NCBI RefSeq assembly: GCF_025717555.1
Contig: NZ_JAJIRP010000002.1
Location: 124,001 to 188,000, forward strand
DNA: 64,000 nucleotides
Direction: 5' to 3'
Source of the DNA: Paucibacter sp. B2R-40
GTDB lineage: Bacteria > Pseudomonadota > Gammaproteobacteria > Burkholderiales > Burkholderiaceae_C
The notes under the pieces were generated by a model. That model was not told where the DNA came from. It did not search any database and saw nothing but the letters and a program-made list of their open reading frames with translations. Shown here one piece after another: positions 1-64,000 of this stretch (positions are counted from its first letter, which is position 1; each line of letters opens with the position of its first letter). Position numbers and translations under genes: made by a program.

Positions 1-477
1 ACCGCCACGGACACTGCCAGCGGCTACCTCTTGGTGCCGGCCGTGCTGGTGCGATTGCTGCTGCCGGTGGCGCTGGTGATCGCCGTCCACCTGTTCATGC
101 GTGGCCACAACCAGCCGGGCGGCGGTTTTGTCGCCGGCCTGGTCTTGTCAACCGCCTTCATCCTGCAATACATCGTCTCCGGCACGCAGTGGGTCGAAGC
201 CCATCTGCGCCTGCGGCCGCAGCGCTGGATTGCAATGGGTTTGCTGACGGCCTGCAGCACCGGCCTGGGTTCGCTGTTATTCGGCTACCCCTTCTTGACC
301 ACCCACACCAGCCATTTTTACCTGCCCATCGTCGGCGAGATCCATATCGCCAGCGCGCTGTTTTATGACATCGGCGTTTTCACCCTGGTGGTCGGTGCCA
401 CCTTGCTGATCTTGACGGCCTTGGGTCACCAATCGGTGCGCGGCCACAAGCGCCTCGCAACGGGGAGCAAGAGCTGA
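1..477 (+). CDS. mrpA: Monovalent cation/H+ antiporter subunit A, C-terminal part with fused subunit-B-like domain (partial)
   Basis: The reading frame is open from base 1, so this is the 3' end of a longer gene cut by the window edge; 158 residues are visible. The segment is hydrophobic and carries the motif HNQPGGGFVAGL, which is characteristic of the MrpB/MnhB domain that Pha-type systems fuse to the C-terminus of subunit A. About four membrane helices are visible. It belongs to the multi-subunit Na+ or K+/proton antiporter of the inner membrane, which supports pH and salt homeostasis. It is followed without a gap by subunits C to G on the same strand. The TTG at 31 is an internal codon, not a true start. 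Family membership is clear; whether the cation is Na+ or K+ cannot be told. Confidence 0.9.
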   Translation, partial: TATDTASGYLLVPAVLVRLLLPVALVIAVHLFMRGHNQPGGGFVAGLVLSTAFILQYIVSGTQWVEAHLRLRPQRWIAMGLLTACSTGLGSLLFGYPFLTTHTSHFYLPIVGEIHIASALFYDIGVFTLVVGATLLILTALGHQSVRGHKRLATGSKS

Positions 478-917
478 TGGAAATCGTGCTGGCCCTGGCC
501 ATTGGCCTGTTGAGCGCTTGCGGCGTTTGGTTGCTGCTGCGCCCGCGCAGCTTTCAAGTCATCATCGGTTTGAGCCTCTTGGGCTACAGCGTCAATCTCT
601 TCATTTTCAGCATGGGCCGCTTGAGCCTGGACAAGGAGCCGGTGCTGGCCGCTGGCGTGGCGACCACGCTGCAAAACTACACCGACCCGATGCCACAGGC
701 CTTGGTGCTGACGGCCATCGTCATCGGCTTCGCGATGACGGCGCTGTTCTTGGTGGTGATGCTGGCGCAGCGCGGCTTTGTCGGCAATGACCATGTGGAC
801 GGTACGCCGGATGAGGATCAGGAGCCCGAGGAAACGCCGGGCCGCCCCAAGTTTCCTTACGCCCCCTTGGGGGGGCGGACGTCGCGCAGCGGCGGCCTTG
901 GGGGCACGGAACCATGA
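477..917 (+). CDS. mrpC: Monovalent cation/H+ antiporter subunit C
   Basis: Protein of 146 residues of the MrpC/PhaC family, a NuoK-like membrane subunit of the Mrp antiporter, with three membrane helices in residues 1-100. The ATG overlaps the TGA of subunit A (TGATG), implying translational coupling. The family is usually about 110-120 residues. Here residues 104-146 form a hydrophilic tail: an acidic stretch (DEDQEPEET), then a glycine/arginine-rich stretch encoded by a palindromic GC repeat (842-905). The stop overlaps the start of subunit D (ATGA). The tail probably comes from an intergenic repeat element read in frame and may have no function. Confidence 0.92.
   Translation: MEIVLALAIGLLSACGVWLLLRPRSFQVIIGLSLLGYSVNLFIFSMGRLSLDKEPVLAAGVATTLQNYTDPMPQALVLTAIVIGFAMTALFLVVMLAQRGFVGNDHVDGTPDEDQEPEETPGRPKFPYAPLGGRTSRSGGLGGTEP
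842..905. repeat. GC-rich palindromic repeat element inside the 3' end of mrpC
   Basis: The core GCCCCCTTGGGGGGGC at 861-876 is an inverted repeat. It is flanked by CCGCCCCAAG (842-851) and by GGCCTTGGGGGC (894-905), which repeat its half-sites. Similar CCCCAAGGGGG-type palindromes are, as I recall, common dispersed intergenic elements in Comamonadaceae-like genomes. Here the element is translated as the last 23 or so residues of MrpC. No second copy was noticed in this window. Confidence 0.5.
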
Positions 918-2650
918 TGGCGCTGCTGACCGAATGGGCTTTGCTGGCCAATGCGGCCTTGATGCCGCATCTGACGATGGCGCCCATCCTGCTGCCCTTG
1001 ATTGCGGCCTGCCTGCTCTTGCTGCTAGGCGACCGGCGCCACCGCCGCAAAAGCATATTGGCCCTGGTGGCGACGACGGCCAATCTGGCCATCGCGCTGT
1101 TCTTGATGCTGGGCGTGCATATGGAAGCCGCGCAGCCACAGGCCTACGGCGTCTATCTGCCCTCGAACTGGGATGTGCCCTTTGGCATCGTGCTGGTGCT
1201 GGACCATTTATCGGCCTTGCTGCTGGTGGTGGCGGCCGTCGTGGCCTTGATGGCGCTGCTGTTCTCCTTGGCCCGTTGGCACAAGGCGGGCGCGCATTTC
1301 CATGTGCTCTTGCAGCTGCAGATCATGGGCCTGAACGGCGCTTTTCTGACCGGCGATCTGTTCAATCTCTTCGTCTTCTTCGAGGTGATGCTGGCCGCGT
1401 CCTACGGTTTGCTGCTGCACGGCAGCGGGCCGGCGCGGGTCAAGGCAGGCCTGCACTACCTCAGCATCAATCTGTTCGCATCCTCGCTGTTCCTGGTCGG
1501 GGCTGCGCTGATTTATGGCGTCACGGGCACGCTGAATATGGCCGACCTGGCCGCCCGCATCCCGCTGGTGGCGCCGGCCGATCTGGCACCGCTGCATGCC
1601 GGCTGCGCGATTCTGGCGCTGGCCTTCTTGGCCAAGGCCGCGCTTTGGCCGTTGAATTTTTGGTTGGCACCGGCCTACACGGCTGCCTGCGCGCCTTCTG
1701 CGGCGATCTTCGCGCTGCTGACCAAGGTCGGCGTCTATGTGCTTTTGCGCTTGTCCACCTTGCTGTTCTCGGACGGGGCGGGCGCCTCGGCGGGCTTCGG
1801 CCAAAGCTGGCTGCTCTGGGGCGGCATGGCCACGCTGGCCTTCGGTGCCGTCGGCATGCTGAGCGCGCAGCGGCCTGCCCGCCTGGCCTCGTTTGCGGTC
1901 ATCGTGTCCTCGGGCACCTTGATGGCGGCCATGGGTTTTGCGCGCCCCGACCTGACCGCCGGTGCGCTCTACTACCTGCCGGCCTCGAGCTTTGCGGTGG
2001 CGGCATTTTTCTTGCTGGCCGAGTTGATGGATCGCTCCCGCAACCCGGAGCCGCATGCCCAGCGTGCCCCCGAAGATGAGGAGGACCATTTGCCCTTCGC
2101 ACTGGCCGAACAAGAGTTGAGCCGCGAGGCCAATCTGGATGAAGACGAAGAAGTGCTGGTCGGCCGCGCCATCCCCGCCTCCACCGCCCTGTTGGGCCTG
2201 GCCTTTGTTGCTTGCACCTTGCTGCTTTCGGGTCTGCCGCCGCTGGCGAGCTTTGTGGCCAAATTTGCCATGCTGTCGGCACTGCTGAAGACCAGCGGCA
2301 GCGCCATCGGACCTGCCCCCGCCGCCTGGCTGTTCTTTGGCTTGCTGCTGCTGGCCGGTCTGTTCGCCTTGCTGGCCTTGTCGCGCACCGGCATGCGTTT
2401 CTTTTGGACGCCGGTGGACCGCAGCGCGCCGCGCCTGCGCTTGTTCGAATTCGCGCCGATGGTGTTGCTGCTGGCGCTGTGTGCCTTGATGACGGTTCAT
2501 GCCGAGGGCCTGCTGCGTTATGCCAACAGCACCAGCCAAAGGCTTTATCAGCCGCAAGGCTATATTGATGCAGTGCTGTCGGCCCGGCCGGTGCTGACGC
2601 CGACCAATGCCGAGCGTCTGCGCGCGCTGCCGGCGGAGAGCAAGCCATGA
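914..2650 (+). CDS. mrpD: Monovalent cation/H+ antiporter subunit D
   Basis: Protein of 578 residues of the NuoL/M/N-like MrpD (PhaD) family, a proton-translocating membrane subunit of the Mrp complex. At least twelve membrane helices are visible, including the conserved segment LTGDLFNLFVFFEVMLAASYGLLL around residues 140-160 and the lysine-bearing helix FLAKAALWPLNFWL near residue 240. A charged loop rich in Asp/Glu lies around residues 375-420 between helices. The start overlaps the mrpC stop and the stop overlaps the mrpE start, both ATGA. Identification is secure. Confidence 0.95.
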   Translation: MMALLTEWALLANAALMPHLTMAPILLPLIAACLLLLLGDRRHRRKSILALVATTANLAIALFLMLGVHMEAAQPQAYGVYLPSNWDVPFGIVLVLDHLSALLLVVAAVVALMALLFSLARWHKAGAHFHVLLQLQIMGLNGAFLTGDLFNLFVFFEVMLAASYGLLLHGSGPARVKAGLHYLSINLFASSLFLVGAALIYGVTGTLNMADLAARIPLVAPADLAPLHAGCAILALAFLAKAALWPLNFWLAPAYTAACAPSAAIFALLTKVGVYVLLRLSTLLFSDGAGASAGFGQSWLLWGGMATLAFGAVGMLSAQRPARLASFAVIVSSGTLMAAMGFARPDLTAGALYYLPASSFAVAAFFLLAELMDRSRNPEPHAQRAPEDEEDHLPFALAEQELSREANLDEDEEVLVGRAIPASTALLGLAFVACTLLLSGLPPLASFVAKFAMLSALLKTSGSAIGPAPAAWLFFGLLLLAGLFALLALSRTGMRFFWTPVDRSAPRLRLFEFAPMVLLLALCALMTVHAEGLLRYANSTSQRLYQPQGYIDAVLSARPVLTPTNAERLRALPAESKP

Positions 2651-3162
2651 GCAAGTCGTTTTTCAAGCGTTGCATCCCGGCGCCGCTGTTGAGCCTGGCC
2701 TTGATGGCGCTGTGGTTGCTGCTCAATCACTCGCTCAGTCTCGGCCAATGTCTGCTGGCGCTCCTGGTCGGCCTGCTGGCACCATTGCTGACCGCGTCGC
2801 TGCGGCCCACGCCGATCAGCTTCAAAAAGCCGGGCGTGGCCTGGCACCTGTTCTGGCGGGTTGGACTGGATGTTCTGAGCTGGAATTGGCGCGTGCTGCG
2901 CGGCACGCTGGCGCGCAGCAAAAGCCTGCCGCAGGGCGGCTTTGTGACGGTGCCACTGGAGCTGCGCGACCCGAATGGGCTGGCGGCCTTGGCCGTCATC
3001 ATGTGCGTGATACCGGGCACCATCTGGTCGGAGTTGTCGCTCGACCGCAGCGCGCTGTTGGTGCATATCTTCGAGCTGGGCGATGGCGACGGCGCAGCGC
3101 AAGCCGAGATCGACTTGATCAAAATGCGCTATGAGCGGCCCTTGATGGAGATCTTTGAATGA
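2647..3162 (+). CDS. mrpE: Monovalent cation/H+ antiporter subunit E
   Basis: Protein of 171 residues matching MrpE/PhaE in length and layout: N-terminal membrane helices, the conserved Trp/Arg segment in the middle (LSWNWRVLRGTLARS) and a soluble C-terminal half with VIPGTIWSEL. MrpE is the accessory subunit of the antiporter thought to help assembly. It overlaps its neighbours by four bases on both sides, so it is translated in the same tightly coupled operon. Confidence 0.93.
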   Translation: MSKSFFKRCIPAPLLSLALMALWLLLNHSLSLGQCLLALLVGLLAPLLTASLRPTPISFKKPGVAWHLFWRVGLDVLSWNWRVLRGTLARSKSLPQGGFVTVPLELRDPNGLAALAVIMCVIPGTIWSELSLDRSALLVHIFELGDGDGAAQAEIDLIKMRYERPLMEIFE

Positions 3163-3437
3163 GCGGTTTTCTATTCGGCGCCATCACCTTCACCGTGGCT
3201 TGCTATGTGCTGGCCATGGCCTTGTGCCTGCTGCGCATGATTCGCGGGCCTGCCTCGCAAGACCGCATCCTGGCGCTGGACCTGATTTGCACCCTCGCAA
3301 TGCTGATCTTGCTGGTGCTGGCGATTCGCTATCGCAGCGAAATGTATTTTGAAGCGGCGCTGCTGATCGCGCTGTTTGGCTTTGTGGGCTCCAGCGCGAT
3401 GGCCAAGTTCTTGTTGCGCGGCGAGGTGATCGAATGA
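3159..3437 (+). CDS. mrpF: Monovalent cation/H+ antiporter subunit F
   Basis: Protein of 92 residues with three membrane helices, the usual size and topology of MrpF/PhaF. The signature RMIRGPASQDRILALDLI in the first loop is typical of the family. It is a small membrane subunit of the Mrp antiporter. Start and stop overlap mrpE and mrpG through ATGA junctions. Confidence 0.93.
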   Translation: MSGFLFGAITFTVACYVLAMALCLLRMIRGPASQDRILALDLICTLAMLILLVLAIRYRSEMYFEAALLIALFGFVGSSAMAKFLLRGEVIE

Positions 3438-3790
3438 TTCACCCAGCTCTTTCGCTCTGGATCGAGGTGCCGGTCGGCATCTTGCTGTTGATCAGCGCGG
3501 CCTTTTGCCTGGCCGCAGCCGTCGGCGTGCTGCGCTTCAAAACATTTTTCATGCGCATGCACCCGCCGGCACTGGCCTTCACGCTGGCGACCTGGTGCGT
3601 TGCGCTCGCCACCATCATCTATTTCTCGGCACTGGAGCAAGGGCTGGCCCTGGACGCGTGGCTGATCATCATCTTGTTGGCGCTGACGGTGCCGGTCACC
3701 ACCATCATGCTGGCGCGCACCGCCTTGTTTCGCACGCGCACCCGGCAAAGCAGTGAGGAAGAAGTGCCGCCTGCACTCAGTCAACAGTGA
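3434..3790 (+). CDS. mrpG: Monovalent cation/H+ antiporter subunit G
   Basis: Protein of 118 residues with three membrane helices and the family motif GVLRFKTFFMRMHPPALAF (residues 35-53), which identifies MrpG/PhaG, the last subunit of the antiporter. The final hydrophilic tail overlaps the 3' end of the convergent Abhydrolase_9 gene by 14 bp (3777-3790). No terminator hairpin was seen between the two. Confidence 0.93.
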   Translation: MIHPALSLWIEVPVGILLLISAAFCLAAAVGVLRFKTFFMRMHPPALAFTLATWCVALATIIYFSALEQGLALDAWLIIILLALTVPVTTIMLARTALFRTRTRQSSEEEVPPALSQQ

Positions 3791-5459
3791 TGCGTCGCTG
3801 CGCGGCGATCTTGTCTTTGAGCGCCTGCAGTTGCGCGGGCGTCCAGCCCGGCGCATCGGTCAAGCTGGCCCAGCCGTCCAGATAATGCTCGAAGGCATAC
3901 AGGTGCCCATAGCCCAGCGGCGGCGTGGTGGCCAGCATCAGGTCTATCGTCAGCTGCAAAAAGGTCACCACCGGCACCCAGACGAAGTCCGGTGACACAT
4001 CGGGGCCAAGCGGCCCCTGCAACCAAGCCGGCCGGCGCCATAGCGCGCCGGGGTCAAAAAAGCTGACCGCGTCGCTCGCGTATTGCAAGTAGATCACCCG
4101 GTACGGCCCCCAGGCGGCGGGCGCCTGGTTCAAACGGTTGACTTGAGCGGTAAAGCGGATCACCGAGCCATCGCGGAATTCGGGCAGCCAGGCCGGTGTG
4201 CCGGGGCGACGTTGGGCGGTGACCAGATTCCAGGTCTCGCTCGCAAAAGGCGGGCCGGCCCAAAAGGCGCCGGCATAGGGGTCGCCGATCACCTGATGCA
4301 GATCATGTGAGAGGTCGGAGTTGAGGCTGCCCAGACTGAGTCCGTGCAAATAGAGCTTGGGGCGCTTGTCGCGTGGCAGACTGCGCCAATGGTCATAGAC
4401 GGCGGTGAAGGTCGCGCGAGCGGTGTCGCGACCCAGTTCGGGGTCGGCCAGCAAGGCCAGCCAGCTGGCCAGATAGGAATATTGCACAGCCACGCTGGCC
4501 ACATCGCCGCGCAGCAAATACTCCAGCGCCGTCTGACTCTCGGGGTCGACCCAGCCGGTGCCGGTGGGCGTGACGATGACCAGATGGCTGCGCTCAAAGG
4601 CGCCGATACGTTTCAATTCTGCCAGCGCCAGCTGCGCGCGCGCCTCGACCGTCTCGGCCGAGTTCAGGCCGACGTAAACGCGCAGCGGCTCCTTGACTTG
4701 CGCGGCATCGCTGCTCGTCATCTGCGCGATCGCCGCCCGGTCCGGCCCGGCGGCGATGACGCGGCGGCCGGCCCGGCCCAGACCCTCCCATTTCAACAAG
4801 GAGCCGGGCGCGCCGGCCTTGAGCGGGTCGCTCGGGCGCGGACTGCTGTCGTCCTCGATCAAGGCATCCAGGCGCCGATAAGACGAATCAAAGGCATGCA
4901 TGCCGGCGCGCACCAGCACGCCATTGCCGATCGAATAGAACAACCAAGCGGTCAAACCCAGGGCCGTCAGCACCGCCACCGGCCCCGACACCTGGCGCTG
5001 CAAACGCGCAGCAATGCCCTGCTTGACCCAATCAAAGGCCCGCCCGATCAGCAAGAGCAGCGCAAAGGTCAGCACCGCCACGACCGCGATCGTGAACGGA
5101 CCGGCGCTGTCTTGCGGCGCCAATTGCATCAAGGCGCGCAAACGGTTTTGCCATTCATTGGCGCGCCACAAGGCATAACCGGTCGCACCCAGGCAGAGCA
5201 GCAGTGCCGGCGCGCGCCGCCAGACCAGCGTCTCAGACCGCGGCTCGGGCAGTTGCAGCAGCCGCCACAACCACTGCACCAGCACCCCGATGCCATAACC
5301 GGCCGCAAAGCACATGCCGCTGAGCATGCCTTGCACGGCCGGGTGGCGCGGCACCAGGCTGGGCGTCAGCGAGGCGGCCAAAAACAGCGTGCCAAGCAAG
5401 AGCCCGACCACGGTGAACGAGCGCAGCAGCGCCGGTAGAGCCGAATTGAGGCGAGTCAT
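3777..5459 (-). CDS. Alpha/beta-hydrolase membrane protein (Abhydrolase_9 family)
   Basis: Protein of about 560 residues. The N-terminal 190 residues contain several membrane helices (Abhydrolase_9_N type). The C-terminal half is a predicted alpha/beta hydrolase with nucleophile motif GLSLG (Ser near residue 375) and the family stretch VTPTGTGWVDP near residue 300. Substrate and reaction are unknown for this family. I chose ATG 5459 because AGGAG lies five bases upstream; a longer reading starting at 5483 lacks this support. It converges on mrpG with a 14-bp overlap. It may be co-transcribed with gspB, which ends 33 bp upstream. Confidence 0.85.
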   Translation of the reverse strand: MTRLNSALPALLRSFTVVGLLLGTLFLAASLTPSLVPRHPAVQGMLSGMCFAAGYGIGVLVQWLWRLLQLPEPRSETLVWRRAPALLLCLGATGYALWRANEWQNRLRALMQLAPQDSAGPFTIAVVAVLTFALLLLIGRAFDWVKQGIAARLQRQVSGPVAVLTALGLTAWLFYSIGNGVLVRAGMHAFDSSYRRLDALIEDDSSPRPSDPLKAGAPGSLLKWEGLGRAGRRVIAAGPDRAAIAQMTSSDAAQVKEPLRVYVGLNSAETVEARAQLALAELKRIGAFERSHLVIVTPTGTGWVDPESQTALEYLLRGDVASVAVQYSYLASWLALLADPELGRDTARATFTAVYDHWRSLPRDKRPKLYLHGLSLGSLNSDLSHDLHQVIGDPYAGAFWAGPPFASETWNLVTAQRRPGTPAWLPEFRDGSVIRFTAQVNRLNQAPAAWGPYRVIYLQYASDAVSFFDPGALWRRPAWLQGPLGPDVSPDFVWVPVVTFLQLTIDLMLATTPPLGYGHLYAFEHYLDGWASLTDAPGWTPAQLQALKDKIAAQRRITVD

Positions 5460-5492
5460 GCCTGCTCCTATGAAGACGGCCATGCAGCCAAA

Positions 5493-6221
5493 TCAATAAC
5501 TGATGCGAAAGCGCTGGCCCTTGAAGACCAGCACCGCGCTCTTCAACTCGATGCGCTCCAGCAGCAGCTCCGGCGCTATCTGCTCGCCCTCATGCAGCAA
5601 TTGCCCGTTGACGATCAACATGCGGTTGGCGGGGGTGTCCGAGTACATCGCACCGCTGGTGGCAATCGTGGGCAAGGCCTTGCGGGTCGCGTCGGGCAAT
5701 TCGGTGAATTTCAAGATGACAGCGCCAGCCGCACTGGCAGCCGGTGCCGGCGCGGCCATGCTTGGTGCGAGACCGGCGAGCGGCTTTGCGGCCGGCAGCG
5801 GCTCGGCAGCGGCCGGCGGCGGTGCCCGCAAAATCGGCGTCAGCGGCGGAGCGGGGTCGCTGGTGGCTGCCGCTATCGGGGCAACCGAGGGAGCAGGCAA
5901 GGGAACGGCCAAGGGACCAGCGGGTGTCAGGTTTGTAGCCGCCGGTGTTGCCGCCGCCGATGCCGCCGCCGTTGCCGCCGTACTGACCGGCGCCGGCTCC
6001 TTCGTCAACCAGCGCGCAGCCCAGGCTCCCAGCAGCAGCAAGACCACGCCTGCAACGGCCAGCGTCACGCCAGCTCTGGCCGACCAAGCCCCGGCAACCA
6101 TGCCGGACTTGCCCGGCTTGCCGCCTGGGTGCTCATGTTCGGCATGGCTGTGCAGCGTCGGCACGCTGCCGCGCTCTCGCTCGGAATCCGCTTTGCGCAA
6201 GGCGTCAAGAATATAGGACAT
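5493..6221 (-). CDS. gspB: General secretion pathway protein B (ExeB/GspB-like)
   Basis: Protein of 242 residues beginning MSYILDALRKADSERERG, the hallmark N-terminus of GspB. A single membrane helix follows at about residues 42-60, then a long Ala/Pro-rich periplasmic linker, then a conserved C-terminal domain (LPTIATSGAMYSD, then LLLERIELKSAVLVFKGQRF). GspB works with the GspA ATPase to insert or assemble the type II secretin through the peptidoglycan. It lies 19 bp downstream of gspA on the same strand. No other type II secretion genes are in the window. Confidence 0.9.
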   Translation of the reverse strand: MSYILDALRKADSERERGSVPTLHSHAEHEHPGGKPGKSGMVAGAWSARAGVTLAVAGVVLLLLGAWAARWLTKEPAPVSTAATAAASAAATPAATNLTPAGPLAVPLPAPSVAPIAAATSDPAPPLTPILRAPPPAAAEPLPAAKPLAGLAPSMAAPAPAASAAGAVILKFTELPDATRKALPTIATSGAMYSDTPANRMLIVNGQLLHEGEQIAPELLLERIELKSAVLVFKGQRFRISY

Positions 6222-6240
6222 GGTCGCTTGGATGGTTTGT

Positions 6241-8034
6241 TCAGGGCGCCGCAGCAGCAAGATTTGGCGAGGACTTGCCGGCTTGCAGCCGCGGCTCGGC
6301 GGCCGTTTCCGCCTCTGTTGCCGCTCCTGCTGCTCCTGCCGTATTGGCCGCAGCCTGCTGTTCGGTCAAACCCACTCGGCTGAGCAGCATCAAGGTGACG
6401 GGCCCCAGTTGGCCGTCGCTACGCAGGCCTTGCGAGCGCTGAAACGCCGCTAACCTGGATCGCATCGAGGCATCCAAACGGATCGGGCCGGCGCTTGGCG
6501 CTACGGCAAAGGCCTTGGCCAGTTGCGCATCAACCCAAGCCAGCAGCGGCCCGCCATTGGCCTTGGCCGGATAGCCGGGCGGCGCCCGCCACAGCAGACC
6601 AAACTCGCCGCGCCACTGCGTGCTCAAGGCCGGCAGGCTGATGCGCAGCGATTGCTCGCCCAGGCGCACGGTCGCGTATTGCTCGTCGAGTTTGATCAGG
6701 GTGACGTAAAAAACCTTGCCCGCCTCATCGCGCAGGCTCAGGATGCCGGGGCGATCGAGCAGGCGCAACAGGCTCAAGCCGCCATCACCCGCACCGCCGC
6801 CCACGGCCAGGCTGCGAAAGCAATGCAGCTGCTGCTGCGCCAAGGCCTGACAGGGTTCGATCTCGGGCGCCTCAAGCTGCCAGCTTTTTGCCAGCTCTTG
6901 CCAGGCCTGTGCCTCGCTGCGCAAGCCCAAACTGCCGGGTACGCTGTTGCTAACTTCCAGCTTGCTGGGCGGGCTGGCTTTACCGACCAAGCTGGCTGGG
7001 GCTGAGGCCGTTGCTGGCTTTGCCAGATTTGCCGGCGCCACCGCAGCACTGACGACGGGCGCCCGCTTGCCGCTCGAGCTGGCATGCAAATAGTCGCGCC
7101 CCGCCCAAGCCAGCACTGCCGCGCTGGCAAGCAAGGCGCTGGCGCCCAGTGCCCAGCGCTGCTTGCTTCGCCCAGCGCCTGACCAGGCGGAGCTCGAGTC
7201 TTGGGGGCCGAAAACTTCCGCCGCCGCCCGGTCCACCGTGGCACGGTCAACACTGCGCTGATCCTGCGAGTAAGCACCCAGCAGCGCGCGGTCGCACAGC
7301 AGATTGATGCGCCGGGGCACGCCGCGCGAGAGCTGGTAGATGCGTCGCAGCGCCTTGGGCTCAAAGGGCAAGGCGGCGCTGAAGCCGGCCACGCCCAGGC
7401 GGTGCCGCACATAGTGGCCGGTTTCGGCCTCGGACAGCGCGGGCAGATGGAAACGCGCGATCACGCGCTGCGACAACTGCTCCAACTCGGGCGCCGCCAG
7501 CATGTCGCGCAACTCGGGCTGGCCGATCAGGATGATCTGCAGCAGCTTGCGCTCATTGGTCTCGAGATTGGTCAGCAAGCGCAGCTGCTCCAACACTTCG
7601 GCGGAGAGGTTTTGCGCCTCATCGATGATCAAGACATTGTTCTGCCCGACCGCATGGGTGCTGAGCAAAAACTCGTTGATGGCATCAACAAAGGGCTTCA
7701 CCGACTGGATAGGCGCGTTTTCGGCCGGCAGCGCTTGGTGGTGCTGAATGCCGTATTCCTCGCAGACCGTGCGCAACAACTCGGCCACCGACAACTTGGG
7801 GTTGAAGATGTAGGCAACATTGCAGCGCTTCGGGATCTGCCCCAGGAAAGCACGGCAGACGGTGGTCTTGCCGGCACCGATCTCACCCGTCAGCAACACA
7901 AAACCGCCGCCACCGCGCAGACCGTAAAGCAGATGCGCCAAGGCCTCCCGGTGCCGCTCGCTCATATAGAGATAGCGCGGGTCGGGGGCGATCGAGAAGG
8001 GCTCTTGCTTCAGGCCAAAAAAGTTCGCGTACAT
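6241..8034 (-). CDS. gspA: General secretion pathway protein A (ExeA-type AAA ATPase with peptidoglycan-binding domain)
   Basis: Protein of 597 residues starting MYANFFGLKQEPFSIAPDPR, the classical ExeA/GspA start. The AAA ATPase domain has Walker A GEIGAGKTT (residues 50-58) and Walker B VLIIDEAQ (about 130-137). A membrane helix lies near residue 300. The C-terminus has a peptidoglycan_binding_1-like repeat (AAFQRSQGLRSDGQLGP). It uses ATP to help place the type II secretin in the cell wall. I chose ATG 8034 over the longer frame to 8121 because family homology begins there. It forms a pair with gspB. Confidence 0.92.
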   Translation of the reverse strand: MYANFFGLKQEPFSIAPDPRYLYMSERHREALAHLLYGLRGGGGFVLLTGEIGAGKTTVCRAFLGQIPKRCNVAYIFNPKLSVAELLRTVCEEYGIQHHQALPAENAPIQSVKPFVDAINEFLLSTHAVGQNNVLIIDEAQNLSAEVLEQLRLLTNLETNERKLLQIILIGQPELRDMLAAPELEQLSQRVIARFHLPALSEAETGHYVRHRLGVAGFSAALPFEPKALRRIYQLSRGVPRRINLLCDRALLGAYSQDQRSVDRATVDRAAAEVFGPQDSSSAWSGAGRSKQRWALGASALLASAAVLAWAGRDYLHASSSGKRAPVVSAAVAPANLAKPATASAPASLVGKASPPSKLEVSNSVPGSLGLRSEAQAWQELAKSWQLEAPEIEPCQALAQQQLHCFRSLAVGGGAGDGGLSLLRLLDRPGILSLRDEAGKVFYVTLIKLDEQYATVRLGEQSLRISLPALSTQWRGEFGLLWRAPPGYPAKANGGPLLAWVDAQLAKAFAVAPSAGPIRLDASMRSRLAAFQRSQGLRSDGQLGPVTLMLLSRVGLTEQQAAANTAGAAGAATEAETAAEPRLQAGKSSPNLAAAAP

Positions 8035-8117
8035 GGTGTGGGCATGCGGGCCCTGGCTGCCTAGTTGGGGGGTGATGGTAACGGCATCGCATGAATGCCA
8101 GCCAGACTCAGCCAAGC

Positions 8118-9056
8118 TCAACGTCTGCGCAAAGCCCAGACGACCCCGGCCAGCAAGAAGGCAATGCCCAGCAGCGTCAAAGCCGGCGGCATTTGGCCTC
8201 GCAGCATAAAGGCATAGGCGAGCGCCGCCAGTGACTCAAACACGATCAATTGGCCCACCAGCGAGGTCGGCAGGCGTTGGCTGGCCTCGTTCCAGCACAG
8301 CGTTCCCAGCCAGGAGGAAAACAGACCCACCGCCAACATCAGGGCGAAAAATGGCAAGGGCCGCGGCCCCAGCGGCAGCGCAAAGCCGGTCGGCAGCAAG
8401 GGCCAGCCAATAGCCTGCGCCCCGTACAAGCAAGCCACGCCGAGCAAGGCCACCGGCAAGGTCATCAGCCCCTGAGCAGTGGCCCAGGCACGCGGGCTGG
8501 CCTGTGGGTGAGCCAAGAGCCAATCGGCATTGCGAATCGGGTACCAAGTCCAGCATGCGACGGCAGCCACGGCCAGCAGGGCGCCGAGCAGATAACGGTG
8601 CAGATCACCGTCCTGGCTCTGAAGCAAGGCATCCAGCTCGGATTGGTTGACGGCGGCAATACCGGCCGCGATCAAGAGCAGCGAAGGCGCCAGCTTGATC
8701 CAGGGCAGAGCCTGATGGCTGCGCAGGTTGGCGATGATCGCAATCACCACCGGCAAGGTGCCGATGATGACGGTGGGCAGCGGCCCGCCGGCCATTTGAA
8801 TCGCAGCGGACAGGCAGAGGTAATAGATGAAATTGCCGATCAGGCTGAGCTTGAGCGCCTGCCACCAATCGACCGAACGCAGCTCGGCCAAGCGGCTGCG
8901 GTCCAGCAGGCCCAGCGGCACGGCGATCAAACCGAAGGCCAGATAGCGGCCTATGGTCAGCATCAAAGGCGGGTAGTCGCCCAACATCAGCGGCGCCACA
9001 AAGACCAGCCCCCACATCAGGCCGGCCGCGAGCGCAAAAACAATGCCTATCCACAT
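8118..9056 (-). CDS. DMT-superfamily (EamA) transporter
   Basis: Protein of 312 residues with about ten membrane helices arranged as two EamA repeats (first starting WIGIVFALAAGLMWGLVF, second after the polar loop around residue 150). Members of the drug/metabolite transporter superfamily export amino acids, nucleosides or other metabolites across the inner membrane. The substrate is not predictable here. It lies 18 bp downstream of argO on the same strand, so co-transcription with an amino-acid exporter is possible. Confidence 0.88.
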   Translation of the reverse strand: MWIGIVFALAAGLMWGLVFVAPLMLGDYPPLMLTIGRYLAFGLIAVPLGLLDRSRLAELRSVDWWQALKLSLIGNFIYYLCLSAAIQMAGGPLPTVIIGTLPVVIAIIANLRSHQALPWIKLAPSLLLIAAGIAAVNQSELDALLQSQDGDLHRYLLGALLAVAAVACWTWYPIRNADWLLAHPQASPRAWATAQGLMTLPVALLGVACLYGAQAIGWPLLPTGFALPLGPRPLPFFALMLAVGLFSSWLGTLCWNEASQRLPTSLVGQLIVFESLAALAYAFMLRGQMPPALTLLGIAFLLAGVVWALRRR

Positions 9057-9074
9057 GCGTAGCGGTCTCAGGTT

Positions 9075-9698
9075 TCAATCAAATACGAGCTTGGCCGCCA
9101 GCGCCAACATGGTCAGGCCGATCAGGGCGTCGAGTATCTGCCATGCGCGTGGCCGCGCGAACCAAGGTGCCAGCCAGCGAGCGCCATAGCCCAAGAGCGC
9201 AAACCAGAGCAAGCTGGCGCTGGCAGCACCCATCATGAAGGCCAGGCGCAAGGCCGTTGGCTGCTGCGCGCCGACCGAGCCGACCAACATCACCGTGTCC
9301 AGATAGACATGCGGATTGAGCAAGGTGAAGCCGGCCAGTTGCAGCAAGGCCTGGCGCAGACTCAAGCGGGGGCCCTGCGCGGCGTGCAGATCGGCGCCGG
9401 GCCGGCGCGCCCGCCACAGCGCGCGCAAGCCGTAGCCGGTCAAAAAAATGGCGCCGGCCCCGCTGATCAAGCGCGTCAGCAAAGGCTCTGCGTTGATCAA
9501 GGCCGCCAAGCCAAATACGCCAGCCGCCATCAACAAGGCATCGGTGAGGCCGCAGGCCAAGACGATGGCCCCCACATGCTCGCGCCGCAGGCCTTGGCGC
9601 AGTACAAAGGCGTTCTGTGCGCCAATGGCGACGATCAATGTGGTGCCCAGCAGCAGGCCCTGGGTGTAGCTGTTGAAATGGGTGAGATCAAAATTCAT
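9075..9698 (-). CDS. argO: LysE/ArgO-type amino-acid exporter
   Basis: Protein of 207 residues with six membrane helices. The N-terminal motif GAQNAFVLRQGLRREH and the later NPHVYLDTVMLVG are diagnostic for ArgO/LysE exporters of arginine or lysine. The gene is divergent from an ArgP-type regulator 97 bp away, the classic argO/argP arrangement in which ArgP activates argO when arginine is high. ATG 9698 (MNFDLTHF) is preferred over the in-frame codon at 9710. Confidence 0.9.
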   Translation of the reverse strand: MNFDLTHFNSYTQGLLLGTTLIVAIGAQNAFVLRQGLRREHVGAIVLACGLTDALLMAAGVFGLAALINAEPLLTRLISGAGAIFLTGYGLRALWRARRPGADLHAAQGPRLSLRQALLQLAGFTLLNPHVYLDTVMLVGSVGAQQPTALRLAFMMGAASASLLWFALLGYGARWLAPWFARPRAWQILDALIGLTMLALAAKLVFD

Positions 9699-9742
9699 GC
9701 CGCGCAGCATCGCTCAATTTGCCGCCCGCCGCCCTTAGACTT

Positions 9743-9759
9743 GCTGATGCCGCATCAGC
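9743..9759. promoter_or_regulatory. Palindrome in the argO/argP divergent promoter, candidate ArgP operator
   Basis: GCTGATGC and GCATCAGC form a perfect 8-bp inverted repeat around one central base, in the middle of the 97-bp gap between the divergent genes. LysR-type regulators bind interrupted palindromes in such positions. Assignment to ArgP is inference from location. Confidence 0.55.
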
Positions 9760-9795
9760 GCGGCTGAATCATGACCTCCTTGCCCGCAAAGCCCG

Positions 9796-10695
9796 ATGCT
9801 TGACTATTCTCTGTTGGCCGCCATCGCGGCGGTGGTGCGCGAGGGCAGCTTCGAGCGCGCGGCGCGCGCACTGCACCTGTCGCCCTCGGCTGTGTCGCAG
9901 CGCGTCAAGCTGCTGGAAGAACGCTTGGGGCAGATCTTGGTGCTGCGCGGCTCGCCTTGTAGGGCGACCGAGGCGGGCCTGAGCTTGTGCCGCCATGTCG
10001 AGCAGGTCGGCATGCTGGAGCAGGACTTGATCGGCGCGCTGCCGGCGCTGGCTGCCGACGACTCAGGCCGTGTGACGCTGCGCCTGGCCATCAATGCGGA
10101 CAGCCTTGCGACCTGGTTTTTGCCCGCAGCCAGTGCCTTTGCCGAAAACGAATCGGCCCTGCTGGACTTGAGCCTGGCGGATCAGGCCCACACCGCCGAA
10201 CGCCTGCGCAGCGGCGAGGTCTTGGCGGCGGTGACGGACCTGGCTGAGGCGGTGCAAGGCTGCCGCAGCCTGCCGCTGGGCGCCATGCGCTATGCGGCCA
10301 CCGCCAGCCCTGCGTTTGTAAAGCGTTATTTCCCCGGCGGCGTTACGGCCGCAGCGTTGAGCCTGGCGCCCAGCCTGCGCTTCAATCAGCAGGACCGCCT
10401 GCAATCGCGCTGGGTCGAGCAAGAGTTCGGCCAAGCCTTGACCCTGCCGGCCCATGGCCTGCCCTCGGCCCAAGCCTTTGTGGACGCAACAATTGCCGGC
10501 CTGGGCTGGGGCATGAAGCCGTCCGCTGCTGTCGGGGGGGCGCTGGCCGACGGGCGCTTGCTGCTCTTGCTGCCGCAGGCGCCATTGATGTTGCCCCTCT
10601 ATTGGCAGAGCACACGCCAGAAACTGCCCATGCTGGAGCGGCTGACGCAGGCGGTCTTGGCGGCGGCGCGGGACGGCTTGGAGCCGCTAGGCTGA
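9796..10695 (+). CDS. argP: ArgP-type LysR-family transcriptional regulator
   Basis: Protein of 299 residues. The N-terminal LysR helix-turn-helix (LLAAIAAVVREGSFERAARA, then SAVSQRVKLLEE) spans about residues 5-60, followed by a LysR substrate-binding domain. Sequence style and divergent placement next to argO identify it as ArgP (IciA), the lysine/arginine-responsive activator of the exporter. It converges with the GntR-type gene 30 bp downstream. Confidence 0.88.
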   Translation: MLDYSLLAAIAAVVREGSFERAARALHLSPSAVSQRVKLLEERLGQILVLRGSPCRATEAGLSLCRHVEQVGMLEQDLIGALPALAADDSGRVTLRLAINADSLATWFLPAASAFAENESALLDLSLADQAHTAERLRSGEVLAAVTDLAEAVQGCRSLPLGAMRYAATASPAFVKRYFPGGVTAAALSLAPSLRFNQQDRLQSRWVEQEFGQALTLPAHGLPSAQAFVDATIAGLGWGMKPSAAVGGALADGRLLLLLPQAPLMLPLYWQSTRQKLPMLERLTQAVLAAARDGLEPLG

Positions 10696-10725
10696 GAGCA
10701 ATAGGCCCTCAGCGTTTGGCTATGC

Positions 10726-11487
10726 TCAGGCCGAGCGCAGTTCCATACAAAAGCTTGCTTCGGTACCGCAGCGCCAGCAAAGCTCCAAAACCAGCGCTTG
10801 GCCAGCGGGCGCGTGGCGCAGGCGCTGCACCTTCAGCAAAGCGGTGCCCACAGCGATGCCCATTTGTTGCGCCTGCAGGGCAGTGGCGGCAAGGGCCTCG
10901 ATGTGCTGGAGACGGTAGTTGCCGCCAAAGCCCAGGGCCTGGAAGTGCAGCTCAAGATCATCTGGGCACAAGTCGGACACTGTGATACGCCCCGGCAGGC
11001 AATGCAGAGGCAAGCTGCGCTGGGTCAGCACTTGGGCCGGGCCGCCCTCCCCGGCCAGGATTTGCAGCGTCACGAGCCGTACCACCCATTCGCCGGCGAC
11101 CAAGCCAAAAGCGCGCTGTTCACTCAGGCTGGCCAAGGCCAAGTCGCGCGAGAGCAGTTGCACGCGAGACTCGGCCTTGGCATTGCCACTTGCGGGAGCG
11201 GCTTCGGAACCGGCTGCAGGACCGGCTGCAAAAGCAGCGGCCGGTTCGGCCCGATAGGTGCCCGAGCCTCGCACCCGCACCAAGAGCCCGCGCTGGCACA
11301 GCAAGCCCAGCGCTTTGCGCGCCGTCTCACGCGACACAGCCAGCACCTCGGCCAAGACCCGCTCAGAGGGCAGCGCGCCATCGACCTGCCATTGGCCGCG
11401 CTGCAAGCCCTCGCCCAGACGCCTGGCCAAGCCCATATAGAGCGGCATGCGCGCGGTTCGCTGGAACAGGGCCGAGTGATTGCTCAT
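10726..11487 (-). CDS. GntR-family transcriptional regulator with UTRA-type effector domain
   Basis: Protein of 253 residues. The winged helix of the GntR family is clear in residues 10-75 (GALPSERVLAEVLAVSRETARKALGLL, then RGSGTYRAE), and the C-terminal half fits a UTRA (HutC-type) ligand domain. ATG 11487 (MSNHSALFQR) is chosen because homology starts there; the frame is open upstream to 11736 but that part is not GntR-like. It heads one side of the chitin/GlcNAc gene group, so a NagQ/NagR-like role sensing amino-sugar phosphate is plausible but unproven. Confidence 0.85.
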   Translation of the reverse strand: MSNHSALFQRTARMPLYMGLARRLGEGLQRGQWQVDGALPSERVLAEVLAVSRETARKALGLLCQRGLLVRVRGSGTYRAEPAAAFAAGPAAGSEAAPASGNAKAESRVQLLSRDLALASLSEQRAFGLVAGEWVVRLVTLQILAGEGGPAQVLTQRSLPLHCLPGRITVSDLCPDDLELHFQALGFGGNYRLQHIEALAATALQAQQMGIAVGTALLKVQRLRHAPAGQALVLELCWRCGTEASFCMELRSA

Positions 11488-11638
11488 GGTGCAGGTGACT
11501 ATGGCAAACACCGCCTCAATATCGAGACAAGATTGGCTTAAGGCCGCCTCAAGAGGCTTGCGGGTCATGTGCGCGCGAAGCCTTTTTTTACACAGAGCGG
11601 CACTTGGCGCGCGCGGCTTAGCGTGCGAATATGACGCC

Positions 11639-12463
11639 ATGATGACAATCAGCGTTTCAACTTGGTGGTCGCTGCTGTGCGGGGTGGCTCTGTTCAATAT
11701 CGCCGCATGGAGCTTTTCGTCGCTGGCGCTGTACAAGCGTCAAGCGCTGCTGCCGCCCAAGGCCTACTCAATGCGACGGCTGCAGTTGCTGCTGTCGGCC
11801 GGCTATGTACTGGGTTGCGCCTTTCGCTCGGCGCTGCCGGTGTTTGACGTGCCGCGCCTGTGCCTGCTGGACACCTGGCTGTCCAGCGTGGTGGTGGGTC
11901 GCTCCGTCGCCACGGTTGCGGAGCTGTGCTTTGTCGCGCAATGGGCCTTGATGCTGCACGAGGTCTCCAGCAGCGCCGACAGCCGCGTCGGCCGACTCGC
12001 CGCATTGGCCATCGTGCCCTTGATCGCGGTGGCCGAAACCTTCTCCTGGTACTCGGTGCTGACCACCTCGAACATCGGCCATGTGGTGGAAGAGTCGCTC
12101 TGGGGTTTGAGCGCCGCCTTGCTGGTGGCCAGCTTGATCATGGTCTGGCCGCGCTTGACGGACAGGCAGCGCCCCTTGCTGGCCGCCTGGTGCTTGATCG
12201 GCGTCGCCTATGTGATGTTCATGTTCATGGTGGACGTGCCCATGTACTGGTCGCGCTGGCTGGCCGATGAAGCGAGCGGCCGCGCCTACCTGAGCGTCGC
12301 CCAAGGCTTCGCCGACGTGTCGGGCCGCTGGACCGTCTCGCACCGCCAGCAAGACTGGCAAGGCGAGATGGTCTGGATGACGGCTTACTTCAGCGTCGCC
12401 GTTTGGCTCAGCATCGCGCTGGTGCATGCCCCGGTGCTGCAGGCTCGGTCCAAGCAGGCTTGA
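11639..12463 (+). CDS. Integral membrane protein of unknown function
   Basis: Protein of 274 residues with about seven hydrophobic helices and no motif I recognise. The start could be ATG 11639 or the next ATG at 11642; the upstream open frame back to 11480 covers the promoter region of the divergent GntR gene and is unlikely to be coding. Its TGA abuts the stop codon of the convergent lactonase gene with no bases between. Position beside the GntR regulator and NagX suggests, but does not prove, a role in amino-sugar or chitin metabolism. Confidence 0.7.
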   Translation: MMTISVSTWWSLLCGVALFNIAAWSFSSLALYKRQALLPPKAYSMRRLQLLLSAGYVLGCAFRSALPVFDVPRLCLLDTWLSSVVVGRSVATVAELCFVAQWALMLHEVSSSADSRVGRLAALAIVPLIAVAETFSWYSVLTTSNIGHVVEESLWGLSAALLVASLIMVWPRLTDRQRPLLAAWCLIGVAYVMFMFMVDVPMYWSRWLADEASGRAYLSVAQGFADVSGRWTVSHRQQDWQGEMVWMTAYFSVAVWLSIALVHAPVLQARSKQA

Positions 12464-13618
12464 TCAAACACTTTTTTCAGCGGTAAAGCAAATCGCCGCC
12501 GGGCTACCGACCGCCACATAGTGGCCGGTGAATTCGAGCCCGCCGCTCGCCGCCTGCACTTCGAAAACAGCCAGATGGTCGCTGCGCTGATTGCAGACAT
12601 ACAAAAACCTGCCACTCGGATCGAAGGCGAAGCTGCGCGGGTAAGAGCCGCGCGTCCATTCATGCCCCAGCAGCGTGAGCGAACCCTCGGCCGCGACCGC
12701 GAAAATAGCGACCGAGTCATGCAGGCGGTTCAAACAGTAGAGATAGCGGCCATCGGCGCTGAAGCGCAGGTCAGAGGCAAAGCTCGTGCCCTTGAATCCC
12801 AGCGGCAAGCTACTGACTTCGGCGTGTTGGGTCAGCCGGCCCGTTTCAACGTCAAGTTGCAGCCAAGCCAGCGTGGAAGCTTCTTCGTTCAGCACATAGC
12901 AATGCTCGGCGCGCTGCGGATGAAAGGCAAAGTGGCGCGGCCCGGCGCCGATGGAGGAGCACCAGGTCTGCGGCTCGGACAACTGCCCGCTGCGTGCGTC
13001 AAAGCGCCAACTGATCAGCAAATCCAGGCCCAGATCGCTGACCAGCAAAAATCGCCCTCGAGGATCAAGCTGGGCCATATGCGCATGCGGGCCGCCGTCA
13101 TGGCCGCTGATCGCAAAACTACCCGCCACGGCCAGCGCCGCCGGCTGCGGCGCGCTGACTGCGGCGCCGAACAGCTCGCCATGGCGGCTGACCGTCAAAG
13201 CCTCGCACAAGCTGCCGTCACCAGCCACCGGCAGCACGGCCACCGAACCTCCGCCGTAATTGGCCACAAAGACGAAGCGCTCGTCGGCGGACAGACTGAG
13301 ATGGGCCGGGGACGCGCCGCCGGAACCGACGCTATTGATCAGCGTTAGCGCGCCGTTTGTGGCGTCACGGGCATAGACCGTCACCTGCCCGCTGCCCCCT
13401 TCAGCGCCGTCGAATTCATTTGCCGCATACAGGCGCGAGCCGTCGGCCCTCGCACATAGCCAACTCGGGTTGGGTGGCCCGGCACTCAGGCCCAGCGGCC
13501 GCAAACTGCCGTCCTGCGGGTCTTGCTCAAAGCTGTAGATCCCCAGGCCGTTGGGGCTGTAGCTGCCGACATAGGCGTGGGCGGGTAGATTGATTTTCAC
13601 GGCCGGATTCTCGCGCAA
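12464..13618 (-). CDS. Lactonase family protein (7-bladed beta-propeller, 6-phosphogluconolactonase-like)
   Basis: Protein of up to 384 residues of the PF10282 lactonase family. Repeated propeller motifs are seen, such as AYVGSYSPNGLGIYSFE, PAHLSLSADERFVFVANYGGG and PRSFAFDPSGRFLYVCNQ. Members hydrolyse sugar lactones such as 6-phosphogluconolactone, but many are uncharacterised. The start is uncertain: TTG 13618 gives the full frame and GTG 13600 is an alternative; neither has a convincing ribosome site. It lies 12 bp downstream of nagX and is probably translated from the same message. Confidence 0.82.
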   Translation of the reverse strand: MRENPAVKINLPAHAYVGSYSPNGLGIYSFEQDPQDGSLRPLGLSAGPPNPSWLCARADGSRLYAANEFDGAEGGSGQVTVYARDATNGALTLINSVGSGGASPAHLSLSADERFVFVANYGGGSVAVLPVAGDGSLCEALTVSRHGELFGAAVSAPQPAALAVAGSFAISGHDGGPHAHMAQLDPRGRFLLVSDLGLDLLISWRFDARSGQLSEPQTWCSSIGAGPRHFAFHPQRAEHCYVLNEEASTLAWLQLDVETGRLTQHAEVSSLPLGFKGTSFASDLRFSADGRYLYCLNRLHDSVAIFAVAAEGSLTLLGHEWTRGSYPRSFAFDPSGRFLYVCNQRSDHLAVFEVQAASGGLEFTGHYVAVGSPAAICFTAEKSV

Positions 13619-13630
13619 GCTGGCTTGAAC

Positions 13631-14854
13631 TCAGATGCGCAGGCGCACGCCGCGCGCCGCCAACTGCTTGACCAGCAAGGCCACCGCGACCGCATAGGCC
13701 ATGCCGAAGCCAATGCCGACCAAGTCGGTGCGCAGGAACAGCGGGATTTCCCAATTCGCCAAGCTCATCAGGCCCTCCACAATGAAGGGGATGAGATAGG
13801 CGACCAGCGGGTTGGCCGCCACCGGCTCCAATAGCCAGGGCAAAAAACTGCGGCCGCCCACATCGACATAGTGGTACAACGCGGCGAAGATCAGCACGCA
13901 GGCCGATGCGCTGTAAAGCGCCCAGCTCGGCGTGGCATAAATCTTGGAGATCTTGAACTCCGGCCGCAGCCAAGTGGCCGCCAGCGCCAGCAGCAGAGCA
14001 AAGCCGAAAGCCAAGGCAAAGCGCTTGGCTGCGCTGTCCTGGCTCAGCTGATTGAAGAACAGCATCGCCGTTACACAGCCGCTCAAGACCAAGGCCGCAT
14101 GGCTGAAATGTGCATCCTGGCTGAACAAGACCCGCAGCAAGGCCTGCCCCTCCACGGCCGGCGCCCGGTGCAGCGCAAAGTAGGCGGCGCAAAAAGCAAT
14201 GCAGACCAGCAGGCCCAAGACCCGCCCGCGGCATAGCGCAAAGCATGCGCAGCCGATCAAATAGGCCCAGCCAATCAGGCCCAAGATGCCCCACCACTGC
14301 GGCGTCATACCGTCTTGGCCTGCGGGGCCGCCACGGTACAACAAGGCCAGGCCGACAAACAGGCCGACACCGATCAAGCGCCAAGCCAATCCCAAAGCTG
14401 GTCCGCCGCTCAGCGAGCCCCAGACCAAAAAGGCGGCGACAAAACACAGCAAGGCCCAGACCTGAATCGGCAGCAGCATTGAGGCGGCGTGAAAGCCGTC
14501 CTCAGCGTTGACCATAAAGAAGCCAATCACCACCAGGCCCAGCGCGCGCTGCAAGACATGGCCTTGCACCTGCCAGCCGCTATCGCCCTTGCTGAAGCGC
14601 TGCTGCAGGGCAAAGGGAATCGACATGCCGACGATGAACAAGAAGGCCGGGAAGACCGCGTCGACAAAAGTCATCGCGTCCACATCGGCCGGCATATGCG
14701 TCATCCACTGCGGCAGCCCTATCACCCCATGCCACTCGTTGACGGTGATCATCACCAGCACCGTCAGCGCGCGAAAGATGTCGATCGAGTTGATGCGGCC
14801 GCTGCGCACCTTCAGCCAGGGTGCAGGGGATGTGACAGTTATATTTTTGGTCAT
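13631..14854 (-). CDS. nagX: NagX-like membrane protein (DUF5009, heparan-alpha-glucosaminide N-acetyltransferase-like)
   Basis: Protein of 407 residues with about ten to eleven membrane helices. The N-terminal signature SIDIFRALTVLVMITVNEWHG, followed by FVDAVFPAFLFIVGMSIPFAL, is typical of DUF5009/NagX proteins, relatives of the lysosomal glucosamine N-acetyltransferase. In Xanthomonas, Shewanella and relatives, nagX sits in chitin or GlcNAc utilisation gene groups and is predicted to act on or transport amino sugars at the inner membrane. Context here agrees (receptor, chitinase, hexosaminidase). Confidence 0.82.
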   Translation of the reverse strand: MTKNITVTSPAPWLKVRSGRINSIDIFRALTVLVMITVNEWHGVIGLPQWMTHMPADVDAMTFVDAVFPAFLFIVGMSIPFALQQRFSKGDSGWQVQGHVLQRALGLVVIGFFMVNAEDGFHAASMLLPIQVWALLCFVAAFLVWGSLSGGPALGLAWRLIGVGLFVGLALLYRGGPAGQDGMTPQWWGILGLIGWAYLIGCACFALCRGRVLGLLVCIAFCAAYFALHRAPAVEGQALLRVLFSQDAHFSHAALVLSGCVTAMLFFNQLSQDSAAKRFALAFGFALLLALAATWLRPEFKISKIYATPSWALYSASACVLIFAALYHYVDVGGRSFLPWLLEPVAANPLVAYLIPFIVEGLMSLANWEIPLFLRTDLVGIGFGMAYAVAVALLVKQLAARGVRLRI

Positions 14855-14889
14855 GGCCGAAAGCCGCAGAAATTTCTAGCAAGAAGGAA

Positions 14890-14919
14890 CAGAAAAGTGA
14901 CGGCCTCGTGCCGTCACTT
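14890..14919 (-). terminator. Rho-independent terminator after the TonB-dependent receptor gene
   Basis: AAGTGACGG (14895-14903) and CCGTCACTT (14911-14919) form a perfect 9-bp stem with a 7-base loop. Read on the minus strand the stem is followed by a T-rich run (CTTTTCTGTTCCTT). It lies 12 bp past the receptor stop and upstream of nagX, so nagX may have its own promoter or depend on read-through. Confidence 0.75.
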
Positions 14920-14930
14920 CGCAGCGCGCA

Positions 14931-17609
14931 TCAGTAGTCGATGCCGACCCGCAGCCCATACATGCGCGGATCATTCCACATCGCCCGCACAAAGCCACCG
15001 CCGTCCTGGGCCGAGTTCTTGGTGTACTTGTTGGTGGCATTGAAGACATAGACCTCGGCATACCAGCTCTTGGGCGCCGACAACTTGATCGAGGCATCGA
15101 TCTTGGTGAAGGCCTTTTGTGCATCCGAGATGTGCGCGTTATCAAGATTGCGCAGGGTGAAGTACATCTTGTCTTGCCACTTCAAGGCCAACCAAGGCGT
15201 CACCGAATAGCCGTCACCGAAATCGAACTTCTGCGAGAAGTTGAACCCCAAGCTGTACTTGGGCGAGAAAGGCAGATGGTTGCCGGTGATGTCATAGATA
15301 TTGCGCCCAATCAGGTTCGGGTCTGTGCCCTCGTTGGCGGGCGGGCAATCGGGCGCGCCCATCTCATGGCGGTAGTCGCAGTTCCAGGTATCGCTGAAGT
15401 TGGGATAGTTCTTCACCTTGGAGTTGATATAGGTGAAGAAGCCGCCGATCCGCGCACCGGCCCAGGGCTTGTAATCGAACTCAAGTTCCAGGCCGGGGAT
15501 GTCAACCTGGCCGACATTGATGGTCTGGTACTTCTTGATCAGATCGCAATCAAAGGTGTTGGGTGTGCATCCCGGCTCGGGCTTGACCTTGGCCGAGAAG
15601 AACTCATCGGTGACCTGCATATCCTTGTAACGGCTGAAAAACGCTGTGGCGGAAATGCTCAGGCGATTGCTCAGCATCAAGCCTTTGTAGCCGAACTCCA
15701 GGTTGGTGACCGTCTCGGGCTTGTAGGGGAAGAAGGTGTACTGCGGCGACGGGCCCTCGACGCAGGTTTTATCGCCGCAGCGGTCGTCCTTGTCACCGAA
15801 TCCTCCGGCCTTGTAGCCGGTCGACAAGGAGCTGTAGACCATGTCCTTGGGCGTCAATTGCGTCATCAGGCCCAGGCGATAGGTGAACTTGCGCCAGGAT
15901 TCGGAATGGTCGTTCTGCGCCGGATCGCCCCAGTGCGAATAAGCGCCGGTGCCGGCGAAGGGGCCCATGTCCTTGGTCAGGTCGGCGCTGTTGTGCGGGC
16001 GGAATTCCGGCGTGCCGAACTTGGAATCGTAGTGGCCGTTGTAATAGGCATCGCTATCGTCGGCCCAGCCACCGAAGACCTTGCCGCCTTGGTCGGTCTT
16101 GCTGTCCCAGCTGTAGCGCCCGCCGACCGTGGCCGTCCAGGTCGGCGCAAACTTCCAGTCCATCTGGCCGAACAAGGCCTTGGCATCGATCTGGCGATTC
16201 GGCTGGTTGTAGAACTGGCTGTTGGGCAGGCCCCAGTTATTGTTGGTCAGGTACTCCTGCGCATAGTCGATGGCGTTCTTCTCGCGCATCCAAAACCCGC
16301 CGACGACATATTGCAACGTGTCGGTTCTTTGCTTGTATTGCAGTTCCTGCACCAGCGACTGGTACTTGGAGTTCAGTGTGATGGAGGAGTTGTCTTGCAC
16401 CGGCCAAACACCGGGATGCAGGCCCTCGGCGGTCCACTCCGCCGTGACCTGGCTGGACAGTCGGTGATAACCGGCATCATCATCGGTCTGCTGGCTGCGC
16501 CGCTGGTCGGCATAGGCGAAGTTGTATTCGAGGCTGCTGGACTTGGACAAATTCCAGTTCAGGCCGCCGCGCACGGTGTCGATGGACATATCGATCTTGC
16601 CGGGCAGGTTGATATTGACATCCCATTGGCTGCCGGGGCAGGCGAAGCGCGTACCGGCGGCTTGAGCGCAGTCCTTCAAGGCAATATCGCCGGCGCTCGA
16701 GTTCTGAAATTTTTCGTAAGTCAGCGACGCCTCAAAGTCAGGCGTGACCCGCCAGCGGCCCGCCAAGCGCGCCGCCCATTGGTCCTTGTTGTTGTAAGCA
16801 TCGGCCTTGCTGACCGGGGTGTTGCGGCGCTGGTCAACATCGGGGATGCCGTCCTTGTGGAAGCCATGCTCGGGCATGTCGATATCGGTCTTGTCCTGTG
16901 TCTGGTTCAGCCAGCTGTCGCGGGTCAGATGCATCAGCGTGGCGCGCAAGGCGAAGTTCTCACCGATGCCGATGTTCTGAATCACATTCAGCTGGCGCTT
17001 GTTCAAATTGCCCAGGTCCAGCTCGGCGCTGCCGTAAGTTGCGCCGTACTCGGGCTTGGCCGGCATGATGTTGATGGCGCCGGCGGTAGAGTTGCGGCCA
17101 AACAAAGTGCCCTGCGGGCCACGCAGCACTTCAACCTGTTCCAGGTCAAACATCAAGGCCATCGCACCCTGGGGGCGCGGCGAATACAGACCGCCCACAT
17201 GCAGACCGACGGCAGGGTCACCGATCTCGGTGAAATTGTTCGAGCTGATGCCGCGGATGGCGATCTGCACGCCCGAGTCGGCGCCAGTCGAGAACTGCAA
17301 ATTCGGCACCGTGCCGGCCAGGCCGCGCACATCGGTCACGCCTTCGCGGGTCAGTCGGTCTTGCGTGATAGCAGTGACGGCGACCGGCGTCTGCAGCAAG
17401 CTGGAGCTGACGCGCGTGGCCGTCACCACCACGGTTTCCAGCTCGTTCTTGTTGGATGCGGCGGCCTTGTCAGCGGGTGCTGCCTGTTGCGCCCAAGCGG
17501 GCAAACACATGCCGAGCAAGGTGGTGGCGGCCAGGCTGATGGCCGTGCGGACCAAGGGTGTCGCTTTGCCTGGACGGGCAATGCGGCTTGAGGGGAACTG
17601 TGCGCTCAT
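14931..17609 (-). CDS. TonB-dependent outer-membrane receptor (putative chito-oligosaccharide receptor)
   Basis: Protein of 892 residues. A signal peptide (about residues 1-40, ending PAWAQQ) is followed by a TonB-box-like ETVVVTATR, a plug domain (VRGLAGTVPNLQFSTGADSG, then LRGPQGTLFGRNSTAGAINI) and a 22-strand barrel ending in an aromatic residue (RVGIDY). TonB-dependent receptors pull scarce ligands across the outer membrane. The neighbours nagX, chitinase, hexosaminidase and GntR regulator make chitin oligomers the likely ligand, but siderophores cannot be excluded from sequence alone. Confidence 0.92.
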   Translation of the reverse strand: MSAQFPSSRIARPGKATPLVRTAISLAATTLLGMCLPAWAQQAAPADKAAASNKNELETVVVTATRVSSSLLQTPVAVTAITQDRLTREGVTDVRGLAGTVPNLQFSTGADSGVQIAIRGISSNNFTEIGDPAVGLHVGGLYSPRPQGAMALMFDLEQVEVLRGPQGTLFGRNSTAGAINIMPAKPEYGATYGSAELDLGNLNKRQLNVIQNIGIGENFALRATLMHLTRDSWLNQTQDKTDIDMPEHGFHKDGIPDVDQRRNTPVSKADAYNNKDQWAARLAGRWRVTPDFEASLTYEKFQNSSAGDIALKDCAQAAGTRFACPGSQWDVNINLPGKIDMSIDTVRGGLNWNLSKSSSLEYNFAYADQRRSQQTDDDAGYHRLSSQVTAEWTAEGLHPGVWPVQDNSSITLNSKYQSLVQELQYKQRTDTLQYVVGGFWMREKNAIDYAQEYLTNNNWGLPNSQFYNQPNRQIDAKALFGQMDWKFAPTWTATVGGRYSWDSKTDQGGKVFGGWADDSDAYYNGHYDSKFGTPEFRPHNSADLTKDMGPFAGTGAYSHWGDPAQNDHSESWRKFTYRLGLMTQLTPKDMVYSSLSTGYKAGGFGDKDDRCGDKTCVEGPSPQYTFFPYKPETVTNLEFGYKGLMLSNRLSISATAFFSRYKDMQVTDEFFSAKVKPEPGCTPNTFDCDLIKKYQTINVGQVDIPGLELEFDYKPWAGARIGGFFTYINSKVKNYPNFSDTWNCDYRHEMGAPDCPPANEGTDPNLIGRNIYDITGNHLPFSPKYSLGFNFSQKFDFGDGYSVTPWLALKWQDKMYFTLRNLDNAHISDAQKAFTKIDASIKLSAPKSWYAEVYVFNATNKYTKNSAQDGGGFVRAMWNDPRMYGLRVGIDY

Positions 17610-17759
17610 GTTTTCTCCTGCTGTCTCTTCGCGAATCTAAGCAAAGCCCGCTGCGGTATCCGTCAGCGCTGCATTGAAGGGGTAGGTCAGCGCCGCGGCT
17701 TGCATGGCCTCGCCGCAGCGCTTTGACTTGGCTCAAGTGTCCGCAGCGCGGTCTTTGGA

Positions 17760-17791
17760 TTTGCTTACGAAACCATCAAGGTTTGCTTAAG
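17760..17791. promoter_or_regulatory. Direct repeats and QseB/PmrA-like box upstream of the TonB receptor
   Basis: TTTGCTTA occurs at 17760-17767 and again at 17782-17789, exactly 22 bp apart (two helical turns). The second copy is part of ATCAAG-N5-CTTAAG (17775-17791), i.e. CTTAAG-N5-CTTGAT on the minus strand, close to the YTTAAK-N5-YTTAAK pattern of PmrA/QseB-type OmpR-family regulators. It lies about 150-180 bp upstream of the receptor start. Binding by the neighbouring response regulator is inferred. Confidence 0.45.
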
Positions 17792-17848
17792 GCTGAGCCG
17801 CTTCGGAGACAGATCAAGGGAGAACCCTGAGGCCAAGTGAGGTGCGCG

Positions 17849-18568
17849 TCAGCAGCCCTGCTTGTCGCCCGGCTTCACCTCGAACTTGGCGGCCGCGCGC
17901 TGGTAAAAGTCAATTCGCCGCGCCACTTGTTTGCCGGCATAGGAGTCGGCCGGCTGGCCGCATTCCAGCGCGCCGTTGATGCTGCGAATGGTTTCACCAA
18001 AACCGGCGCCACTGACCATGGCCTGGTGCGGCGTCATGGTGCCGGGGCCGATCTGATTCATCCAATACCAGAGCGCGGTCTGCCAGGCGACCTTGGGCTC
18101 GCGGGCGACTCGGTCGGGGTCGGCCCAAAGGTCCAGACCGATCGCGTTGCCGGCGGCCAGGTATTGATAGTTCCAAGACAGCTGAATCGGCCCACGACCG
18201 TAATACTGCTGACCCGGCGCACAGGTACGGCCAGCCTCCAGGCTGCAGTACTTGTCGTGATTGGCCTGGTTGTACTCGCGCACCGCCTTCAGCTCATCCG
18301 ACTCATGCGCGATATTGGCCAGAAAGGCGGCCATTTCCTGACGCCGCTGTACATCGCTGCCACTGCCCGCGAAGGCCGGAAAGGAGCGCACCGCCTGCAC
18401 AAAGCCCTCGTACGAATAAAAGTCAATGCGCTGAGGAAAGAGCAGCTCAAACTGAGCCTGCGTCGGGAGAAATTGCTCCGCCTTGGGAGGCGCTGAGGCG
18501 CAGGCCGAAAGCAATAGAGCCGTGGTGGCCAACAAGGCGGCTTGAGTGGTTCTGGCGGCTTCAAACAT
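17849..18568 (-). CDS. GH19 chitinase, predicted lipoprotein
   Basis: Protein of 239 residues. A lipoprotein signal peptide ends with the lipobox LSAC near residue 23. The catalytic region carries FLANIAHESDEL (catalytic Glu after His) and the GH19 signature YYGRGPIQLSWNYQYLAAG near residues 125-143, with later FGETIRSINGALECG. Family 19 chitinases cleave chitin endo-wise with inversion. The lipoprotein signal predicts anchoring to the cell envelope rather than free secretion. It is divergent from the two-component operon. The protein is short with no separate chitin-binding domain. Confidence 0.88.
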   Translation of the reverse strand: MFEAARTTQAALLATTALLLSACASAPPKAEQFLPTQAQFELLFPQRIDFYSYEGFVQAVRSFPAFAGSGSDVQRRQEMAAFLANIAHESDELKAVREYNQANHDKYCSLEAGRTCAPGQQYYGRGPIQLSWNYQYLAAGNAIGLDLWADPDRVAREPKVAWQTALWYWMNQIGPGTMTPHQAMVSGAGFGETIRSINGALECGQPADSYAGKQVARRIDFYQRAAAKFEVKPGDKQGC

Positions 18569-18648
18569 CGGAATTCTCCATGCTGCGATTGAGCGAAATT
18601 GGGGCCTGAACTATCTCGTGTTTTGAGCCGCCGCTGGCTCAAGAATTC

Positions 18649-18682
18649 CTTAAGTGTGCGTTAATGCGACGCTTGCTACAGT
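18649..18682 (+). promoter_or_regulatory. OmpR-family box and promoter of the response-regulator operon
   Basis: CTTAAG-N5-GTTAAT at 18649-18665 fits the tandem half-site pattern with 11-bp spacing bound by PmrA/QseB-type regulators. A TACAGT at 18677-18682 could be the -10 element, with the box in place of the -35. Transcription would then begin near 18689, leaving almost no leader before ATG 18690. The box also lies in the promoter region of the divergent chitinase. Confidence 0.5.
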
Positions 18683-18689
18683 TGGCCGC

Positions 18690-19349
18690 ATGAAAATTTG
18701 CCTCGTTGAAGACGACTTGGAGCTCGGCCACTCGGTGCAATCGCTGATTCAAGATGGCGGCCATGAGGTGGTGTGGGTGCGCCGCATCACCGAGGCTCGT
18801 TACTGGCTGAGCCAATTGGTGTTTGACGCGGTAGTTTTGGACCTGGGCCTGCCTGATGGCAACGGCCTGGATCTGCTGCGCAGCATTCGCCAGCAAGACA
18901 AGCAAATGCCCTTGATCGTGATCACCGCCCGCGACGGCATCGAGGACCGCCTGCACGGCCTGGACAGCGGCGCCGACGACTATCTGGTCAAGCCCTTTGC
19001 CGGCCCGGAGCTGCTGGCGCGCCTGCGCGCGGTAGCGCGGCGTTCAGGCCTGGCGCAAGAGTCCGAGGCGCAGGAATGGCTGGTCCAGGACCTCAAGCTC
19101 GACGAACGCCGCATGGTGCTGACGCGGGGCGACGCCATCATCAACCTGTCCAAAACCGAGTTCACCATTTTGCTGACCTTGCTCAAGCTGCCCGACCGCG
19201 TCGTCACTCGGCGCGAGCTGGAGGCGCGCGCGCTGCCTAACGCCGACAGCCATGCACTCGATGTCCATATGTTCAATCTGCGCAAGAAGATTGGCGAAGG
19301 CTATGTGCGCACCGTGCGCGGTGTCGGCTTTGTGCTGGAGCGCAAATGA
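18690..19349 (+). CDS. OmpR-family response regulator (QseB/TctD-like)
   Basis: Protein of 219 residues. The receiver domain (1-115) contains the acidic pair in LVEDD, the phosphoacceptor Asp in VVLDLGLPDGNGLDLL (around residue 51) and the conserved KPF. The C-terminal winged helix (about 130-219) ends VRTVRGVGFVLER. ATG 18690 is used because the receiver fold starts there. The upstream region lacks a Shine-Dalgarno sequence, consistent with a leaderless message. It overlaps the kinase gene by four bases and is divergent from the chitinase, so it probably controls chitin genes. Confidence 0.92.
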   Translation: MKICLVEDDLELGHSVQSLIQDGGHEVVWVRRITEARYWLSQLVFDAVVLDLGLPDGNGLDLLRSIRQQDKQMPLIVITARDGIEDRLHGLDSGADDYLVKPFAGPELLARLRAVARRSGLAQESEAQEWLVQDLKLDERRMVLTRGDAIINLSKTEFTILLTLLKLPDRVVTRRELEARALPNADSHALDVHMFNLRKKIGEGYVRTVRGVGFVLERK

Positions 19350-20749
19350 AGTCAGCCACAGCCGCCGAGTTGGCGCCGGCACTCGGCGGCGCCACCAGTT
19401 CCTTGTTTGGCCGCACCTTCGGCGCTTTTTGCGCGGTGCTCTTGCTGATCTGGTGCATTTTGATGCTGCGCGAATTTCACGACGTGCGGGTCGTCAACAC
19501 CCGCAACGGCCAGGCCGCCAATCTGTTGTGGGCCGAGCATGCGCGCATGCACGCCAGCTTGTGGGCGGCGCAGCCCGAGCGTCTGCAAGCCGCCATGGCC
19601 GAGTTGGAACATCTGCGCGAGCAGGAGTGGATGGGCATTGGCTACGAGGCGCCCATCATTGCGCTGCAAGTCTGGCAGGGTGAGCAACTGCTGTTCCGCC
19701 AAGGGCCGCCCGAAATGGGCGACCGCCTGACGCCTGACGAGCAGCGTTTCGAGAGTGATGCGCGCTGGTTGTACGTGGAAACGCGTGTGCCCGCGCAGGA
19801 CTTGCTGGTGCGGCGTTGGCAAGAGGTGCCGGGCGACTGGCATTTCAGCTCAGATGGCCTCACTTATTACGCCCGCCCGCTGTTCTACAGCTTGCCGGTG
19901 ATGCTCTTGGTCGCCTGGCTGCTGCTGCGCGCCGGCTTTGCGCCGCTGCAGCGCATTGGGGCGCAAATTGCCCAGCGCTCGGCCAAGGACTTGTCTGCCC
20001 TGCCCCCGACGCCTTACCGCGAACTTGCTCCGGTGGTCAATTCGGTCAATGATCTGATGAGCCGCTTGCAAGAGCGGCTGGCCCGCGAACGCGAGTTCTT
20101 GCTCGATGCCGCACATGAACTGAAGACGCCGCTGGCGGTGATGCAGCTGAACGCCGAATCGCTGCAAGATGCGCCGCCGGGCGAGCGCCGCAACGAATCG
20201 GTCGCCCGCCTGACCGAGGGCGTCAAACGCGCCACCCACACGGTGCATCAATTGCTTGCACTGGCACGCTCCGGCACCGACCAGGAAAGCACGGCGCTGA
20301 TGAGGCATGACTTGGTGGCCTTGGCACGCGACCGAATTGCGCTCAGCAGCCAGCTGGCCCTGCAGCGGGGCATCGAGGTCGAATTGGACGCGCCCGAGAG
20401 TTGCGAGCTGGCACTGAACCGCGAGAGTGTCGGCGCCTTGATCGACAACCTGGTCGATAACGCGGTCAAGTACTCGCCCGGTGGCAGCTTGGTGAAGGTC
20501 GGCATTGCCGTGCGCCAAGACGGTATCGAACTGAGCGTCATCGACCAAGGGCCGGGCATTCCGCCCGCACTGCGCCGCAAGGTGTTCGAGCGTTTCTTCC
20601 GCCTGCCCGACCAAATCCAGTCGGGCAGCGGCCTGGGTTTGGCGATCGTCGAGCGGGCCGCCGCTCAGCATGGGGCGGCCGTGAGCTTGGGCGACGGGCC
20701 ACAAGGCTGCGGCCTCTGTGTGCTGGTGCTGTTCAAGGCCGAGGCTTGA
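19346..20749 (+). CDS. Sensor histidine kinase (QseC/TctE-like)
   Basis: Protein of 467 residues. It has an N-terminal membrane helix near residues 25-42, a periplasmic sensor segment of about 130 residues, a second helix near 185, a linker, the HisKA box FLLDAAHELKTPLAVMQ with the phospho-accepting His, and HATPase motifs (NLVDNAVKYS, DQGPGIP, GSGLGLAIV). It phosphorylates the preceding response regulator. The signal is unknown; chitin oligomers or GlcNAc are reasonable guesses given that the next gene, overlapping by one base, is a hexosaminidase. Confidence 0.92.
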   Translation: MKSATAAELAPALGGATSSLFGRTFGAFCAVLLLIWCILMLREFHDVRVVNTRNGQAANLLWAEHARMHASLWAAQPERLQAAMAELEHLREQEWMGIGYEAPIIALQVWQGEQLLFRQGPPEMGDRLTPDEQRFESDARWLYVETRVPAQDLLVRRWQEVPGDWHFSSDGLTYYARPLFYSLPVMLLVAWLLLRAGFAPLQRIGAQIAQRSAKDLSALPPTPYRELAPVVNSVNDLMSRLQERLAREREFLLDAAHELKTPLAVMQLNAESLQDAPPGERRNESVARLTEGVKRATHTVHQLLALARSGTDQESTALMRHDLVALARDRIALSSQLALQRGIEVELDAPESCELALNRESVGALIDNLVDNAVKYSPGGSLVKVGIAVRQDGIELSVIDQGPGIPPALRRKVFERFFRLPDQIQSGSGLGLAIVERAAAQHGAAVSLGDGPQGCGLCVLVLFKAEA

Positions 20750-23172
20750 TGCCTCAGCGGCCGTCGCGCTTGAGCTTGATCGCCCGGCCCGCCAAACTAT
20801 TGCTTCTGATGCCGCTGCTTGCCTTCACCAGTGCTGCTGGCGCCGCTGAACTAGCCGCGCCGGGCTTGATGCCCTGGCCTCAGCAGGTCAGCGCGCAGCA
20901 CGGCCGGCTGAGCGTGCCGGCGTCGCTCAGGATAGAGGTCGAGGGAGCGGATCTAAGTGCGGCCATGAAGGGCTGGCATCGCCGTCTGGCCCTGCAGACC
21001 GGCGGCACAGCGCCCGCAGGTATGGTCCCGTCGGCACTTGTGATCCGAATTCAGGTGGCGCAGGACGGCCCCCACATCCCCACGGTGGCGATGGATGAAA
21101 GCTACCAACTGAGCGTCAACGCCGACGGGGTGGCGCTGCGGGCCAACAGCCGCTTCGGGGCCATGCGCGGCATGGAGACGCTGCTGCAACTGCTGCAGCC
21201 CGACGCCGCCGGCCACGGCACTTTGCCGCTCTTGCAGATTCAAGACGCGCCGCGCTTTCGCTGGCGCGGCTTGCTGCTGGACTCCGTGCGACATTTTTTG
21301 CCGCTGGAAGACATCAAGCGCCAGCTCGACGGCATGGCGGCGGCCAAGCTGAATGTCTTTCACTGGCATTTGAGCGACGATCAGGGGTGGCGTTATGGAT
21401 CGCTTGTCTGGCCGAGATTGCAAGAGCTTGCCAGCGACGGCTTGTTCTACAGCCCGGCGCAGATGCGCGACGTCGTGGCCTACGCGGCGCAGCGCGGCAT
21501 CCGCGTCTTGCCCGAGCTTGGCTTCCCCGGTCATGCTTCGGCCTTGGCCGTGGCTTACCCAGACCTGATCAGCGCTGCTGGTCCGTTTCGGATGCAGCGC
21601 CAATGGGGCGTACATCTGCCGACGCTGGACCCCAGCAAGCCGGCGGTGTATGAATTTTTGGACCGTTTGATTGGCGAGTTGGTTGAAATCTTCCCGGATC
21701 AGTACCTGCACATTGGCGGCGACGAAGTGGACCCGACGCAATGGCTGGCCTCCCCCGACATTCGCGCCTATATGGCGACCCATGCGCTGCCGGATGCCAA
21801 GGCATTGCAGGCGCATTTCAATCAAAAGCTGGAAAAAATCCTGGCCCGGCATGGACGCCGCATGGTCGGCTGGGACGAGATCTTCCATCCGGCCCTGCCG
21901 CGCTCCATCATGGTCCAGTCCTGGCGCGGCCAGGACTCGCTGGCGATCACGCTGCAACAAGGCTACCCCGGCATCTTGTCCACCGGCTTATACCTGGACC
22001 AGCCGCACAGCAGCGCCTTCCACTACCGCAACGAACCGCTACCCATCGCCTTGGACGCACACGAGCAGCTCGCGGACGGCGAACGGGCGCAGACCTGGGC
22101 CTTCCGGATGCCCAGACTCAAGGGGCCCGCCGTCAGCGGCAGTTTCAGCCTGATCCAAGACCGCAGTGGCAGCTGGCGAGGCTTCATCGACTTCAATGGG
22201 CGCGCGCGCCGCCCGCTCAGGGCCATTGAATGGCGGGGTAGCGATCGGCTGAGCTTTACGCTCGACACCTGGATGGGTGAGTTCACGCCGAGCTTCAAAC
22301 TCACCGACACAGAGCTAACAGGTTATGTGCTGATAGGCAATGTGCGCTATCTCACCAACGGCGAGCGCATGGACGGCATGCCGGAAGGGCTCGCGGCGAT
22401 GCAGGTCGACGCGCTGCAGGCGCAAAACCTATGGGGCGGCGAGGCGGCATTGTGGACCGAGAATGTCAATGCGCAGATCCTGGACCTGAAGCTGTGGCCG
22501 CGCACCTTTGCCGTGGCCGAACGCCTCTGGTCGCCCCAGAAGCTGCGCGACGAGGCGGACATGTATCGCAGGCTGGCCGCAGTCGATGCCTGGTCCAGCG
22601 TCTCGGTCGGTCTGCAGCAGCATCAGCAAGCGGCGCGGCTGATGGCTCAACTCGCCGGCAGCACTCAGATTTCACCCTTGCAGATCTTCGCCGAAGCGGT
22701 CGAGGCCGGCCAGTATTACGCCCGCCAACATACCAAGTTTCTCAAGGGCAATTACGACCAGTTCGAGCGCCTGGACCGCTTTGCCGATGCCTTGCCGCCC
22801 GAGAGTGCGGTCGTGCGTGCGATGGACGCGGCCGTCAGCCGCTTGCTGGCCGACTCCGGTGATACCGCGGCCACAGCCTGTCTTGCCGACATCTTGAGCC
22901 GCTGGCAGGGCAACGCGGCGGCGCTCAATGCCTTGATCGCCGCCCGTCCTGATTTGGCGAACTTGGCCCCGGTCGCAGCCGACCTTGCCGAGTTGGTCGA
23001 CTTGGGCTTGGGCTTGTTGCAGCAGTTGACGCGGCAGCGGCCACTCTCGGCCTCCCAGACCGTCGCCGCACCAGCGCTGTTTGAGCGCGCGGCTCAGCTG
23101 CGCGATGAAGTGGTCATTCGTGCCGTCTACCCGCTTGAGCGCTTGTTCAATGGCTTGGCCGCCAGCGACTAA
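20749..23172 (+). CDS. GH20 beta-N-acetylhexosaminidase with an inserted domain
   Basis: Protein of 807 residues. It has a signal peptide (1-32), a GH20b-like N-terminal domain, and a TIM barrel with FHWHLSDDQGWR and the catalytic pair in HIGGDEVD (Asp-Glu near residues 325-326). The barrel resumes at WGGEAALWTENVN (about 562). Between residues about 435 and 550 an extra beta-rich segment is inserted, unlike compact GH20 enzymes. It removes terminal GlcNAc from chitin oligomers, most likely in the periplasm. ATG 20749 shares one base with the kinase TGA (TGATG), making it the third gene of the two-component operon. Confidence 0.92.
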   Translation: MPQRPSRLSLIARPAKLLLLMPLLAFTSAAGAAELAAPGLMPWPQQVSAQHGRLSVPASLRIEVEGADLSAAMKGWHRRLALQTGGTAPAGMVPSALVIRIQVAQDGPHIPTVAMDESYQLSVNADGVALRANSRFGAMRGMETLLQLLQPDAAGHGTLPLLQIQDAPRFRWRGLLLDSVRHFLPLEDIKRQLDGMAAAKLNVFHWHLSDDQGWRYGSLVWPRLQELASDGLFYSPAQMRDVVAYAAQRGIRVLPELGFPGHASALAVAYPDLISAAGPFRMQRQWGVHLPTLDPSKPAVYEFLDRLIGELVEIFPDQYLHIGGDEVDPTQWLASPDIRAYMATHALPDAKALQAHFNQKLEKILARHGRRMVGWDEIFHPALPRSIMVQSWRGQDSLAITLQQGYPGILSTGLYLDQPHSSAFHYRNEPLPIALDAHEQLADGERAQTWAFRMPRLKGPAVSGSFSLIQDRSGSWRGFIDFNGRARRPLRAIEWRGSDRLSFTLDTWMGEFTPSFKLTDTELTGYVLIGNVRYLTNGERMDGMPEGLAAMQVDALQAQNLWGGEAALWTENVNAQILDLKLWPRTFAVAERLWSPQKLRDEADMYRRLAAVDAWSSVSVGLQQHQQAARLMAQLAGSTQISPLQIFAEAVEAGQYYARQHTKFLKGNYDQFERLDRFADALPPESAVVRAMDAAVSRLLADSGDTAATACLADILSRWQGNAAALNALIAARPDLANLAPVAADLAELVDLGLGLLQQLTRQRPLSASQTVAAPALFERAAQLRDEVVIRAVYPLERLFNGLAASD

Positions 23173-23175
23173 AAC

Positions 23176-23706
23176 TCAGATCGGCAGTTCGGTGTAGTAG
23201 CGTCCACCGTGAAAGATCAAGGGCTGAGCGCCCTCGCGCCAGCTGCAGCTCTCGACTTCGCCGACGAAGATGACGTGATCGCCCTCTTCGTACTGGCTGC
23301 GGTTGGCGCATTCAAACACCGCCGCCACCCCGTCCAGCACCGGCGCCCCGCCGGCACCCTCGCGCCAAGCGACGCCTGCAAAACGGTCAATATCGCGGGT
23401 CGCAAAGCGCTGCGCCAAGGCCTTTTGATCGGCCGCCAAGATATTGATCGCATAGTGCGACCCACGGCTGAAGACCGGCATCGAGCCGGCTTTTTGCCCC
23501 AGGCTCCACAGCACCAGAGGCGGGCTCAAGGAGACGGAATTGAAAGAATTGGCGGTCAGGCCGACCAGGCTGCCGTCCGGCGCGCGCGCCGTGACGATGG
23601 TGACACCGGTGGCGAACATGCCCAGCGCCGAACGAAAGCCCATCGCTTGAAGCGCTGGAATAGCAGCGGTCGAGGCGGGGCTGAGTGAGGAAGTCGATGT
23701 CGGCAT
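23176..23706 (-). CDS. Flavin reductase family protein
   Basis: Protein of 176 residues of the PF01613 flavin reductase-like family, a split-barrel FMN binder. Motifs GMFATGVTIVTARAPDGSLVGLTANSF and SLSPPLVLWSLG are characteristic; HVIFVGEVE and GGRYY occur at the C-terminus. Members reduce FMN/FAD with NAD(P)H for partner monooxygenases; no monooxygenase is in the neighbourhood. ATG 23706 (MPTSTSS) is favoured over the longer frame to 23793. It converges with the hexosaminidase, four bases apart. Confidence 0.87.
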   Translation of the reverse strand: MPTSTSSLSPASTAAIPALQAMGFRSALGMFATGVTIVTARAPDGSLVGLTANSFNSVSLSPPLVLWSLGQKAGSMPVFSRGSHYAINILAADQKALAQRFATRDIDRFAGVAWREGAGGAPVLDGVAAVFECANRSQYEEGDHVIFVGEVESCSWREGAQPLIFHGGRYYTELPI

Positions 23707-23825
23707 ATGTGTATTGTTGACCAAAAGAGTAGGTCTCTGCCGTCGATGCGCAATAAGCCCTTCGCAAACAGGCCTCAGAATAGTCGCAAACACCTTGCCC
23801 CAGCCCCGTTCGGCTCATTCGCTTC

Positions 23826-24791
23826 ATGCCCCTAGACTCAGACTTCCAAATTAGCCCGCGCTTGCCGGCTGCTCCGAACTACGGTTTCGGCCATTGCGCC
23901 TGTCACCGCGAAGAAGCGGCCGCCACCGGAAAATTCAAGCGCTCGCGCCGACTCTTCACCGGTCTGCTGGGAGCCACAGCGCTGCTGCCGGCCTGGGCGC
24001 GGGACGGCGTTGAGGTCGGCAAAACGAGCTCCTTGACCAAGCTGGTGCCGGCCGAGCAAGTCGAGCAGGCCGGTGCTCAGCAGTACCAGCAGATGATGGT
24101 TCAGGCCAACCAGCAACGTGCGCTGGCGCCTGCCAATCACCCTCAGCTGATACGTCTGCGCTCGATCGCCAAACGCATCATTCCGCAGGCATTTGCGTGG
24201 AACCCCCGCGCCAAGGAATGGCGCTGGGAGGTGAACCTGATCGACAGCCCGCAGCTGAATGCTTTTTGCATGCCGGGCGGCAAGATCGCTTTTTTTTACG
24301 GCATCCTGGAAAAGCTCAAACTCACGGACGATGAGGTCGCCACCATCATGGGCCACGAGGTGGCGCATGCCTTGCGTGAGCATGCGCGTGAGCGCATGGC
24401 CAAGACGCAGGCGACCCGGCTCGGCGCCTCGGTGCTGTCTAGCTTGCTGGGGTTGGGCAATGTCGGCGACGCGGTGCTGGGCATGGGTGGGCAGTTGCTG
24501 ACGCTGACCTTCAGCCGCGAGGATGAGAGCGAGGCCGATCTGGTCGGCATGGAGCTGGCCGCGCGAGCCGGCTACGACCCGGCGGCCGGCATCAGCCTGT
24601 GGCAGAAAATGGGCGCCGGTAGCAAAGGCGCACCGCCGCAATGGCTGTCTACCCACCCGGCCGGGCCGACCCGCATCCGCGACATCGAGGCCAACCTGCC
24701 CAAGGTCAAGGGTCTGTACGAGAAGGCCGACAAGCCCAGCCAGCGCTTTGACGTCGCGCCACCGCTGCGCAGGCCGGCCACGCAGGGTTGA
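23826..24791 (+). CDS. M48-family metalloprotease
   Basis: Protein of 321 residues. The zinc site HEVAH is near residue 176, with a downstream Glu in EDESEADLVGMELAARAGYDP. An N-terminal export signal with SRRLFTGLLGATALLPAWA at residues 39-57 could be Tat-type. The layout resembles the periplasmic BepA/LoiP proteases that maintain outer-membrane protein quality. A 12-bp tandem duplication covers its stop codon, and a hairpin terminator follows. Confidence 0.88.
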   Translation: MPLDSDFQISPRLPAAPNYGFGHCACHREEAAATGKFKRSRRLFTGLLGATALLPAWARDGVEVGKTSSLTKLVPAEQVEQAGAQQYQQMMVQANQQRALAPANHPQLIRLRSIAKRIIPQAFAWNPRAKEWRWEVNLIDSPQLNAFCMPGGKIAFFYGILEKLKLTDDEVATIMGHEVAHALREHARERMAKTQATRLGASVLSSLLGLGNVGDAVLGMGGQLLTLTFSREDESEADLVGMELAARAGYDPAAGISLWQKMGAGSKGAPPQWLSTHPAGPTRIRDIEANLPKVKGLYEKADKPSQRFDVAPPLRRPATQG

Positions 24792-24809
24792 GCACAAGGT
24801 TGAGCACAA
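24786..24809. repeat. Perfect tandem duplication of 12 bp at the end of the M48 gene
   Basis: GGTTGAGCACAA is repeated head-to-tail at 24786-24797 and 24798-24809. The first copy contains the TGA stop, so the duplication doubles the stop codon in the same frame and does not change the protein. Confidence 0.85.
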
Positions 24810-24839
24810 AGTAAGTCGAGCGTTTCGAGCGCGCAAGAA

Positions 24840-24876
24840 AAAAGCCCCCAAGGCGCGATGCCATGGGGGCTTTTTG
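24840..24876. terminator. Bidirectional Rho-independent terminator between the M48 gene and yidC
   Basis: AAAAAGCCCCC (24840-24850) pairs perfectly with GGGGGCTTTTT (24866-24876) around a 15-base loop. The A and T runs on each side let it work in both directions, serving the convergent M48 and yidC genes. Confidence 0.88.
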
Positions 24877-24898
24877 ACCGGAGATGCGCGTCAGGCGA

Positions 24899-26626
24899 TC
24901 AGCCCTGCACGCCCAGTCGCTTGTTGATGAACCATTGCTGAGCAATCGACAAGATATTGTTGGTCAACCAGTACAGCACCAAGCCGGACGGGAAGACGAA
25001 AAACATAAAGCTGAAGGCCAGCGGCATGAACCACATCATCTTGGCCTGCATTGGATCAGGCGGCGTCGGGTTCAACCAGACTTGGAACAGGCTGGACGCC
25101 GTCATCAGCAAGGGCAAGATGAAGTAAGGGTCTTTGGCCGAGAGGTCAACAATCCAGCCAATCCAGGGCGCGCCGCGCATCTCGACCGAAGAAAGCAGCA
25201 CCCAATACAGACCCATGAAGAAAGGCATCTGCAGGAAGATCGGCAGGCAGCTGCCAATTGGGTTGACCTTTTCCTCGCGGTAGATGCGCATCATTTCCTG
25301 CTGCATCTCGGCCGGTTTGTCCTTCAGGCGCTCACGCATCGCTTGCACCTTGGGCCCGACGGCCTTCATCTTGGCCATGCTCTTGTAGGCGCTGGCGTTG
25401 AGCCAGTAGAAGGCGATCTTCAGCAGCACCACCAAGGCAATGATGGCCCAGCCCCAGTTGCCCAGGATGCCGTAAAGCTTTTCCAGCAGCCAGAACAAGG
25501 GCTTGGCCAGGATGGCGAAGATGCCGTAGTCCTTGACCAACTCGAAACCCGGGGCCAGCACGGAGAGCTTTTCTTCTTCCTGCGGGCCGACAAACAATTG
25601 GTCCGCATGGGTGGCTGTGGCGCCAGCTGCCAGCGCCGGCAAGGTGAACACCATGCCGACCGCATATTGATCGGGTACTGCGCCCTTGACCTTGCTGACG
25701 AAGAATTCACGCGGCGTGTGATCGTTGTGCAACCAGGCGCTGGCAAAGTAATGCTGGACCATCGCGACCCAGCCGTCGTCGGCGTTCTTGAGGATGTCGA
25801 CCTTGCCCTTGTCGATGTCCTTGAACTCGACTTTTTGGAACTTGGTCTTGTCGGTGTAGAGCGCAGGGCCTGTGAAGGTCGATGTGAAGGCGGTGCCGCC
25901 AGGACCGGCCACATTGTTGCGCACCAGTTGCACATACACCTGCGGCGTCACGGCTGCGGCGCCCACGTTGACAACCTCATGCTTGACACCGATGACATGC
26001 TCACCGCGCTTGAAGGTAAAGGTCTTGATGTACTTGACGCCGCCCTGCTCGGGAGACTCCATGCGCACGACCAACTCGTTGGTGCCGGCCTTCATCTCGC
26101 GCTCGCCTGGCGCCACCGTCATCAAGGTGTTGTGGGTCGGCAAGGCCTCACCCTGGCTGCCGATCAGGCCTGTCTGCGCCTTGTAGCTGTGGCCCACGCT
26201 ATCGAGCAACACGACCGGGCTTTGCGGTACGGTCGATTTGGCCTTGATGCCCACCGCTTGCAGGATGGGGTCAAACAGACCTGGTTCGGGGCCGGTAAGG
26301 TAGGTCGGCAACTCAACCCGGGTGACATCGCCACCCAAGGTATCCAGCGTGACATCCAAGACATCGGTCTTGATGTGCACCTTCTCGCTGGCCAGGGCCG
26401 CCGCAGCTGGCGCAGCGTTGGGCAAGCCCACCTGAGCGCCGGCAACTGGCGCAGCAGTCGGCACGCCGCTCAAACCGTTTGATGCGGCCGGGGCCACGGT
26501 GGCGACTTTCGGCGCCGGTGGGCTGAACATGGACGGCTGCCCATTGTGTTTTTGCCAGCCGTCCCAGAGTAGGACGAGCGACATGGTGAACACCACCCAC
26601 AGCACGGTGCGGCGTATATCAGTCAT
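24899..26626 (-). CDS. yidC: Membrane protein insertase YidC
   Basis: Protein of 575 residues starting MTDIRRTVLWVVFTMSLVLLWDGWQ, the typical YidC N-terminal helix, then a large periplasmic domain (about 60-350) and the conserved core with five helices (AFYWLNASAYKSMAKMK, PIGSCLPIFLQMPFFMGLYW, FVFPSGLVLYWLTNN). It inserts membrane proteins with or without SecYEG. ATG 26626 overlaps the yidD stop as ATGA, which fixes the start. In most Burkholderiales mnmE follows; here the gene ends at a terminator facing an M48 protease. Confidence 0.97.
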   Translation of the reverse strand: MTDIRRTVLWVVFTMSLVLLWDGWQKHNGQPSMFSPPAPKVATVAPAASNGLSGVPTAAPVAGAQVGLPNAAPAAAALASEKVHIKTDVLDVTLDTLGGDVTRVELPTYLTGPEPGLFDPILQAVGIKAKSTVPQSPVVLLDSVGHSYKAQTGLIGSQGEALPTHNTLMTVAPGEREMKAGTNELVVRMESPEQGGVKYIKTFTFKRGEHVIGVKHEVVNVGAAAVTPQVYVQLVRNNVAGPGGTAFTSTFTGPALYTDKTKFQKVEFKDIDKGKVDILKNADDGWVAMVQHYFASAWLHNDHTPREFFVSKVKGAVPDQYAVGMVFTLPALAAGATATHADQLFVGPQEEEKLSVLAPGFELVKDYGIFAILAKPLFWLLEKLYGILGNWGWAIIALVVLLKIAFYWLNASAYKSMAKMKAVGPKVQAMRERLKDKPAEMQQEMMRIYREEKVNPIGSCLPIFLQMPFFMGLYWVLLSSVEMRGAPWIGWIVDLSAKDPYFILPLLMTASSLFQVWLNPTPPDPMQAKMMWFMPLAFSFMFFVFPSGLVLYWLTNNILSIAQQWFINKRLGVQG

Positions 26627-26943
26627 GAGGAGGCTTCTGAATTGGAGTTTCGAGGAGGGGATGCCGGCATGCACACGCCAAGGCGGGTGAACAAGCCGGG
26701 CGCATTGTCAGGCACGGCGTCGTGGCCGCCTTCGCAAAACGGATTGCAACGCAAAATTCGGTACACGGTCAGATAGCTGCCGGCCAGCGCGCCATGGCGC
26801 TGCAGTGCTTGCAGCGAATAGGCAGAGCAAGTGGGTTCATAGCGGCAGCCCGCGTTTATCCAGGGGCTCAGCAGCAGGCGATAGCCGCGTACCAAGCCCA
26901 TCAACATTCGCTGCGGGAGCGAAGAAAGTTTGATGGACAGCAT
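26623..26943 (-). CDS. yidD: Membrane protein insertion efficiency factor YidD
   Basis: Protein of 106 residues with the family signature LLLSPWINAGCRYEPTCSAYSLQALQRHG and the later RILRCNPFCEGGHDAVP. YidD is a small membrane-associated protein that aids insertion by YidC. It sits in the conserved rpmH-rnpA-yidD-yidC order, 16 bp downstream of rnpA. The C-terminal tail of about 25 residues is variable. Confidence 0.95.
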   Translation of the reverse strand: MLSIKLSSLPQRMLMGLVRGYRLLLSPWINAGCRYEPTCSAYSLQALQRHGALAGSYLTVYRILRCNPFCEGGHDAVPDNAPGLFTRLGVCMPASPPRNSNSEASS

Positions 26944-26959
26944 GGTGACGGCCTAGCGC

Positions 26960-27412
26960 TCAGGCGCCGGAGCGGGCCAGCACCCGGCCGACCAGCTGCG
27001 CCAATTCGGCACGCACGGCCGCCCGCAGCGCATCCGAAGCAGCGCTGGGGAACAGCTTGCGATCAAAAGGCATGCGCAGCCGGACCACCCACAAGCCGGG
27101 CGGCAAAGTGGGTTGTCCGGCAAAGGCGGCACGGATCTGGCGCTTCATCAGCGAGCGAGTCACCGAACGTTTGGCATGGCGCTTGGGCACTATTGCACCC
27201 AACCAGCAAGCGTCCGGGAGTACTTCATCCACAGGGCTGTGGGTGACATGTGCATGGCCTGTTGATAACTTGACCTCCGCGGTGGATAAAACCTTGGCGG
27301 GCTTGCTAGGACAGGCGGCCAGGTGATGTACCGCGAAATGACTGCTGCGCACGCGGCTGGAGCTGGCCAGCACGCGCTCAAAGTCGGCCGATCGCACGAT
27401 GCGGCCGATCAT
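26960..27412 (-). CDS. rnpA: Ribonuclease P protein component
   Basis: Protein of 150 residues. The conserved region is clear: DFERVLASSSRVRSSHFAVHHL near the N-terminus and GAIVPKRHAKRSVTRSLMKRQIR in the middle, the RNA-binding RNR motif of RnpA. It binds the RNase P RNA and helps mature tRNA 5' ends. It is longer than the usual 115-130 residues because of an insert at about residues 36-66. The DNA of that insert holds several DnaA-box-like sequences. It lies between rpmH and yidD. Confidence 0.94.
   Translation of the reverse strand: MIGRIVRSADFERVLASSSRVRSSHFAVHHLAACPSKPAKVLSTAEVKLSTGHAHVTHSPVDEVLPDACWLGAIVPKRHAKRSVTRSLMKRQIRAAFAGQPTLPPGLWVVRLRMPFDRKLFPSAASDALRAAVRAELAQLVGRVLARSGA
27225..27289. 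promoter_or_regulatory. Cluster of three DnaA-box-like 9-mers inside rnpA
   Basis: TCATCCACA (27225-27233), TGTTGATAA (27260-27268, reverse) and GGTGGATAA (27281-27289, reverse) each differ from the DnaA box TTATCCACA by one base. They lie within 65 bp in the rnpA segment coding the extra residues. DnaA binding is inferred. Confidence 0.4.
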
Positions 27413-27429
27413 GACTCTGCTCTCTAGAC

Positions 27430-27564
27430 TTAGACAGCCAGACGTTTACGGCCCTTGGCGCGGCGCGCAGCGATGACGGCGCGGCCGCCGCGTGTCTTCA
27501 TGCGAACCAGAAAGCCATGGGTACGGGCGCGACGGGTCTTGGAGGCTTGGTAAGTACGTTTCAT
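27430..27564 (-). CDS. rpmH: 50S ribosomal protein L34
   Basis: Protein of 44 residues, [18 protein letters not shown] at the start and [11 protein letters not shown] at the end, an unmistakable L34. ATG at 27564, TAA at 27430-27432. It is a component of the large ribosomal subunit. The rpmH gene is the standard marker on the left side of the origin, transcribed away from dnaA, with rnpA following after 17 bp. Confidence 0.98.
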
Positions 27565-28066
27565 GATGAGGCCCCTTTAGGCAATATCTAGGCAGAAATA
27601 GCGAAGGTCTAAGGACGTCGGATGACGCTTTAGCGGTTGTTGGCGATCAGTCGCCGGCTTGCAAAACGATTTGCGGTTTGCACCCCGGTCGTCGGGCAGC
27701 TCCCGGCTTGAGATGAATCAAAGCCAAAAACCACGCTGCGACGGCCACTGATGTGTGCCGCGCCGGGGCGCCGCTTATGCGTTCACATGCGCTTGCAAGC
27801 ATTGCGTAACGCGCCTGGGAAGGGTATCTGCCGACCTTTGAGTCTTTAGACCCCGCCCTTTATGGCGGCTAAGCTTTTGCCTGCCAGCGCTGCGTGGATA
27901 GGCGCTCGGCCCAAACGCACATCTTCATGCGCGCGCTGACCAAACATTCCTACTCCGCTATATCCAGCGTCCGGAAAACCCGCGATTACACCAAAGAAAT
28001 GCAGGACCGTCAAGCCTTTACTGAGGACAACCCCACTCCACAAGCGCTTGCTTCCACCAAAAAATC

Positions 28067-28075
28067 TGTGGATAA
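28067..28075 (-). promoter_or_regulatory. Perfect DnaA box
   Basis: TGTGGATAA on the plus strand is TTATCCACA on the minus strand, an exact match to the DnaA consensus, 61 bp before dnaA. Confidence 0.75.
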
Positions 28076-28126
28076 CTCGCAGCAGCTAGGCTTGAAACCC
28101 GTACAATCTGGCCGCTCTAGAACAAG

Positions 28127-28135
28127 TTTTCCACA
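28127..28135 (+). promoter_or_regulatory. Near-consensus DnaA box abutting the dnaA start
   Basis: TTTTCCACA matches the DnaA box in eight of nine positions and ends at the base before the ATG. Bound DnaA there would block translation initiation or the promoter, a possible autoregulatory site. Confidence 0.5.
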
Positions 28136-28171
28136 ATGAGCGCAGACATGCTTGGTGTAATGAGCGCAGAC
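28136..28171 (+). repeat. Duplicated dnaA start codon context
   Basis: ATGAGCGCAGAC occurs at 28136-28147 and again at 28160-28171, in the same frame 24 bp apart. Either ATG could be the translation start, giving proteins that differ by eight residues. Confidence 0.8.
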
Positions 28172-29779
28172 AAATTTGAGCCCCATAGTTTGATGGCAGG
28201 CGGATCGAAGGCAGACAGTGCAGCCCCGCCTGCAGCCACCAGCTACGGCGAAAACTCGGCCACCCACGCGGACCTTTGGCAACTTTGTTGCGAAAGACTG
28301 ATTGCCGAACTGCCCGAGCAACAATTCAATACTTGGATTCGCCCCTTGCCGCCGGCTGTCGTCAGCGACGGTGGCGCAGCAGGCGGCTTGCTCGTGTCCT
28401 TGCGCGTGCCCAATCGCTTCAAGCTCGACTGGATTCGCAACCAATATGCCGGCCGCATTGAGTCGGTGCTGTCCGACTTGGCCGGTCAGCCGGCGCGGCT
28501 GGATCTGGCCTTGGCCTCGCGCGATTCACAGCCGCGCTCCGCTCCTCTCTCGGCAGTGGGCAATCAGCTGAACCAGCCACCGCATCAAGCCGCCTTGGCG
28601 GCCGGCCAAGTTCTGCACAACGGCCTGCGTCCGGTGATCAGCCAACCCAACCCAGCCCAGCCCGATGCAGGGCCTGGCAGCCAGCAAACCGTGCAAACAC
28701 TGGGCGGGTCTCAGCAACCAGCGGCGCCCAAGCCTGCCAACCTGGCGCCCAGCGCCAGCCGACACCGCATCAATAGCGCGCTGACTTTTGACAATCTGGT
28801 GCCCGGCCGCGCCAATCAGATGGCCCGCACAGCCGCCCTGCATGTGGCCGGCGCGCCGGGTGCGATGTACAACCCGCTGTTCATCTATGGCGGCGTTGGC
28901 CTGGGCAAGACGCATTTGATCCATGCGGTGGGCAACGCGCTGCTGAAGGACAAGCCGGATGCGCGCGTGCTCTATCTGCACGCCGAGCAGTTCATCTCCG
29001 ACGTGGTGAAGAACTACCAGCGCAAGACCTTCGACGAACTGAAGGCCAAGTACCACTCGCTGGACCTGCTGCTGATCGATGATGTGCAGTTCTTTGCCGG
29101 CAAAGAGCGCACGCAAGAAGAGTTCTTCAATGCGTTTGAGGCACTGCTGGCCAAGCGCGCCCACATCATCATGACCAGCGACACCTACCCCAAGGGGCTG
29201 GCCGATATCGATGAACGCCTGACCAGCCGCTTTGATGCCGGGCTGACGGTGGCGATCGAGCCGCCCGAACTGGAAATGCGCGTTGCGATTCTGATCAAGA
29301 AGGCCGAGGCCGAGCAGACGCCCATGCCCGAGGATGTGGCCTTCTTCATCGCCAAGAATGTGCGCGCCAATGTGCGTGAACTCGAAGGCGCGCTGCGCAA
29401 GGTCTTGGCCTACAGCCGCTTCAGCCACAAGGAAATCAATATCCAACTGGCGCGCGAGGCACTGAAGGACTTGCTGTCGATCCAGAACCGGCAGATCTCG
29501 GTCGAGAACATCCAGAAGACCGTCGCCGACTTCTACAAGATCAAGATCGCCGATATGTACAGCAAGAAGCGCCCGGCCAGCATTGCCCGGCCACGCCAGA
29601 TCGCCATGTATATCGCCAAGGAGCTGACCCAAAAAAGCTTACCCGAAATTGGCGAGCTGTTCGGCGGGCGCGATCACACGACCGTCTTGCATGCGGTGCG
29701 CAAGATCGGCGGCGAGCGTCAGAAGAATACCGAGCTGAATCAGCAGCTGCATGTGCTGGAGCAGACGCTCAAGGGTTGA
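28136..29779 (+). CDS. dnaA: Chromosomal replication initiator protein DnaA
   Basis: Protein of 547 residues. Domain I (about 40-120) contains [25 protein letters not shown] long Gln/Ala/Pro-rich domain II linker follows. The AAA+ domain III has Walker [10 protein letters not shown] and Walker B LLIDDVQF. Domain IV has the DNA-binding signature [15 protein letters not shown]. It melts oriC and loads the replisome. ATG 28136 gives [12 protein letters not shown]; a 12-bp repeat places a second in-frame ATG at 28160 with the same following codons, and neither has a good ribosome site. It is followed by dnaN. Confidence 0.97.
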
Positions 29780-29911
29780 TCCGAGGTAGGTCTAGCGTCA
29801 ATTTACGACGGACCCATCAAGAATTGGCCTTGGAGTAGGTCAAAATGCGGTGCGCCGCCATGAGACGGGCGACCCGGTTAGAACAAGTCAGATAAGTGGA
29901 AAGAGGTTGAC

Positions 29912-31036
29912 ATGATTGTGTTGAAAGCCACCCAAGACAAGGTGCTCGGCGCCCTACAGGCGGTTGCAGGCATCGTGGAGAGGCGCCACACCCTGCCCGT
30001 TCTTGCCAATGTGCTGATCCGCAAGCATGGCGGCCAGTTGGAACTGACCACCAGCGATCTGGAAATTCAGGTCCGCACTACCGCCGAATTGGGCGGTGAC
30101 GAAGGCGACTTCAGCACCACCGTCGGCGCGCGCAAGCTGATCGACATCCTGCGCTCGATGCCGGCCGACCAGACCGTCTCGCTGACTGCCAATGCCTCCA
30201 AGCTAACGCTGCAAGGTGGCAAGAGCCGCTTCACGCTGCAGACCTTGCCGGCCGACGACTTCCCGCTGGTGCAGGAAGCCGCCGACTTCGGCCCCGCCTT
30301 CGCCGTGCCGCAAAAGACCCTCAAGCACCTGATCAACCAGGTGCACTTCTCGATGGCGGTGCATGACATACGCTATTACCTGAACGGCATCTTGTTCGTC
30401 GCCGAGGGCAAGAGTCTGACGCTCGTCGCCACCGACGGCCACCGCCTGGCGCTGGCGCAAGCCGAGTTGGAGACAGAGATCCCCAAGCAAGAAGTCATCT
30501 TGCCACGCAAGACCGTGCTGGAGCTGATGCGTTTGCTGAAGGACGGCGGCAAGGATGCTGCGGATGAGCAGCCGATCGAAATGCGCTTCGCCGGCAACCA
30601 GGCCAAGTTCAGCTTCTCCGGCATGGAGTTCGTCACCAAGCTGGTCGAGGGCAAGTTCCCCGACTACAACCGCGTGATCCCGAAGAGCCACAAATTTAAC
30701 GTCACGCTGGGCCGCTTGCAACTGCTGGCCAGCCTGCAGCGCGCCGCCATCCTGACCAGCGAGAAGTTCAAGGCCGTGCGCCTGTCCTTCGAGCCAGGTC
30801 AGCTGTCGATTGTGTCCAGCAATGCCGAGCAAGAAGATGCCCGCGAAGAGATCGACATCGATTACGCCGGCGACCTGATCGAGACCGGCTTCAACGTCAC
30901 CTACCTGATGGACGTGTTGCAGAACATGAGCCAGGAGATGGTCAGCATCGACCTGAACGACAGCTCGGCCAGCGCCTTGATCACCATCCCCGAGCAGACC
31001 GGCTTCAAGTACGTCGTGATGCCAATGCGGATCTAG
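29912..31036 (+). CDS. dnaN: DNA polymerase III beta subunit (sliding clamp)
   Basis: Protein of 374 residues beginning MIVLKATQDKVLGALQAVAGIVERRHTLPVL and ending YVVMPMRI, the typical sliding clamp with three similar domains. It forms the ring that tethers DNA polymerase III. The AGAGG before the ATG is an adequate ribosome site. A 132-bp gap separates it from dnaA. recF, next to dnaN in many bacteria, is absent; gyrB follows directly, as usual in Burkholderiales. Confidence 0.97.
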   Translation: MIVLKATQDKVLGALQAVAGIVERRHTLPVLANVLIRKHGGQLELTTSDLEIQVRTTAELGGDEGDFSTTVGARKLIDILRSMPADQTVSLTANASKLTLQGGKSRFTLQTLPADDFPLVQEAADFGPAFAVPQKTLKHLINQVHFSMAVHDIRYYLNGILFVAEGKSLTLVATDGHRLALAQAELETEIPKQEVILPRKTVLELMRLLKDGGKDAADEQPIEMRFAGNQAKFSFSGMEFVTKLVEGKFPDYNRVIPKSHKFNVTLGRLQLLASLQRAAILTSEKFKAVRLSFEPGQLSIVSSNAEQEDAREEIDIDYAGDLIETGFNVTYLMDVLQNMSQEMVSIDLNDSSASALITIPEQTGFKYVVMPMRI

Positions 31037-31062
31037 CCCGGCCACCGCAGAGTTTCAACCAG

Positions 31063-31080
31063 AGCGGGCTTAGGCCCGCT
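31063..31080 (+). terminator. Hairpin between dnaN and gyrB
   Basis: AGCGGGC and GCCCGCT form a 7-bp stem with a TTAG loop, followed 6 bases later by TTTT. It could be a weak terminator or attenuator between dnaN and gyrB. Confidence 0.4.
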
Positions 31081-31119
31081 TGTGCGCTTTTGAAGGGCTT
31101 GAGTTTTGGCCCACGTTAG

Positions 31120-33690
<2,571 letters not shown>

Positions 33691-33807
33691 TTCTTGTTGT
33701 AGAGGCTCGGGAGTTAACTTAACGGTTGTCGGCCAACTGCGGGGCACCGCTGATTCATCAAAATTGTCCGTGGTCAAGCCGCGATTCCTTGAATTCAGCG
33801 CTCCGGC

Positions 33808-36078
33808 TTACCCCTCCAACACCCATCCCGCCCTTGTCAGTGGCAGTCGCGTGATTGCCTTGGCCGGGTCGCGGCCGCTGGCGGCGAAGAGGGCGTTGGC
33901 CAGCGCTGGGCCGATGGAGGCCGGGCCTTCTTCGCCGACGCCGCGAGGCTGCTCGCCGCTGCCGAGCACGACAAGGTCAATCGGTGGGGTCTGGGCCAGC
34001 GTCAGCAGCGGATAGCTGTCGAAGTTGGCTTGCTGCACCTGTCCGTCTTTCAGCGTGATCTCGCCGGCCAGCGCGGCGCTGAGGCCGAAGATGGTGCCGC
34101 CCATCAGCTGGGCGCGCACCGCGTCTGGGTTGACGACCAGGCCGACGTCGACCGCCGCCGTGATGCGCTCGATGCGGAAGCGCCCCGGCGCCGGCACCGA
34201 GATCTGCACGATATGGGCGCTGCGTGCAGCATTGCCCGAGCTCAGCGCAAGACCCTGGAAATGCCCGGGTGGCAAGACCTGGCCCCAGCCGGCGCGTTCG
34301 GCCAGGGCGCGCAGAAGCGCCAGTGTGTTGGGCTTTTTCTCCAGCATGCGCAGCCGGTAGGCGAGCGGGTCGATGCCGGCCAGCGCAGCGGCGCGGTCGA
34401 TGCTGCACTCGTAGAAGAAGGTGTTCTGCGAGGCGCCGACCGAGCGCCAATAGCCGCAGGGTACGCCCGCATCAACGCGGCTCCAGCCCAGTTGCATGGG
34501 GCCGACTCCGTAGTCGTGCCGGGTCCAGCCCATGCCGACGGACCAGTCGAAGTCGGGGCTGGGCTCGCCGTTGCTCAGGCTGCTGTATTCAAGCAGCGAG
34601 GGATTGGCGGCGTCCACGCGCAGCGCTTGCGGCCAGCCCTCGCTATCGAGCGCCAGGCGCACCCGCGCTGCGGCGGCGGGACGGTAGCCTCCGGCCCGCA
34701 TATCGGTCTCGCGCGACCAGATCAGCTGCACCGGACGCTTCATCTGCTTGGCGATCAGCGCGGCCTGCACAGCAAAGCCATGTTCGAGCCGGCGGCCAAA
34801 GCCGCCACCGATCAGCATGGCGTTGATCTGCACCTGCTCGGGCTTGAGCCCCAGCGCACGGGCCACGCCGCGCTGGGTGTCGCCGGCGCTCTGGGTGGAC
34901 AGCCACAATGCCGCGCCTTTCGGGCCGACCTCGGCCAGCGCATTCATCGGCTCCATGGTCGCGTGGGCGAGGAAGGGCACGTCGTAGCTGATGTCCAGCA
35001 CGCCTTTGCCGTGGCTTATGGCCTGGCTCAGCGCTTGAGCCACGGCGGCATCGTCAATGCGTGGGTCGTCGCGTTGGTCGAAGGGTTTGCCCGCACCGCG
35101 AGCGGTGGCGGCGAGCAGCTCGGCGCGCAAGGCCTCGCTGTCGGTGGCGGCGTGCGGCCCGGCGCTCCAGCGGGGCTGGAGTGCCTGCAGGGCTTGACGG
35201 GCGGTCCAATAACTGTCGGCGACTACGGCAAGTGCGGCAAGCGCGGCCAGCGTGCCGGGCAGACGGACGATGCCGCGCACGCCTGGAAACGGCTTGGCCG
35301 GGCGCTCGTCCACGCCAAGTAGCTCGGCGCCGAAGCGTGGCGCGTGGATCAGCGCAGCGTAAAGCATGCCGGGGCGGCGCGCGTCGATGCCAAAGCGGGC
35401 GCTGCCGTTGACCTTGGCCGGCAGGTCGATGCGTTGGCTGCCTTCCTTGCCAACGAAGCGGCGCTCCGCGGCGGGCTTGCGCGGCGCGTCCTTGGGCGCG
35501 GGCAGCGCGGCGGCCTCGGCCAGCAGCGCGGCATAGGGTAGACGCTGGCGGCCATCGGGATGCAAGACCTGACCCCCTTCGCCTGCATTGCTGAGGCAGT
35601 CGGCCGCGGGCACACCCCAGCGCGCGGCCGCTGCCTGGATCAGCATGGCGCGAGCGGTGGCGCAAAGCTGGCCGATCTCGCGCCAGGACAGCGAGGTGCC
35701 AAAGCTGCCGAAGCTGGCGTAGTCCTTTATCCTCGGGCTGAAATAGCGCGCTTCCACCGGCGCCTGCTCGACACGTACCCGGTCCAGCGGGAGGTCCAGC
35801 TCCTCGGCAGCCATCAGGCGCACGGCACTGTGCGTGCCCTGGCCAAGTTCGACCACATAGCTGAGCACGGTCAGGCCGCCCTGCGCATCAAAGCGCAGCC
35901 AGATACCGAAGCCAGGCACGCCGGCTGCGGCTGCAGCTGCAGCTGCAGCAGGGGCTGTAGTTTGGGCCTCGCTTGGCGCCAGGCCCAGCGTCCAGAGGCC
36001 GGCGACCAGGCTGGAGTGCAGCAGCAGCGCGCGGCGGGCTGGACTGGCAAGCCGGCCAGGATTCTGGCCTGCGTTCAT
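33808..36078 (-). CDS. Molybdopterin-binding subunit of a xanthine-dehydrogenase-family oxidoreductase (IorB-like)
   Basis: Protein of 756 residues resembling the beta subunit of isoquinoline 1-oxidoreductase. The N-terminus carries an export-like segment (RRALLLHSSLVAGLWTLGL). The molybdenum-cofactor regions include ELGQGTHSAVRLMAAEEL, the glycine-rich GGGFGRRLEHGF and the C-terminal GVGEEGPASIGPALANALFA. It probably hydroxylates or oxidises an aldehyde or N-heterocycle in the periplasm. It overlaps the [2Fe-2S] subunit gene by ATGA; there is no FAD subunit, as expected for IorAB-type enzymes. The substrate is unknown. Confidence 0.88.
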   Translation of the reverse strand: MNAGQNPGRLASPARRALLLHSSLVAGLWTLGLAPSEAQTTAPAAAAAAAAAGVPGFGIWLRFDAQGGLTVLSYVVELGQGTHSAVRLMAAEELDLPLDRVRVEQAPVEARYFSPRIKDYASFGSFGTSLSWREIGQLCATARAMLIQAAAARWGVPAADCLSNAGEGGQVLHPDGRQRLPYAALLAEAAALPAPKDAPRKPAAERRFVGKEGSQRIDLPAKVNGSARFGIDARRPGMLYAALIHAPRFGAELLGVDERPAKPFPGVRGIVRLPGTLAALAALAVVADSYWTARQALQALQPRWSAGPHAATDSEALRAELLAATARGAGKPFDQRDDPRIDDAAVAQALSQAISHGKGVLDISYDVPFLAHATMEPMNALAEVGPKGAALWLSTQSAGDTQRGVARALGLKPEQVQINAMLIGGGFGRRLEHGFAVQAALIAKQMKRPVQLIWSRETDMRAGGYRPAAAARVRLALDSEGWPQALRVDAANPSLLEYSSLSNGEPSPDFDWSVGMGWTRHDYGVGPMQLGWSRVDAGVPCGYWRSVGASQNTFFYECSIDRAAALAGIDPLAYRLRMLEKKPNTLALLRALAERAGWGQVLPPGHFQGLALSSGNAARSAHIVQISVPAPGRFRIERITAAVDVGLVVNPDAVRAQLMGGTIFGLSAALAGEITLKDGQVQQANFDSYPLLTLAQTPPIDLVVLGSGEQPRGVGEEGPASIGPALANALFAASGRDPAKAITRLPLTRAGWVLEG

Positions 36079-36557
36079 GTGGTGCTCCCGGCTTGCAGTG
36101 CGGTGGCGGCGCGCTCAATGGCGGCGCGCACGCGCGGGTAGGTGCCGCAACGGCAGAGATTGCTCATCGCCGCCTTGATCTGCACCTCACTGGGGCGGCG
36201 CTGCTCGGCCAGCAGCGCGGCGGCGGCCATCAGCATGCCGGACTGGCAGTAGCCGCATTGCGGCACCTGCTCGTCCAGCCAGGCCTGCTGCAGCGCGCGG
36301 CCGATGCGGCTCTGGTCCAGCGCCTCAATGGTGGTGATGCGGCGGCCCTTGAGCGCTTGGATGGGCAGCACGCAGCAGCGCGTCGCGGCACCGTCGATAT
36401 GGACGGTGCAGGCGCCGCACTGGGCTGCGCCGCAACCGAACTTGGTGCCGGTCAGCGCCAGGTCTTCGCGCAGCAGCCAGAGCAGCGGTTTGTCGGGCGC
36501 TGCCTGGACGCGGTGCGTCTGGCCGTTGATCTGCAATTGCATGGCTTTGGGTTTCAT
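36075..36557 (-). CDS. [2Fe-2S]-binding subunit of a molybdenum hydroxylase (IorA-like)
   Basis: Protein of 160 residues with two [2Fe-2S] clusters: the plant-ferredoxin type (GCGAAQCGACTVHIDG, with a further Cys near RCCVLPI) and the helical type (CGYCQSGM, then NLCRCGTY). It carries electrons from the molybdenum subunit encoded by the next gene, which overlaps by four bases. The upstream metallo-hydrolase gene ends 18 bp before it, suggesting one operon. Confidence 0.92.
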   Translation of the reverse strand: MKPKAMQLQINGQTHRVQAAPDKPLLWLLREDLALTGTKFGCGAAQCGACTVHIDGAATRCCVLPIQALKGRRITTIEALDQSRIGRALQQAWLDEQVPQCGYCQSGMLMAAAALLAEQRRPSEVQIKAAMSNLCRCGTYPRVRAAIERAATALQAGSTT

Positions 36558-36575
36558 CGGTGTGCAGCCTGTCGT

Positions 36576-37550
36576 TCAAGGTGTCGTCGTGGCCGGCGCT
36601 ATCGCGGCGTAGTCGACAGGCACCCAGATGTAGTTGAGCCCCAGCGAGCGCAGGCGGCCGATGCCTGGGAAGGCCAAGTGCGCTCCCGCGATCAGCTCAT
36701 CGCTGCGTGCTGCTGCGGCGAACTCACGGTTGCGCAGCGCGATGCCCTGGGCTGCGTCCTTCTCGCCCGGCGGAACGGCCTCAGGCAGCTCGAACTGCAC
36801 CTTGTCGTTGACAACGAAGTCGCCCCAGAAGTGCATGCGCTGCCCCCGGCTTTCGATCACGTAGAAGCTGTGGCCCTCGGTGTGGCCGTAGCGGGCCACA
36901 GCCTTCAGCTCAGGCGAGAAGCGGGTGTCGCCGTCGAAGGCCTGGTAGCGCTGAGCGCTGATATAGGGCGCCAGCTTGGCGACGATCGCCTGCGCGGTCT
37001 TGTTGCCCTTGGCTGCGGCGGCCTGCCATTGCGGCAGTTCGTGCGCGTCGGCATGCACCACCGCATTGGGAAACGAGCGCTGCTTGCCATCGGCCAGGCC
37101 GAAGACATGGTCGGGGTGCATATGGGTGATGTAGATATCGTCCACCTGCTCCGGCGCATAGCCGGCCGCCTTCAGGTTGTCGAACAACTGGCCGTAGCCC
37201 GCCGCGCTGCCCCGGCCGCCCGCATCGATGAGGATCAGCTTCTTGCCGGTGTTCACCAGAAAGGCGATGGTCGAGAAGTCGTTGCTGGGCTGCGCTTGGG
37301 TGCGCCGGCGCAGGCTGGCCTTGTGCTCGACCGTGAGCGAGGGAAACAGCTCGTCGATCGCCTCCGGCCAGGGGTCGTTGGCATCCAGCAGTGCCGTCAC
37401 TTCCAGGTCCCCCACCATCAGCCGGTAAAAGCCCGGCGCCTGGCTCCTGGCCATCGGAGCGGCCGCGTGGGCGGCCGGCAGTATTGCCGCGATCGCCAGC
37501 ATCAAATAGGCCCATCGAGGCCAGTTAAGAAGATCACGAAGGTGTTGCAT
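36576..37550 (-). CDS. MBL-fold metallo-hydrolase, exported
   Basis: Protein of 324 residues with a signal peptide ending AAHAAAP near residue 31. The metallo-beta-lactamase motif THMHPDHVFGL (HxHxDH) and downstream His residues (VVHADAHE, RYGHTEGHSF) mark the binuclear metal site. Such exported MBL proteins include lactonases and other hydrolases; the substrate is unknown. It is first in a likely operon with the IorA/IorB-like subunits and divergent from a LytS/LytTR system, which may regulate it. Confidence 0.87.
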   Translation of the reverse strand: MQHLRDLLNWPRWAYLMLAIAAILPAAHAAAPMARSQAPGFYRLMVGDLEVTALLDANDPWPEAIDELFPSLTVEHKASLRRRTQAQPSNDFSTIAFLVNTGKKLILIDAGGRGSAAGYGQLFDNLKAAGYAPEQVDDIYITHMHPDHVFGLADGKQRSFPNAVVHADAHELPQWQAAAAKGNKTAQAIVAKLAPYISAQRYQAFDGDTRFSPELKAVARYGHTEGHSFYVIESRGQRMHFWGDFVVNDKVQFELPEAVPPGEKDAAQGIALRNREFAAAARSDELIAGAHLAFPGIGRLRSLGLNYIWVPVDYAAIAPATTTP

Positions 37551-37663
37551 GAGACGGTGCCGGGCGGCATGGTTGGACGGAAGGCGCAGTATGGGCAGCC
37601 GGCGCCGCGCGATCCAGGCCTGTGGTACAGGTACGGTCAGTCGTGTTACGAATCCGCGCGGGT

Positions 37664-38851
37664 ATGAGCGATCATGGCGACCTGCTCGCAGTCAAGCCCA
37701 ACCCAACATCGATGAGCCCAGCTATCCCTACCGACCCCGAGACCTCGGCCGCACAAACCGCGCCGGGATCGGTGCTGCGTGTCGTGCTGGCGAATGGGCT
37801 CGTCTGGGGCGTGATCTGCAGCCTCGGCGCGGCGGGCGACTACCGCGATGGCGCGCGGCTCGGCCACGCGGCCAATTTCCTGCGCGTCTGGGGAGCCTGG
37901 CTGAATGCACATGTGCCGCTCTTCGTGCTGAGCGTTGCGCTGATGCTGGTGCTGCCGCGCATCCAGGACCGCTGCTTAGGCGGGCGGGCTATCGCCAGCC
38001 TTTATGGGGCGTTGGCCCTGCTGTACTTTCCGCTGCACATGATCTACACCGCAGTGCCGGGCTGGCTGGCGCGAGGCGACGGGCAAAGCCTGATCGGCTA
38101 TGTGCTGCAGCGGGATAACTTCACCTGGTTTCTCGAGTTCGCCTGGTTCAGCGGCACTTATGCGGTCGTGATGGCCATCCACATCTGGCGGCTCGGCCAG
38201 CAACGCGCCGCCGAGCTGCAGGCCGCGCGTGAGGCCAATCTGGCGCTTGAACTGGCGCTGGAGCGGCAGCGCCTGCACGGTATGCGCCAGCAGCTGGAGC
38301 CGCACTTCATCTTCAATGCGCTCAACAGCATCAGCGCCTTGGTGCGCAGCAACGAGCAGCCGGTCGCGCTGGAGGGCATTGCGAGCCTGAGCACGCTGCT
38401 TCGCTACGCGCTGAAGGCCAGTGCCCAGGATGCGGTCTGCCTCGGCGAGGAGATCGCCTTCTGCCACGACTACCTCGACCTGCAGCAGATGCGCTACGGT
38501 ACGCGCCTGCAGCTTACGTTCGATGACCCAGGCCCAGCAATCGAGCGGGTCGAATGTCCGCCGCTGCTGCTGCAGCCGCTGATCGAGAACGCCCTGCGTC
38601 ACGACCTGGATCGGCACACCGGACCAACCCAGCTGACCTTGCAATTCCACCTCGACAGCACCCGTTTGAAAATCCGGGTGTGGAACTCCCTGGCTCAGCG
38701 CGGCCCGGCCAATGCCGGACTCGGCCTGGGGCTGGCGCATGCGCGCGAGCGGCTTGCGCTGATGTATGGTTCGCGTGCGGTCCTAGCGACCCACGAGACG
38801 CCGTCGAGTTTCGAGGTCCGCGTCGAACTACCGATCAGCATTTCCGAATGA
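37664..38851 (+). CDS. LytS/AlgZ-type sensor histidine kinase
   Basis: Protein of about 395 residues with four membrane helices (residues about 35-175), a short coiled region and the His_kinase family domain: LEPHFIFNALNSISALVR with the phospho-accepting His, then LLQPLIENALRHDLDR and the glycine box GLGLGLAHARERL. It signals to the overlapping LytTR regulator. ATG 37664 is used; ATG 37712 is an alternative. The signal is unknown. It is divergent from the metallo-hydrolase/molybdenum hydroxylase operon. Confidence 0.9.
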   Translation: MSDHGDLLAVKPNPTSMSPAIPTDPETSAAQTAPGSVLRVVLANGLVWGVICSLGAAGDYRDGARLGHAANFLRVWGAWLNAHVPLFVLSVALMLVLPRIQDRCLGGRAIASLYGALALLYFPLHMIYTAVPGWLARGDGQSLIGYVLQRDNFTWFLEFAWFSGTYAVVMAIHIWRLGQQRAAELQAAREANLALELALERQRLHGMRQQLEPHFIFNALNSISALVRSNEQPVALEGIASLSTLLRYALKASAQDAVCLGEEIAFCHDYLDLQQMRYGTRLQLTFDDPGPAIERVECPPLLLQPLIENALRHDLDRHTGPTQLTLQFHLDSTRLKIRVWNSLAQRGPANAGLGLGLAHARERLALMYGSRAVLATHETPSSFEVRVELPISISE

Positions 38852-39663
38852 CAACGCCATCCGACGACAGCTCAACAACGAAGACGATTCGCGCGCTCGT
38901 GGTCGACGACGAGGAACTCGGGCGGCGCAATCTCTGCCTGGCGCTGGCTGAGCATGCCCATTGGGAAGTGGTCGCCCAAGCGCCGAGCATGGCGGCAGCG
39001 CAAGAGGCTCTGCGCGCGCAGCCCGACATCGAGGTGGTCTTTCTGGACATCCGCATGCCCTATGGCTCGGGCCTGGAGCTGGCGCAAGTACTCGCTCAGC
39101 AGGAGCAACCGCCCTGGATCGTGTTCGTCACCGCCTTCGACGAGCATGCGATCGAAGCCTTCGATCTGCACGCGCTGGACTACCTCCTCAAGCCCTTCAG
39201 CAACCGGCGTCTGGCGAAAGCGCTGGCCCATGTTGAGCAGATGGTGCGGCTGCGCCAGCAGGTCGCCTTCGCCGGCGCGCTGCGCAGCTATGTCGAGGAC
39301 GCGCAGCGCAGCCCGCAAGCGGGCAAAAACTACTGGAAGACGCTGAGCGTGCGCTCGGTGGGCCGAATCGACGCCGTCTCGCTGGACGAAGTCCTGCGCA
39401 TCGAGGCGCAGGGCAATTACGCGGCGCTCCACCTGCCCACACGCCAGTTGCTGTTCCGTGCGTCGATGACACGCCTGGAGCAGCACCTCGATCCGGCAGT
39501 CTTCCTGCGCGTACACCGCGGCACCATCGTGCGGCGAGAGCAGGCGCTGTCATTGCTGAGCATGCCCAGTGGAAGCTACGAATTGAGGATGCGTGATGGG
39601 TCGCGGGTGGCCGTCAGCGAGCGCTATGTCACTGCCGTCAAGGTGGCGCTGCAAACTGGCTGA
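38848..39663 (+). CDS. LytTR-family response regulator
   Basis: Protein of 271 residues. The receiver domain (about 14-125) has VVDDEELGRRNL, the phosphoacceptor in VVFLDIRMPYGSG and LKPFS. The C-terminal LytTR DNA-binding domain (about 165-270) includes EVLRIEAQGNYAALHLP and FLRVHRGTIVRREQ. ATG 38848 overlaps the kinase stop (ATGA), which fixes the start. LytTR regulators bind paired short repeats; a likely target is the divergent hydroxylase operon. Confidence 0.92.
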   Translation: MTTPSDDSSTTKTIRALVVDDEELGRRNLCLALAEHAHWEVVAQAPSMAAAQEALRAQPDIEVVFLDIRMPYGSGLELAQVLAQQEQPPWIVFVTAFDEHAIEAFDLHALDYLLKPFSNRRLAKALAHVEQMVRLRQQVAFAGALRSYVEDAQRSPQAGKNYWKTLSVRSVGRIDAVSLDEVLRIEAQGNYAALHLPTRQLLFRASMTRLEQHLDPAVFLRVHRGTIVRREQALSLLSMPSGSYELRMRDGSRVAVSERYVTAVKVALQTG

Positions 39664-40270
39664 TGCCGCATTCACTCCAAAGCGCGCTGGACGGAAATGG
39701 TCGTTCCGCAGGACCAAGGTCCTCGGTGTTCCCTGATGGATACGTCCAAACCTGTGCCAGGCGTTGGCAAATGCCAACTGGTCAGGTTCAGCCACAAGCG
39801 TGACGAGGGCGAGTTCATCGCAGGCAAGTTAGACGCTGCAAATCTTCCTTGTCCGGTCGACAAGCTCGTCGGCACTTCAAAGGAAGAAGTACTTGTCGTT
39901 CCCCAGCGGCACAATGCTGCCGCGAGAAGGCGGCTTGCAGAGCCCCAAGCCCAGGTCGCCCAGCGAGAGCCGATTGCGACGCTGCAGGGATCCCAATATG
40001 CCCGGCTCAGGTTGACTGGTGAGTACAAATAGCATCTTTGTATGCCCCTAAGAAAAACGGCTTCGCTCGGTCTCAGCAGTCGTGCAAATATTGTTGATTG
40101 GTTGTGTCTTGAATTTGCCGGCCATATGAGAACCCGCAGGCAGAAGCCCCCGCCAAGGATCCGCTCAGCTGAAATTTGCCGCGCCGCTAAGGTTTTTTCA
40201 AGCGTCATACAAACAACAACGCCCGGCTTACCCGTGCCTTGTTGTTTGTCGAAGTGCAATAGTCGCCGCG
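39664..40270. other. AT-richer stretch without a convincing gene
   Basis: About 600 bp between the LytTR regulator and the cytochrome c gene. Base composition is visibly less GC-rich than the flanks, especially 40020-40260. Open frames on both strands (up to 195 codons, 39672-40259 minus) lack recognisable protein features or good starts and have atypical residue use. It may be a decayed gene or acquired DNA. An inverted repeat lies at 40209-40249. Confidence 0.5.
40209..40249. repeat. Inverted repeat downstream of the cytochrome c gene
   Basis: ACAAACAACAA (40209-40219) pairs perfectly with TTGTTGTTTGT (40239-40249) across a 19-base loop. It lies about 20 bp past the cytochrome c stop on the minus strand and may act as a terminator, although no clear T run follows. 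Confidence 0.55.
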
Positions 40271-40696
40271 CTACTTCACGCTGGCGAGAAAAGCCAAGAG
40301 ATCTGCCCTGGCACGAGGATCGCTCAAGCCCTCGAACTTCATCGTTCCGCCGGGCAAGGCCAGCTTGGGTGCGCTGATATAACTATCTACTTTCTCAGCA
40401 GTCCAGGACCATTTGCTGGCCTTCATCGCGTCGGAGTAAGCCACCCCCGCCAGGCCCGCAGCCGGGCGGCCCAACAGCGCAAACAGGCTCGGGCCTTTTT
40501 TGTTTTTGCCCTCTTTGAGACTATGGCATTCAGCGCATTGGGTGGCAAACACATCGGCCCCCTTCTGGATCTCGCCTTCGGCGCAAGCGCTGATGCTGGC
40601 GGCGCAGCAGGCCAGGGCGAGCAGCGCGGTCTTCAACGTTGAGAAACTGGGTATTGGCAAGCACAATTGCTTGCGGCTGTTGGCAAATGGGTCCAT
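40271..40696 (-). CDS. Class I monohaem cytochrome c
   Basis: Protein of 141 residues. A signal peptide is followed by the haem-binding motif CAECH in FATQCAECHSLKEG, KKGPSLFALLGRPAA and the probable axial Met in GTMKFEGL, a cytochrome c2/c550-like arrangement. The signal region ends SISACAEG, which fits either an ordinary peptidase site or a lipobox (ISAC), so membrane anchoring is possible. ATG 40696 is preferred because AGGTG lies about eight bases upstream; GTG 40708 is the alternative. Last gene of the Cyc2-like operon; likely periplasmic electron carrier. Confidence 0.9.
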   Translation of the reverse strand: MDPFANSRKQLCLPIPSFSTLKTALLALACCAASISACAEGEIQKGADVFATQCAECHSLKEGKNKKGPSLFALLGRPAAGLAGVAYSDAMKASKWSWTAEKVDSYISAPKLALPGGTMKFEGLSDPRARADLLAFLASVK

Positions 40697-40708
40697 CTCG
40701 ATGAGCAC

Positions 40709-42058
40709 CTAGAAGGATGTCCAGGCGAACAGGAACAAGGTGTTGTTGTCAGCGGCATTGCGGCCCGCGCCGTCATAGTTTTTGGCGGCGCCGTTGTACT
40801 TGCTGTAGCGCGTGTACTGAGCGCCCAGCTTCACGTTCGCCCATGGCGCGCCCCAGGAGTCTTCCTTGCCGAAGGGCGTCCAGTCCAACTGCAGGATTTG
40901 CCCGGCACTGTCGGGGACATTGCCAGCATTGGCGGCATACAAAAGACTGTCGGCCGTTCCATCGGTACGGAAATGCCCCAAGGACAAGCCCCAACTTTGA
41001 TTGAAATGGTAGGAGGCATTGAGCTTGAGCTCGTTCAGGCTGCCATTCAAGTTGCTGGCTTCACCTGCGGCCAGCAAGGCGTCGCGGCGCTGAGTTTCGT
41101 GCACGTAGCTGCCCTGCAAGGTAAAGACATGTTCGCGTGTGCCCAAGAACTGGTATTGCCCGTCAATGCCGATGTCACGGTAGCGGTTGCTGCCACTTCC
41201 ATTGGTGCGATCAGGCTGGATGCTGCTGTTGAAGCCGAACAGCCCGACCGAATAGGCGCTGCTCTTCAAGTCCTTGAACCAAGCCAGTCGCCAGTAGGCA
41301 GTGCCATTGCCGAGTTTGCCCGGATCATCTTCCCTGCCCAGACCCAAACGAGATTGCGCCGTCAGCGACAGGCTGCGATAACTGCCTAGTTCTGCGTACC
41401 AGCTATTGTCCAAAAAGGCATAGGCGGAGGCGCCCAGTACATGCTGCTCCAGAGCACCATTGATCAAGGTGCCCGTCTCAGGGCCGCTGAATCCCAGCGC
41501 CGAGCCGATATAAGGGAAGCCCCAGACCGGCATGCTGTTGAACGGGTCTTGCACGCCGGGGTTATTGTTCAGCGATGCGCCCAGGATCAGCTCCTTGCCC
41601 TGCCATTCGGTGGCGTGAGCAAAGCGCAGATCCATTTGGTCGATGGCGGTCTTTTTGCCAATGCCGTCATAAGTGACTTGCATGAAGGCGCCGAGCTGAT
41701 CGGCCAGCTTGCCGGCAATGAAGAGCGAGGCTTCATCCAAGGCTGCGTTGTCATTGGTTTTATAGCCGTCGACCGGCGCTGCGTCTTGCGCCTTGCCCGT
41801 GTGAGTGCGTGAAGCCACCACCATGCCGGACAGCGGCACATTGCCGCTGCTGCCATTGCTGTCGGTGTAGCCGCCAATCTTGAACTTGATGCCGAAGGGC
41901 GTGAGCTGTGGGCCAAAGGCGCCGATATGACATGCGGCACAGTCCTGCCCGGTCTGGCGCGCAAAACTGGGCACGGCCCAGCTGGTCGTGGCGCTCAAAA
42001 GCCCCGCTGTCAGGCCCGCGAGCAGCGCGCAGCGTCGCAACAATCTATGCATATTCAT
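40709..42058 (-). CDS. Cyc2-like outer-membrane cytochrome (monohaem domain fused to beta-barrel)
   Basis: Protein of 449 residues. A signal peptide cleaves near SWA|VP. The mature N-terminus has PSFARQTGQDCAACHIGAFG followed by PQLTPFGIKFKIGGYT, with one CxxCH (Cys40, Cys43, His44). The rest is a predicted porin-like barrel of alternating strands ending in Phe (FAWTSF). The FARQTG-CxxCH-P-L-FG-FK-GY pattern is, from knowledge of the family, that of Cyc2, the outer-membrane Fe(II) oxidase of iron oxidisers, and its wider relatives. Neighbours are cytochrome c and cytochrome b561. Function in iron oxidation is unproven. Confidence 0.8.
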   Translation of the reverse strand: MNMHRLLRRCALLAGLTAGLLSATTSWAVPSFARQTGQDCAACHIGAFGPQLTPFGIKFKIGGYTDSNGSSGNVPLSGMVVASRTHTGKAQDAAPVDGYKTNDNAALDEASLFIAGKLADQLGAFMQVTYDGIGKKTAIDQMDLRFAHATEWQGKELILGASLNNNPGVQDPFNSMPVWGFPYIGSALGFSGPETGTLINGALEQHVLGASAYAFLDNSWYAELGSYRSLSLTAQSRLGLGREDDPGKLGNGTAYWRLAWFKDLKSSAYSVGLFGFNSSIQPDRTNGSGSNRYRDIGIDGQYQFLGTREHVFTLQGSYVHETQRRDALLAAGEASNLNGSLNELKLNASYHFNQSWGLSLGHFRTDGTADSLLYAANAGNVPDSAGQILQLDWTPFGKEDSWGAPWANVKLGAQYTRYSKYNGAAKNYDGAGRNAADNNTLFLFAWTSF

Positions 42059-42124
42059 AGTGATGAATTCTCAAAAAGGTGATGGGAAGGAAGTGAAAGC
42101 CGTGCTCGAAAGTTCTTGGCTGCA

Positions 42125-42694
42125 TCAAGCACGGCGCCAGCCTGGCAACATGGCGCTCAAGACCTGGTCTCGGCGCACCCATTGATGCCAGGCAACCGCC
42201 AGCAGGTGCAAGGCGATCACCGCGGCCAACAACCAGGCCACATTGCCGTGCACCGCTTCGAGTGTTTCGGCCAGGTCCAGGTCGGTGGCCAGCAGACGCG
42301 GCAAATGAATTGACCCCAAGCTGACGACGTGGCCGCGTGCATTGCTCAGCAAGAAGCCCAGAGGCGGCAAGCTCAGCAGCAGCAGGTAGACCAGCCCATG
42401 CATCGCGCCGGCCAGGCGGCGTTGCCACGCGCTCGCTTGATCCAGCGTGTCGGCCAACTTGAAGCGGCTGCGCAGCAGCAGGCGCAGCAGCGTCAAGGCT
42501 CCGACGAGAAGCCCAGCCAAGCGATGCCATTGCAAGACGGAAGCACGCAATCGGTCTTCATCCAAGCAATCGCGACCGATGATCAGGGCAAAAACCAGCA
42601 GCAGCGCCATGACCGTGAGCCAATGGGCATAGACGATAGGTCGGGGATGGCGCAAGTCAGCTGCGGTACGGACAGGAGCAGGTATCGAACTCAT
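42125..42694 (-). CDS. Cytochrome b561-family membrane protein
   Basis: Protein of 189 residues with four membrane helices and histidines placed for two b haems: YAHWLT (near residue 24), LQWHRLAG (57), AMHGLVY (99) and ALHLLAVAWHQWV (162-170), with VHGNVAW between. This fits the bacterial cytochrome b561 family, which passes electrons between the quinone pool and periplasmic or reactive acceptors. It sits between a two-component system and the Cyc2-like gene, all on the minus strand, so it may be the inner-membrane end of the electron path. Confidence 0.9.
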   Translation of the reverse strand: MSSIPAPVRTAADLRHPRPIVYAHWLTVMALLLVFALIIGRDCLDEDRLRASVLQWHRLAGLLVGALTLLRLLLRSRFKLADTLDQASAWQRRLAGAMHGLVYLLLLSLPPLGFLLSNARGHVVSLGSIHLPRLLATDLDLAETLEAVHGNVAWLLAAVIALHLLAVAWHQWVRRDQVLSAMLPGWRRA

Positions 42695-42745
42695 GCGGGC
42701 TTCTCAGGAATCCAGAAAACCCGAGGCTAGGCCCCCCCTGCCTTC

Positions 42746-42766
42746 AAAAGCCTGACAAATTCAGGC
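42746..42766 (-). terminator. Possible attenuator hairpin between the kinase and cytochrome b561 genes
   Basis: On the minus strand GCCTGA-ATTTG-TCAGGC (42766-42750) forms a 6-bp stem followed immediately by TTTT. It begins six bases after the kinase stop. The stem is short, so partial termination, or use as an operator for the b561 promoter, are both possible. Confidence 0.4.
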
Positions 42767-42771
42767 GGCGC

Positions 42772-44166
42772 TCACGCGACTACGGGGAAGTTGACCGTCA
42801 CTTGCAGACCTTTGCCGCCTGGCCCGCTGCCCAGACTGACCTGTGCGTCGTGACGCAAAGCTACCTCGCGCACAATGGCCAAGCCCAGGCCGCTGCCGAG
42901 CTTGGAGGCCGCGTCGATCTGGTAAAAGCGCTCAAACACCTTGTCGTGCTCCAGCGGGTCAATGCCCGGTCCCTCGTCTTCGACGCCCAAGAAAGCTCTG
43001 CGATCGGGCCGCGTACCGCAGCGCACGGTGACCTTGCCGCCGGGGTCGCAATGACGGATGGCGTTGTGGATCAGATTGCCCAGCATTTCTTGCAGCAGCC
43101 AGGCCGAGCCATTGACAAAAGCCGGGCTGGCCTCAAAGCCCAAGTCCAGGCCGGCCTCCAAAGCGGCATCAAGCCAGCTGGACGCAGCGTCCTCCAGCAA
43201 GACTTGCAAGTCCAAACGCTGCAAAGTCTCGGCCTGAACCGCTTGCGGGCCGGAGCGCGCCAAGGCCAGCATTTGATGGGTCGATCGCGCCAGCCGCTGC
43301 AATGAAAGCTTCAAATTTGTCAGGCGCTGACGCTGCGTTTCATCGGCATCCCGCTCGGCCAAGTCGAGTTGCATCTGCATGCCGGCCAGGGGCGTGCGCA
43401 ATTGATGCGCCGCATTGGACAGAAAAGCCTGCTGAGCTTCGGTGGAGACACGCAAATTGGCGACGAAGCCGTTGATCGCACTGACCAGCGGAAGCAAATC
43501 GGCCGGCAACTGATCTGTAGCGATTGCACTGAAGTCTTCTGCTTGCCGGGCAGCCACTGCTTGGCTCAGCTCATCCAACGGTTTCATCGCCAAATGCACG
43601 CCTAAGCGGACCAACAGCAGCGCCAGGCTCAGCAGCACCAGATTGGGAACCACCGTGTCCATCATGACCAAGCGCGCTTGCGCCTCGCGGCGCTGCAGCG
43701 TCTCAGCCACAACGATGCTGAGCGCCCCCAGCGCGGACGCATGCGGATAGGTGATGACGCGCACCTGCGCGCCGCCTAAGCGATGGTCAGCAAAGCTCGG
43801 CTGAGTGTGCGCCTGCCTATCGAGCACCTTCGCCAGTGCTGGATCGCCGCCAATGACGGCGCCCTGCTCGGTGCGCACCAGAAAATACAGTTGATCCTTC
43901 CCATCTGCGATCTGCATTGCGCGCATGGTGCGCTCCAGATGCAGGCCGAGGTCATCATCGGCTGCGTCGTCCGCGTCCACATCCAGGCGCGAAGCCAAAG
44001 CGATCGCAACCCGGGCGAGCGCCTGGTCCTGGTTGTCGCTGGCCCGCTCAAGGGCGCGCACATAGTCGTAAACGGCACTGAGCAAAATCACCAGCAAGAG
44101 CGGCCACAGAAGCAGGCGCAACAGGCGGTCGCGCAGACTCAAATGCTGTTCGCGCATGGCACTCAC
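42772..44166 (-). CDS. Sensor histidine kinase (QseC/PmrB-like)
   Basis: Protein of 464 residues. It has an N-terminal helix (about 12-30), a periplasmic segment of about 130 residues with an acidic stretch (DVDADDAADDD), a second helix near 170-190, a HAMP-like linker, HisKA FLSNAAHQLRTPLAGMQ with the phospho-accepting His, and HATPase motifs NLIHNAIRH, DEGPGIDP and GSGLGLAIV. It overlaps the response-regulator gene. It probably controls the downstream cytochrome genes. The acidic loop could bind metal ions, which is inference only. Confidence 0.92.
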   Translation of the reverse strand: MSAMREQHLSLRDRLLRLLLWPLLLVILLSAVYDYVRALERASDNQDQALARVAIALASRLDVDADDAADDDLGLHLERTMRAMQIADGKDQLYFLVRTEQGAVIGGDPALAKVLDRQAHTQPSFADHRLGGAQVRVITYPHASALGALSIVVAETLQRREAQARLVMMDTVVPNLVLLSLALLLVRLGVHLAMKPLDELSQAVAARQAEDFSAIATDQLPADLLPLVSAINGFVANLRVSTEAQQAFLSNAAHQLRTPLAGMQMQLDLAERDADETQRQRLTNLKLSLQRLARSTHQMLALARSGPQAVQAETLQRLDLQVLLEDAASSWLDAALEAGLDLGFEASPAFVNGSAWLLQEMLGNLIHNAIRHCDPGGKVTVRCGTRPDRRAFLGVEDEGPGIDPLEHDKVFERFYQIDAASKLGSGLGLAIVREVALRHDAQVSLGSGPGGKGLQVTVNFPVVA

Positions 44167-44825
44167 ACGTCGATGCGGTAGCCGATACCACGCACGGTGC
44201 GGATGGTGATGCCGCTGTCAGCAAACTTGGCGCGCAAACGCGAGATATAGATCTCGACCGCGTTATCGGTGATCTCTTTGTCCCAGCGGCTGAGGCTGTC
44301 GGCCAAGCGCCGTTTAGCGATCACCTTAGGGGCGGCCAGCATCAGCGCCTGCATCAAGTGCCATTCCCGCCCCGTCAACGCCAGCGGCTGGCCAAACAGC
44401 TGGGCCGCATGCGTCGCCAGATCGAGGGTCAAAGGCCCGGCCGTCAAGCGGGCGGTCGCAACCGAGCGACTGCGCCGAATCAATGCCTGCACCCGCGCCA
44501 ACAATTCAGGCCATAGAAAAGGCTTGATCAGGTAGTCGTCAGCGCCCTCGTTGAGCCCGCTGACCCGGTCCGACAAGCCGTCGCGTGCCGTCAAAATCAA
44601 GATTGGCAGCGTATGCGCGGCGGCCCGTACGTGACGCACCAGACTCAAGCCATCCATGCCTGGCAGACCGAGGTCAAAGATCGCCAGATCATGCACTTGG
44701 TGACCCAAGGCATCCAGCACCTGTTCCGCACTGCCCAAGTGATCCATTTCATAGCCGGCCCGCCCCAGCGCTTCGCGCAGGCCGGCGGACAGCAATTCAT
44801 CGTCTTCAACCAGCAATATGCGCAT
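44163..44825 (-). CDS. OmpR-family response regulator (QseB/PmrA-like)
   Basis: Protein of 220 residues. The receiver starts MRILLVEDDELL, with the phosphoacceptor in LAIFDLGLPGMDGLSLV and the conserved KPFLWPELL. The winged-helix output domain ends IRTVRGIGYRIDV. ATG 44825 is chosen because the receiver begins there. It is the first gene of the minus-strand group leading to cytochrome b561, the Cyc2-like protein and cytochrome c, and overlaps its kinase gene by four bases. Confidence 0.93.
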   Translation of the reverse strand: MRILLVEDDELLSAGLREALGRAGYEMDHLGSAEQVLDALGHQVHDLAIFDLGLPGMDGLSLVRHVRAAAHTLPILILTARDGLSDRVSGLNEGADDYLIKPFLWPELLARVQALIRRSRSVATARLTAGPLTLDLATHAAQLFGQPLALTGREWHLMQALMLAAPKVIAKRRLADSLSRWDKEITDNAVEIYISRLRAKFADSGITIRTVRGIGYRIDV

Positions 44826-44840
44826 CGGGGGCAGGGGCAG

Positions 44841-44865
44841 AATTAAACAGGCTGGACATCCAGCC
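44841..44865 (-). promoter_or_regulatory. Promoter and palindrome upstream of the response regulator
   Basis: GGCTGGA-CA-TCCAGCC (44850-44865) is a perfect 7-bp inverted repeat. On the minus strand it is followed by TTTAAT, a plausible -10 element about 15 bp before the ATG. The palindrome would lie between -35 and -10, a good operator position. Confidence 0.45.
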
Positions 44866-45004
44866 GGGCCAGACCAAGCTGGCCGCAGCGGCCGCGCAAA
44901 CTGCGGAAGCCTCGGTTGATTGTCCACGGTTGCGCGCGCCTGCCGTTTGCCCGCCATCAATCAAATCCATGCCCGCTTGCCCGGTTCAAGCGGCGCAGGC
45001 AAGC

Positions 45005-45271
45005 CTATTGGCCCGCTCCCCAGCGCCAGCGCGGCCGCTCACCCTTGCGCCAGCAAATCAGCATCAGCAAGGCCGTCAACACCGTAACGCACGCCACATA
45101 GCTGAGGGGCTGCCGCTCGGGCGACAGCAGGGCCGCCGCCAGCACCATCAAGGCGGCATAAGCGCTCAGCACCAACCAGCCTTGCCAGCGGACCGGCAAG
45201 CCCCAGCCCCAGCCATAGCGTTTGGCCGGGAACCAAGTATTCTGCTTTTTGAGGTCGATTTCTTCGGCCAT
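45005..45271 (-). CDS. Small two-helix membrane protein of unknown function
   Basis: Protein of 88 residues. It starts MAEEIDLKKQNTWFPAKRYGWGWGLP, then two hydrophobic helices (about 30-50 and 56-74) and a basic Trp-rich end. I recognise no named family, although the Trp-Gly-rich N-terminus looks conserved. It begins 20 bp after kup on the same strand and is probably co-transcribed. No other clue to function. Confidence 0.65.
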   Translation of the reverse strand: MAEEIDLKKQNTWFPAKRYGWGWGLPVRWQGWLVLSAYAALMVLAAALLSPERQPLSYVACVTVLTALLMLICWRKGERPRWRWGAGQ

Positions 45272-45291
45272 GACATTGCTACGGTTTGATC

Positions 45292-47199
45292 TCAGATCTG
45301 CACCCGTGTGCCCAATTCCACCACCGCGTTGTCAGGCAGGCAGAAGAACTCGGCGACGCCGCCGGCATTGCGGCTCATGGCCGCAAACAGATGCTCGCGC
45401 CAGGGCACCATGCCTTCGCCGGCAGTCGGCACCACCGTCTCGCGGCTGAGGAAGTAACTCGTTTCGAACGCGGAGATGTGCAGGCCCTTGGCGGCACACA
45501 GGGCCAGCGCCTTGGGCACATCGGGCTGATCCATAAAGCCAAAATGCAGGCCCACGCGCCAAAAACTCGGTGCCAGCTCCTGCAACTCGACCCGCTCTTC
45601 ATCGGGCACCCAGGGGCGGTCCTGAAACACCACGGTCATGATGACGTTTGTCTCATGCAGGACCTGGTTGTGTTTGAGGTTGTGCAGCAAGGCCTGCGGC
45701 ACGGTATCGGGGTTGGCCACGGCGTAGACGGCGGTGCGCAGGGCGCGGTGGGTGTCGGCTCCGCCCAACGACTCGAGAAAGGGCTGCAACTCCAGACCAT
45801 CGCGCCGGATGCTGCCCATCAGCAAGGCCCGGCCGCGCGACCAGGTGCTCATCACCACAAACAGACCCAGCGCAAAGGCCAGCGGGAACCAGCCGCCGTC
45901 CACGAACTTGATCGCGCAGCCCGCTACCAAAAGCAGGTCCAGCGCCAGGAAAAACAGCGTGGCCGAGATCGCGATCGGCGCCGGCAGGCGCCAGCCATGG
46001 CGCACCACAAAAAAGGTCAGCACAGTGGTGATCAGCATCGTCATCGTCACCGCGATGCCGTAGGCGCCGGCCAGCGCCGAGCTGCTGCCGAACAGCAGCA
46101 CGGCAGCCACCACGCCGACCAGCAAGGCCCAGTTGACCGCCGGGATATAGATCTGGCCGGCCTCGCTGGCGGAGGTGTAGCGCACCGTCATGCGTGGCAG
46201 GAAGCCGAGCTGAATCGCCTGCTTGGTCATCGAATAGGCGCCCGAGATCACCGCCTGTGATGCGATCACGGCGGCCAGCGCGGCCAAGATCACCACCGGC
46301 AACATCAAACTGTCGGGGAAAAGGCGGTAGAACGGATTTTCGATCGCGCTGGGGTCACCGATCAGCAGTGCGCCCTGGCCCATATAGTTCAAGGCCAATG
46401 CCGGGAACACCAGCGTGGTCCAGGCCAAGCGGATAGGCTTGGCGCCGAAATGGCCCATATCGGCATATAGCGCCTCGGCGCCGGTCAGCGCCAGCACGAT
46501 GGCGCCGACGGCGGCGAACACATGCCAGCCGCGCGCCATCAAAAATTCCCAGGCATGCAGCGGGTTCAAGGCGGCCAGCACCTGCGGCTGCGCCTGAATA
46601 TGGATCACGCCAATCACCCCCAGCAGCACGAACCACAAGGTGATCACCGGGCCGAATACCTTGCCCATCGCATGCGTGCCGAAGCGCTGCAGCATGAACA
46701 GCGCGGCCAAAATCGTCAGCGAAATCGGCAGCACATAGGGCTTGAGCGTCGGCGTCAGCACCTCCAGCCCTTCGATCGCCCCCATCACCGAAATGGCCGG
46801 CGTGATGATGGAATCGCCATAAAACAGCGTGGCGCCGAACACTCCCAGCAAGAGCAAGCCCTTGTGCAGACGCGCCCTGCCCGTGCCGACCGCCTTGGCG
46901 GCCAGCGCCGTCAAGGCCAAGCCGCCGCCCTCGCCGCGGTTGTCGGCGCGCAGGATCAGGATCACGTACTTGAGCGTCACCACCAGCATCAGCGCCCAGA
47001 TGATCACCGACACCGCGCCGATCAGATTGGCCTGATTCAGCGCTACGCCGGTGGCGGGCAGGAAGATTTCCTTGACGGTGTAGAGCGGGCTGGTGCCGAT
47101 GTCGCCATAGACGACACCAATGGCTCCGAGCGTTAGCGCCGGCAAGCCTTGGCGCTGCGGATGGCCGGAAAGGGGGGAGACAGAACTGGCGGAGGACAT
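45292..47199 (-). CDS. kup: Low-affinity potassium transporter Kup
   Basis: Protein of 635 residues of the KUP/HAK family. The N-terminal signature [20 protein letters not shown] and [16 protein letters not shown], and about twelve helices, are followed by a cytoplasmic domain of about 180 residues. It takes up K+ with protons. ATG 47199 ([12 protein letters not shown]) is supported by an upstream purine-rich region and homology; the frame is open further upstream through the promoter. Three 11-bp direct repeats lie 50-80 bp upstream, suggesting control by an OmpR-family regulator. Confidence 0.95.
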
Positions 47200-47248
47200 G
47201 GTCGCAAGCGAAAGTGGCGTGATTGATGGTCGCACTGTGAATCGTCCG

Positions 47249-47281
47249 GCATAAGGATCGCATAAGGGAAGCATATAGATC
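47249..47281. promoter_or_regulatory. Three tandem 11-bp repeats upstream of kup
   Basis: GCATAAGGATC (47249-47259), GCATAAGGGAA (47260-47270) and GCATATAGATC (47271-47281) are contiguous imperfect 11-bp repeats. One repeat per helical turn is the usual binding pattern of OmpR/PhoB/KdpE-type regulators. They lie 50-82 bp upstream of the kup start and about 140 bp upstream of the divergent PEP-CTERM gene. Confidence 0.6.
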
Positions 47282-47337
47282 ACATCGGGCACGCCTAGGC
47301 GCCGCAGCGAATGAGCCGATCAGCATCTGGGCCCGCG

Positions 47338-47351
47338 GTGACGGGCGTCAC
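47338..47351. promoter_or_regulatory. Palindrome upstream of the PEP-CTERM gene
   Basis: GTGAC-GGGC-GTCAC is a perfect 5-bp inverted repeat 72 bp before the start of the PEP-CTERM gene. It may be an operator; the binding protein is unknown. Confidence 0.3.
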
Positions 47352-47422
47352 ATGTCAGGAAGAACATACGCCAAGAAACGCCGCACTTCTGCTTCTGCTC
47401 AACCCTTTTGCCCAAGGCCATC

Positions 47423-48100
47423 ATGAAACTCAGCACGCTCCTCGCCTCCCTGACCCTGTTGACGGCGTTCGCGCCGCTTGGCGCTCACGCCACGAGTTAT
47501 GACAGCAACCTGATCGTCAGCGGCGATGCCGAGTCAGGCACCACGGCGTGGAACGCCATTGCCGATACCGCGATGTTCCAGACCGTGGCCTACGCTGACC
47601 CCTTGTTCCTGTACCCGGACACCGCGCATGGCGCGCGGCACTTTGCCGGCAGCAGCGGCAGCGCCTTTTCTGCCGGCTGGCAGCAAGTCGATGTGAGCGA
47701 CAAGGCCGCTGACATCGACGGTGGCGGCCTGGCGTTCAAGCTCGATGCCTATCTCGGTGGCGTCGGTGACCAGGAAGACAACACCTTGTTGTATGTCTCC
47801 TTTCTCGACGCCAAGGGCAATGAAATCAACCACACCGAGCTGGGCCCCAACTACGTCGACCTGCGCGACTACTACACGGTGCTGGCCGCCTTTCACACCA
47901 GCGGCTATGTCCCCGAGCAGACGCGCGCGATCCGCTTCGACCTGTCCATGGATGCCCCCGACGGCAACGCCAGCGGCGCCTACGCCGACAACCTGTCCTT
48001 CAGCCTGACCACGCCGGCCGTGCCCGAGCCGCAAAGCTATGCGCTGATGCTGGCAGGTCTGCTCGCCGTGGCTGCGGTGGCACGCCGCCGCGCACGCTGA
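47423..48100 (+). CDS. PEP-CTERM domain protein, exported
   Basis: Protein of 225 residues with a signal peptide ending GAHA, a central region resembling a carbohydrate-binding beta-sandwich (VSGDAESGTTAWN, DNLSFSLTTP) and the C-terminal sorting signal VPEPQSYALMLAGLLAV followed by ARRRAR. PEP-CTERM proteins are processed by exosortase and are linked to extracellular polysaccharide or biofilm production. ATG 47423 (MKLSTLLASL) begins the signal peptide. No exosortase gene is in the window. The next gene, 44 bp later on the same strand, is a phospholipase C. Confidence 0.88.
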   Translation: MKLSTLLASLTLLTAFAPLGAHATSYDSNLIVSGDAESGTTAWNAIADTAMFQTVAYADPLFLYPDTAHGARHFAGSSGSAFSAGWQQVDVSDKAADIDGGGLAFKLDAYLGGVGDQEDNTLLYVSFLDAKGNEINHTELGPNYVDLRDYYTVLAAFHTSGYVPEQTRAIRFDLSMDAPDGNASGAYADNLSFSLTTPAVPEPQSYALMLAGLLAVAAVARRRAR

Positions 48101-48144
48101 ATCCACTCATTAGGTCTCACCTTTCAAGCTACAGGCAGCCCATC

Positions 48145-50331
48145 ATGACTCAAAGTTCACGTCGCAGATTCCTCCAATCGGCCGCCACCGGCGCCGCCCT
48201 CACCGCCTTCCCGGCGGTGATCCAACGCGCGCTGGCCGCGCAAGCCAAGGTTGTCACTGGCACCATCCAGGACGTCAAACATGTGGTGATCCTGACGCAG
48301 GAGAACCGCTCCTTTGATCACTACTTCGGCACGCTGCACGGCGTGCGCGGCTTTGGCGACCCGCTGCCGCTGCCAGTGGTTGACCGCCCTGGCACCATCG
48401 TGCGCAAGAACATCTGGGTGCAGCCGACCGAGCCGAGCAACAGCGTGAGCAACCCTACCGTGCCGGGCCGCACACAACCCAAGACCGTGGCGCCGTTCCG
48501 GCTCAACACCAAGCTCAACTTCAACCTGATGCGGGTAGACGGCACGCCGCATGGCTGGGGGGATCTGCATTGGGACCAGGGCCGCATGAACTACTGGACC
48601 CTGACCAAGCACAACCATTCGATGGGCTACTTCGCCAAGGAGGACATCCCCTTCCAGTTCGCGCTGGCCAATGCCTTCACGGTCTGCGACGCCTATCACT
48701 GCTCGCTGGCCGGCTCGACCAACCCGAACCGGCTCTTCCTCTTCACCGGCACCAACGACCCGCTGGGCCGTAGCGGTGGTCCGGCTGTCAGCAACCGCAA
48801 TGACTGGTTCGACAACCTGCCCGACTACACCTGGACGACTTACCCCGAGCGCCTGCAGGCGGCCGGCATCTCCTGGCAGGTCTACGAGAATATGGACGAC
48901 AACTTCACCGACAACTCGCTGGTCGGTTTCAAGTCCTTCCGTGACGGCTGGTTCAACCGCCCCGGTGCCTCGGCCGAGCTGAAGGCGCGCGGCATCACGA
49001 CACGCGATCTGGATCTGCTGCGCCAGGACGTCGTCAATGGCACGCTGCCCCAGGTATCCTGGATCGTCGCCACCGAAGCCGGCTCCGAGCATCCAGGCCC
49101 GTCCAGCCCGGCCCAAGGTGCTGAATACACGGCCAAGGTGCTGGAAGCGCTGACGGCCAATCCGGAGGTCTGGGCCAGCACGGTGCTGTTCATCAACTTC
49201 GACGAGAACGACGGCTTCTTCGACCATATGCCGCCGCCGGCTGCGCCTTCGCTGGTTCAATGGGACGCCGATCCGGCCAAGCGCGTCTACGCGGGCGCCT
49301 CGACGGTGGCCACCACCGGCGAATACCACGAGGTCGAGAATCCCAACAGCCCCGCACCCAGCACGCTGCACTGGCCTTACGGCCTGGGCGCACGCGTGCC
49401 GATGTATGTGGTGTCACCGTTCAGCAAGGGCGGCTGGGTCAACTCGCAGGTGTTCGACCACACCTCGGTGCTGCGTTTCATGGAGCAACGCTTCGGCGTG
49501 ATGGAACCGAATATCTCGGCTTGGCGCCGGGCGGTTTGCGGTGATCTGACCAGCGCCTTCAACTTCGCCAACCCGAACAACAGCACGGCCTTCATGGCGC
49601 AGTTGCCCGACACCAAGGCGCTGGCCGACAAGACCCGGGCTTTGAACAACCCGACCAAGCCGCGCCCGACCCTGCCAAGCACCTTGACCTTGCCGGCGCA
49701 AGACAGCGGTGTGCGGCCCTCCTCGGCACTGCCCTATGAGCTGGCGGCGACGGCATGGGTCACGGCCACGGCCGTCAATGTCAGCTTCCAGAACACCGGC
49801 AAAGCCGCCGCCGTGTTCCATGTCTACGACCGCCTGCGCCTGGCCGAAATCCCGCGCCGCTACACCGTCGAAGCCGGTAAACAGCTCAGCGGCAGTTGGG
49901 CTGCCGATGCCAACGGTGCGTATGACCTGTGGATACTGGGGCCTAACGGTTTTCACCGTCATCTGACCGGCAATGCCGGGCGCCTGAAGGCGGCAACTCA
50001 AGCCAACCCGGAAGTGCAGATCAGCTGTGACAGCGTCAGCGGCGACCTGCTCGTGAAGTTGCTCAACAGCGGCAACGCGCCTTGCGTGTTCCAGCTGGCC
50101 GCCAACCGCTACAGCGCGGCCACGGTCAGCGAGTACACGGTGCTCGCACGCGGCGAAACCAATCTGCGCCTGCCGCTGGCGCAAAGCTACCGCTGGTACG
50201 ACTTCAGCGCCAAGGTGAAGGACCAGGCCGACTTCAGCCGCCGCTTTGCCGGTCGGGTGGAAACGGGTGCACCGTCGGTCAGCGACCCGACCATGGGCGG
50301 CAGCGCCCGCGCCGACCAATGGCAGGTCTGA
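48145..50331 (+). CDS. Phosphocholine-specific phospholipase C (PlcN/PlcH family)
   Basis: Protein of 728 residues. A Tat signal SRRRFLQSAATGAALTAF opens the protein. The phosphoesterase domain starts HVVILTQENRSFDHYFGTLHGVRGFGDP and includes INFDENDGFFDHMPPP. Two C-terminal domains of about 80-90 residues each (from about 525) match the DUF756-type repeats of this family. It hydrolyses phosphatidylcholine or sphingomyelin outside the cell or in the periplasm, releasing phosphocholine. It follows the PEP-CTERM gene and converges on the KdpE-like regulator through a strong hairpin. Confidence 0.93.
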   Translation: MTQSSRRRFLQSAATGAALTAFPAVIQRALAAQAKVVTGTIQDVKHVVILTQENRSFDHYFGTLHGVRGFGDPLPLPVVDRPGTIVRKNIWVQPTEPSNSVSNPTVPGRTQPKTVAPFRLNTKLNFNLMRVDGTPHGWGDLHWDQGRMNYWTLTKHNHSMGYFAKEDIPFQFALANAFTVCDAYHCSLAGSTNPNRLFLFTGTNDPLGRSGGPAVSNRNDWFDNLPDYTWTTYPERLQAAGISWQVYENMDDNFTDNSLVGFKSFRDGWFNRPGASAELKARGITTRDLDLLRQDVVNGTLPQVSWIVATEAGSEHPGPSSPAQGAEYTAKVLEALTANPEVWASTVLFINFDENDGFFDHMPPPAAPSLVQWDADPAKRVYAGASTVATTGEYHEVENPNSPAPSTLHWPYGLGARVPMYVVSPFSKGGWVNSQVFDHTSVLRFMEQRFGVMEPNISAWRRAVCGDLTSAFNFANPNNSTAFMAQLPDTKALADKTRALNNPTKPRPTLPSTLTLPAQDSGVRPSSALPYELAATAWVTATAVNVSFQNTGKAAAVFHVYDRLRLAEIPRRYTVEAGKQLSGSWAADANGAYDLWILGPNGFHRHLTGNAGRLKAATQANPEVQISCDSVSGDLLVKLLNSGNAPCVFQLAANRYSAATVSEYTVLARGETNLRLPLAQSYRWYDFSAKVKDQADFSRRFAGRVETGAPSVSDPTMGGSARADQWQV

Positions 50332-50351
50332 GCAGCCAATCGCGCGCTCGC

Positions 50352-50386
50352 GGCGGTTCTTGCAGCGCTCACTCGCAAGAACCGCC
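50352..50386. terminator. Strong hairpin between the phospholipase C and KdpE-like genes
   Basis: GGCGGTTCTTGC (50352-50363) and GCAAGAACCGCC (50375-50386) form a perfect 12-bp stem with an 11-base loop. It overlaps the last codons of the convergent regulator gene. No long T run is present, so it may act as a barrier for both transcripts or protect mRNA 3' ends. Confidence 0.6.
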
Positions 50387-51073
50387 ACTCTCCAAGCGGT
50401 AGCCCACGCCCGGCTCGGTCAACAAGCGTTGCGGGTCGGCCGGTGCGGCTTCAAGCTTGGCGCGCAGCTGCCCCATATAGAGCCGCAAGTAATGGGTGTG
50501 CTCGACAAACTCCGGCCCCCAGACATCGGCCAGCAAGGTGCGGTGCGTCAGCACCTGGCCGGCATGGCGCACCAGGCGCGCCAGCAGCTTGAATTCGGTC
50601 GGCGTCAGGTGAACCTCGGCGCCATGCAGACTGACACTGTGTGCGGCCAGATCAACCCGCAGGCCTTGCTGTTCGTAAAGCGTCTGCGCGGCTTGGGTGT
50701 GCACACCGCGGTGGCGCAAGGCCACCCGCATGCGCGCCAACAGCTCGCTGATGCTGAAGGGCTTGACCAGATAGTCATCGGCGCCGGCGTCGAGCAAGCG
50801 CACCTTGTGGGCGTCTTGCTCGCGCGCCGAGATGATCAACACCGGCGTGTTCTTGCCTCGCCGCAGCTGCGCCAATAACTCGGCGCCGTCGCCATCGGGC
50901 AGGCCCAAATCCAGCAAAACCAGATCGACCGGCTCGGCATGGATCAGAAGTGCGCGCGCCTCGGCCAGGCTGGCCGCACAGAGCAGCTCATAACCCTCCA
51001 CCCGCAGGGCGCTGGCCAAGGTGGCGCGCAGCTCTCGGTCGTCCTCCAGCAACAAGATTCTCAGCAAGCTCAT
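50369..51073 (-). CDS. KdpE-like response regulator
   Basis: Protein of 234 residues. The receiver begins LLRILLLEDDRELR, with the phosphoacceptor in VDLVLLDLGLPDGDG and DDYLVKPFS. The output winged helix contains HLTPTEFKLLARLVRHAGQVLTH, VWGPEFVEHTHYLRLYMGQLRAKLE and ends GVGYRL, all close to KdpE. It overlaps the KdpD-like kinase gene. KdpE normally activates kdpFABC, which is absent here; the nearby kup promoter repeats are a possible target. ATG 51073 is chosen on homology. Confidence 0.9.
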   Translation of the reverse strand: MSLLRILLLEDDRELRATLASALRVEGYELLCAASLAEARALLIHAEPVDLVLLDLGLPDGDGAELLAQLRRGKNTPVLIISAREQDAHKVRLLDAGADDYLVKPFSISELLARMRVALRHRGVHTQAAQTLYEQQGLRVDLAAHSVSLHGAEVHLTPTEFKLLARLVRHAGQVLTHRTLLADVWGPEFVEHTHYLRLYMGQLRAKLEAAPADPQRLLTEPGVGYRLESGGSCE

Positions 51074-52689
51074 ACGGTCATGTCCTCGACCCGGGGGGCG
51101 CTGACGCTGGGCAGCCAGCACTCAAAACTGGCGCCGCCGTGGCGGCGCGGCCGGTAGCGCATCAGCCCCCCATGCGCCTGGGCGATCGCCCGGCAGGCGG
51201 CCAAGCCGACGCCGGCGCCGCGCCTGGCATTGGCGTCGGGGCCGGCCGCATGCTGCTGCTCCGCACCGCGTTGAAAAGCTTCAAAAATACGTTTGCGCCA
51301 GACCAAAGGCACGCCGGGGCCACGGTCACGCACCGCCAGCACGATGAAGGTTTTGCCCCCCTCAAGCGCGGTGCGAGCCGAGATTTCTATATTTGAAGCG
51401 GGCGCATATTTCTGTGCGTTGTCGACCAGATTGCCGAGCAGCTGGGTCAGCAGCAAGGCGTCGCAGCGCAGCAGCGGCAGATCAGGCTCCAGCCGGGCTT
51501 GCAGTTCAATCAGCTGCGGCCCTTCTGTTTCAGCACTCAGCGTCGCGTGGCGCTGGCGGGCGCGGCGCAGCACCGCGCCGACAATTTCCTCGGCCGACTC
51601 CCAGTCCAGGCGCAGCGCCACGCCGGGCGCGTCCAAGCGGGCCAGTTGCAGGCTGTTGGCCGTCATATCTGCCAGCGCCTCGGTTTCATCCAGGATGGTG
51701 GCGGTCAAGCGCGCTCGTTGTGCCGGGCTCAACTTCGCATCTTGGTCCTGCAGCGAAGAAGCAGCGCCCATGATGCAGGCCAGCGGCGTGCGGAAGTCAT
51801 GCGAAATCGCCGCCAGCAAGGCATTGCGGTTGGCTTGGCTCACGGCCTCATCGCGCGCCAGCTGCGCCAGGTGCTCGGTCGCGAGGCGCTCCAAGGCCAG
51901 GCCCATTTGCGTACAAAGCAATTGCAAATGAGTCAGCAGGCTGGCATCCAGCGCTTGTGAGCGGCTGGGCTGCAAAAGCGCGGCGCCCAAGGCCGCGCCG
52001 CGCCCTCGGATCGGCAAGTACCAGTCCGGTTGGCCCTCGAATCGACCCGTGCCGGGTCCGAACGCCTGGGCGTGACGCAGGCACTGCCAAAGTCCGGCAC
52101 GTTGATCAGCGCTCAGGTCGGCGATGCCGTTCTGCCATTGCACCGCCTCGGGCAGATTTTGCTGCGGCAAGGCCTGGTCTTGCTGCAAAAGCATCAGCTG
52201 CACCGGCGTGCCCAGTTGCGCCTGCAATTCGGCCTGCAGCAAAGGTCCCAAGCTCGCCCAGTCGCGCGCCTCGCGCAAGCTGTCATTGAAGCCGCGCAAC
52301 TGCTCGGCTTGGCCGACCTGGCGCCGCGCCAACGCCGCCTGGCGGCGTTGGCTGGCGATCAGCAAGGCGGTGATGCAGCTCAGGCCCAGCATCGCCCCCA
52401 GCAATAACAGGTGCTGATTGCCCTCGACGCTGAGGCTGCCGCGCGGGCCAACGAAATGCCAGTTGAACAGCAGCACCGACACCAGGCTGAGCAGCAGCGC
52501 CGCCGCCAGCGGCAGCCACAAACTCGCCAGCGCCGCTGCCAAGACCAGCAGCAGCGCTTGATTGGCCAGATTGACCCGCCCATCCAGCCAGAACAGCAGC
52601 CACCAAGCCAAGGCCCAGGTCAGCACGCCCGGCAGCGGTTCGAGCCAAGAACTCTTGAAAGTGATTCGCGCAGCGCTCTTGTCATACAT
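51070..52689 (-). CDS. KdpD-like sensor histidine kinase lacking the N-terminal KdpD domain
   Basis: Protein of 539 residues. It begins directly with the membrane part of KdpD (four helices, residues about 20-110, DUF4118 type), then a GAF-like region, the HisKA box LLAAISHDFRTPLACIMGAASSL with the phospho-accepting His, and HATPase motifs NLVDNAQKYAP, DRGPGVP and GVGLAACRAI. The roughly 370-residue cytoplasmic KdpD and UspA-like sensor region of E. coli KdpD is missing. It may sense a membrane-linked signal rather than cytoplasmic K+. It forms a pair with the overlapping KdpE-like regulator. Confidence 0.88.
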   Translation of the reverse strand: MYDKSAARITFKSSWLEPLPGVLTWALAWWLLFWLDGRVNLANQALLLVLAAALASLWLPLAAALLLSLVSVLLFNWHFVGPRGSLSVEGNQHLLLLGAMLGLSCITALLIASQRRQAALARRQVGQAEQLRGFNDSLREARDWASLGPLLQAELQAQLGTPVQLMLLQQDQALPQQNLPEAVQWQNGIADLSADQRAGLWQCLRHAQAFGPGTGRFEGQPDWYLPIRGRGAALGAALLQPSRSQALDASLLTHLQLLCTQMGLALERLATEHLAQLARDEAVSQANRNALLAAISHDFRTPLACIMGAASSLQDQDAKLSPAQRARLTATILDETEALADMTANSLQLARLDAPGVALRLDWESAEEIVGAVLRRARQRHATLSAETEGPQLIELQARLEPDLPLLRCDALLLTQLLGNLVDNAQKYAPASNIEISARTALEGGKTFIVLAVRDRGPGVPLVWRKRIFEAFQRGAEQQHAAGPDANARRGAGVGLAACRAIAQAHGGLMRYRPRRHGGASFECWLPSVSAPRVEDMTV

Positions 52690-52767
52690 GCGCCCACCTT
52701 AGCATTGCCGCCATCAAAAACGCATCAGGGAGCGCCCAAACCTGGGCGGTGCTGCCTTCGGACCGCA

Positions 52768-53565
52768 TCAAGGCACAGAGCCAGTCGCATATGCCTTGGC
52801 TTTCAACCCGCCTTCAGACATGAAGTCGCGGTAAATCCGCGCGGCTGTACCGTCCTGCGCAATCGATTCGAAGACGGCATTGACCTCCCGTTCAAGCGCG
52901 ATATTTTTGGAACGCATCGAAAACGCCACCACACCATAAGAATTGTTTAAAAACAATTCTTCGCCGAAGTAGCTTTCGACCTGAAGTTTGCGAATCAAGT
53001 GGTCTATCGTCGCGAGCGAGCCGGCAACGCCCGCGACGCCCCGGCCTTTGACCACCATACGAATCGCTTGCGTGTAATCAAGCGTCATTTGCTTGTCAAT
53101 CAAAGGGTCGGCATCGAAGTGCTGACCCAAGGTCAAGCCACGCGGAACACCCATGCGCAAGCCGCGCAGCTCATGAGGTTGGCTGGCGGCCACGCCCTTG
53201 ATCAATCGAACCCCAAACCGCAGAGGCAAAATTTCTGCCCCGCGACGCGCATAAGCTGCGCGGGCGTCGGACCAAACCATCAGCGAGAAGTCTGTGGCTC
53301 CGGTCTTCAAATTGAGTTCCACGCGGGCATAGGGCGTCAGCGTGAGCACGACGGTATGGCCACTTCTGCGTTCGAACTCACGCATGTATTCGACCAAGAC
53401 GCCGGCATACGACTCGGCAGCGGTGCCGCCGTTGATGCGGTAAGCCCAGGGCTCGAACTGAATCACATCGACCTTGAATTCAGCCGCCTGAACCGCCCCC
53501 GAGGCACAGGCCGCCAAGGCCAAGCCCGCACAGCAAGAGGCAAGCCAATGTTCAAGCATCTGCAT
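52768..53565 (-). CDS. Periplasmic solute-binding protein (SBP_bac_3-like)
   Basis: Protein of 265 residues with a signal peptide ending AVQAAEF and a type-3 extracellular solute-binding fold: FEPWAYRINGGTAAESYAGVLVEYMREFERRSG, later GAEILPLRFGVRLIKG and VNAVFESIAQDGTAARIYRDF. No permease or ATPase is nearby, so it may serve as an orphan binding protein or sensory partner. ATG 53565 (MQMLEHW) starts the signal peptide. The ligand is unknown. Confidence 0.8.
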   Translation of the reverse strand: MQMLEHWLASCCAGLALAACASGAVQAAEFKVDVIQFEPWAYRINGGTAAESYAGVLVEYMREFERRSGHTVVLTLTPYARVELNLKTGATDFSLMVWSDARAAYARRGAEILPLRFGVRLIKGVAASQPHELRGLRMGVPRGLTLGQHFDADPLIDKQMTLDYTQAIRMVVKGRGVAGVAGSLATIDHLIRKLQVESYFGEELFLNNSYGVVAFSMRSKNIALEREVNAVFESIAQDGTAARIYRDFMSEGGLKAKAYATGSVP

Positions 53566-53615
53566 GGCGGACTCTGTTCGGGCCAAAGGCAGCAATCGAG
53601 TGCCTCAACCCAGGC

Positions 53616-54467
53616 CTAAATGCTGCGGCCCAGGCGCGGCAGGAATTTGCCACGCGCGATGGCGCTGCGCAGCAAAAAGCTGGCTGCCAGCGCCCAGACC
53701 AGCAAGGCCATGGCCGAGGCCTCGACGCCGTAAGCCCCGCCACTGAGCCATTCGGGGCCACTCATGGCGCCATGCAGCCAGCCCTTGGCCGCGTGACCCG
53801 AGACCGGCACCGAGAAGACGGCCGAGAACAAATAATTCCAGGCGAAGTGCATGCCGATCGGCGCCCACAGGCTGCGGCCGAGTTGATAGGCGGCGCTGAA
53901 GGCGAGCGAAGCCGCTGCGGTCACCAGCATGCCCAGCACGCTGATTTCAGCGGGCAGGTGCGCGGCCACAAACAGCAAGGTGGACAAACCCAGCGCCCGC
54001 CGGCTACCCCAGGCCTGCTCGGCGATACGGAAGACCACGCCGCGAATCAGCAACTCCTCCAGCACCGAGACCAAGACCATCTCAGGGATTTGCTGGATGA
54101 GCACAAAGCCGTCGCCCAAGCCCTCGATGCGGTAGACGCCCAGCCCCCACAAAGGCGCCAGCGTGAGCAGACCCAGCAGCACGCCCAGCCCTGCGCCGCG
54201 AGTCCATTGCCGCAAGGCACCGGCGGCGCGCAACTCGCTGACCTCGCGGCGCTCGACGCGGCTCATATAGGCCCAGTAGCCCAGCGCGCAGGCGAGCGCC
54301 GCCACGAGATTGGGCCAGGCCACGCGCATGGCCTTGGGCAGCAGCGCCTCGATCAGCGCGAAGCTCAGGGCCAGCGGCAACACCATCGCCAAGGATGCCG
54401 CGAGCATGCGCGAAATCGGCAGGTTCAAAAGGCGGCGCAGCAGAGGTTTGTCATCGGTGGTCATCAT
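53616..54467 (-). CDS. CPBP-family intramembrane glutamic protease
   Basis: Protein of 283 residues with about eight membrane helices and the CPBP motifs: EELLIRGVVF (EExxxR), FVAAHLP and HFAWNYLF. Relatives of Rce1 cut proteins within the membrane; bacterial members are linked to bacteriocin self-immunity or protein processing, but most substrates are unknown. The stop is about 50 bp upstream of the solute-binding protein gene. Confidence 0.85.
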   Translation of the reverse strand: MMTTDDKPLLRRLLNLPISRMLAASLAMVLPLALSFALIEALLPKAMRVAWPNLVAALACALGYWAYMSRVERREVSELRAAGALRQWTRGAGLGVLLGLLTLAPLWGLGVYRIEGLGDGFVLIQQIPEMVLVSVLEELLIRGVVFRIAEQAWGSRRALGLSTLLFVAAHLPAEISVLGMLVTAAASLAFSAAYQLGRSLWAPIGMHFAWNYLFSAVFSVPVSGHAAKGWLHGAMSGPEWLSGGAYGVEASAMALLVWALAASFLLRSAIARGKFLPRLGRSI

Positions 54468-54534
54468 TGAACTCTAGTCAGCGGTTGGCGGTGTTGTTGA
54501 GGGCCGCTTGGGAGCCCCTCGATCAGCAAGCAGT

Positions 54535-55161
54535 TCAGAACGTGAACCGCGTGCCCAAGGTGATCAGATTGCCCCTGACCTGCGGCGAAAGATGCCCATA
54601 ACTCTCAAGCTCTAGCGACATCGCGAGATGGTGGTTGACGACATATTCGACGCCGCTGCCGACCAGCAGCGAGGTCTTGCTGCCCAGGAGCTGACTCGTC
54701 GCCGCATTGACCGGGTTTACGGCGCTGACCTTGCCGAAGGACACGCCCAGCTTGCCCGTGAGGGCGAACGAGTCGCCCAAAGGCCAGCGGGCAGTGCCGG
54801 CCGCAAATGCACTGTGACCTCGGGCGGTCTGCACAATCAGCGTGGCGCCCTTGCCGGTGTTTTGGTTCAGATCACGGATGCGGGCGTAGCCGACTTGCAG
54901 GCCGAAGTTCTCGCTCAGCTGGTAGCCGCCAAAGAACTTGGCGCTGCGACCCAGGCCCTCGTCATTGCTGCTGTTGGAGTCCGCTGTTTCCCGGTTGCCA
55001 AACGCAGCGCCAAAGGCGATGCCGAGGTAGGGGCCGCGCACATCCTTGGCCGTCGCTTCTTCGGCATGGGCCTGGATGGGCAGGCAGGCCGCCGCAAAAG
55101 CGGCGCAAAAAGTGAGGCAGGTGGCGGCGCACATCGCTGTGCTGGGTATCAGGCGTTGCAT
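54535..55161 (-). CDS. Opacity/OmpA-like outer-membrane beta-barrel protein
   Basis: Protein of 208 residues. A signal peptide (LIPSTAMCAATCLTFCAAF, ending IQAHAEE) is followed by an eight-strand barrel pattern: GPYLGIAFGAAFGN, FGGYQLSENFGLQVGYARI, FALTGKLGVSFG, VEYVVNHHLAMSLELESYG and a C-terminal Phe. ATG 55161 has AAGGAA just upstream. It is probably a small outer-membrane barrel of unknown function. It is 35 bp downstream of the MipA-like gene and probably in the same transcript. Confidence 0.82.
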   Translation of the reverse strand: MQRLIPSTAMCAATCLTFCAAFAAACLPIQAHAEEATAKDVRGPYLGIAFGAAFGNRETADSNSSNDEGLGRSAKFFGGYQLSENFGLQVGYARIRDLNQNTGKGATLIVQTARGHSAFAAGTARWPLGDSFALTGKLGVSFGKVSAVNPVNAATSQLLGSKTSLLVGSGVEYVVNHHLAMSLELESYGHLSPQVRGNLITLGTRFTF

Positions 55162-55196
55162 GGGAGTTCCTTGAATGGGTTGGAGCTTGGGTCGGT

Positions 55197-56015
55197 TCAG
55201 AAGGCGTAGCTGAGCGCAATCACACCCATCTCCGCGCTGCGTTTGCGCGTCAGCGGGCTGTCTTTGGCATCCGCCAGCAAGCTGCTCACCGACAGCGCCG
55301 CCGTGACCGTGCATCTCTTGTCAATCGAATAGCTGAGTGCCACATTGGCGCGCGCGTCGCGGGCGCCCGCGCTGGCCGCATAGACCCCGTAGCCGCTTGC
55401 CGCTGATTGGTCGGCGCTGACCCCAAAGAAGGACTGCATGTAATGGGCGTTGGCGAGCGTGAGGCCCAGGCCCGCACCCAGATGCCAGTTCGGCGCGATC
55501 TCGCTCAGATAGCCCGCACCCAGATCGATGATCAGGCCCTTGTTATTGGCGCCAGCGCCATAGCGCAGCGACGAGGTGAAGAACAGCCCCTGGGGCAGGC
55601 TGTAGTTGAGGAAGGCCCCGCCTTCGGCGGCGGCGTCCACGTCACCCAGGCCATGCAAGGCGCTGGCGCGGCTTTCTTTGCGGCCCTTGTCGGCCGTCAG
55701 GCGCAGGCCATATTGCAGTGAAGACGACGGCGCAGAGAAGTTGTAGCCGATGCCGTTGCTGATGCCTGCAAACCAGCCGTTAGCCCATTGGTAGTCGAGC
55801 ACCGGAATCACCCAGGTGCTGCGCTGGTCGGAGCCCTGGTATTCATAGGTCGCAACAACAGCGGCGCCCACCGTGCCACCGTCTTTGCCGGGTGCGGCGC
55901 CGTACAGGCGTACCGCGTCGAAGGCCTGTGAAAAAGCATGGGGTGCGGCCAAGCTCAGGCCGGCGGCGAGAGCGAGGGCCTTGAAGCAATTGAGACGATC
56001 GAGAGCAGTGTTCAT
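55197..56015 (-). CDS. MipA/OmpV-family outer-membrane protein
   Basis: Protein of 272 residues with a signal peptide ending HAFSQAF and an outer-membrane barrel of the MipA/OmpV type: GTVGAAVVATYEYQGSDQRS, WVIPVLDYQWANGWFAG, ASGYGVYAASAGARDARANV and the C-terminal ALSYAF. Members are scaffold or porin-like proteins sometimes induced by two-component systems. ATG 56015 (MNTALDRLN) starts the signal peptide. It is followed by the OmpA-like barrel gene. Confidence 0.85.
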   Translation of the reverse strand: MNTALDRLNCFKALALAAGLSLAAPHAFSQAFDAVRLYGAAPGKDGGTVGAAVVATYEYQGSDQRSTWVIPVLDYQWANGWFAGISNGIGYNFSAPSSSLQYGLRLTADKGRKESRASALHGLGDVDAAAEGGAFLNYSLPQGLFFTSSLRYGAGANNKGLIIDLGAGYLSEIAPNWHLGAGLGLTLANAHYMQSFFGVSADQSAASGYGVYAASAGARDARANVALSYSIDKRCTVTAALSVSSLLADAKDSPLTRKRSAEMGVIALSYAF

Positions 56016-56107
56016 AGGAAATCCAAAATTGAAGATCAAAAAAGTTCTCGGGCAGACACGCCCGGGGGCTGACCCTGGCGGGCCAGCCAGCAAAGAAGCG
56101 AGCGGGG

Positions 56108-56767
56108 TTAGATGAATGCCGTGCTTCGCCGCCGCCGGCGAATCAGCCATTCGGCGACAAGCGCGTTCAATCCCCAGGCCGAGGCCATTAGCAGATCGCG
56201 CAAGCGATAGGTCGGCGCGCCGGACACCAGCGCCACCGGCAGCAAGAACAGCACCTGCGTCCCGGCGCCTTGGCCCAGCGCATAGGCACGGATCATCCAG
56301 GCCCGGTGCTGATCGAAGCGGCCCAGCAGCACGGCGCGGACCGCCGCGACGATGGTCCCAGCCATGCACAGCCCAACCAGCATGCGGGCCGCGTACAAGA
56401 GCGGGCCTTGCTGCTCGGCCGGGATGGGCAGGCGCGCCGCCATCCACAAGCCCGTCAGTGCCGCCAACAGGCCGCAGGCGGCCACCAGCCTGCCGCTGTA
56501 TCGGTGCAGGCGGCGGTTACGCCGCCTGAGTGCCGCATCGAACTGGAATGCGCCCAGCACACAGAACAAAGCCGCCGCCACGATGTGGAGCAGCACCGGC
56601 CCGGGCATGCTCATGAACCTCGCGCTGCTGCTCATATCACCGGCCAGCATTTGCATCAGGCGCGCCGCGCCAGCAGCCACCGGCACCACGCTCAAGAACA
56701 AAAGCAAGAAAGTGGGGGCTCCCGGCATCCGCCACGACGGACTGGGCAAAACTGGCAAAACTCGCAT
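56108..56767 (-). CDS. DUF2306-like membrane protein
   Basis: Protein of about 219 residues with six or seven helices and the segment RRRNRRLHRYSGRLVAACGL, then FDQHRAWMIRAYAL, typical of the DUF2306 family. No function is established. ATG 56767 is used; ATG 56728 is an alternative that starts at the first helix. It lies 115 bp downstream of the MalT-like regulator gene and upstream of the two outer-membrane proteins on the same strand. Confidence 0.78.
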   Translation of the reverse strand: MRVLPVLPSPSWRMPGAPTFLLLFLSVVPVAAGAARLMQMLAGDMSSSARFMSMPGPVLLHIVAAALFCVLGAFQFDAALRRRNRRLHRYSGRLVAACGLLAALTGLWMAARLPIPAEQQGPLLYAARMLVGLCMAGTIVAAVRAVLLGRFDQHRAWMIRAYALGQGAGTQVLFLLPVALVSGAPTYRLRDLLMASAWGLNALVAEWLIRRRRRSTAFI

Positions 56768-56881
56768 GACGCAGACCGGGCTAGAGCGTGGCGCCAACCC
56801 CTTGTCGATCGCCTGGCTGGCAGTGTCGACGGCGCTGCCCCAGCCTGTCACCGTACCAAAGTACGGTTTTGCGGCGCTGGC

Positions 56882-59527
56882 TCAGAGCAAGTTCAAGGCC
56901 TGGGCGCGTGCGACCGCCTCGGTGCGTCTTTGCACATCGAGCTTGTCAAAGATGTTCTGGTTATGCCACTTGACCGTGCTCAGCGAGACAAACAGCTGCT
57001 TGCCGATTTCCTGGTTGGACAGCCCTTTGTAAATCAGGGTCAGCACTTCGAGCTCGCGCTGGCTCAAGGGCTCGGCCAATGCATCGGGCGGAGTCAATGG
57101 CATCGGCAGCGTTGCTGGGGCAGGCAGCGTCAGGCTGGCAATGGCGTCCGACTGCCTGCGCAGCGCGTCTAGCAACAGCGCGGTGTAGCGCGGCCGCGCG
57201 CCCTGGGCCGCCTTCTCCAAGAGTCGCTGCATGGGCCGGCCCAAATCAACAAAAGCGCGCACCCAGCCCTGCGGCTCGGCCAAAGACATCGCCTCGCCCA
57301 GCACGGTCAGCGCCGCCTCGGACGGGTCGAAGGCGTCCAGCGCCAGCGCCTTGAGCAAGAGCGCGCGCACCAGCTCGGCCGCCGGGGCAGTGGCTTGCGA
57401 GGCGGACAGAAACGCATTCAGACATTCGAGCGCCTGCATCGCCTGGCCCCGGGCGAGCAAGACCTGCGCCTGCGCCAAGGGCAGCGCATGGGTTTGCGCC
57501 AACTCGGCGGCGGCCATCACCTCGCCGGTTTGCAAAAACGCCTGCACCTGCACCTGGGCGATGGCGAGCCGTCCGCCATGCTGGTTTCTGGTCTGGGCGG
57601 CGGCGCTGGCCAGCTTCAGCATCTCCAAGGCCGCGTCGCTCTCGGCACGGGACAGCAGCATCTGCGCGCGCAAGGCGTCGGCGCCCAAGCCGGCGTCGCA
57701 TTCCAGCAGCGCGGCCAGCCGACTGCTTTGTTCGGCATGGGAGGCAGCGGCCTCAAGCTCGTTCCATTGATAGCGAATGCGCGCCAGCCCCAGATGAACC
57801 TCGCAGGCCACGCCATGCGGCTGATCGCCCAACAACTGCAGCGCGCGGCCGTAGGTGCGAGCGGCCAGGTGCAGTTGGTTGTCGTCCTCCTGCAGATGGC
57901 CCAACGCAATGGCCGCGCAAACCCCGATCATGCGATTGCCACAGGCTTGCGCCTGCGCCAGCACTTCGCCGTAGACCTGCTGGGCCGCCGCGCGCTCGCC
58001 ATGGAATTGATGCGCCACGCCCAGCGCGCATTGAGCCGCAACGCGCAGCGCCAAGCTGGTTTGCGGCAGCCGCTGCAGCGCCAAGGCGGCCTCCTGGGCA
58101 ATCGTGGCGGCATCGCCTCGGGCCACCGCCTCCCAGGCGCGCACCGCGTTCAGCTCTCCGCACCAGCCCTCATAGGCCGGATCCTGGCTGGCCTTTTCTA
58201 TCGCCGCCTGCGCACCCAGCATCGGCGCGCGCATCAGGCTGTGCTGACTGGTGGCCAGGTAAGACCAGGCCAGCATCAGCCACAGCGGCGGATGCGCGTC
58301 CAGAAATGCCGGCGGCTGGTCTCGCAGCCACTGCAGCACCGGTTCCGCGTCCTCCAAAAAGTACAGCGGCATGCCGTCGCCCTGCACCACCTGCATCGCG
58401 CGCGCCGTGTCACCGGCGGCCACCGCATGGTGCAAGGCATCGCGGATCATGCCCTGGGCTTCGTACCAGGCAGTGGCGCGCAGATGCAAGGCGGCCTGCA
58501 CTTTCTTCTCGCTCTCACTCAAGCGCTGCCGCAACATCGCGCCAAACAGATGGTGGTAACGGAACCAGCGGCGCTCTTCGTCCAGCGGCACGATAAACAG
58601 ACCGGCGGCCTCCAGCTGGCGCAGCATCTCGCGCCCCTCACCTGACTGCGACTGCATGACGGCGTCGCACAAGTCCGGGCACATGCGGTCCAGCAGCGAG
58701 GTGCGCAGCAAAAAGCACTGCAGCGCGGGGCTTTGGCGCCGCAGCACTTCTTCGAGCAGATAGTCCTGCACCAGGCGGTGGTTGCCGCTGAAAGACTGGA
58801 TGAAGCGCTCGGCGTCGCTCTGCCCGGCCAAAGATAAGGCCGCCATCTGCAGCCCGGCCGGCCAGGCTTCGGTGCGCGCAGCCAGCGCCTGAACTTGAGC
58901 CTCGCTCAGACCCAAGGCCATCACGTGATTCAAAAACTGCGCGCTCTCCTCGGCCTGGAAACGCAAGTCGTCCTGCCCCAGCTCGAGCAACTGGCCTTGC
59001 GCTCGCCAGCGCGCCAGAGCGATGGCCGGCAGGGCACGCGAGGCCAGCACCAGATGCAAATGCGCGGGCATGCGCTCGAGCAGAAAGGCCAGCAGCGCGT
59101 CAACTGCGGGGCAGCTGGCTAAATGGTAATCATCGAGCACCAAGACCAGCCGGCCCGGCCGCGTCGCCAGTCGGTTGATCAGATGGGTCAGCACCGCCTC
59201 GGGCGTTGGCCGGGGTCGGGCCTGGGCCAGCGCCAAAGCCCCATCACCCAGTTCGGCAGCAATGCTGCGCAAGCTGGCGGTTAAATAGGCCACGAACTGG
59301 TCCGGATCACGCTCGCCCTCATCGAGCGACAACCAGGCGCTGGGATGCTCACAGGCCTGCACCCAAGCCCCCAACAAGGTCGATTTACCAAAGCCGGCGG
59401 GCGCGCAAACCAGGCTTAGCTTGCCCGGCAAACCGGCGTCCAAACGCTGCATCAAGCGCTGGCGCTCAACACTGCGCAGCGCCGGCGGGGGCGCGAAGAG
59501 CTTGGTGGCGAGCAGGGTCTGGGTCAT
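56882..59527 (-). CDS. MalT-like LuxR-family transcriptional activator
   Basis: Protein of 881 residues. The N-terminal ATPase domain has Walker A APAGFGKSTLL and the Walker-B-like LVLVLDDYHL. A long helical TPR-like repeat region (about 400-780) follows, and a C-terminal LuxR helix-turn-helix (LSQRELEVLTLIYKGLSNQE, then LFVSLSTVKWHNQNIF). This is the MalT/AlkS layout, in which inducer and ATP allow multimerisation and activation. The inducer is unknown; the downstream genes for a membrane protein and two outer-membrane proteins are possible targets. Confidence 0.92.
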   Translation of the reverse strand: MTQTLLATKLFAPPPALRSVERQRLMQRLDAGLPGKLSLVCAPAGFGKSTLLGAWVQACEHPSAWLSLDEGERDPDQFVAYLTASLRSIAAELGDGALALAQARPRPTPEAVLTHLINRLATRPGRLVLVLDDYHLASCPAVDALLAFLLERMPAHLHLVLASRALPAIALARWRAQGQLLELGQDDLRFQAEESAQFLNHVMALGLSEAQVQALAARTEAWPAGLQMAALSLAGQSDAERFIQSFSGNHRLVQDYLLEEVLRRQSPALQCFLLRTSLLDRMCPDLCDAVMQSQSGEGREMLRQLEAAGLFIVPLDEERRWFRYHHLFGAMLRQRLSESEKKVQAALHLRATAWYEAQGMIRDALHHAVAAGDTARAMQVVQGDGMPLYFLEDAEPVLQWLRDQPPAFLDAHPPLWLMLAWSYLATSQHSLMRAPMLGAQAAIEKASQDPAYEGWCGELNAVRAWEAVARGDAATIAQEAALALQRLPQTSLALRVAAQCALGVAHQFHGERAAAQQVYGEVLAQAQACGNRMIGVCAAIALGHLQEDDNQLHLAARTYGRALQLLGDQPHGVACEVHLGLARIRYQWNELEAAASHAEQSSRLAALLECDAGLGADALRAQMLLSRAESDAALEMLKLASAAAQTRNQHGGRLAIAQVQVQAFLQTGEVMAAAELAQTHALPLAQAQVLLARGQAMQALECLNAFLSASQATAPAAELVRALLLKALALDAFDPSEAALTVLGEAMSLAEPQGWVRAFVDLGRPMQRLLEKAAQGARPRYTALLLDALRRQSDAIASLTLPAPATLPMPLTPPDALAEPLSQRELEVLTLIYKGLSNQEIGKQLFVSLSTVKWHNQNIFDKLDVQRRTEAVARAQALNLL

Positions 59528-59567
59528 GGGCCGACTATACGAGTGGCCGGCCAAGACCCGCCACCAG

Positions 59568-59972
59568 CTACGCCAGGGCGGCAGCAGCCTTTCGCTGCGC
59601 CTGGCTCTGCCCACCATAACCCCAGGCATCGGCGGGTACTTGCTGCACCACGATATAGCTGGTCGGATGCAGTCGCCCCAGCACGACGCCCATCGCCGTA
59701 TGCACGGCGGCCAGATAGGCGCTGATCTGAGCGGCGGTATTGGTGCCGGCCGTGACCTGAATCTGCAGCTGATAGCTGGCCAGCGTGTCGGCGGCCAGCG
59801 GCCGCGCGCCGATGAACCAATGCGTGGCCGGCACCAGCTCGATACGCACAGCGGTCAAAGCGGGGACTTTAGCCAGATGCTCGGCGGTCAATTCGGTCAA
59901 GGTGGCGGCCAAGTCGCGCAGGCTGGGGTCGGTGCCGGGCGCGGGGCTCAGGCTGAGGTGCAGATAGGGCAT
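59568..59972 (-). CDS. Tautomerase family protein (4-oxalocrotonate tautomerase superfamily)
   Basis: Protein of 134 residues beginning MPYLHLSLSP, so the catalytic Pro is at position 2 of the precursor, and containing two repeats of the short tautomerase fold (RIELVPATHWFIGARPL, then TSYIVVQQVPADAWGYGG). The superfamily catalyses enol-keto tautomerisation, but members have varied substrates. The end lies 40 bp upstream of the MalT-like gene on the same strand. It is plausibly co-regulated with the divergent LysR gene. Confidence 0.82.
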   Translation of the reverse strand: MPYLHLSLSPAPGTDPSLRDLAATLTELTAEHLAKVPALTAVRIELVPATHWFIGARPLAADTLASYQLQIQVTAGTNTAAQISAYLAAVHTAMGVVLGRLHPTSYIVVQQVPADAWGYGGQSQAQRKAAAALA

Positions 59973-60020
59973 GGTGGTGTTCTCCGGTATAGGGTTCGAG
60001 TTCGGTTCGTGTTTGCGCTG

Positions 60021-60200
60021 TCAGTAATAGCGGCTGCGCAAGTCGGCGCTCTGCCAGCGTGCCTCCACGCGCGCGGCCCAGGCATCAAACCAGCGATCCA
60101 GCCAAAGGCGCGGGGAGTTAAAGAAAGACGAGCTCGGAGCCGGCTCGGGCTGCACTTGGGCGGCGTCGCGATATAGGGCGTAGTTGAGGCTGTTGTTCAT
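60021..60200 (-). CDS. Small DUF1127-like protein
   Basis: Protein of 59 residues. The C-terminal half RLWLDRWFDAWAARVEARWQSADLRSRYY is rich in Trp and Arg, similar in style to small DUF1127 proteins. I cannot assign the family firmly. ATG 60200 (MNNSLNYALY) is the likely start. It is divergent from the LysR gene and upstream of the tautomerase on the same strand (48 bp), so both may be controlled by the LysR protein. Confidence 0.6.
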   Translation of the reverse strand: MNNSLNYALYRDAAQVQPEPAPSSSFFNSPRLWLDRWFDAWAARVEARWQSADLRSRYY

Positions 60201-60264
60201 GCTGGCTTGCTCACTGGGTTTGTTTGCGGATTGAGGCTTGGCTTTCGATGGAACAGATGTTATG

Positions 60265-60314
60265 TTTGCGCCAACGCACAAACAACTGCGCAAACTGCAC
60301 TTGAAGTTTGCAAA
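60265..60314. promoter_or_regulatory. TTTGC half-site cluster in the LysR divergent promoter
   Basis: TTTGCGC (60265-60271) and GCGCAAA (60288-60294) are an inverted pair 16 bp apart, and a palindrome TTTGCAAA lies at 60307-60314, just before the LysR start. Regular inverted half-sites between divergent genes are the usual binding pattern of LysR regulators, here probably for autoregulation and control of the small gene/tautomerase side. Confidence 0.5.
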
Positions 60315-60322
60315 TACGCACA

Positions 60323-61231
60323 ATGGAGCAACTGGAAGTCGGGCTGGATTGGGATGATTTGCGCTACGCGCTGGCGATTGCCGAGGCCGGCTCGCTGAAC
60401 GGCGCCGCCAAGCTGATGGGGGTGCGCCACACCACCGTGCTGAGGCGGCTGGATGCCTTGGAAGAGCGGCTGGGCGCGCGCCTGTTCGAGCGTCTGCGCA
60501 GCGGTTACCGGCCGACCGAGGCGGGCGAGTTGATGGCGGCGCAGGCGCGCGAGATGCGCCCTGCGATTGCCGAAATGCAGCGCCGCATCGTCGGCCGCGA
60601 CCTCGAGCTGCAAGGCACGCTGCGCCTGAGCACCGCTTTTGTGGCGATGCTCTACCTGCTGCCCGAGGCGCTGGCGGCGTTCCGGCGCAGCCATCCGGGC
60701 ATCGAGGTCGAGGTGAACGAGAACTCCAGCTTGGTTGATATGTCCAAACGAGACGCCGATGTGGCGCTGCGCATGAACCGGCTCGTGCCCGAGCATCTGG
60801 TCGGGCGCCGCTTGGGCGACGTGCGCATGCGTGTCTACGCCAAACGCGGCCAGGCGGGTCTGCCGCAAAGCGTTCTGCCGGTGAGTGACCTCTGCGCCAA
60901 CTACCCCTGGATAGGATTCGATCGGGAGCGCCGCTCGCGCTTTTTCGACCGCTGGATGCTGGACCATGTGCCGCAAACCAGCATCGCCGTGCGGCTGGAC
61001 CTGCTGCATCCGGCCGTGGCGATGGCGCGCACCGGCTTGGCCTTGGCGCTGCTGCCCACCTTGATCGAGGGCCATGAGCCCGATTTGCTGCCGGTCTCCG
61101 AGGTGCTCAGCGACGTCAGCACGCCGGTCTGGCTCCTGACGCATCCGGACCTGCGCCAGACCGCGCGGGTGCGCGCCTTTATGCAGGAAGTGGGCGCGAG
61201 CCTGCAGGCAAGGCTGGAGGCCGCACCTTGA
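60323..61231 (+). CDS. LysR-family transcriptional regulator
   Basis: Protein of 302 residues. A LysR helix-turn-helix lies in residues 10-65 (LRYALAIAEAGSLNGAAKLM, then TTVLRRLDALEERLG), and a substrate-binding domain of the type with STAFVAMLYLLPEALAAFRR. ATG 60323 (MEQLEVGLDWDD) fits the family start better than the in-frame codon at 60308. It is divergent from the small DUF1127-like protein and tautomerase, which are likely targets. The effector is unknown. Confidence 0.88.
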   Translation: MEQLEVGLDWDDLRYALAIAEAGSLNGAAKLMGVRHTTVLRRLDALEERLGARLFERLRSGYRPTEAGELMAAQAREMRPAIAEMQRRIVGRDLELQGTLRLSTAFVAMLYLLPEALAAFRRSHPGIEVEVNENSSLVDMSKRDADVALRMNRLVPEHLVGRRLGDVRMRVYAKRGQAGLPQSVLPVSDLCANYPWIGFDRERRSRFFDRWMLDHVPQTSIAVRLDLLHPAVAMARTGLALALLPTLIEGHEPDLLPVSEVLSDVSTPVWLLTHPDLRQTARVRAFMQEVGASLQARLEAAP

Positions 61232-61283
61232 AAAACCGCCAAGCCGGCCTCACTGTGTCGAGCATCAGAAGGAGTTGTCACCG

Positions 61284-61700
61284 ATGTTGATCACCTGCCC
61301 GCACTGCCTGAGCAAGAACCGCGTTCCCGATGAGCGTGCCACCCAAGACCCGATCTGCGGCAAATGCGGCCAAGCGCTGCTCAGCGGCGAGGTGGTCGAG
61401 TTGAGCGAGGCCAACTTCGATGCGGTGGTGGCGGGCAGCGAGTTGCCCGTGCTGGTCGACTTCTGGGCGCCTTGGTGCGGCCCTTGCCGGCAGATGGCGC
61501 CGCAGTTCGCCATCGCCGCCAAGCAACTCAAGGGTCAGGTCTTGCTGGTCAAGGTGAACAGTGACGAAAGCCCTCAGCTGTCACAGCGCTTCGGCATCCG
61601 CAGCATCCCGACCTTGCTGCAATTGCAGCAAGGCAAAGAGTTGCAGCGCATGTCGGGGGCGCTGCAGGCGCCGCAGATTGTGGGCTGGCTGAAGCGCTGA
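61284..61700 (+). CDS. trxC: Thioredoxin 2 (TrxC)
   Basis: Protein of 138 residues. The N-terminal zinc site has CPHC and CGKC (residues 5-8 and about 28-31), followed by a thioredoxin fold with active site WAPWCGPCRQMAP and the cis-Pro in SIPTLLQL. TrxC reduces disulfides in the cytoplasm and is linked to oxidative stress. ATG 61284 is supported by AGAAGGAG nine bases upstream. It converges with the ABC permease gene seven bases downstream. Confidence 0.95.
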   Translation: MLITCPHCLSKNRVPDERATQDPICGKCGQALLSGEVVELSEANFDAVVAGSELPVLVDFWAPWCGPCRQMAPQFAIAAKQLKGQVLLVKVNSDESPQLSQRFGIRSIPTLLQLQQGKELQRMSGALQAPQIVGWLKR

Positions 61701-61707
61701 ACAAGCA

Positions 61708-63180
61708 TCAAGCCCAACGCCCGACCGGCAGCGCGGCCGGGCTGAGCAAGACCCAACGTTGCCAACGGCGGCGCAGCAAAACAAGCGTCAGGATCAGGCT
61801 CAACGCCGCCGTGATCCAGAGGCTCAAACCCAGCCAGGCCATGCCGGCCAATACCGCTGCGCCGGCGGCCATGGCGATCAGCGGCAACACCTGATGCGCG
61901 CCCACTGGAGCGGCTTGACGGGACCAGTCGCGCAACAAATAGCTGCCCATGGGCAAGGCCAGCAGCAAGGCATACAGGCCCAAACGCGGAGCACCGCCGC
62001 CGGAGGCCATTGCCATCATCAGGCAGATCAGGGCCAAGGCCAGACTCCACTGCAAGAAATACTGCGTCAACAATCGTCGGGCCAACAGTCGGTTCAGCGT
62101 TTGACCGCGCGGCATCGCCGGCAGCAGCATCAGCAGCGCCTGCTCGCGGCGGCTGCGATGCAGGCTGGCGGCCAGACCCAGCAGCGGGTTCAAGACCATG
62201 CTGACGATGCCGATCTGCAATCCAACGCTGCCATTGCCGCCGAATTCCGACCAATTGGGGGCGTAAAACTGGGCAATTGCTACCGCGCCAATCGCCAGCA
62301 GCGCCAGTATGACGGTCAAGGAACCCAGAATGCTGGTCCAGTGCTGATTGCCCCAGCAAGCCAGTTCGGCGCGCGCCAAAACACTGCGCGCTGCGGGCTT
62401 GGCATGGGCCAGCAGATAGCGCTCCCACAAGGGCCGCGGCCATGAGAAAAGCCTCGTCAGGGTCAGGCCGGTCTTGCCAAAGTACATGCCGGTAGACAGG
62501 CCGCGGGTTTGATCAGCAAAGGCCAAGCGCAGCATTTCGGCCTCGCGGTAGCTCGCTTGATGCGCCGCGCCGCCGTCTTGCAACAAGCGACTCAGCAGCC
62601 AAGGCAATAGCAGGCCGGCGACCAAAGCCAAGCTGGCGGGCTGCGCGCCGTACCAATGCAGCACCCCATGCCAAACGCGTAACCACAGCGCATTCACCGG
62701 CCACCAAAAGCCAAGGCTGGGCACGATCCAGATCAAAAACCACAGCCGGTACCAGCGCAGCATCGCCGCCACGCTGAGCATCACCACTGCCGCGCCCAAG
62801 CCCCAGGCCAGCGGCTGGCCCAGTTGCGAGCCGAACAGCACCGCGCTCGTAGCGCTCAAGACAAGCAGCAGGCCGACCGCGCAGCAGCGCAATCGGGCCA
62901 GATGACCGGGCACCAGGCGGGCGGCAGTCGGGTGGTTCTGGCGCCGCAGGCTGGCGAAACTGATGCCCCACAGAATCAGCAGACTCGTCGCGGCGGCGAT
63001 GCCGAGGACTAGGCGCGCCGTGGTCAGGTCGACCATGATTGCGCAAGCAAGGGCCAGCGCCAGCGTCAACAACAGCAGTGCGAGCCACACCCATAGCTCG
63101 CCGGTGTGGCGGCGTTGTTGAAAGGGTGCCAACAAGAGCGGGCTGTAGTTCGACCGTAGCGCGCGCAAGCTCCTCATCAT
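61708..63180 (-). CDS. ABC transporter permease (ABC-2 type)
   Basis: Protein of 490 residues with about twelve hydrophobic helices and no catalytic motif; a soluble stretch (about 210-290) lies between two helix groups. The start codon overlaps the stop of the ATP-binding subunit gene (ATGA), identifying it as the membrane partner. The substrate is unknown. MM at the start gives two possible ATGs, 63180 and 63177. Only its pairing with the ATPase supports the permease call. Confidence 0.75.
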   Translation of the reverse strand: MMRSLRALRSNYSPLLLAPFQQRRHTGELWVWLALLLLTLALALACAIMVDLTTARLVLGIAAATSLLILWGISFASLRRQNHPTAARLVPGHLARLRCCAVGLLLVLSATSAVLFGSQLGQPLAWGLGAAVVMLSVAAMLRWYRLWFLIWIVPSLGFWWPVNALWLRVWHGVLHWYGAQPASLALVAGLLLPWLLSRLLQDGGAAHQASYREAEMLRLAFADQTRGLSTGMYFGKTGLTLTRLFSWPRPLWERYLLAHAKPAARSVLARAELACWGNQHWTSILGSLTVILALLAIGAVAIAQFYAPNWSEFGGNGSVGLQIGIVSMVLNPLLGLAASLHRSRREQALLMLLPAMPRGQTLNRLLARRLLTQYFLQWSLALALICLMMAMASGGGAPRLGLYALLLALPMGSYLLRDWSRQAAPVGAHQVLPLIAMAAGAAVLAGMAWLGLSLWITAALSLILTLVLLRRRWQRWVLLSPAALPVGRWA

Positions 63181-64000
63181 GTCAGCTCCATGAACAGGTC
63201 TTCCAGATTGACGCGCTCGCTGCTCACATCGACCGGCAGTTGCCCGCTGGACGATGAAGACTGCGGATAGCGCACCAAGCAGCGCTCGCGCCCAGCCTCA
63301 AGTGGGCTGCGGCTCAGGGCTTGCAAACCCTCCGCAGCAATCAGCGCTTGCAGCACCGCAGTGGGCCCGCTCAAGGCGCGCACCTCGTCCAGCAACTCAT
63401 CCAGCGGCGCCTGCAAGCCGATGCGGCCTTGCTTCAAAAAGGCCACGTTGAAGGCGACGCGCTCGAGGTCCGACAAGATGTGGGTCGAGAACACCACCGT
63501 CGTGCCACGGTCCAGCACCTGCTCGACCAGCTCGCGCAGGAAGTCGCGCCGCCCGGCGGGGTCAAGGCTGGCCACCGGCTCGTCCAGCACCAAGAGGTCG
63601 GGCTCATGGGCGAGCGCACGGATGATGGACAAGCGCTGCTGCTGGCCGCCGCTGAGCTTGGCGATCGGCTTGTCGCGCGCGATGTCCCAGCGCGACAGCA
63701 AGCCCTCGACCTTGGCCTCGTTCCAGCGTGGATAAAAGCTCTTGAAGTAACGCAGCAGTTGGGCGGGCGTGAAACCCTCGAACAAATCGCTTTGCTGCGG
63801 CACATAGCCGATGCGGGCGCGCCCGGCGTCGTCCAGCTCAGCCGCATTCTGGCCGAACAACTGCACCGCACCGTTTTGCGGCTCGCGCAGGCCCAGCAAG
63901 CTCTCCAGCAAACAAGTCTTGCCTGCGCCATTGCGGCCCAAAAGGCCGACCACTTGGCCCGGCAGCAGCTGCCAGTCCAGACTCTTCAGCACGGCTTGCT
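63177..64000 (-). CDS. ABC transporter ATP-binding protein (partial at the right edge)
   Basis: The frame is open to the window end, so the first few codons lie outside. The visible 273 residues contain Walker A GLLGRNGAGKTCL, the Q-loop GYVPQQSDLFEG, the signature LSGGQQQRLSIIRAL, Walker B LLVLDEPVASLDP and the switch His in VFSTHIL. It powers the permease encoded downstream. The GTG at 63992 lies inside the domain and is probably not the start. Confidence 0.9.
   Translation of the reverse strand, partial: QAVLKSLDWQLLPGQVVGLLGRNGAGKTCLLESLLGLREPQNGAVQLFGQNAAELDDAGRARIGYVPQQSDLFEGFTPAQLLRYFKSFYPRWNEAKVEGLLSRWDIARDKPIAKLSGGQQQRLSIIRALAHEPDLLVLDEPVASLDPAGRRDFLRELVEQVLDRGTTVVFSTHILSDLERVAFNVAFLKQGRIGLQAPLDELLDEVRALSGPTAVLQALIAAEGLQALSRSPLEAGRERCLVRYPQSSSSSGQLPVDVSSERVNLEDLFMELT

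Follow-up and report, generated by a model that had tools for sequence, protein, structure and literature searches.

Cyc2 proteins are defined by an AXPXFAR[Q/K][T/Y] sequence, a CxxCH motif, a PxL 4 residues further on, a length of at least 365 aa and a 16-stranded porin (PMC8406198). The same work reports Cyc2 homologues also from bacteria for which iron oxidation is not known, states the role of these homologues (iron or other electron transfer) as open, and describes genetics in iron oxidizers as having proven hard. In the rus operon a cytochrome c gene follows cyc2, the order being cyc2-cyc1-cup-coxBACD-rus according to the accessible part of PMC10654088, and rus is bound by RegA, the global redox regulator of the RegBA system, according to the accessible part of PMC5506826.

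Here we describe five neighboring genes in the window (the whole 64,000-nucleotide stretch of DNA that was analyzed) that look like a compact, self-regulated electron-transfer operon of the Cyc2 type. We consider it likely that they encode a Cyc2-based, envelope-spanning electron conduit under a dedicated two-component switch. The initial annotation had placed all five genes on one strand, and the five open reading frames were indeed found on the minus strand, as follows:

44163..44825, minus strand: OmpR-family response regulator (PF00072 and PF00486)
42772..44166, minus strand: sensor histidine kinase (PF08521 2CSK_N periplasmic domain, HisKA, HATPase)
42726..42757, minus strand: predicted promoter, activated by the regulator, between the kinase and b561 genes (direct repeat and -10-like box)
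42125..42694, minus strand: inner-membrane cytochrome b561 (PF01292, E 8e-24)
40709..42058, minus strand: Cyc2-family fused cytochrome-porin, 449 aa (motif and 16-stranded model)
41867..41977, minus strand: heme segment of the Cyc2-like protein, residues 28-64 (AVPSFARQTG..CxxCH..PxL..FK..GY)
41504..41569, minus strand: loop between strands 5 and 6, residues 164-185 (model and shared motif)
40271..40708, minus strand: class I monoheme cytochrome c (PF00034)

The kinase and regulator genes share 4 bases, and it is uncertain where the cytochrome c gene starts, the longest option being a GTG at 40708.

Results

The 449-aa protein had been singled out for the hallmark motif of Cyc2 and a single CxxCH, an assignment that holds with one correction. 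The sole CxxCH (CAACH, residues 40-44) stands behind an N-terminus that is signal-like as judged by eye, and the AVPSFARQT sequence ahead of it fits the AXPXFAR[Q/K][T/Y] consensus. The PQL sequence lies 5 residues after the CxxCH histidine, one further than the 4 of the published consensus; this spacing is mostly 5 or 3 in the group to which the window protein belongs, and 4 in the f25 type. The length of 449 residues exceeds the 365-residue minimum, and the structure model (pLDDT 90, pTM 0.86) places the heme segment on a barrel of 16 strands, in agreement with the barrel previously proposed to follow the heme motif. As judged from sequence and model, the protein thus answers to the published Cyc2 definition except for the one-residue PxL offset, and its predicted location is the outer membrane. 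Within the heme segment, K60 is kept in 97% of the window protein's group and in 100% of Gallionellaceae-type Cyc2. The topology of the model suggests that loop 164-185 takes the position of the porin constriction loop L3; its motif recurs in the rusticyanin-linked Cyc2 of locus L181 and is absent in Gallionellaceae-type Cyc2. Family searches returned no Pfam or NCBIfam match to the protein at E ≤ 1, and among 54 members of the Cyc2-like set A2, Pfam matched four families, in one member each (best E 0.0065). Sequence searches of the PDB gave nothing useful (a single match at E 0.042; best E 0.096 in a second search).

With respect to its relatives, hhalign matched the protein's profile to that of 21 Cyc2 from family f25 with a probability of 99.6 (E 7e-24, 242 columns), in an alignment that runs into the barrel and leaves the C-terminal part outside. 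The Cyc2 sequences used for comparison were Gallionellaceae-type, f25 and rusticyanin-linked homologues, none of them both named and biochemically tested. In trees, the window protein is far from Gallionellaceae-type Cyc2, with branches of ~1.5 on each side, and falls in one large group with the Cyc2 of locus L181, which sits in a cyc2-coxBA-ctaAB-rusticyanin-like operon and is 33% identical to it over 457 positions (E 3e-75). The rusticyanin match of L181 is just under the family cut-off (137 versus 146.7 bits), and cyc1 was not recognized in its operon. The rusticyanin search yielded seven stretches from four genomes, with a Cyc2 on the L181 stretch only; G324, the sole genome above the cut-off, had no Cyc2 on the three stretches examined. 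The Cyc2 assignment proposed initially is supported in that the tree puts the protein in no non-redox family and lets it share its large group with a rusticyanin-linked Cyc2.

Gene neighborhoods were compared in 80 of at least 593 relatives, these loci being selected by the heme motif and the counts including downstream cytochromes whose longest open reading frame overlaps cyc2. A b561 gene lies directly upstream in 25 of the 80 loci, all 25 of which have a monoheme cytochrome downstream. The five-gene arrangement that was to be sought in relatives recurs: all five gene kinds stand together in 17 of the 80 loci, in one direction in 13 and with divergent two-component genes in 4, one of which (L060) has a two-component system of a different type. 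Co-occurrence with the cytochromes, which the initial annotation had named as a test, is strong among the nearer relatives. The gene sets vary, with b561 present in 24 of the 31 loci L039-L069 versus 1 of the 49 loci L070-L118. Two-component genes are absent nearby in 8 of the 25 b561 loci (L055, among these, lacks upstream sequence), and L051 and L061 have the two-component system and the promoter element described below, with no b561 found. The five-gene set does not form a single clade, as its distribution takes 8 label changes, at least 3 of them forced by well-supported branches. Nine plasmid records match, with a c-type cytochrome gene close by in all 8 inspected, and in a sister species the operon occupies another site, DNA similarity stopping at the operon edges. 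When gene models were clustered, the clusters present in at least 5 loci comprised the families of the operon itself, cytochromes, a probable antisense shadow, and a remainder that by eye resembled generic families (among them ABC ATPase, SDR, aldehyde dehydrogenase and enoyl-CoA hydratase) and showed no link to the operon.

The b561 protein is identified by both its PF01292 match and its conserved histidines (His24, 57, 149, 163 and 170, all kept without exception in 27 aligned sequences). It matches the CybB structure 5OC0 (E 6e-11) and scores under the cut-off of the CybB-type NCBIfam equivalog PRK11513 (50.7 versus 170 bits). In the cytochrome c, the CxxCH and axial Met are invariant in 46 of 46 aligned sequences. 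At a single locus, L068, a NapC/NirT protein (E 2.5e-67; NapC/CymA-type tetraheme) lies between kinase and cytochrome and replaces b561. NapC/NirT is the family of CymA, and the presence of such a protein in b561's place suggests how Cyc2 could join the quinone pool. In other relatives the neighbor of the Cyc2-like gene is HiPIP-like, a cupredoxin or a diheme cytochrome c; the partner differs in type yet is an electron carrier each time.

In terms of regulation, the window's regulator and kinase are nearest the PmrA/QseB and QseC/PmrB models of NCBIfam, all under the equivalog cut-offs (bits versus cut-off: PmrA 203/330, QseB 184.5/345, QseC 171/475, PmrB 154.9/314). Regulators 48-72% identical to the window's occur in 19 of the 80 loci. 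The acidic residues of the kinase are conserved among 20 operon kinases, and the one outside kinase compared shares three of them; the acidic periplasmic loop may sense metal. The promoter element, which is new here, consists of a TGTCAG-N5-TGAAGG direct repeat (a 17-mer, 42741-42757) followed by a CTA-containing -10-like box. All 19 loci with the window's regulator type have it ahead of the electron-transfer genes, versus 0 of 4 with another type. G000 and G003 contain a single exact site each, against 0 in the reversed control, and 42741-42757 is the only one in the window's whole genome. The 2.3-kb scan gave L054 and L051 element scores (11-12) that overlap the highest chance scores, up to 13, at loci where the system is absent; the two are told apart by position and the strict pattern. 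The proposed control by the adjacent sensor gains support from this co-variation of predicted element and regulator type, and we infer that the phosphorylated regulator binds the element.

A further set of 8 loci from order-mates, 3 of them contigs of L046, L058 and L068 that had already been counted, gave no new independent positive. Two new loci, L213 and L217, have a two-component system, with regulators that share 40% and 35% identity with that of the window; consistent with the rule, neither has the site ahead of its operon genes, and their best element scores (12) are located elsewhere. A search for a wider regulon found none: with 2 mismatches allowed, the longer pattern had 14 hits versus 15 in the control for G000 and 8 versus 13 for G003. 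A sigma-70 and terminator scan did no better than shuffles. Shared k-mers 5' of the regulator gene revealed no clear operator, the element being found 5' of b561 instead. The CTTAA-N6-CTTAA sequence, which we take to be the PmrA/QseB-type box, was also considered as the window operator; none occurs in 40201-45300, and the box is therefore not used for the window operon.

Among the relatives, 30 loci together contain 11 copies of TTAA-N7-TTAA, versus a mean of 0.85 in single-base shuffles. L053, L060, L064, L066 and L067 have a CTTAA-N6-CTTAA box directly ahead of the first operon gene. The box of L040 and that of L041 each adjoin a second two-component system, and the box of L063 and the second of L064 are located elsewhere.

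Discussion

Building from gene content, conserved order, the heme motifs, the modeled barrel, the co-variation of element and regulator, and the one NapC/CymA-type protein in b561's place, we propose the following model. A signal at the periplasmic face would activate the kinase, and the phosphorylated regulator would bind the TGTCAG-N5-TGAAGG repeat, so that b561, the cyc2-like gene and cytochrome c are switched on jointly. The Cyc2-like protein would form a 16-stranded outer-membrane pore, with the heme segment placed where the pore opens to the periplasm. A small redox solute, for which Fe(II) or some other reduced metal is the likeliest candidate, could enter this pore, meet the conserved constriction loop and exchange an electron with the heme; class I cytochrome c would ferry the electron across the periplasm, and b561 would link the cytochrome pool to inner-membrane quinone. 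The cytochrome c might feed terminal oxidases too. This path from the surface through cytochrome c to a b heme in the inner membrane had been proposed initially and is supported here, as none of the three findings named beforehand as counting against it (a tree position in a non-redox family, a model lacking a barrel, a lack of co-occurrence with cytochromes) was made.

As to direction, we lean slightly toward inward flow as the main one, with outward flow rather improbable. The potential of a class I cytochrome c is normally above that of ubiquinone, so that electrons would move to quinone uphill. The same doubt is raised for MtoD in the accessible part of PMC13390432.

The alternative that survives best is a conduit working outward, from quinol through b561 (or NapC/CymA) and cytochrome c to the Cyc2-like heme, which would reduce a solute (metal or quinone-like) inside the pore; the conduit would then serve as a safety valve or in the response to stress. 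This alternative is favored by the quinone linkage of both b561 and NapC/CymA-type proteins, by the downhill transfer from quinol to cytochrome c and by the NapC/NirT protein at the b561 position of L068. In the same vein, the host has no match to the RuBisCO large chain and is thus not an autotrophic iron oxidizer by the RuBisCO route, and Zoogloea, Azoarcus and Derxia, which are among the other hosts, are not known as iron oxidizers. We nonetheless hold it to be unlikely, as the three biochemically tested Cyc2 named in PMC8406198 oxidize iron and the window protein's group has a member beside cytochrome oxidase and rusticyanin-like genes.

Somewhat less likely again is protection from metal or oxidative stress, in which Fe(II), Cu(I) or superoxide would be removed at the envelope with no energy conserved, b561 acting like the superoxide oxidase CybB and the genes being metal-induced through a PmrAB/QseBC-like sensor. 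The CybB match of b561, the nearest regulator and kinase models (below cut-offs) and the conserved acidic residues of the sensor domain are in keeping with this, but the cytochrome c and heme pore that accompany b561 at 25 of 25 loci would be superfluous for a superoxide oxidase. An ordinary solute porin, whose heme merely stabilizes or gates the pore beside coincidental cytochromes, is very improbable given that a redox carrier is the recurrent neighbor across classes, with its type exchanged, and that the heme motif is retained, though the loci were picked by that motif.

Taken together, the preferred reading of a Cyc2-based conduit points to a self-contained device for electron exchange between the cell and its surroundings in bacteria outside the known iron oxidizers. 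More tentatively, and with somewhat less than even confidence, we view it as a mobile, self-regulated cassette of ~4.6 kb for electron exchange with soluble metals through a single-heme pore wired to the quinone pool, in which Cyc2 takes the place of MtoAB/PioAB, either b561 or NapC/CymA can act in the inner membrane, the periplasmic part is likewise exchangeable, and the sensor and operator are its own. The operon can be tested as a separate unit in hosts that include Azoarcus, Zoogloea and Derxia, and with a single operator predicted for the window's genome, a reporter could reveal the inducing signal and so point to the substrate.

Comparison with known systems

The window protein resembles Cyc2 (Keffer et al. 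2021, PMC8406198; McAllister et al. 2020, PMC7029218) in motif, single heme, length and predicted 16-stranded barrel. Unlike Gallionellaceae-type Cyc2, from which it is distant in trees, it has an NNNPxVxDxWNxxPxWG loop and an NYDGxGRNAxDNNTL C-terminus, both in common with the Cyc2 of the rus-like L181 operon, and unlike known Cyc2 its gene shares an operon with b561 and a dedicated two-component system. Compared with the rus operon as given in the accessible part of PMC10654088, the window has b561 rather than an oxidase and a mitochondrial-type monoheme cytochrome rather than the diheme Cyc1; its OmpR-type two-component system also lies inside the operon. That system finds its best NCBIfam matches in QseBC/PmrAB, yet it scores below their equivalog cut-offs and is paired with the predicted TGTCAG-N5-TGAAGG element rather than a CTTAA-N6-CTTAA box.

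The layout is also like mtoABD-cymA/imoA of Sideroxydans, which combines an outer-membrane pore-cytochrome, a periplasmic monoheme cytochrome and an inner-membrane quinone-linked cytochrome in the accessible parts of PMC5566968 and PMC13390432, a likeness that extends in L068 to a NapC/NirT protein as the inner-membrane part. As far as those texts go, Mto differs in having a decaheme in a 26-stranded barrel, where the window has one heme in a 16-stranded one, and a tetraheme in place of b561. Finally, for Cytbc, a b561-diheme fusion beside the mto operon, the accessible part of PMC5566968 proposes the b561 domain as the quinone-active partner of an outer-membrane conduit; there b561 is fused to a diheme cytochrome c, whereas the window b561 is a separate protein encoded beside Cyc2.

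Operon organization

All five genes that the initial annotation had assigned to a possible surface electron-transfer operon proved to be real, lying on the minus strand in the order claimed. The layout is operon-like: the gene for the kinase shares 4 bases with that for the regulator, and the reading frame of cytochrome c begins immediately after the Cyc2-like stop codon. The genome carrying the window (G000) comprises 5.6 Mb in 50 contigs with a completeness of 100, and the window lies on its contig C12.

Operon genes and other features of the window
33808-37550: large (MoCoBD) and small (2Fe-2S) subunits of a molybdenum hydroxylase, with an MBL-fold protein ahead of the pair on their strand
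37622-39663, plus strand: pair of a sensor kinase and a response regulator of LytTR appearance (by eye), convergent with the operon
40271-40708, minus strand: class I cytochrome c
40709-42058, minus strand: Cyc2-like protein
42125-42694, minus strand: cytochrome b561
42772-44166, minus strand: kinase
44163-44825, minus strand: regulator
47408-50331: protein with PEP-CTERM-like C-terminal sorting signal, then Tat-type phospholipase C-like gene (by eye)

For the MBL-fold protein the closest model is AidB lactonase, at 113.6 bits against a cut-off of 360.

Relationship to Cyc2

Cyc2 proteins for comparison came from a genome family (f25) that we presume, on the basis of PMC8406198 and of the sequence, to be Gallionellaceae. 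A Cyc2 match was present in 42 of its 60 genomes, at loci typically bearing CxxCHxxHFPxL; 30 loci were fetched, 7 of which gave no such Cyc2 protein by script. Profile comparison of the window protein with 21 of these Cyc2 proteins returned a probability of 99.6 and an E-value of 7e-24 over 242 columns, and in a tree of 75 proteins the f25-type Cyc2 formed one side of a branch with 100/100 support.

With the aim of reaching rus-type Cyc2, rusticyanin was searched for among 369 class-mates (cut-off 146.7 bits). One genome (G324) matched above the cut-off, yet the three stretches fetched from it held no Cyc2; another (G380) gave a rusticyanin-like match of 137 bits, below the cut-off. The G380 locus, L181, contains in a single run cyc2, an ORF without family, coxB, coxA, a second ORF without family, ctaA, ctaB and a rusticyanin-like cupredoxin, an order matching that of the published rus operon but with no recognisable cyc1. 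The tree places the L181 Cyc2 to side level: it shares with the window protein one side of a branch supported at 100/99, and the two are 33% identical over 457 positions (E 3e-75), the L181 Cyc2 having a long end branch (1.17). The tree with L181 also took in one very long-branched row, flagged as such. This row, L020 (G057:C32), is a distant relative whose 522-aa frame carries AIPAFARMYGMACGACHSAFPALN; its end branch measures 4.5, and it possibly belongs to another haem-barrel family.

Two motifs, NNxPxVxDxW..PxWG.P in the strand 5-6 loop and YDGxGRNAxDNNTL at the C-terminus, are common to the window protein and the rus-type L181 Cyc2; both are absent from the three f25 rows compared, and columns N164, N165 and N174 show 0% conservation in f25. 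By porin topology, this loop would be L3, the constriction loop. Conserved on both sides are R257, D299 and K60 (97% on the window side, 100% in f25), the last a candidate haem-stabilising or distal residue.

Conserved neighbourhoods and redox partners

A search for the five-gene order, covering the best 80 of at least 593 relatives, all 80 of which were examined, recovered the full set at 17 loci, at 13 with all genes in one direction and at 4 with divergent two-component genes; these 4 include L060, whose two-component system is of another type. Within these best 80, b561 lies directly upstream at 25 loci, every one of which has a monohaem cytochrome c downstream (25/25) and 8 of which lack two-component genes nearby. 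Monohaem cytochrome c is downstream at 37 of the 80 and upstream at 5 more. These counts are lower bounds, since 11 loci have <3 kb of upstream sequence. The arrangement characterises the nearer relatives, with b561 in 24 of 31 loci from L039 to L069 versus 1 of 49 from L070 to L118. The five-gene set does not form a single clade: its label has to change 8 times on the tree, and well-supported branches force at least 3 of these changes.

No operon partner genes were found at 38 of the best 80 loci. The classified loci among these have as neighbours a HiPIP-like protein (L077, Pfam E 7e-4, and L104, Pfam E 4e-4, both narrowly under the cut-off), a cupredoxin (L076, L078, L110 and L113) or a dihaem cytochrome c (L107); several loci (e.g. 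L065, L073, L074) showed no carrier in the vicinity. In the Gallionellaceae and Thiobacillaceae relatives L063, L072 and L086, genes for another monohaem protein, in L063 a cytochrome c' (PF01322), and for a dihaem protein come after the cyc2-like and cytochrome c genes.

The b561 protein matches the CybB structure 5OC0, and five of its His residues are invariant in 27/27 aligned sequences. CxxCH and the axial Met are likewise invariant in 46/46 aligned sequences of the cytochrome c, which is closest to mitochondrial-type and c2 cytochromes. At one locus, L068 (a Rhodocyclaceae MAG), the b561 position is occupied by a 189-aa NapC/NirT tetrahaem protein (PF03264, 2.5e-67), of the family to which CymA belongs; this swap argues for a quinone connection at the b561 slot.

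A predicted promoter element that tracks regulator type

The divergent intergenic regions of L057-L059 match the window's kinase-b561 gap, where a TGTCAG-N5-TGAAGG direct repeat (17-mer at 42741-42757) precedes a -10-like box; this match yielded the template TTGTCAG-N3-TTTGAAGGC. In the 302 bases before b561 codon 24, the window and 17 loci score 11-16 of 16 and nine others 8-10; of 810 shuffles, 3.3% attained 11 and 0.4% the maximum of 12. None of the sequences that went into the template (the window, L029 as its close copy in G003, and L057-L059) is counted as independent.

Regulator and kinase homologues lie upstream at 23 of the best 80 of at least 593 relatives. Where the regulator is 48-72% identical to that of the window, the element is present in 19/19 loci, mostly right after the kinase stop codon, even with b561 not found (L051, L061) or replaced (L068); with regulators of 38-39% identity, it is present in 0/4. 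In a 2.3-kb scan, the best score among the 57 loci without the two-component system was 13, so that score alone cannot separate L051 (12) and L054 (11). Of 99 sequences, 23 contained a strict pattern, which lay at the operon in 18 and at other places in 5. Single-base shuffles predict 0.6 matches, and the 5 cases away from the operon show these shuffles to be lenient. YGTCAGKNNNNYGAAGG occurs once in each of the whole genomes G000 and G003, at the operon (reversed control, 0). Given this single genomic site and its link to regulator type, the regulator looks dedicated to the operon. An OmpR-family activator would be expected to use such an 11-base direct repeat ahead of a -10-like box, making this a predicted binding site.

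CTTAA-N6-CTTAA direct repeats, of the PmrA/QseB type, stand immediately upstream of the operon in L060, L064, L066 and L067 (and L053). As no two-component genes lie beside L064 and L066, these two copies may answer to a regulator encoded elsewhere.

Distribution and mobility

Homologues are patchy, occurring in 34/399 order genomes (E <= 1e-60, the window's own included) and 3/18 genus genomes; in one of these three (G010) the homologue is of another type, accompanied by a dihaem cytochrome. The complete operon recurs in G003, where window 40270-44828 is matched at 84% DNA identity. With blastn limits of E 1e-20 and more than 150 bases, nothing else of the window was matched on the 33.9 kb fetched of the contig that bears it. 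In the window the operon has kup as its neighbour; in G003 this gene is on another contig, within a segment that corresponds to the right side of the window as far as 45016 and lacks the operon. The unit that differs in position thus ends at the operon edges. The kinase at 37622-39663 is found in only 2/18 genus genomes (E <= 1e-60), which makes the segment next to the operon accessory as well.

Nine plasmid records match, with a c-type cytochrome gene nearby in all eight read; in Paraburkholderia OLGA172, it is upstream of the homologue with one gene between. On Acidiphilium and Acidithiobacillus ferrooxidans plasmids (L024, L027, L028), a transposase adjoins the Cyc2-like and cytochrome c pair. 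The Cyc2-like gene of A. multivorum pACMV3 is annotated as two ORFs.

Proposed function and comparison with known systems

The gene set and its partner swaps are consistent with a conduit from pore to cytochrome c to inner membrane. Iron oxidation is the activity of all three tested Cyc2 that PMC8406198 names, and the rusticyanin-linked relative falls in the same group as the window protein; on these grounds iron is our best guess for the substrate. The host genome gave no RuBisCO large-chain match, so the operon may serve as an accessory electron source, in detoxification or as an outward valve.

Our literature search, with subscription journals and preprints mostly outside it, returned no description of the operon or element. 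The b561-dihaem fusion beside mto (PMC5566968) differs from the window operon, and cyc2 with b561 in PMC10512742 is an unrelated co-occurrence. Electron transfer from cytochrome c to quinone would be uphill, a thermodynamic doubt that PMC13390432 states for MtoD; that paper also reports a proposal that ImoA, in a CymA-like position, reduces quinone.
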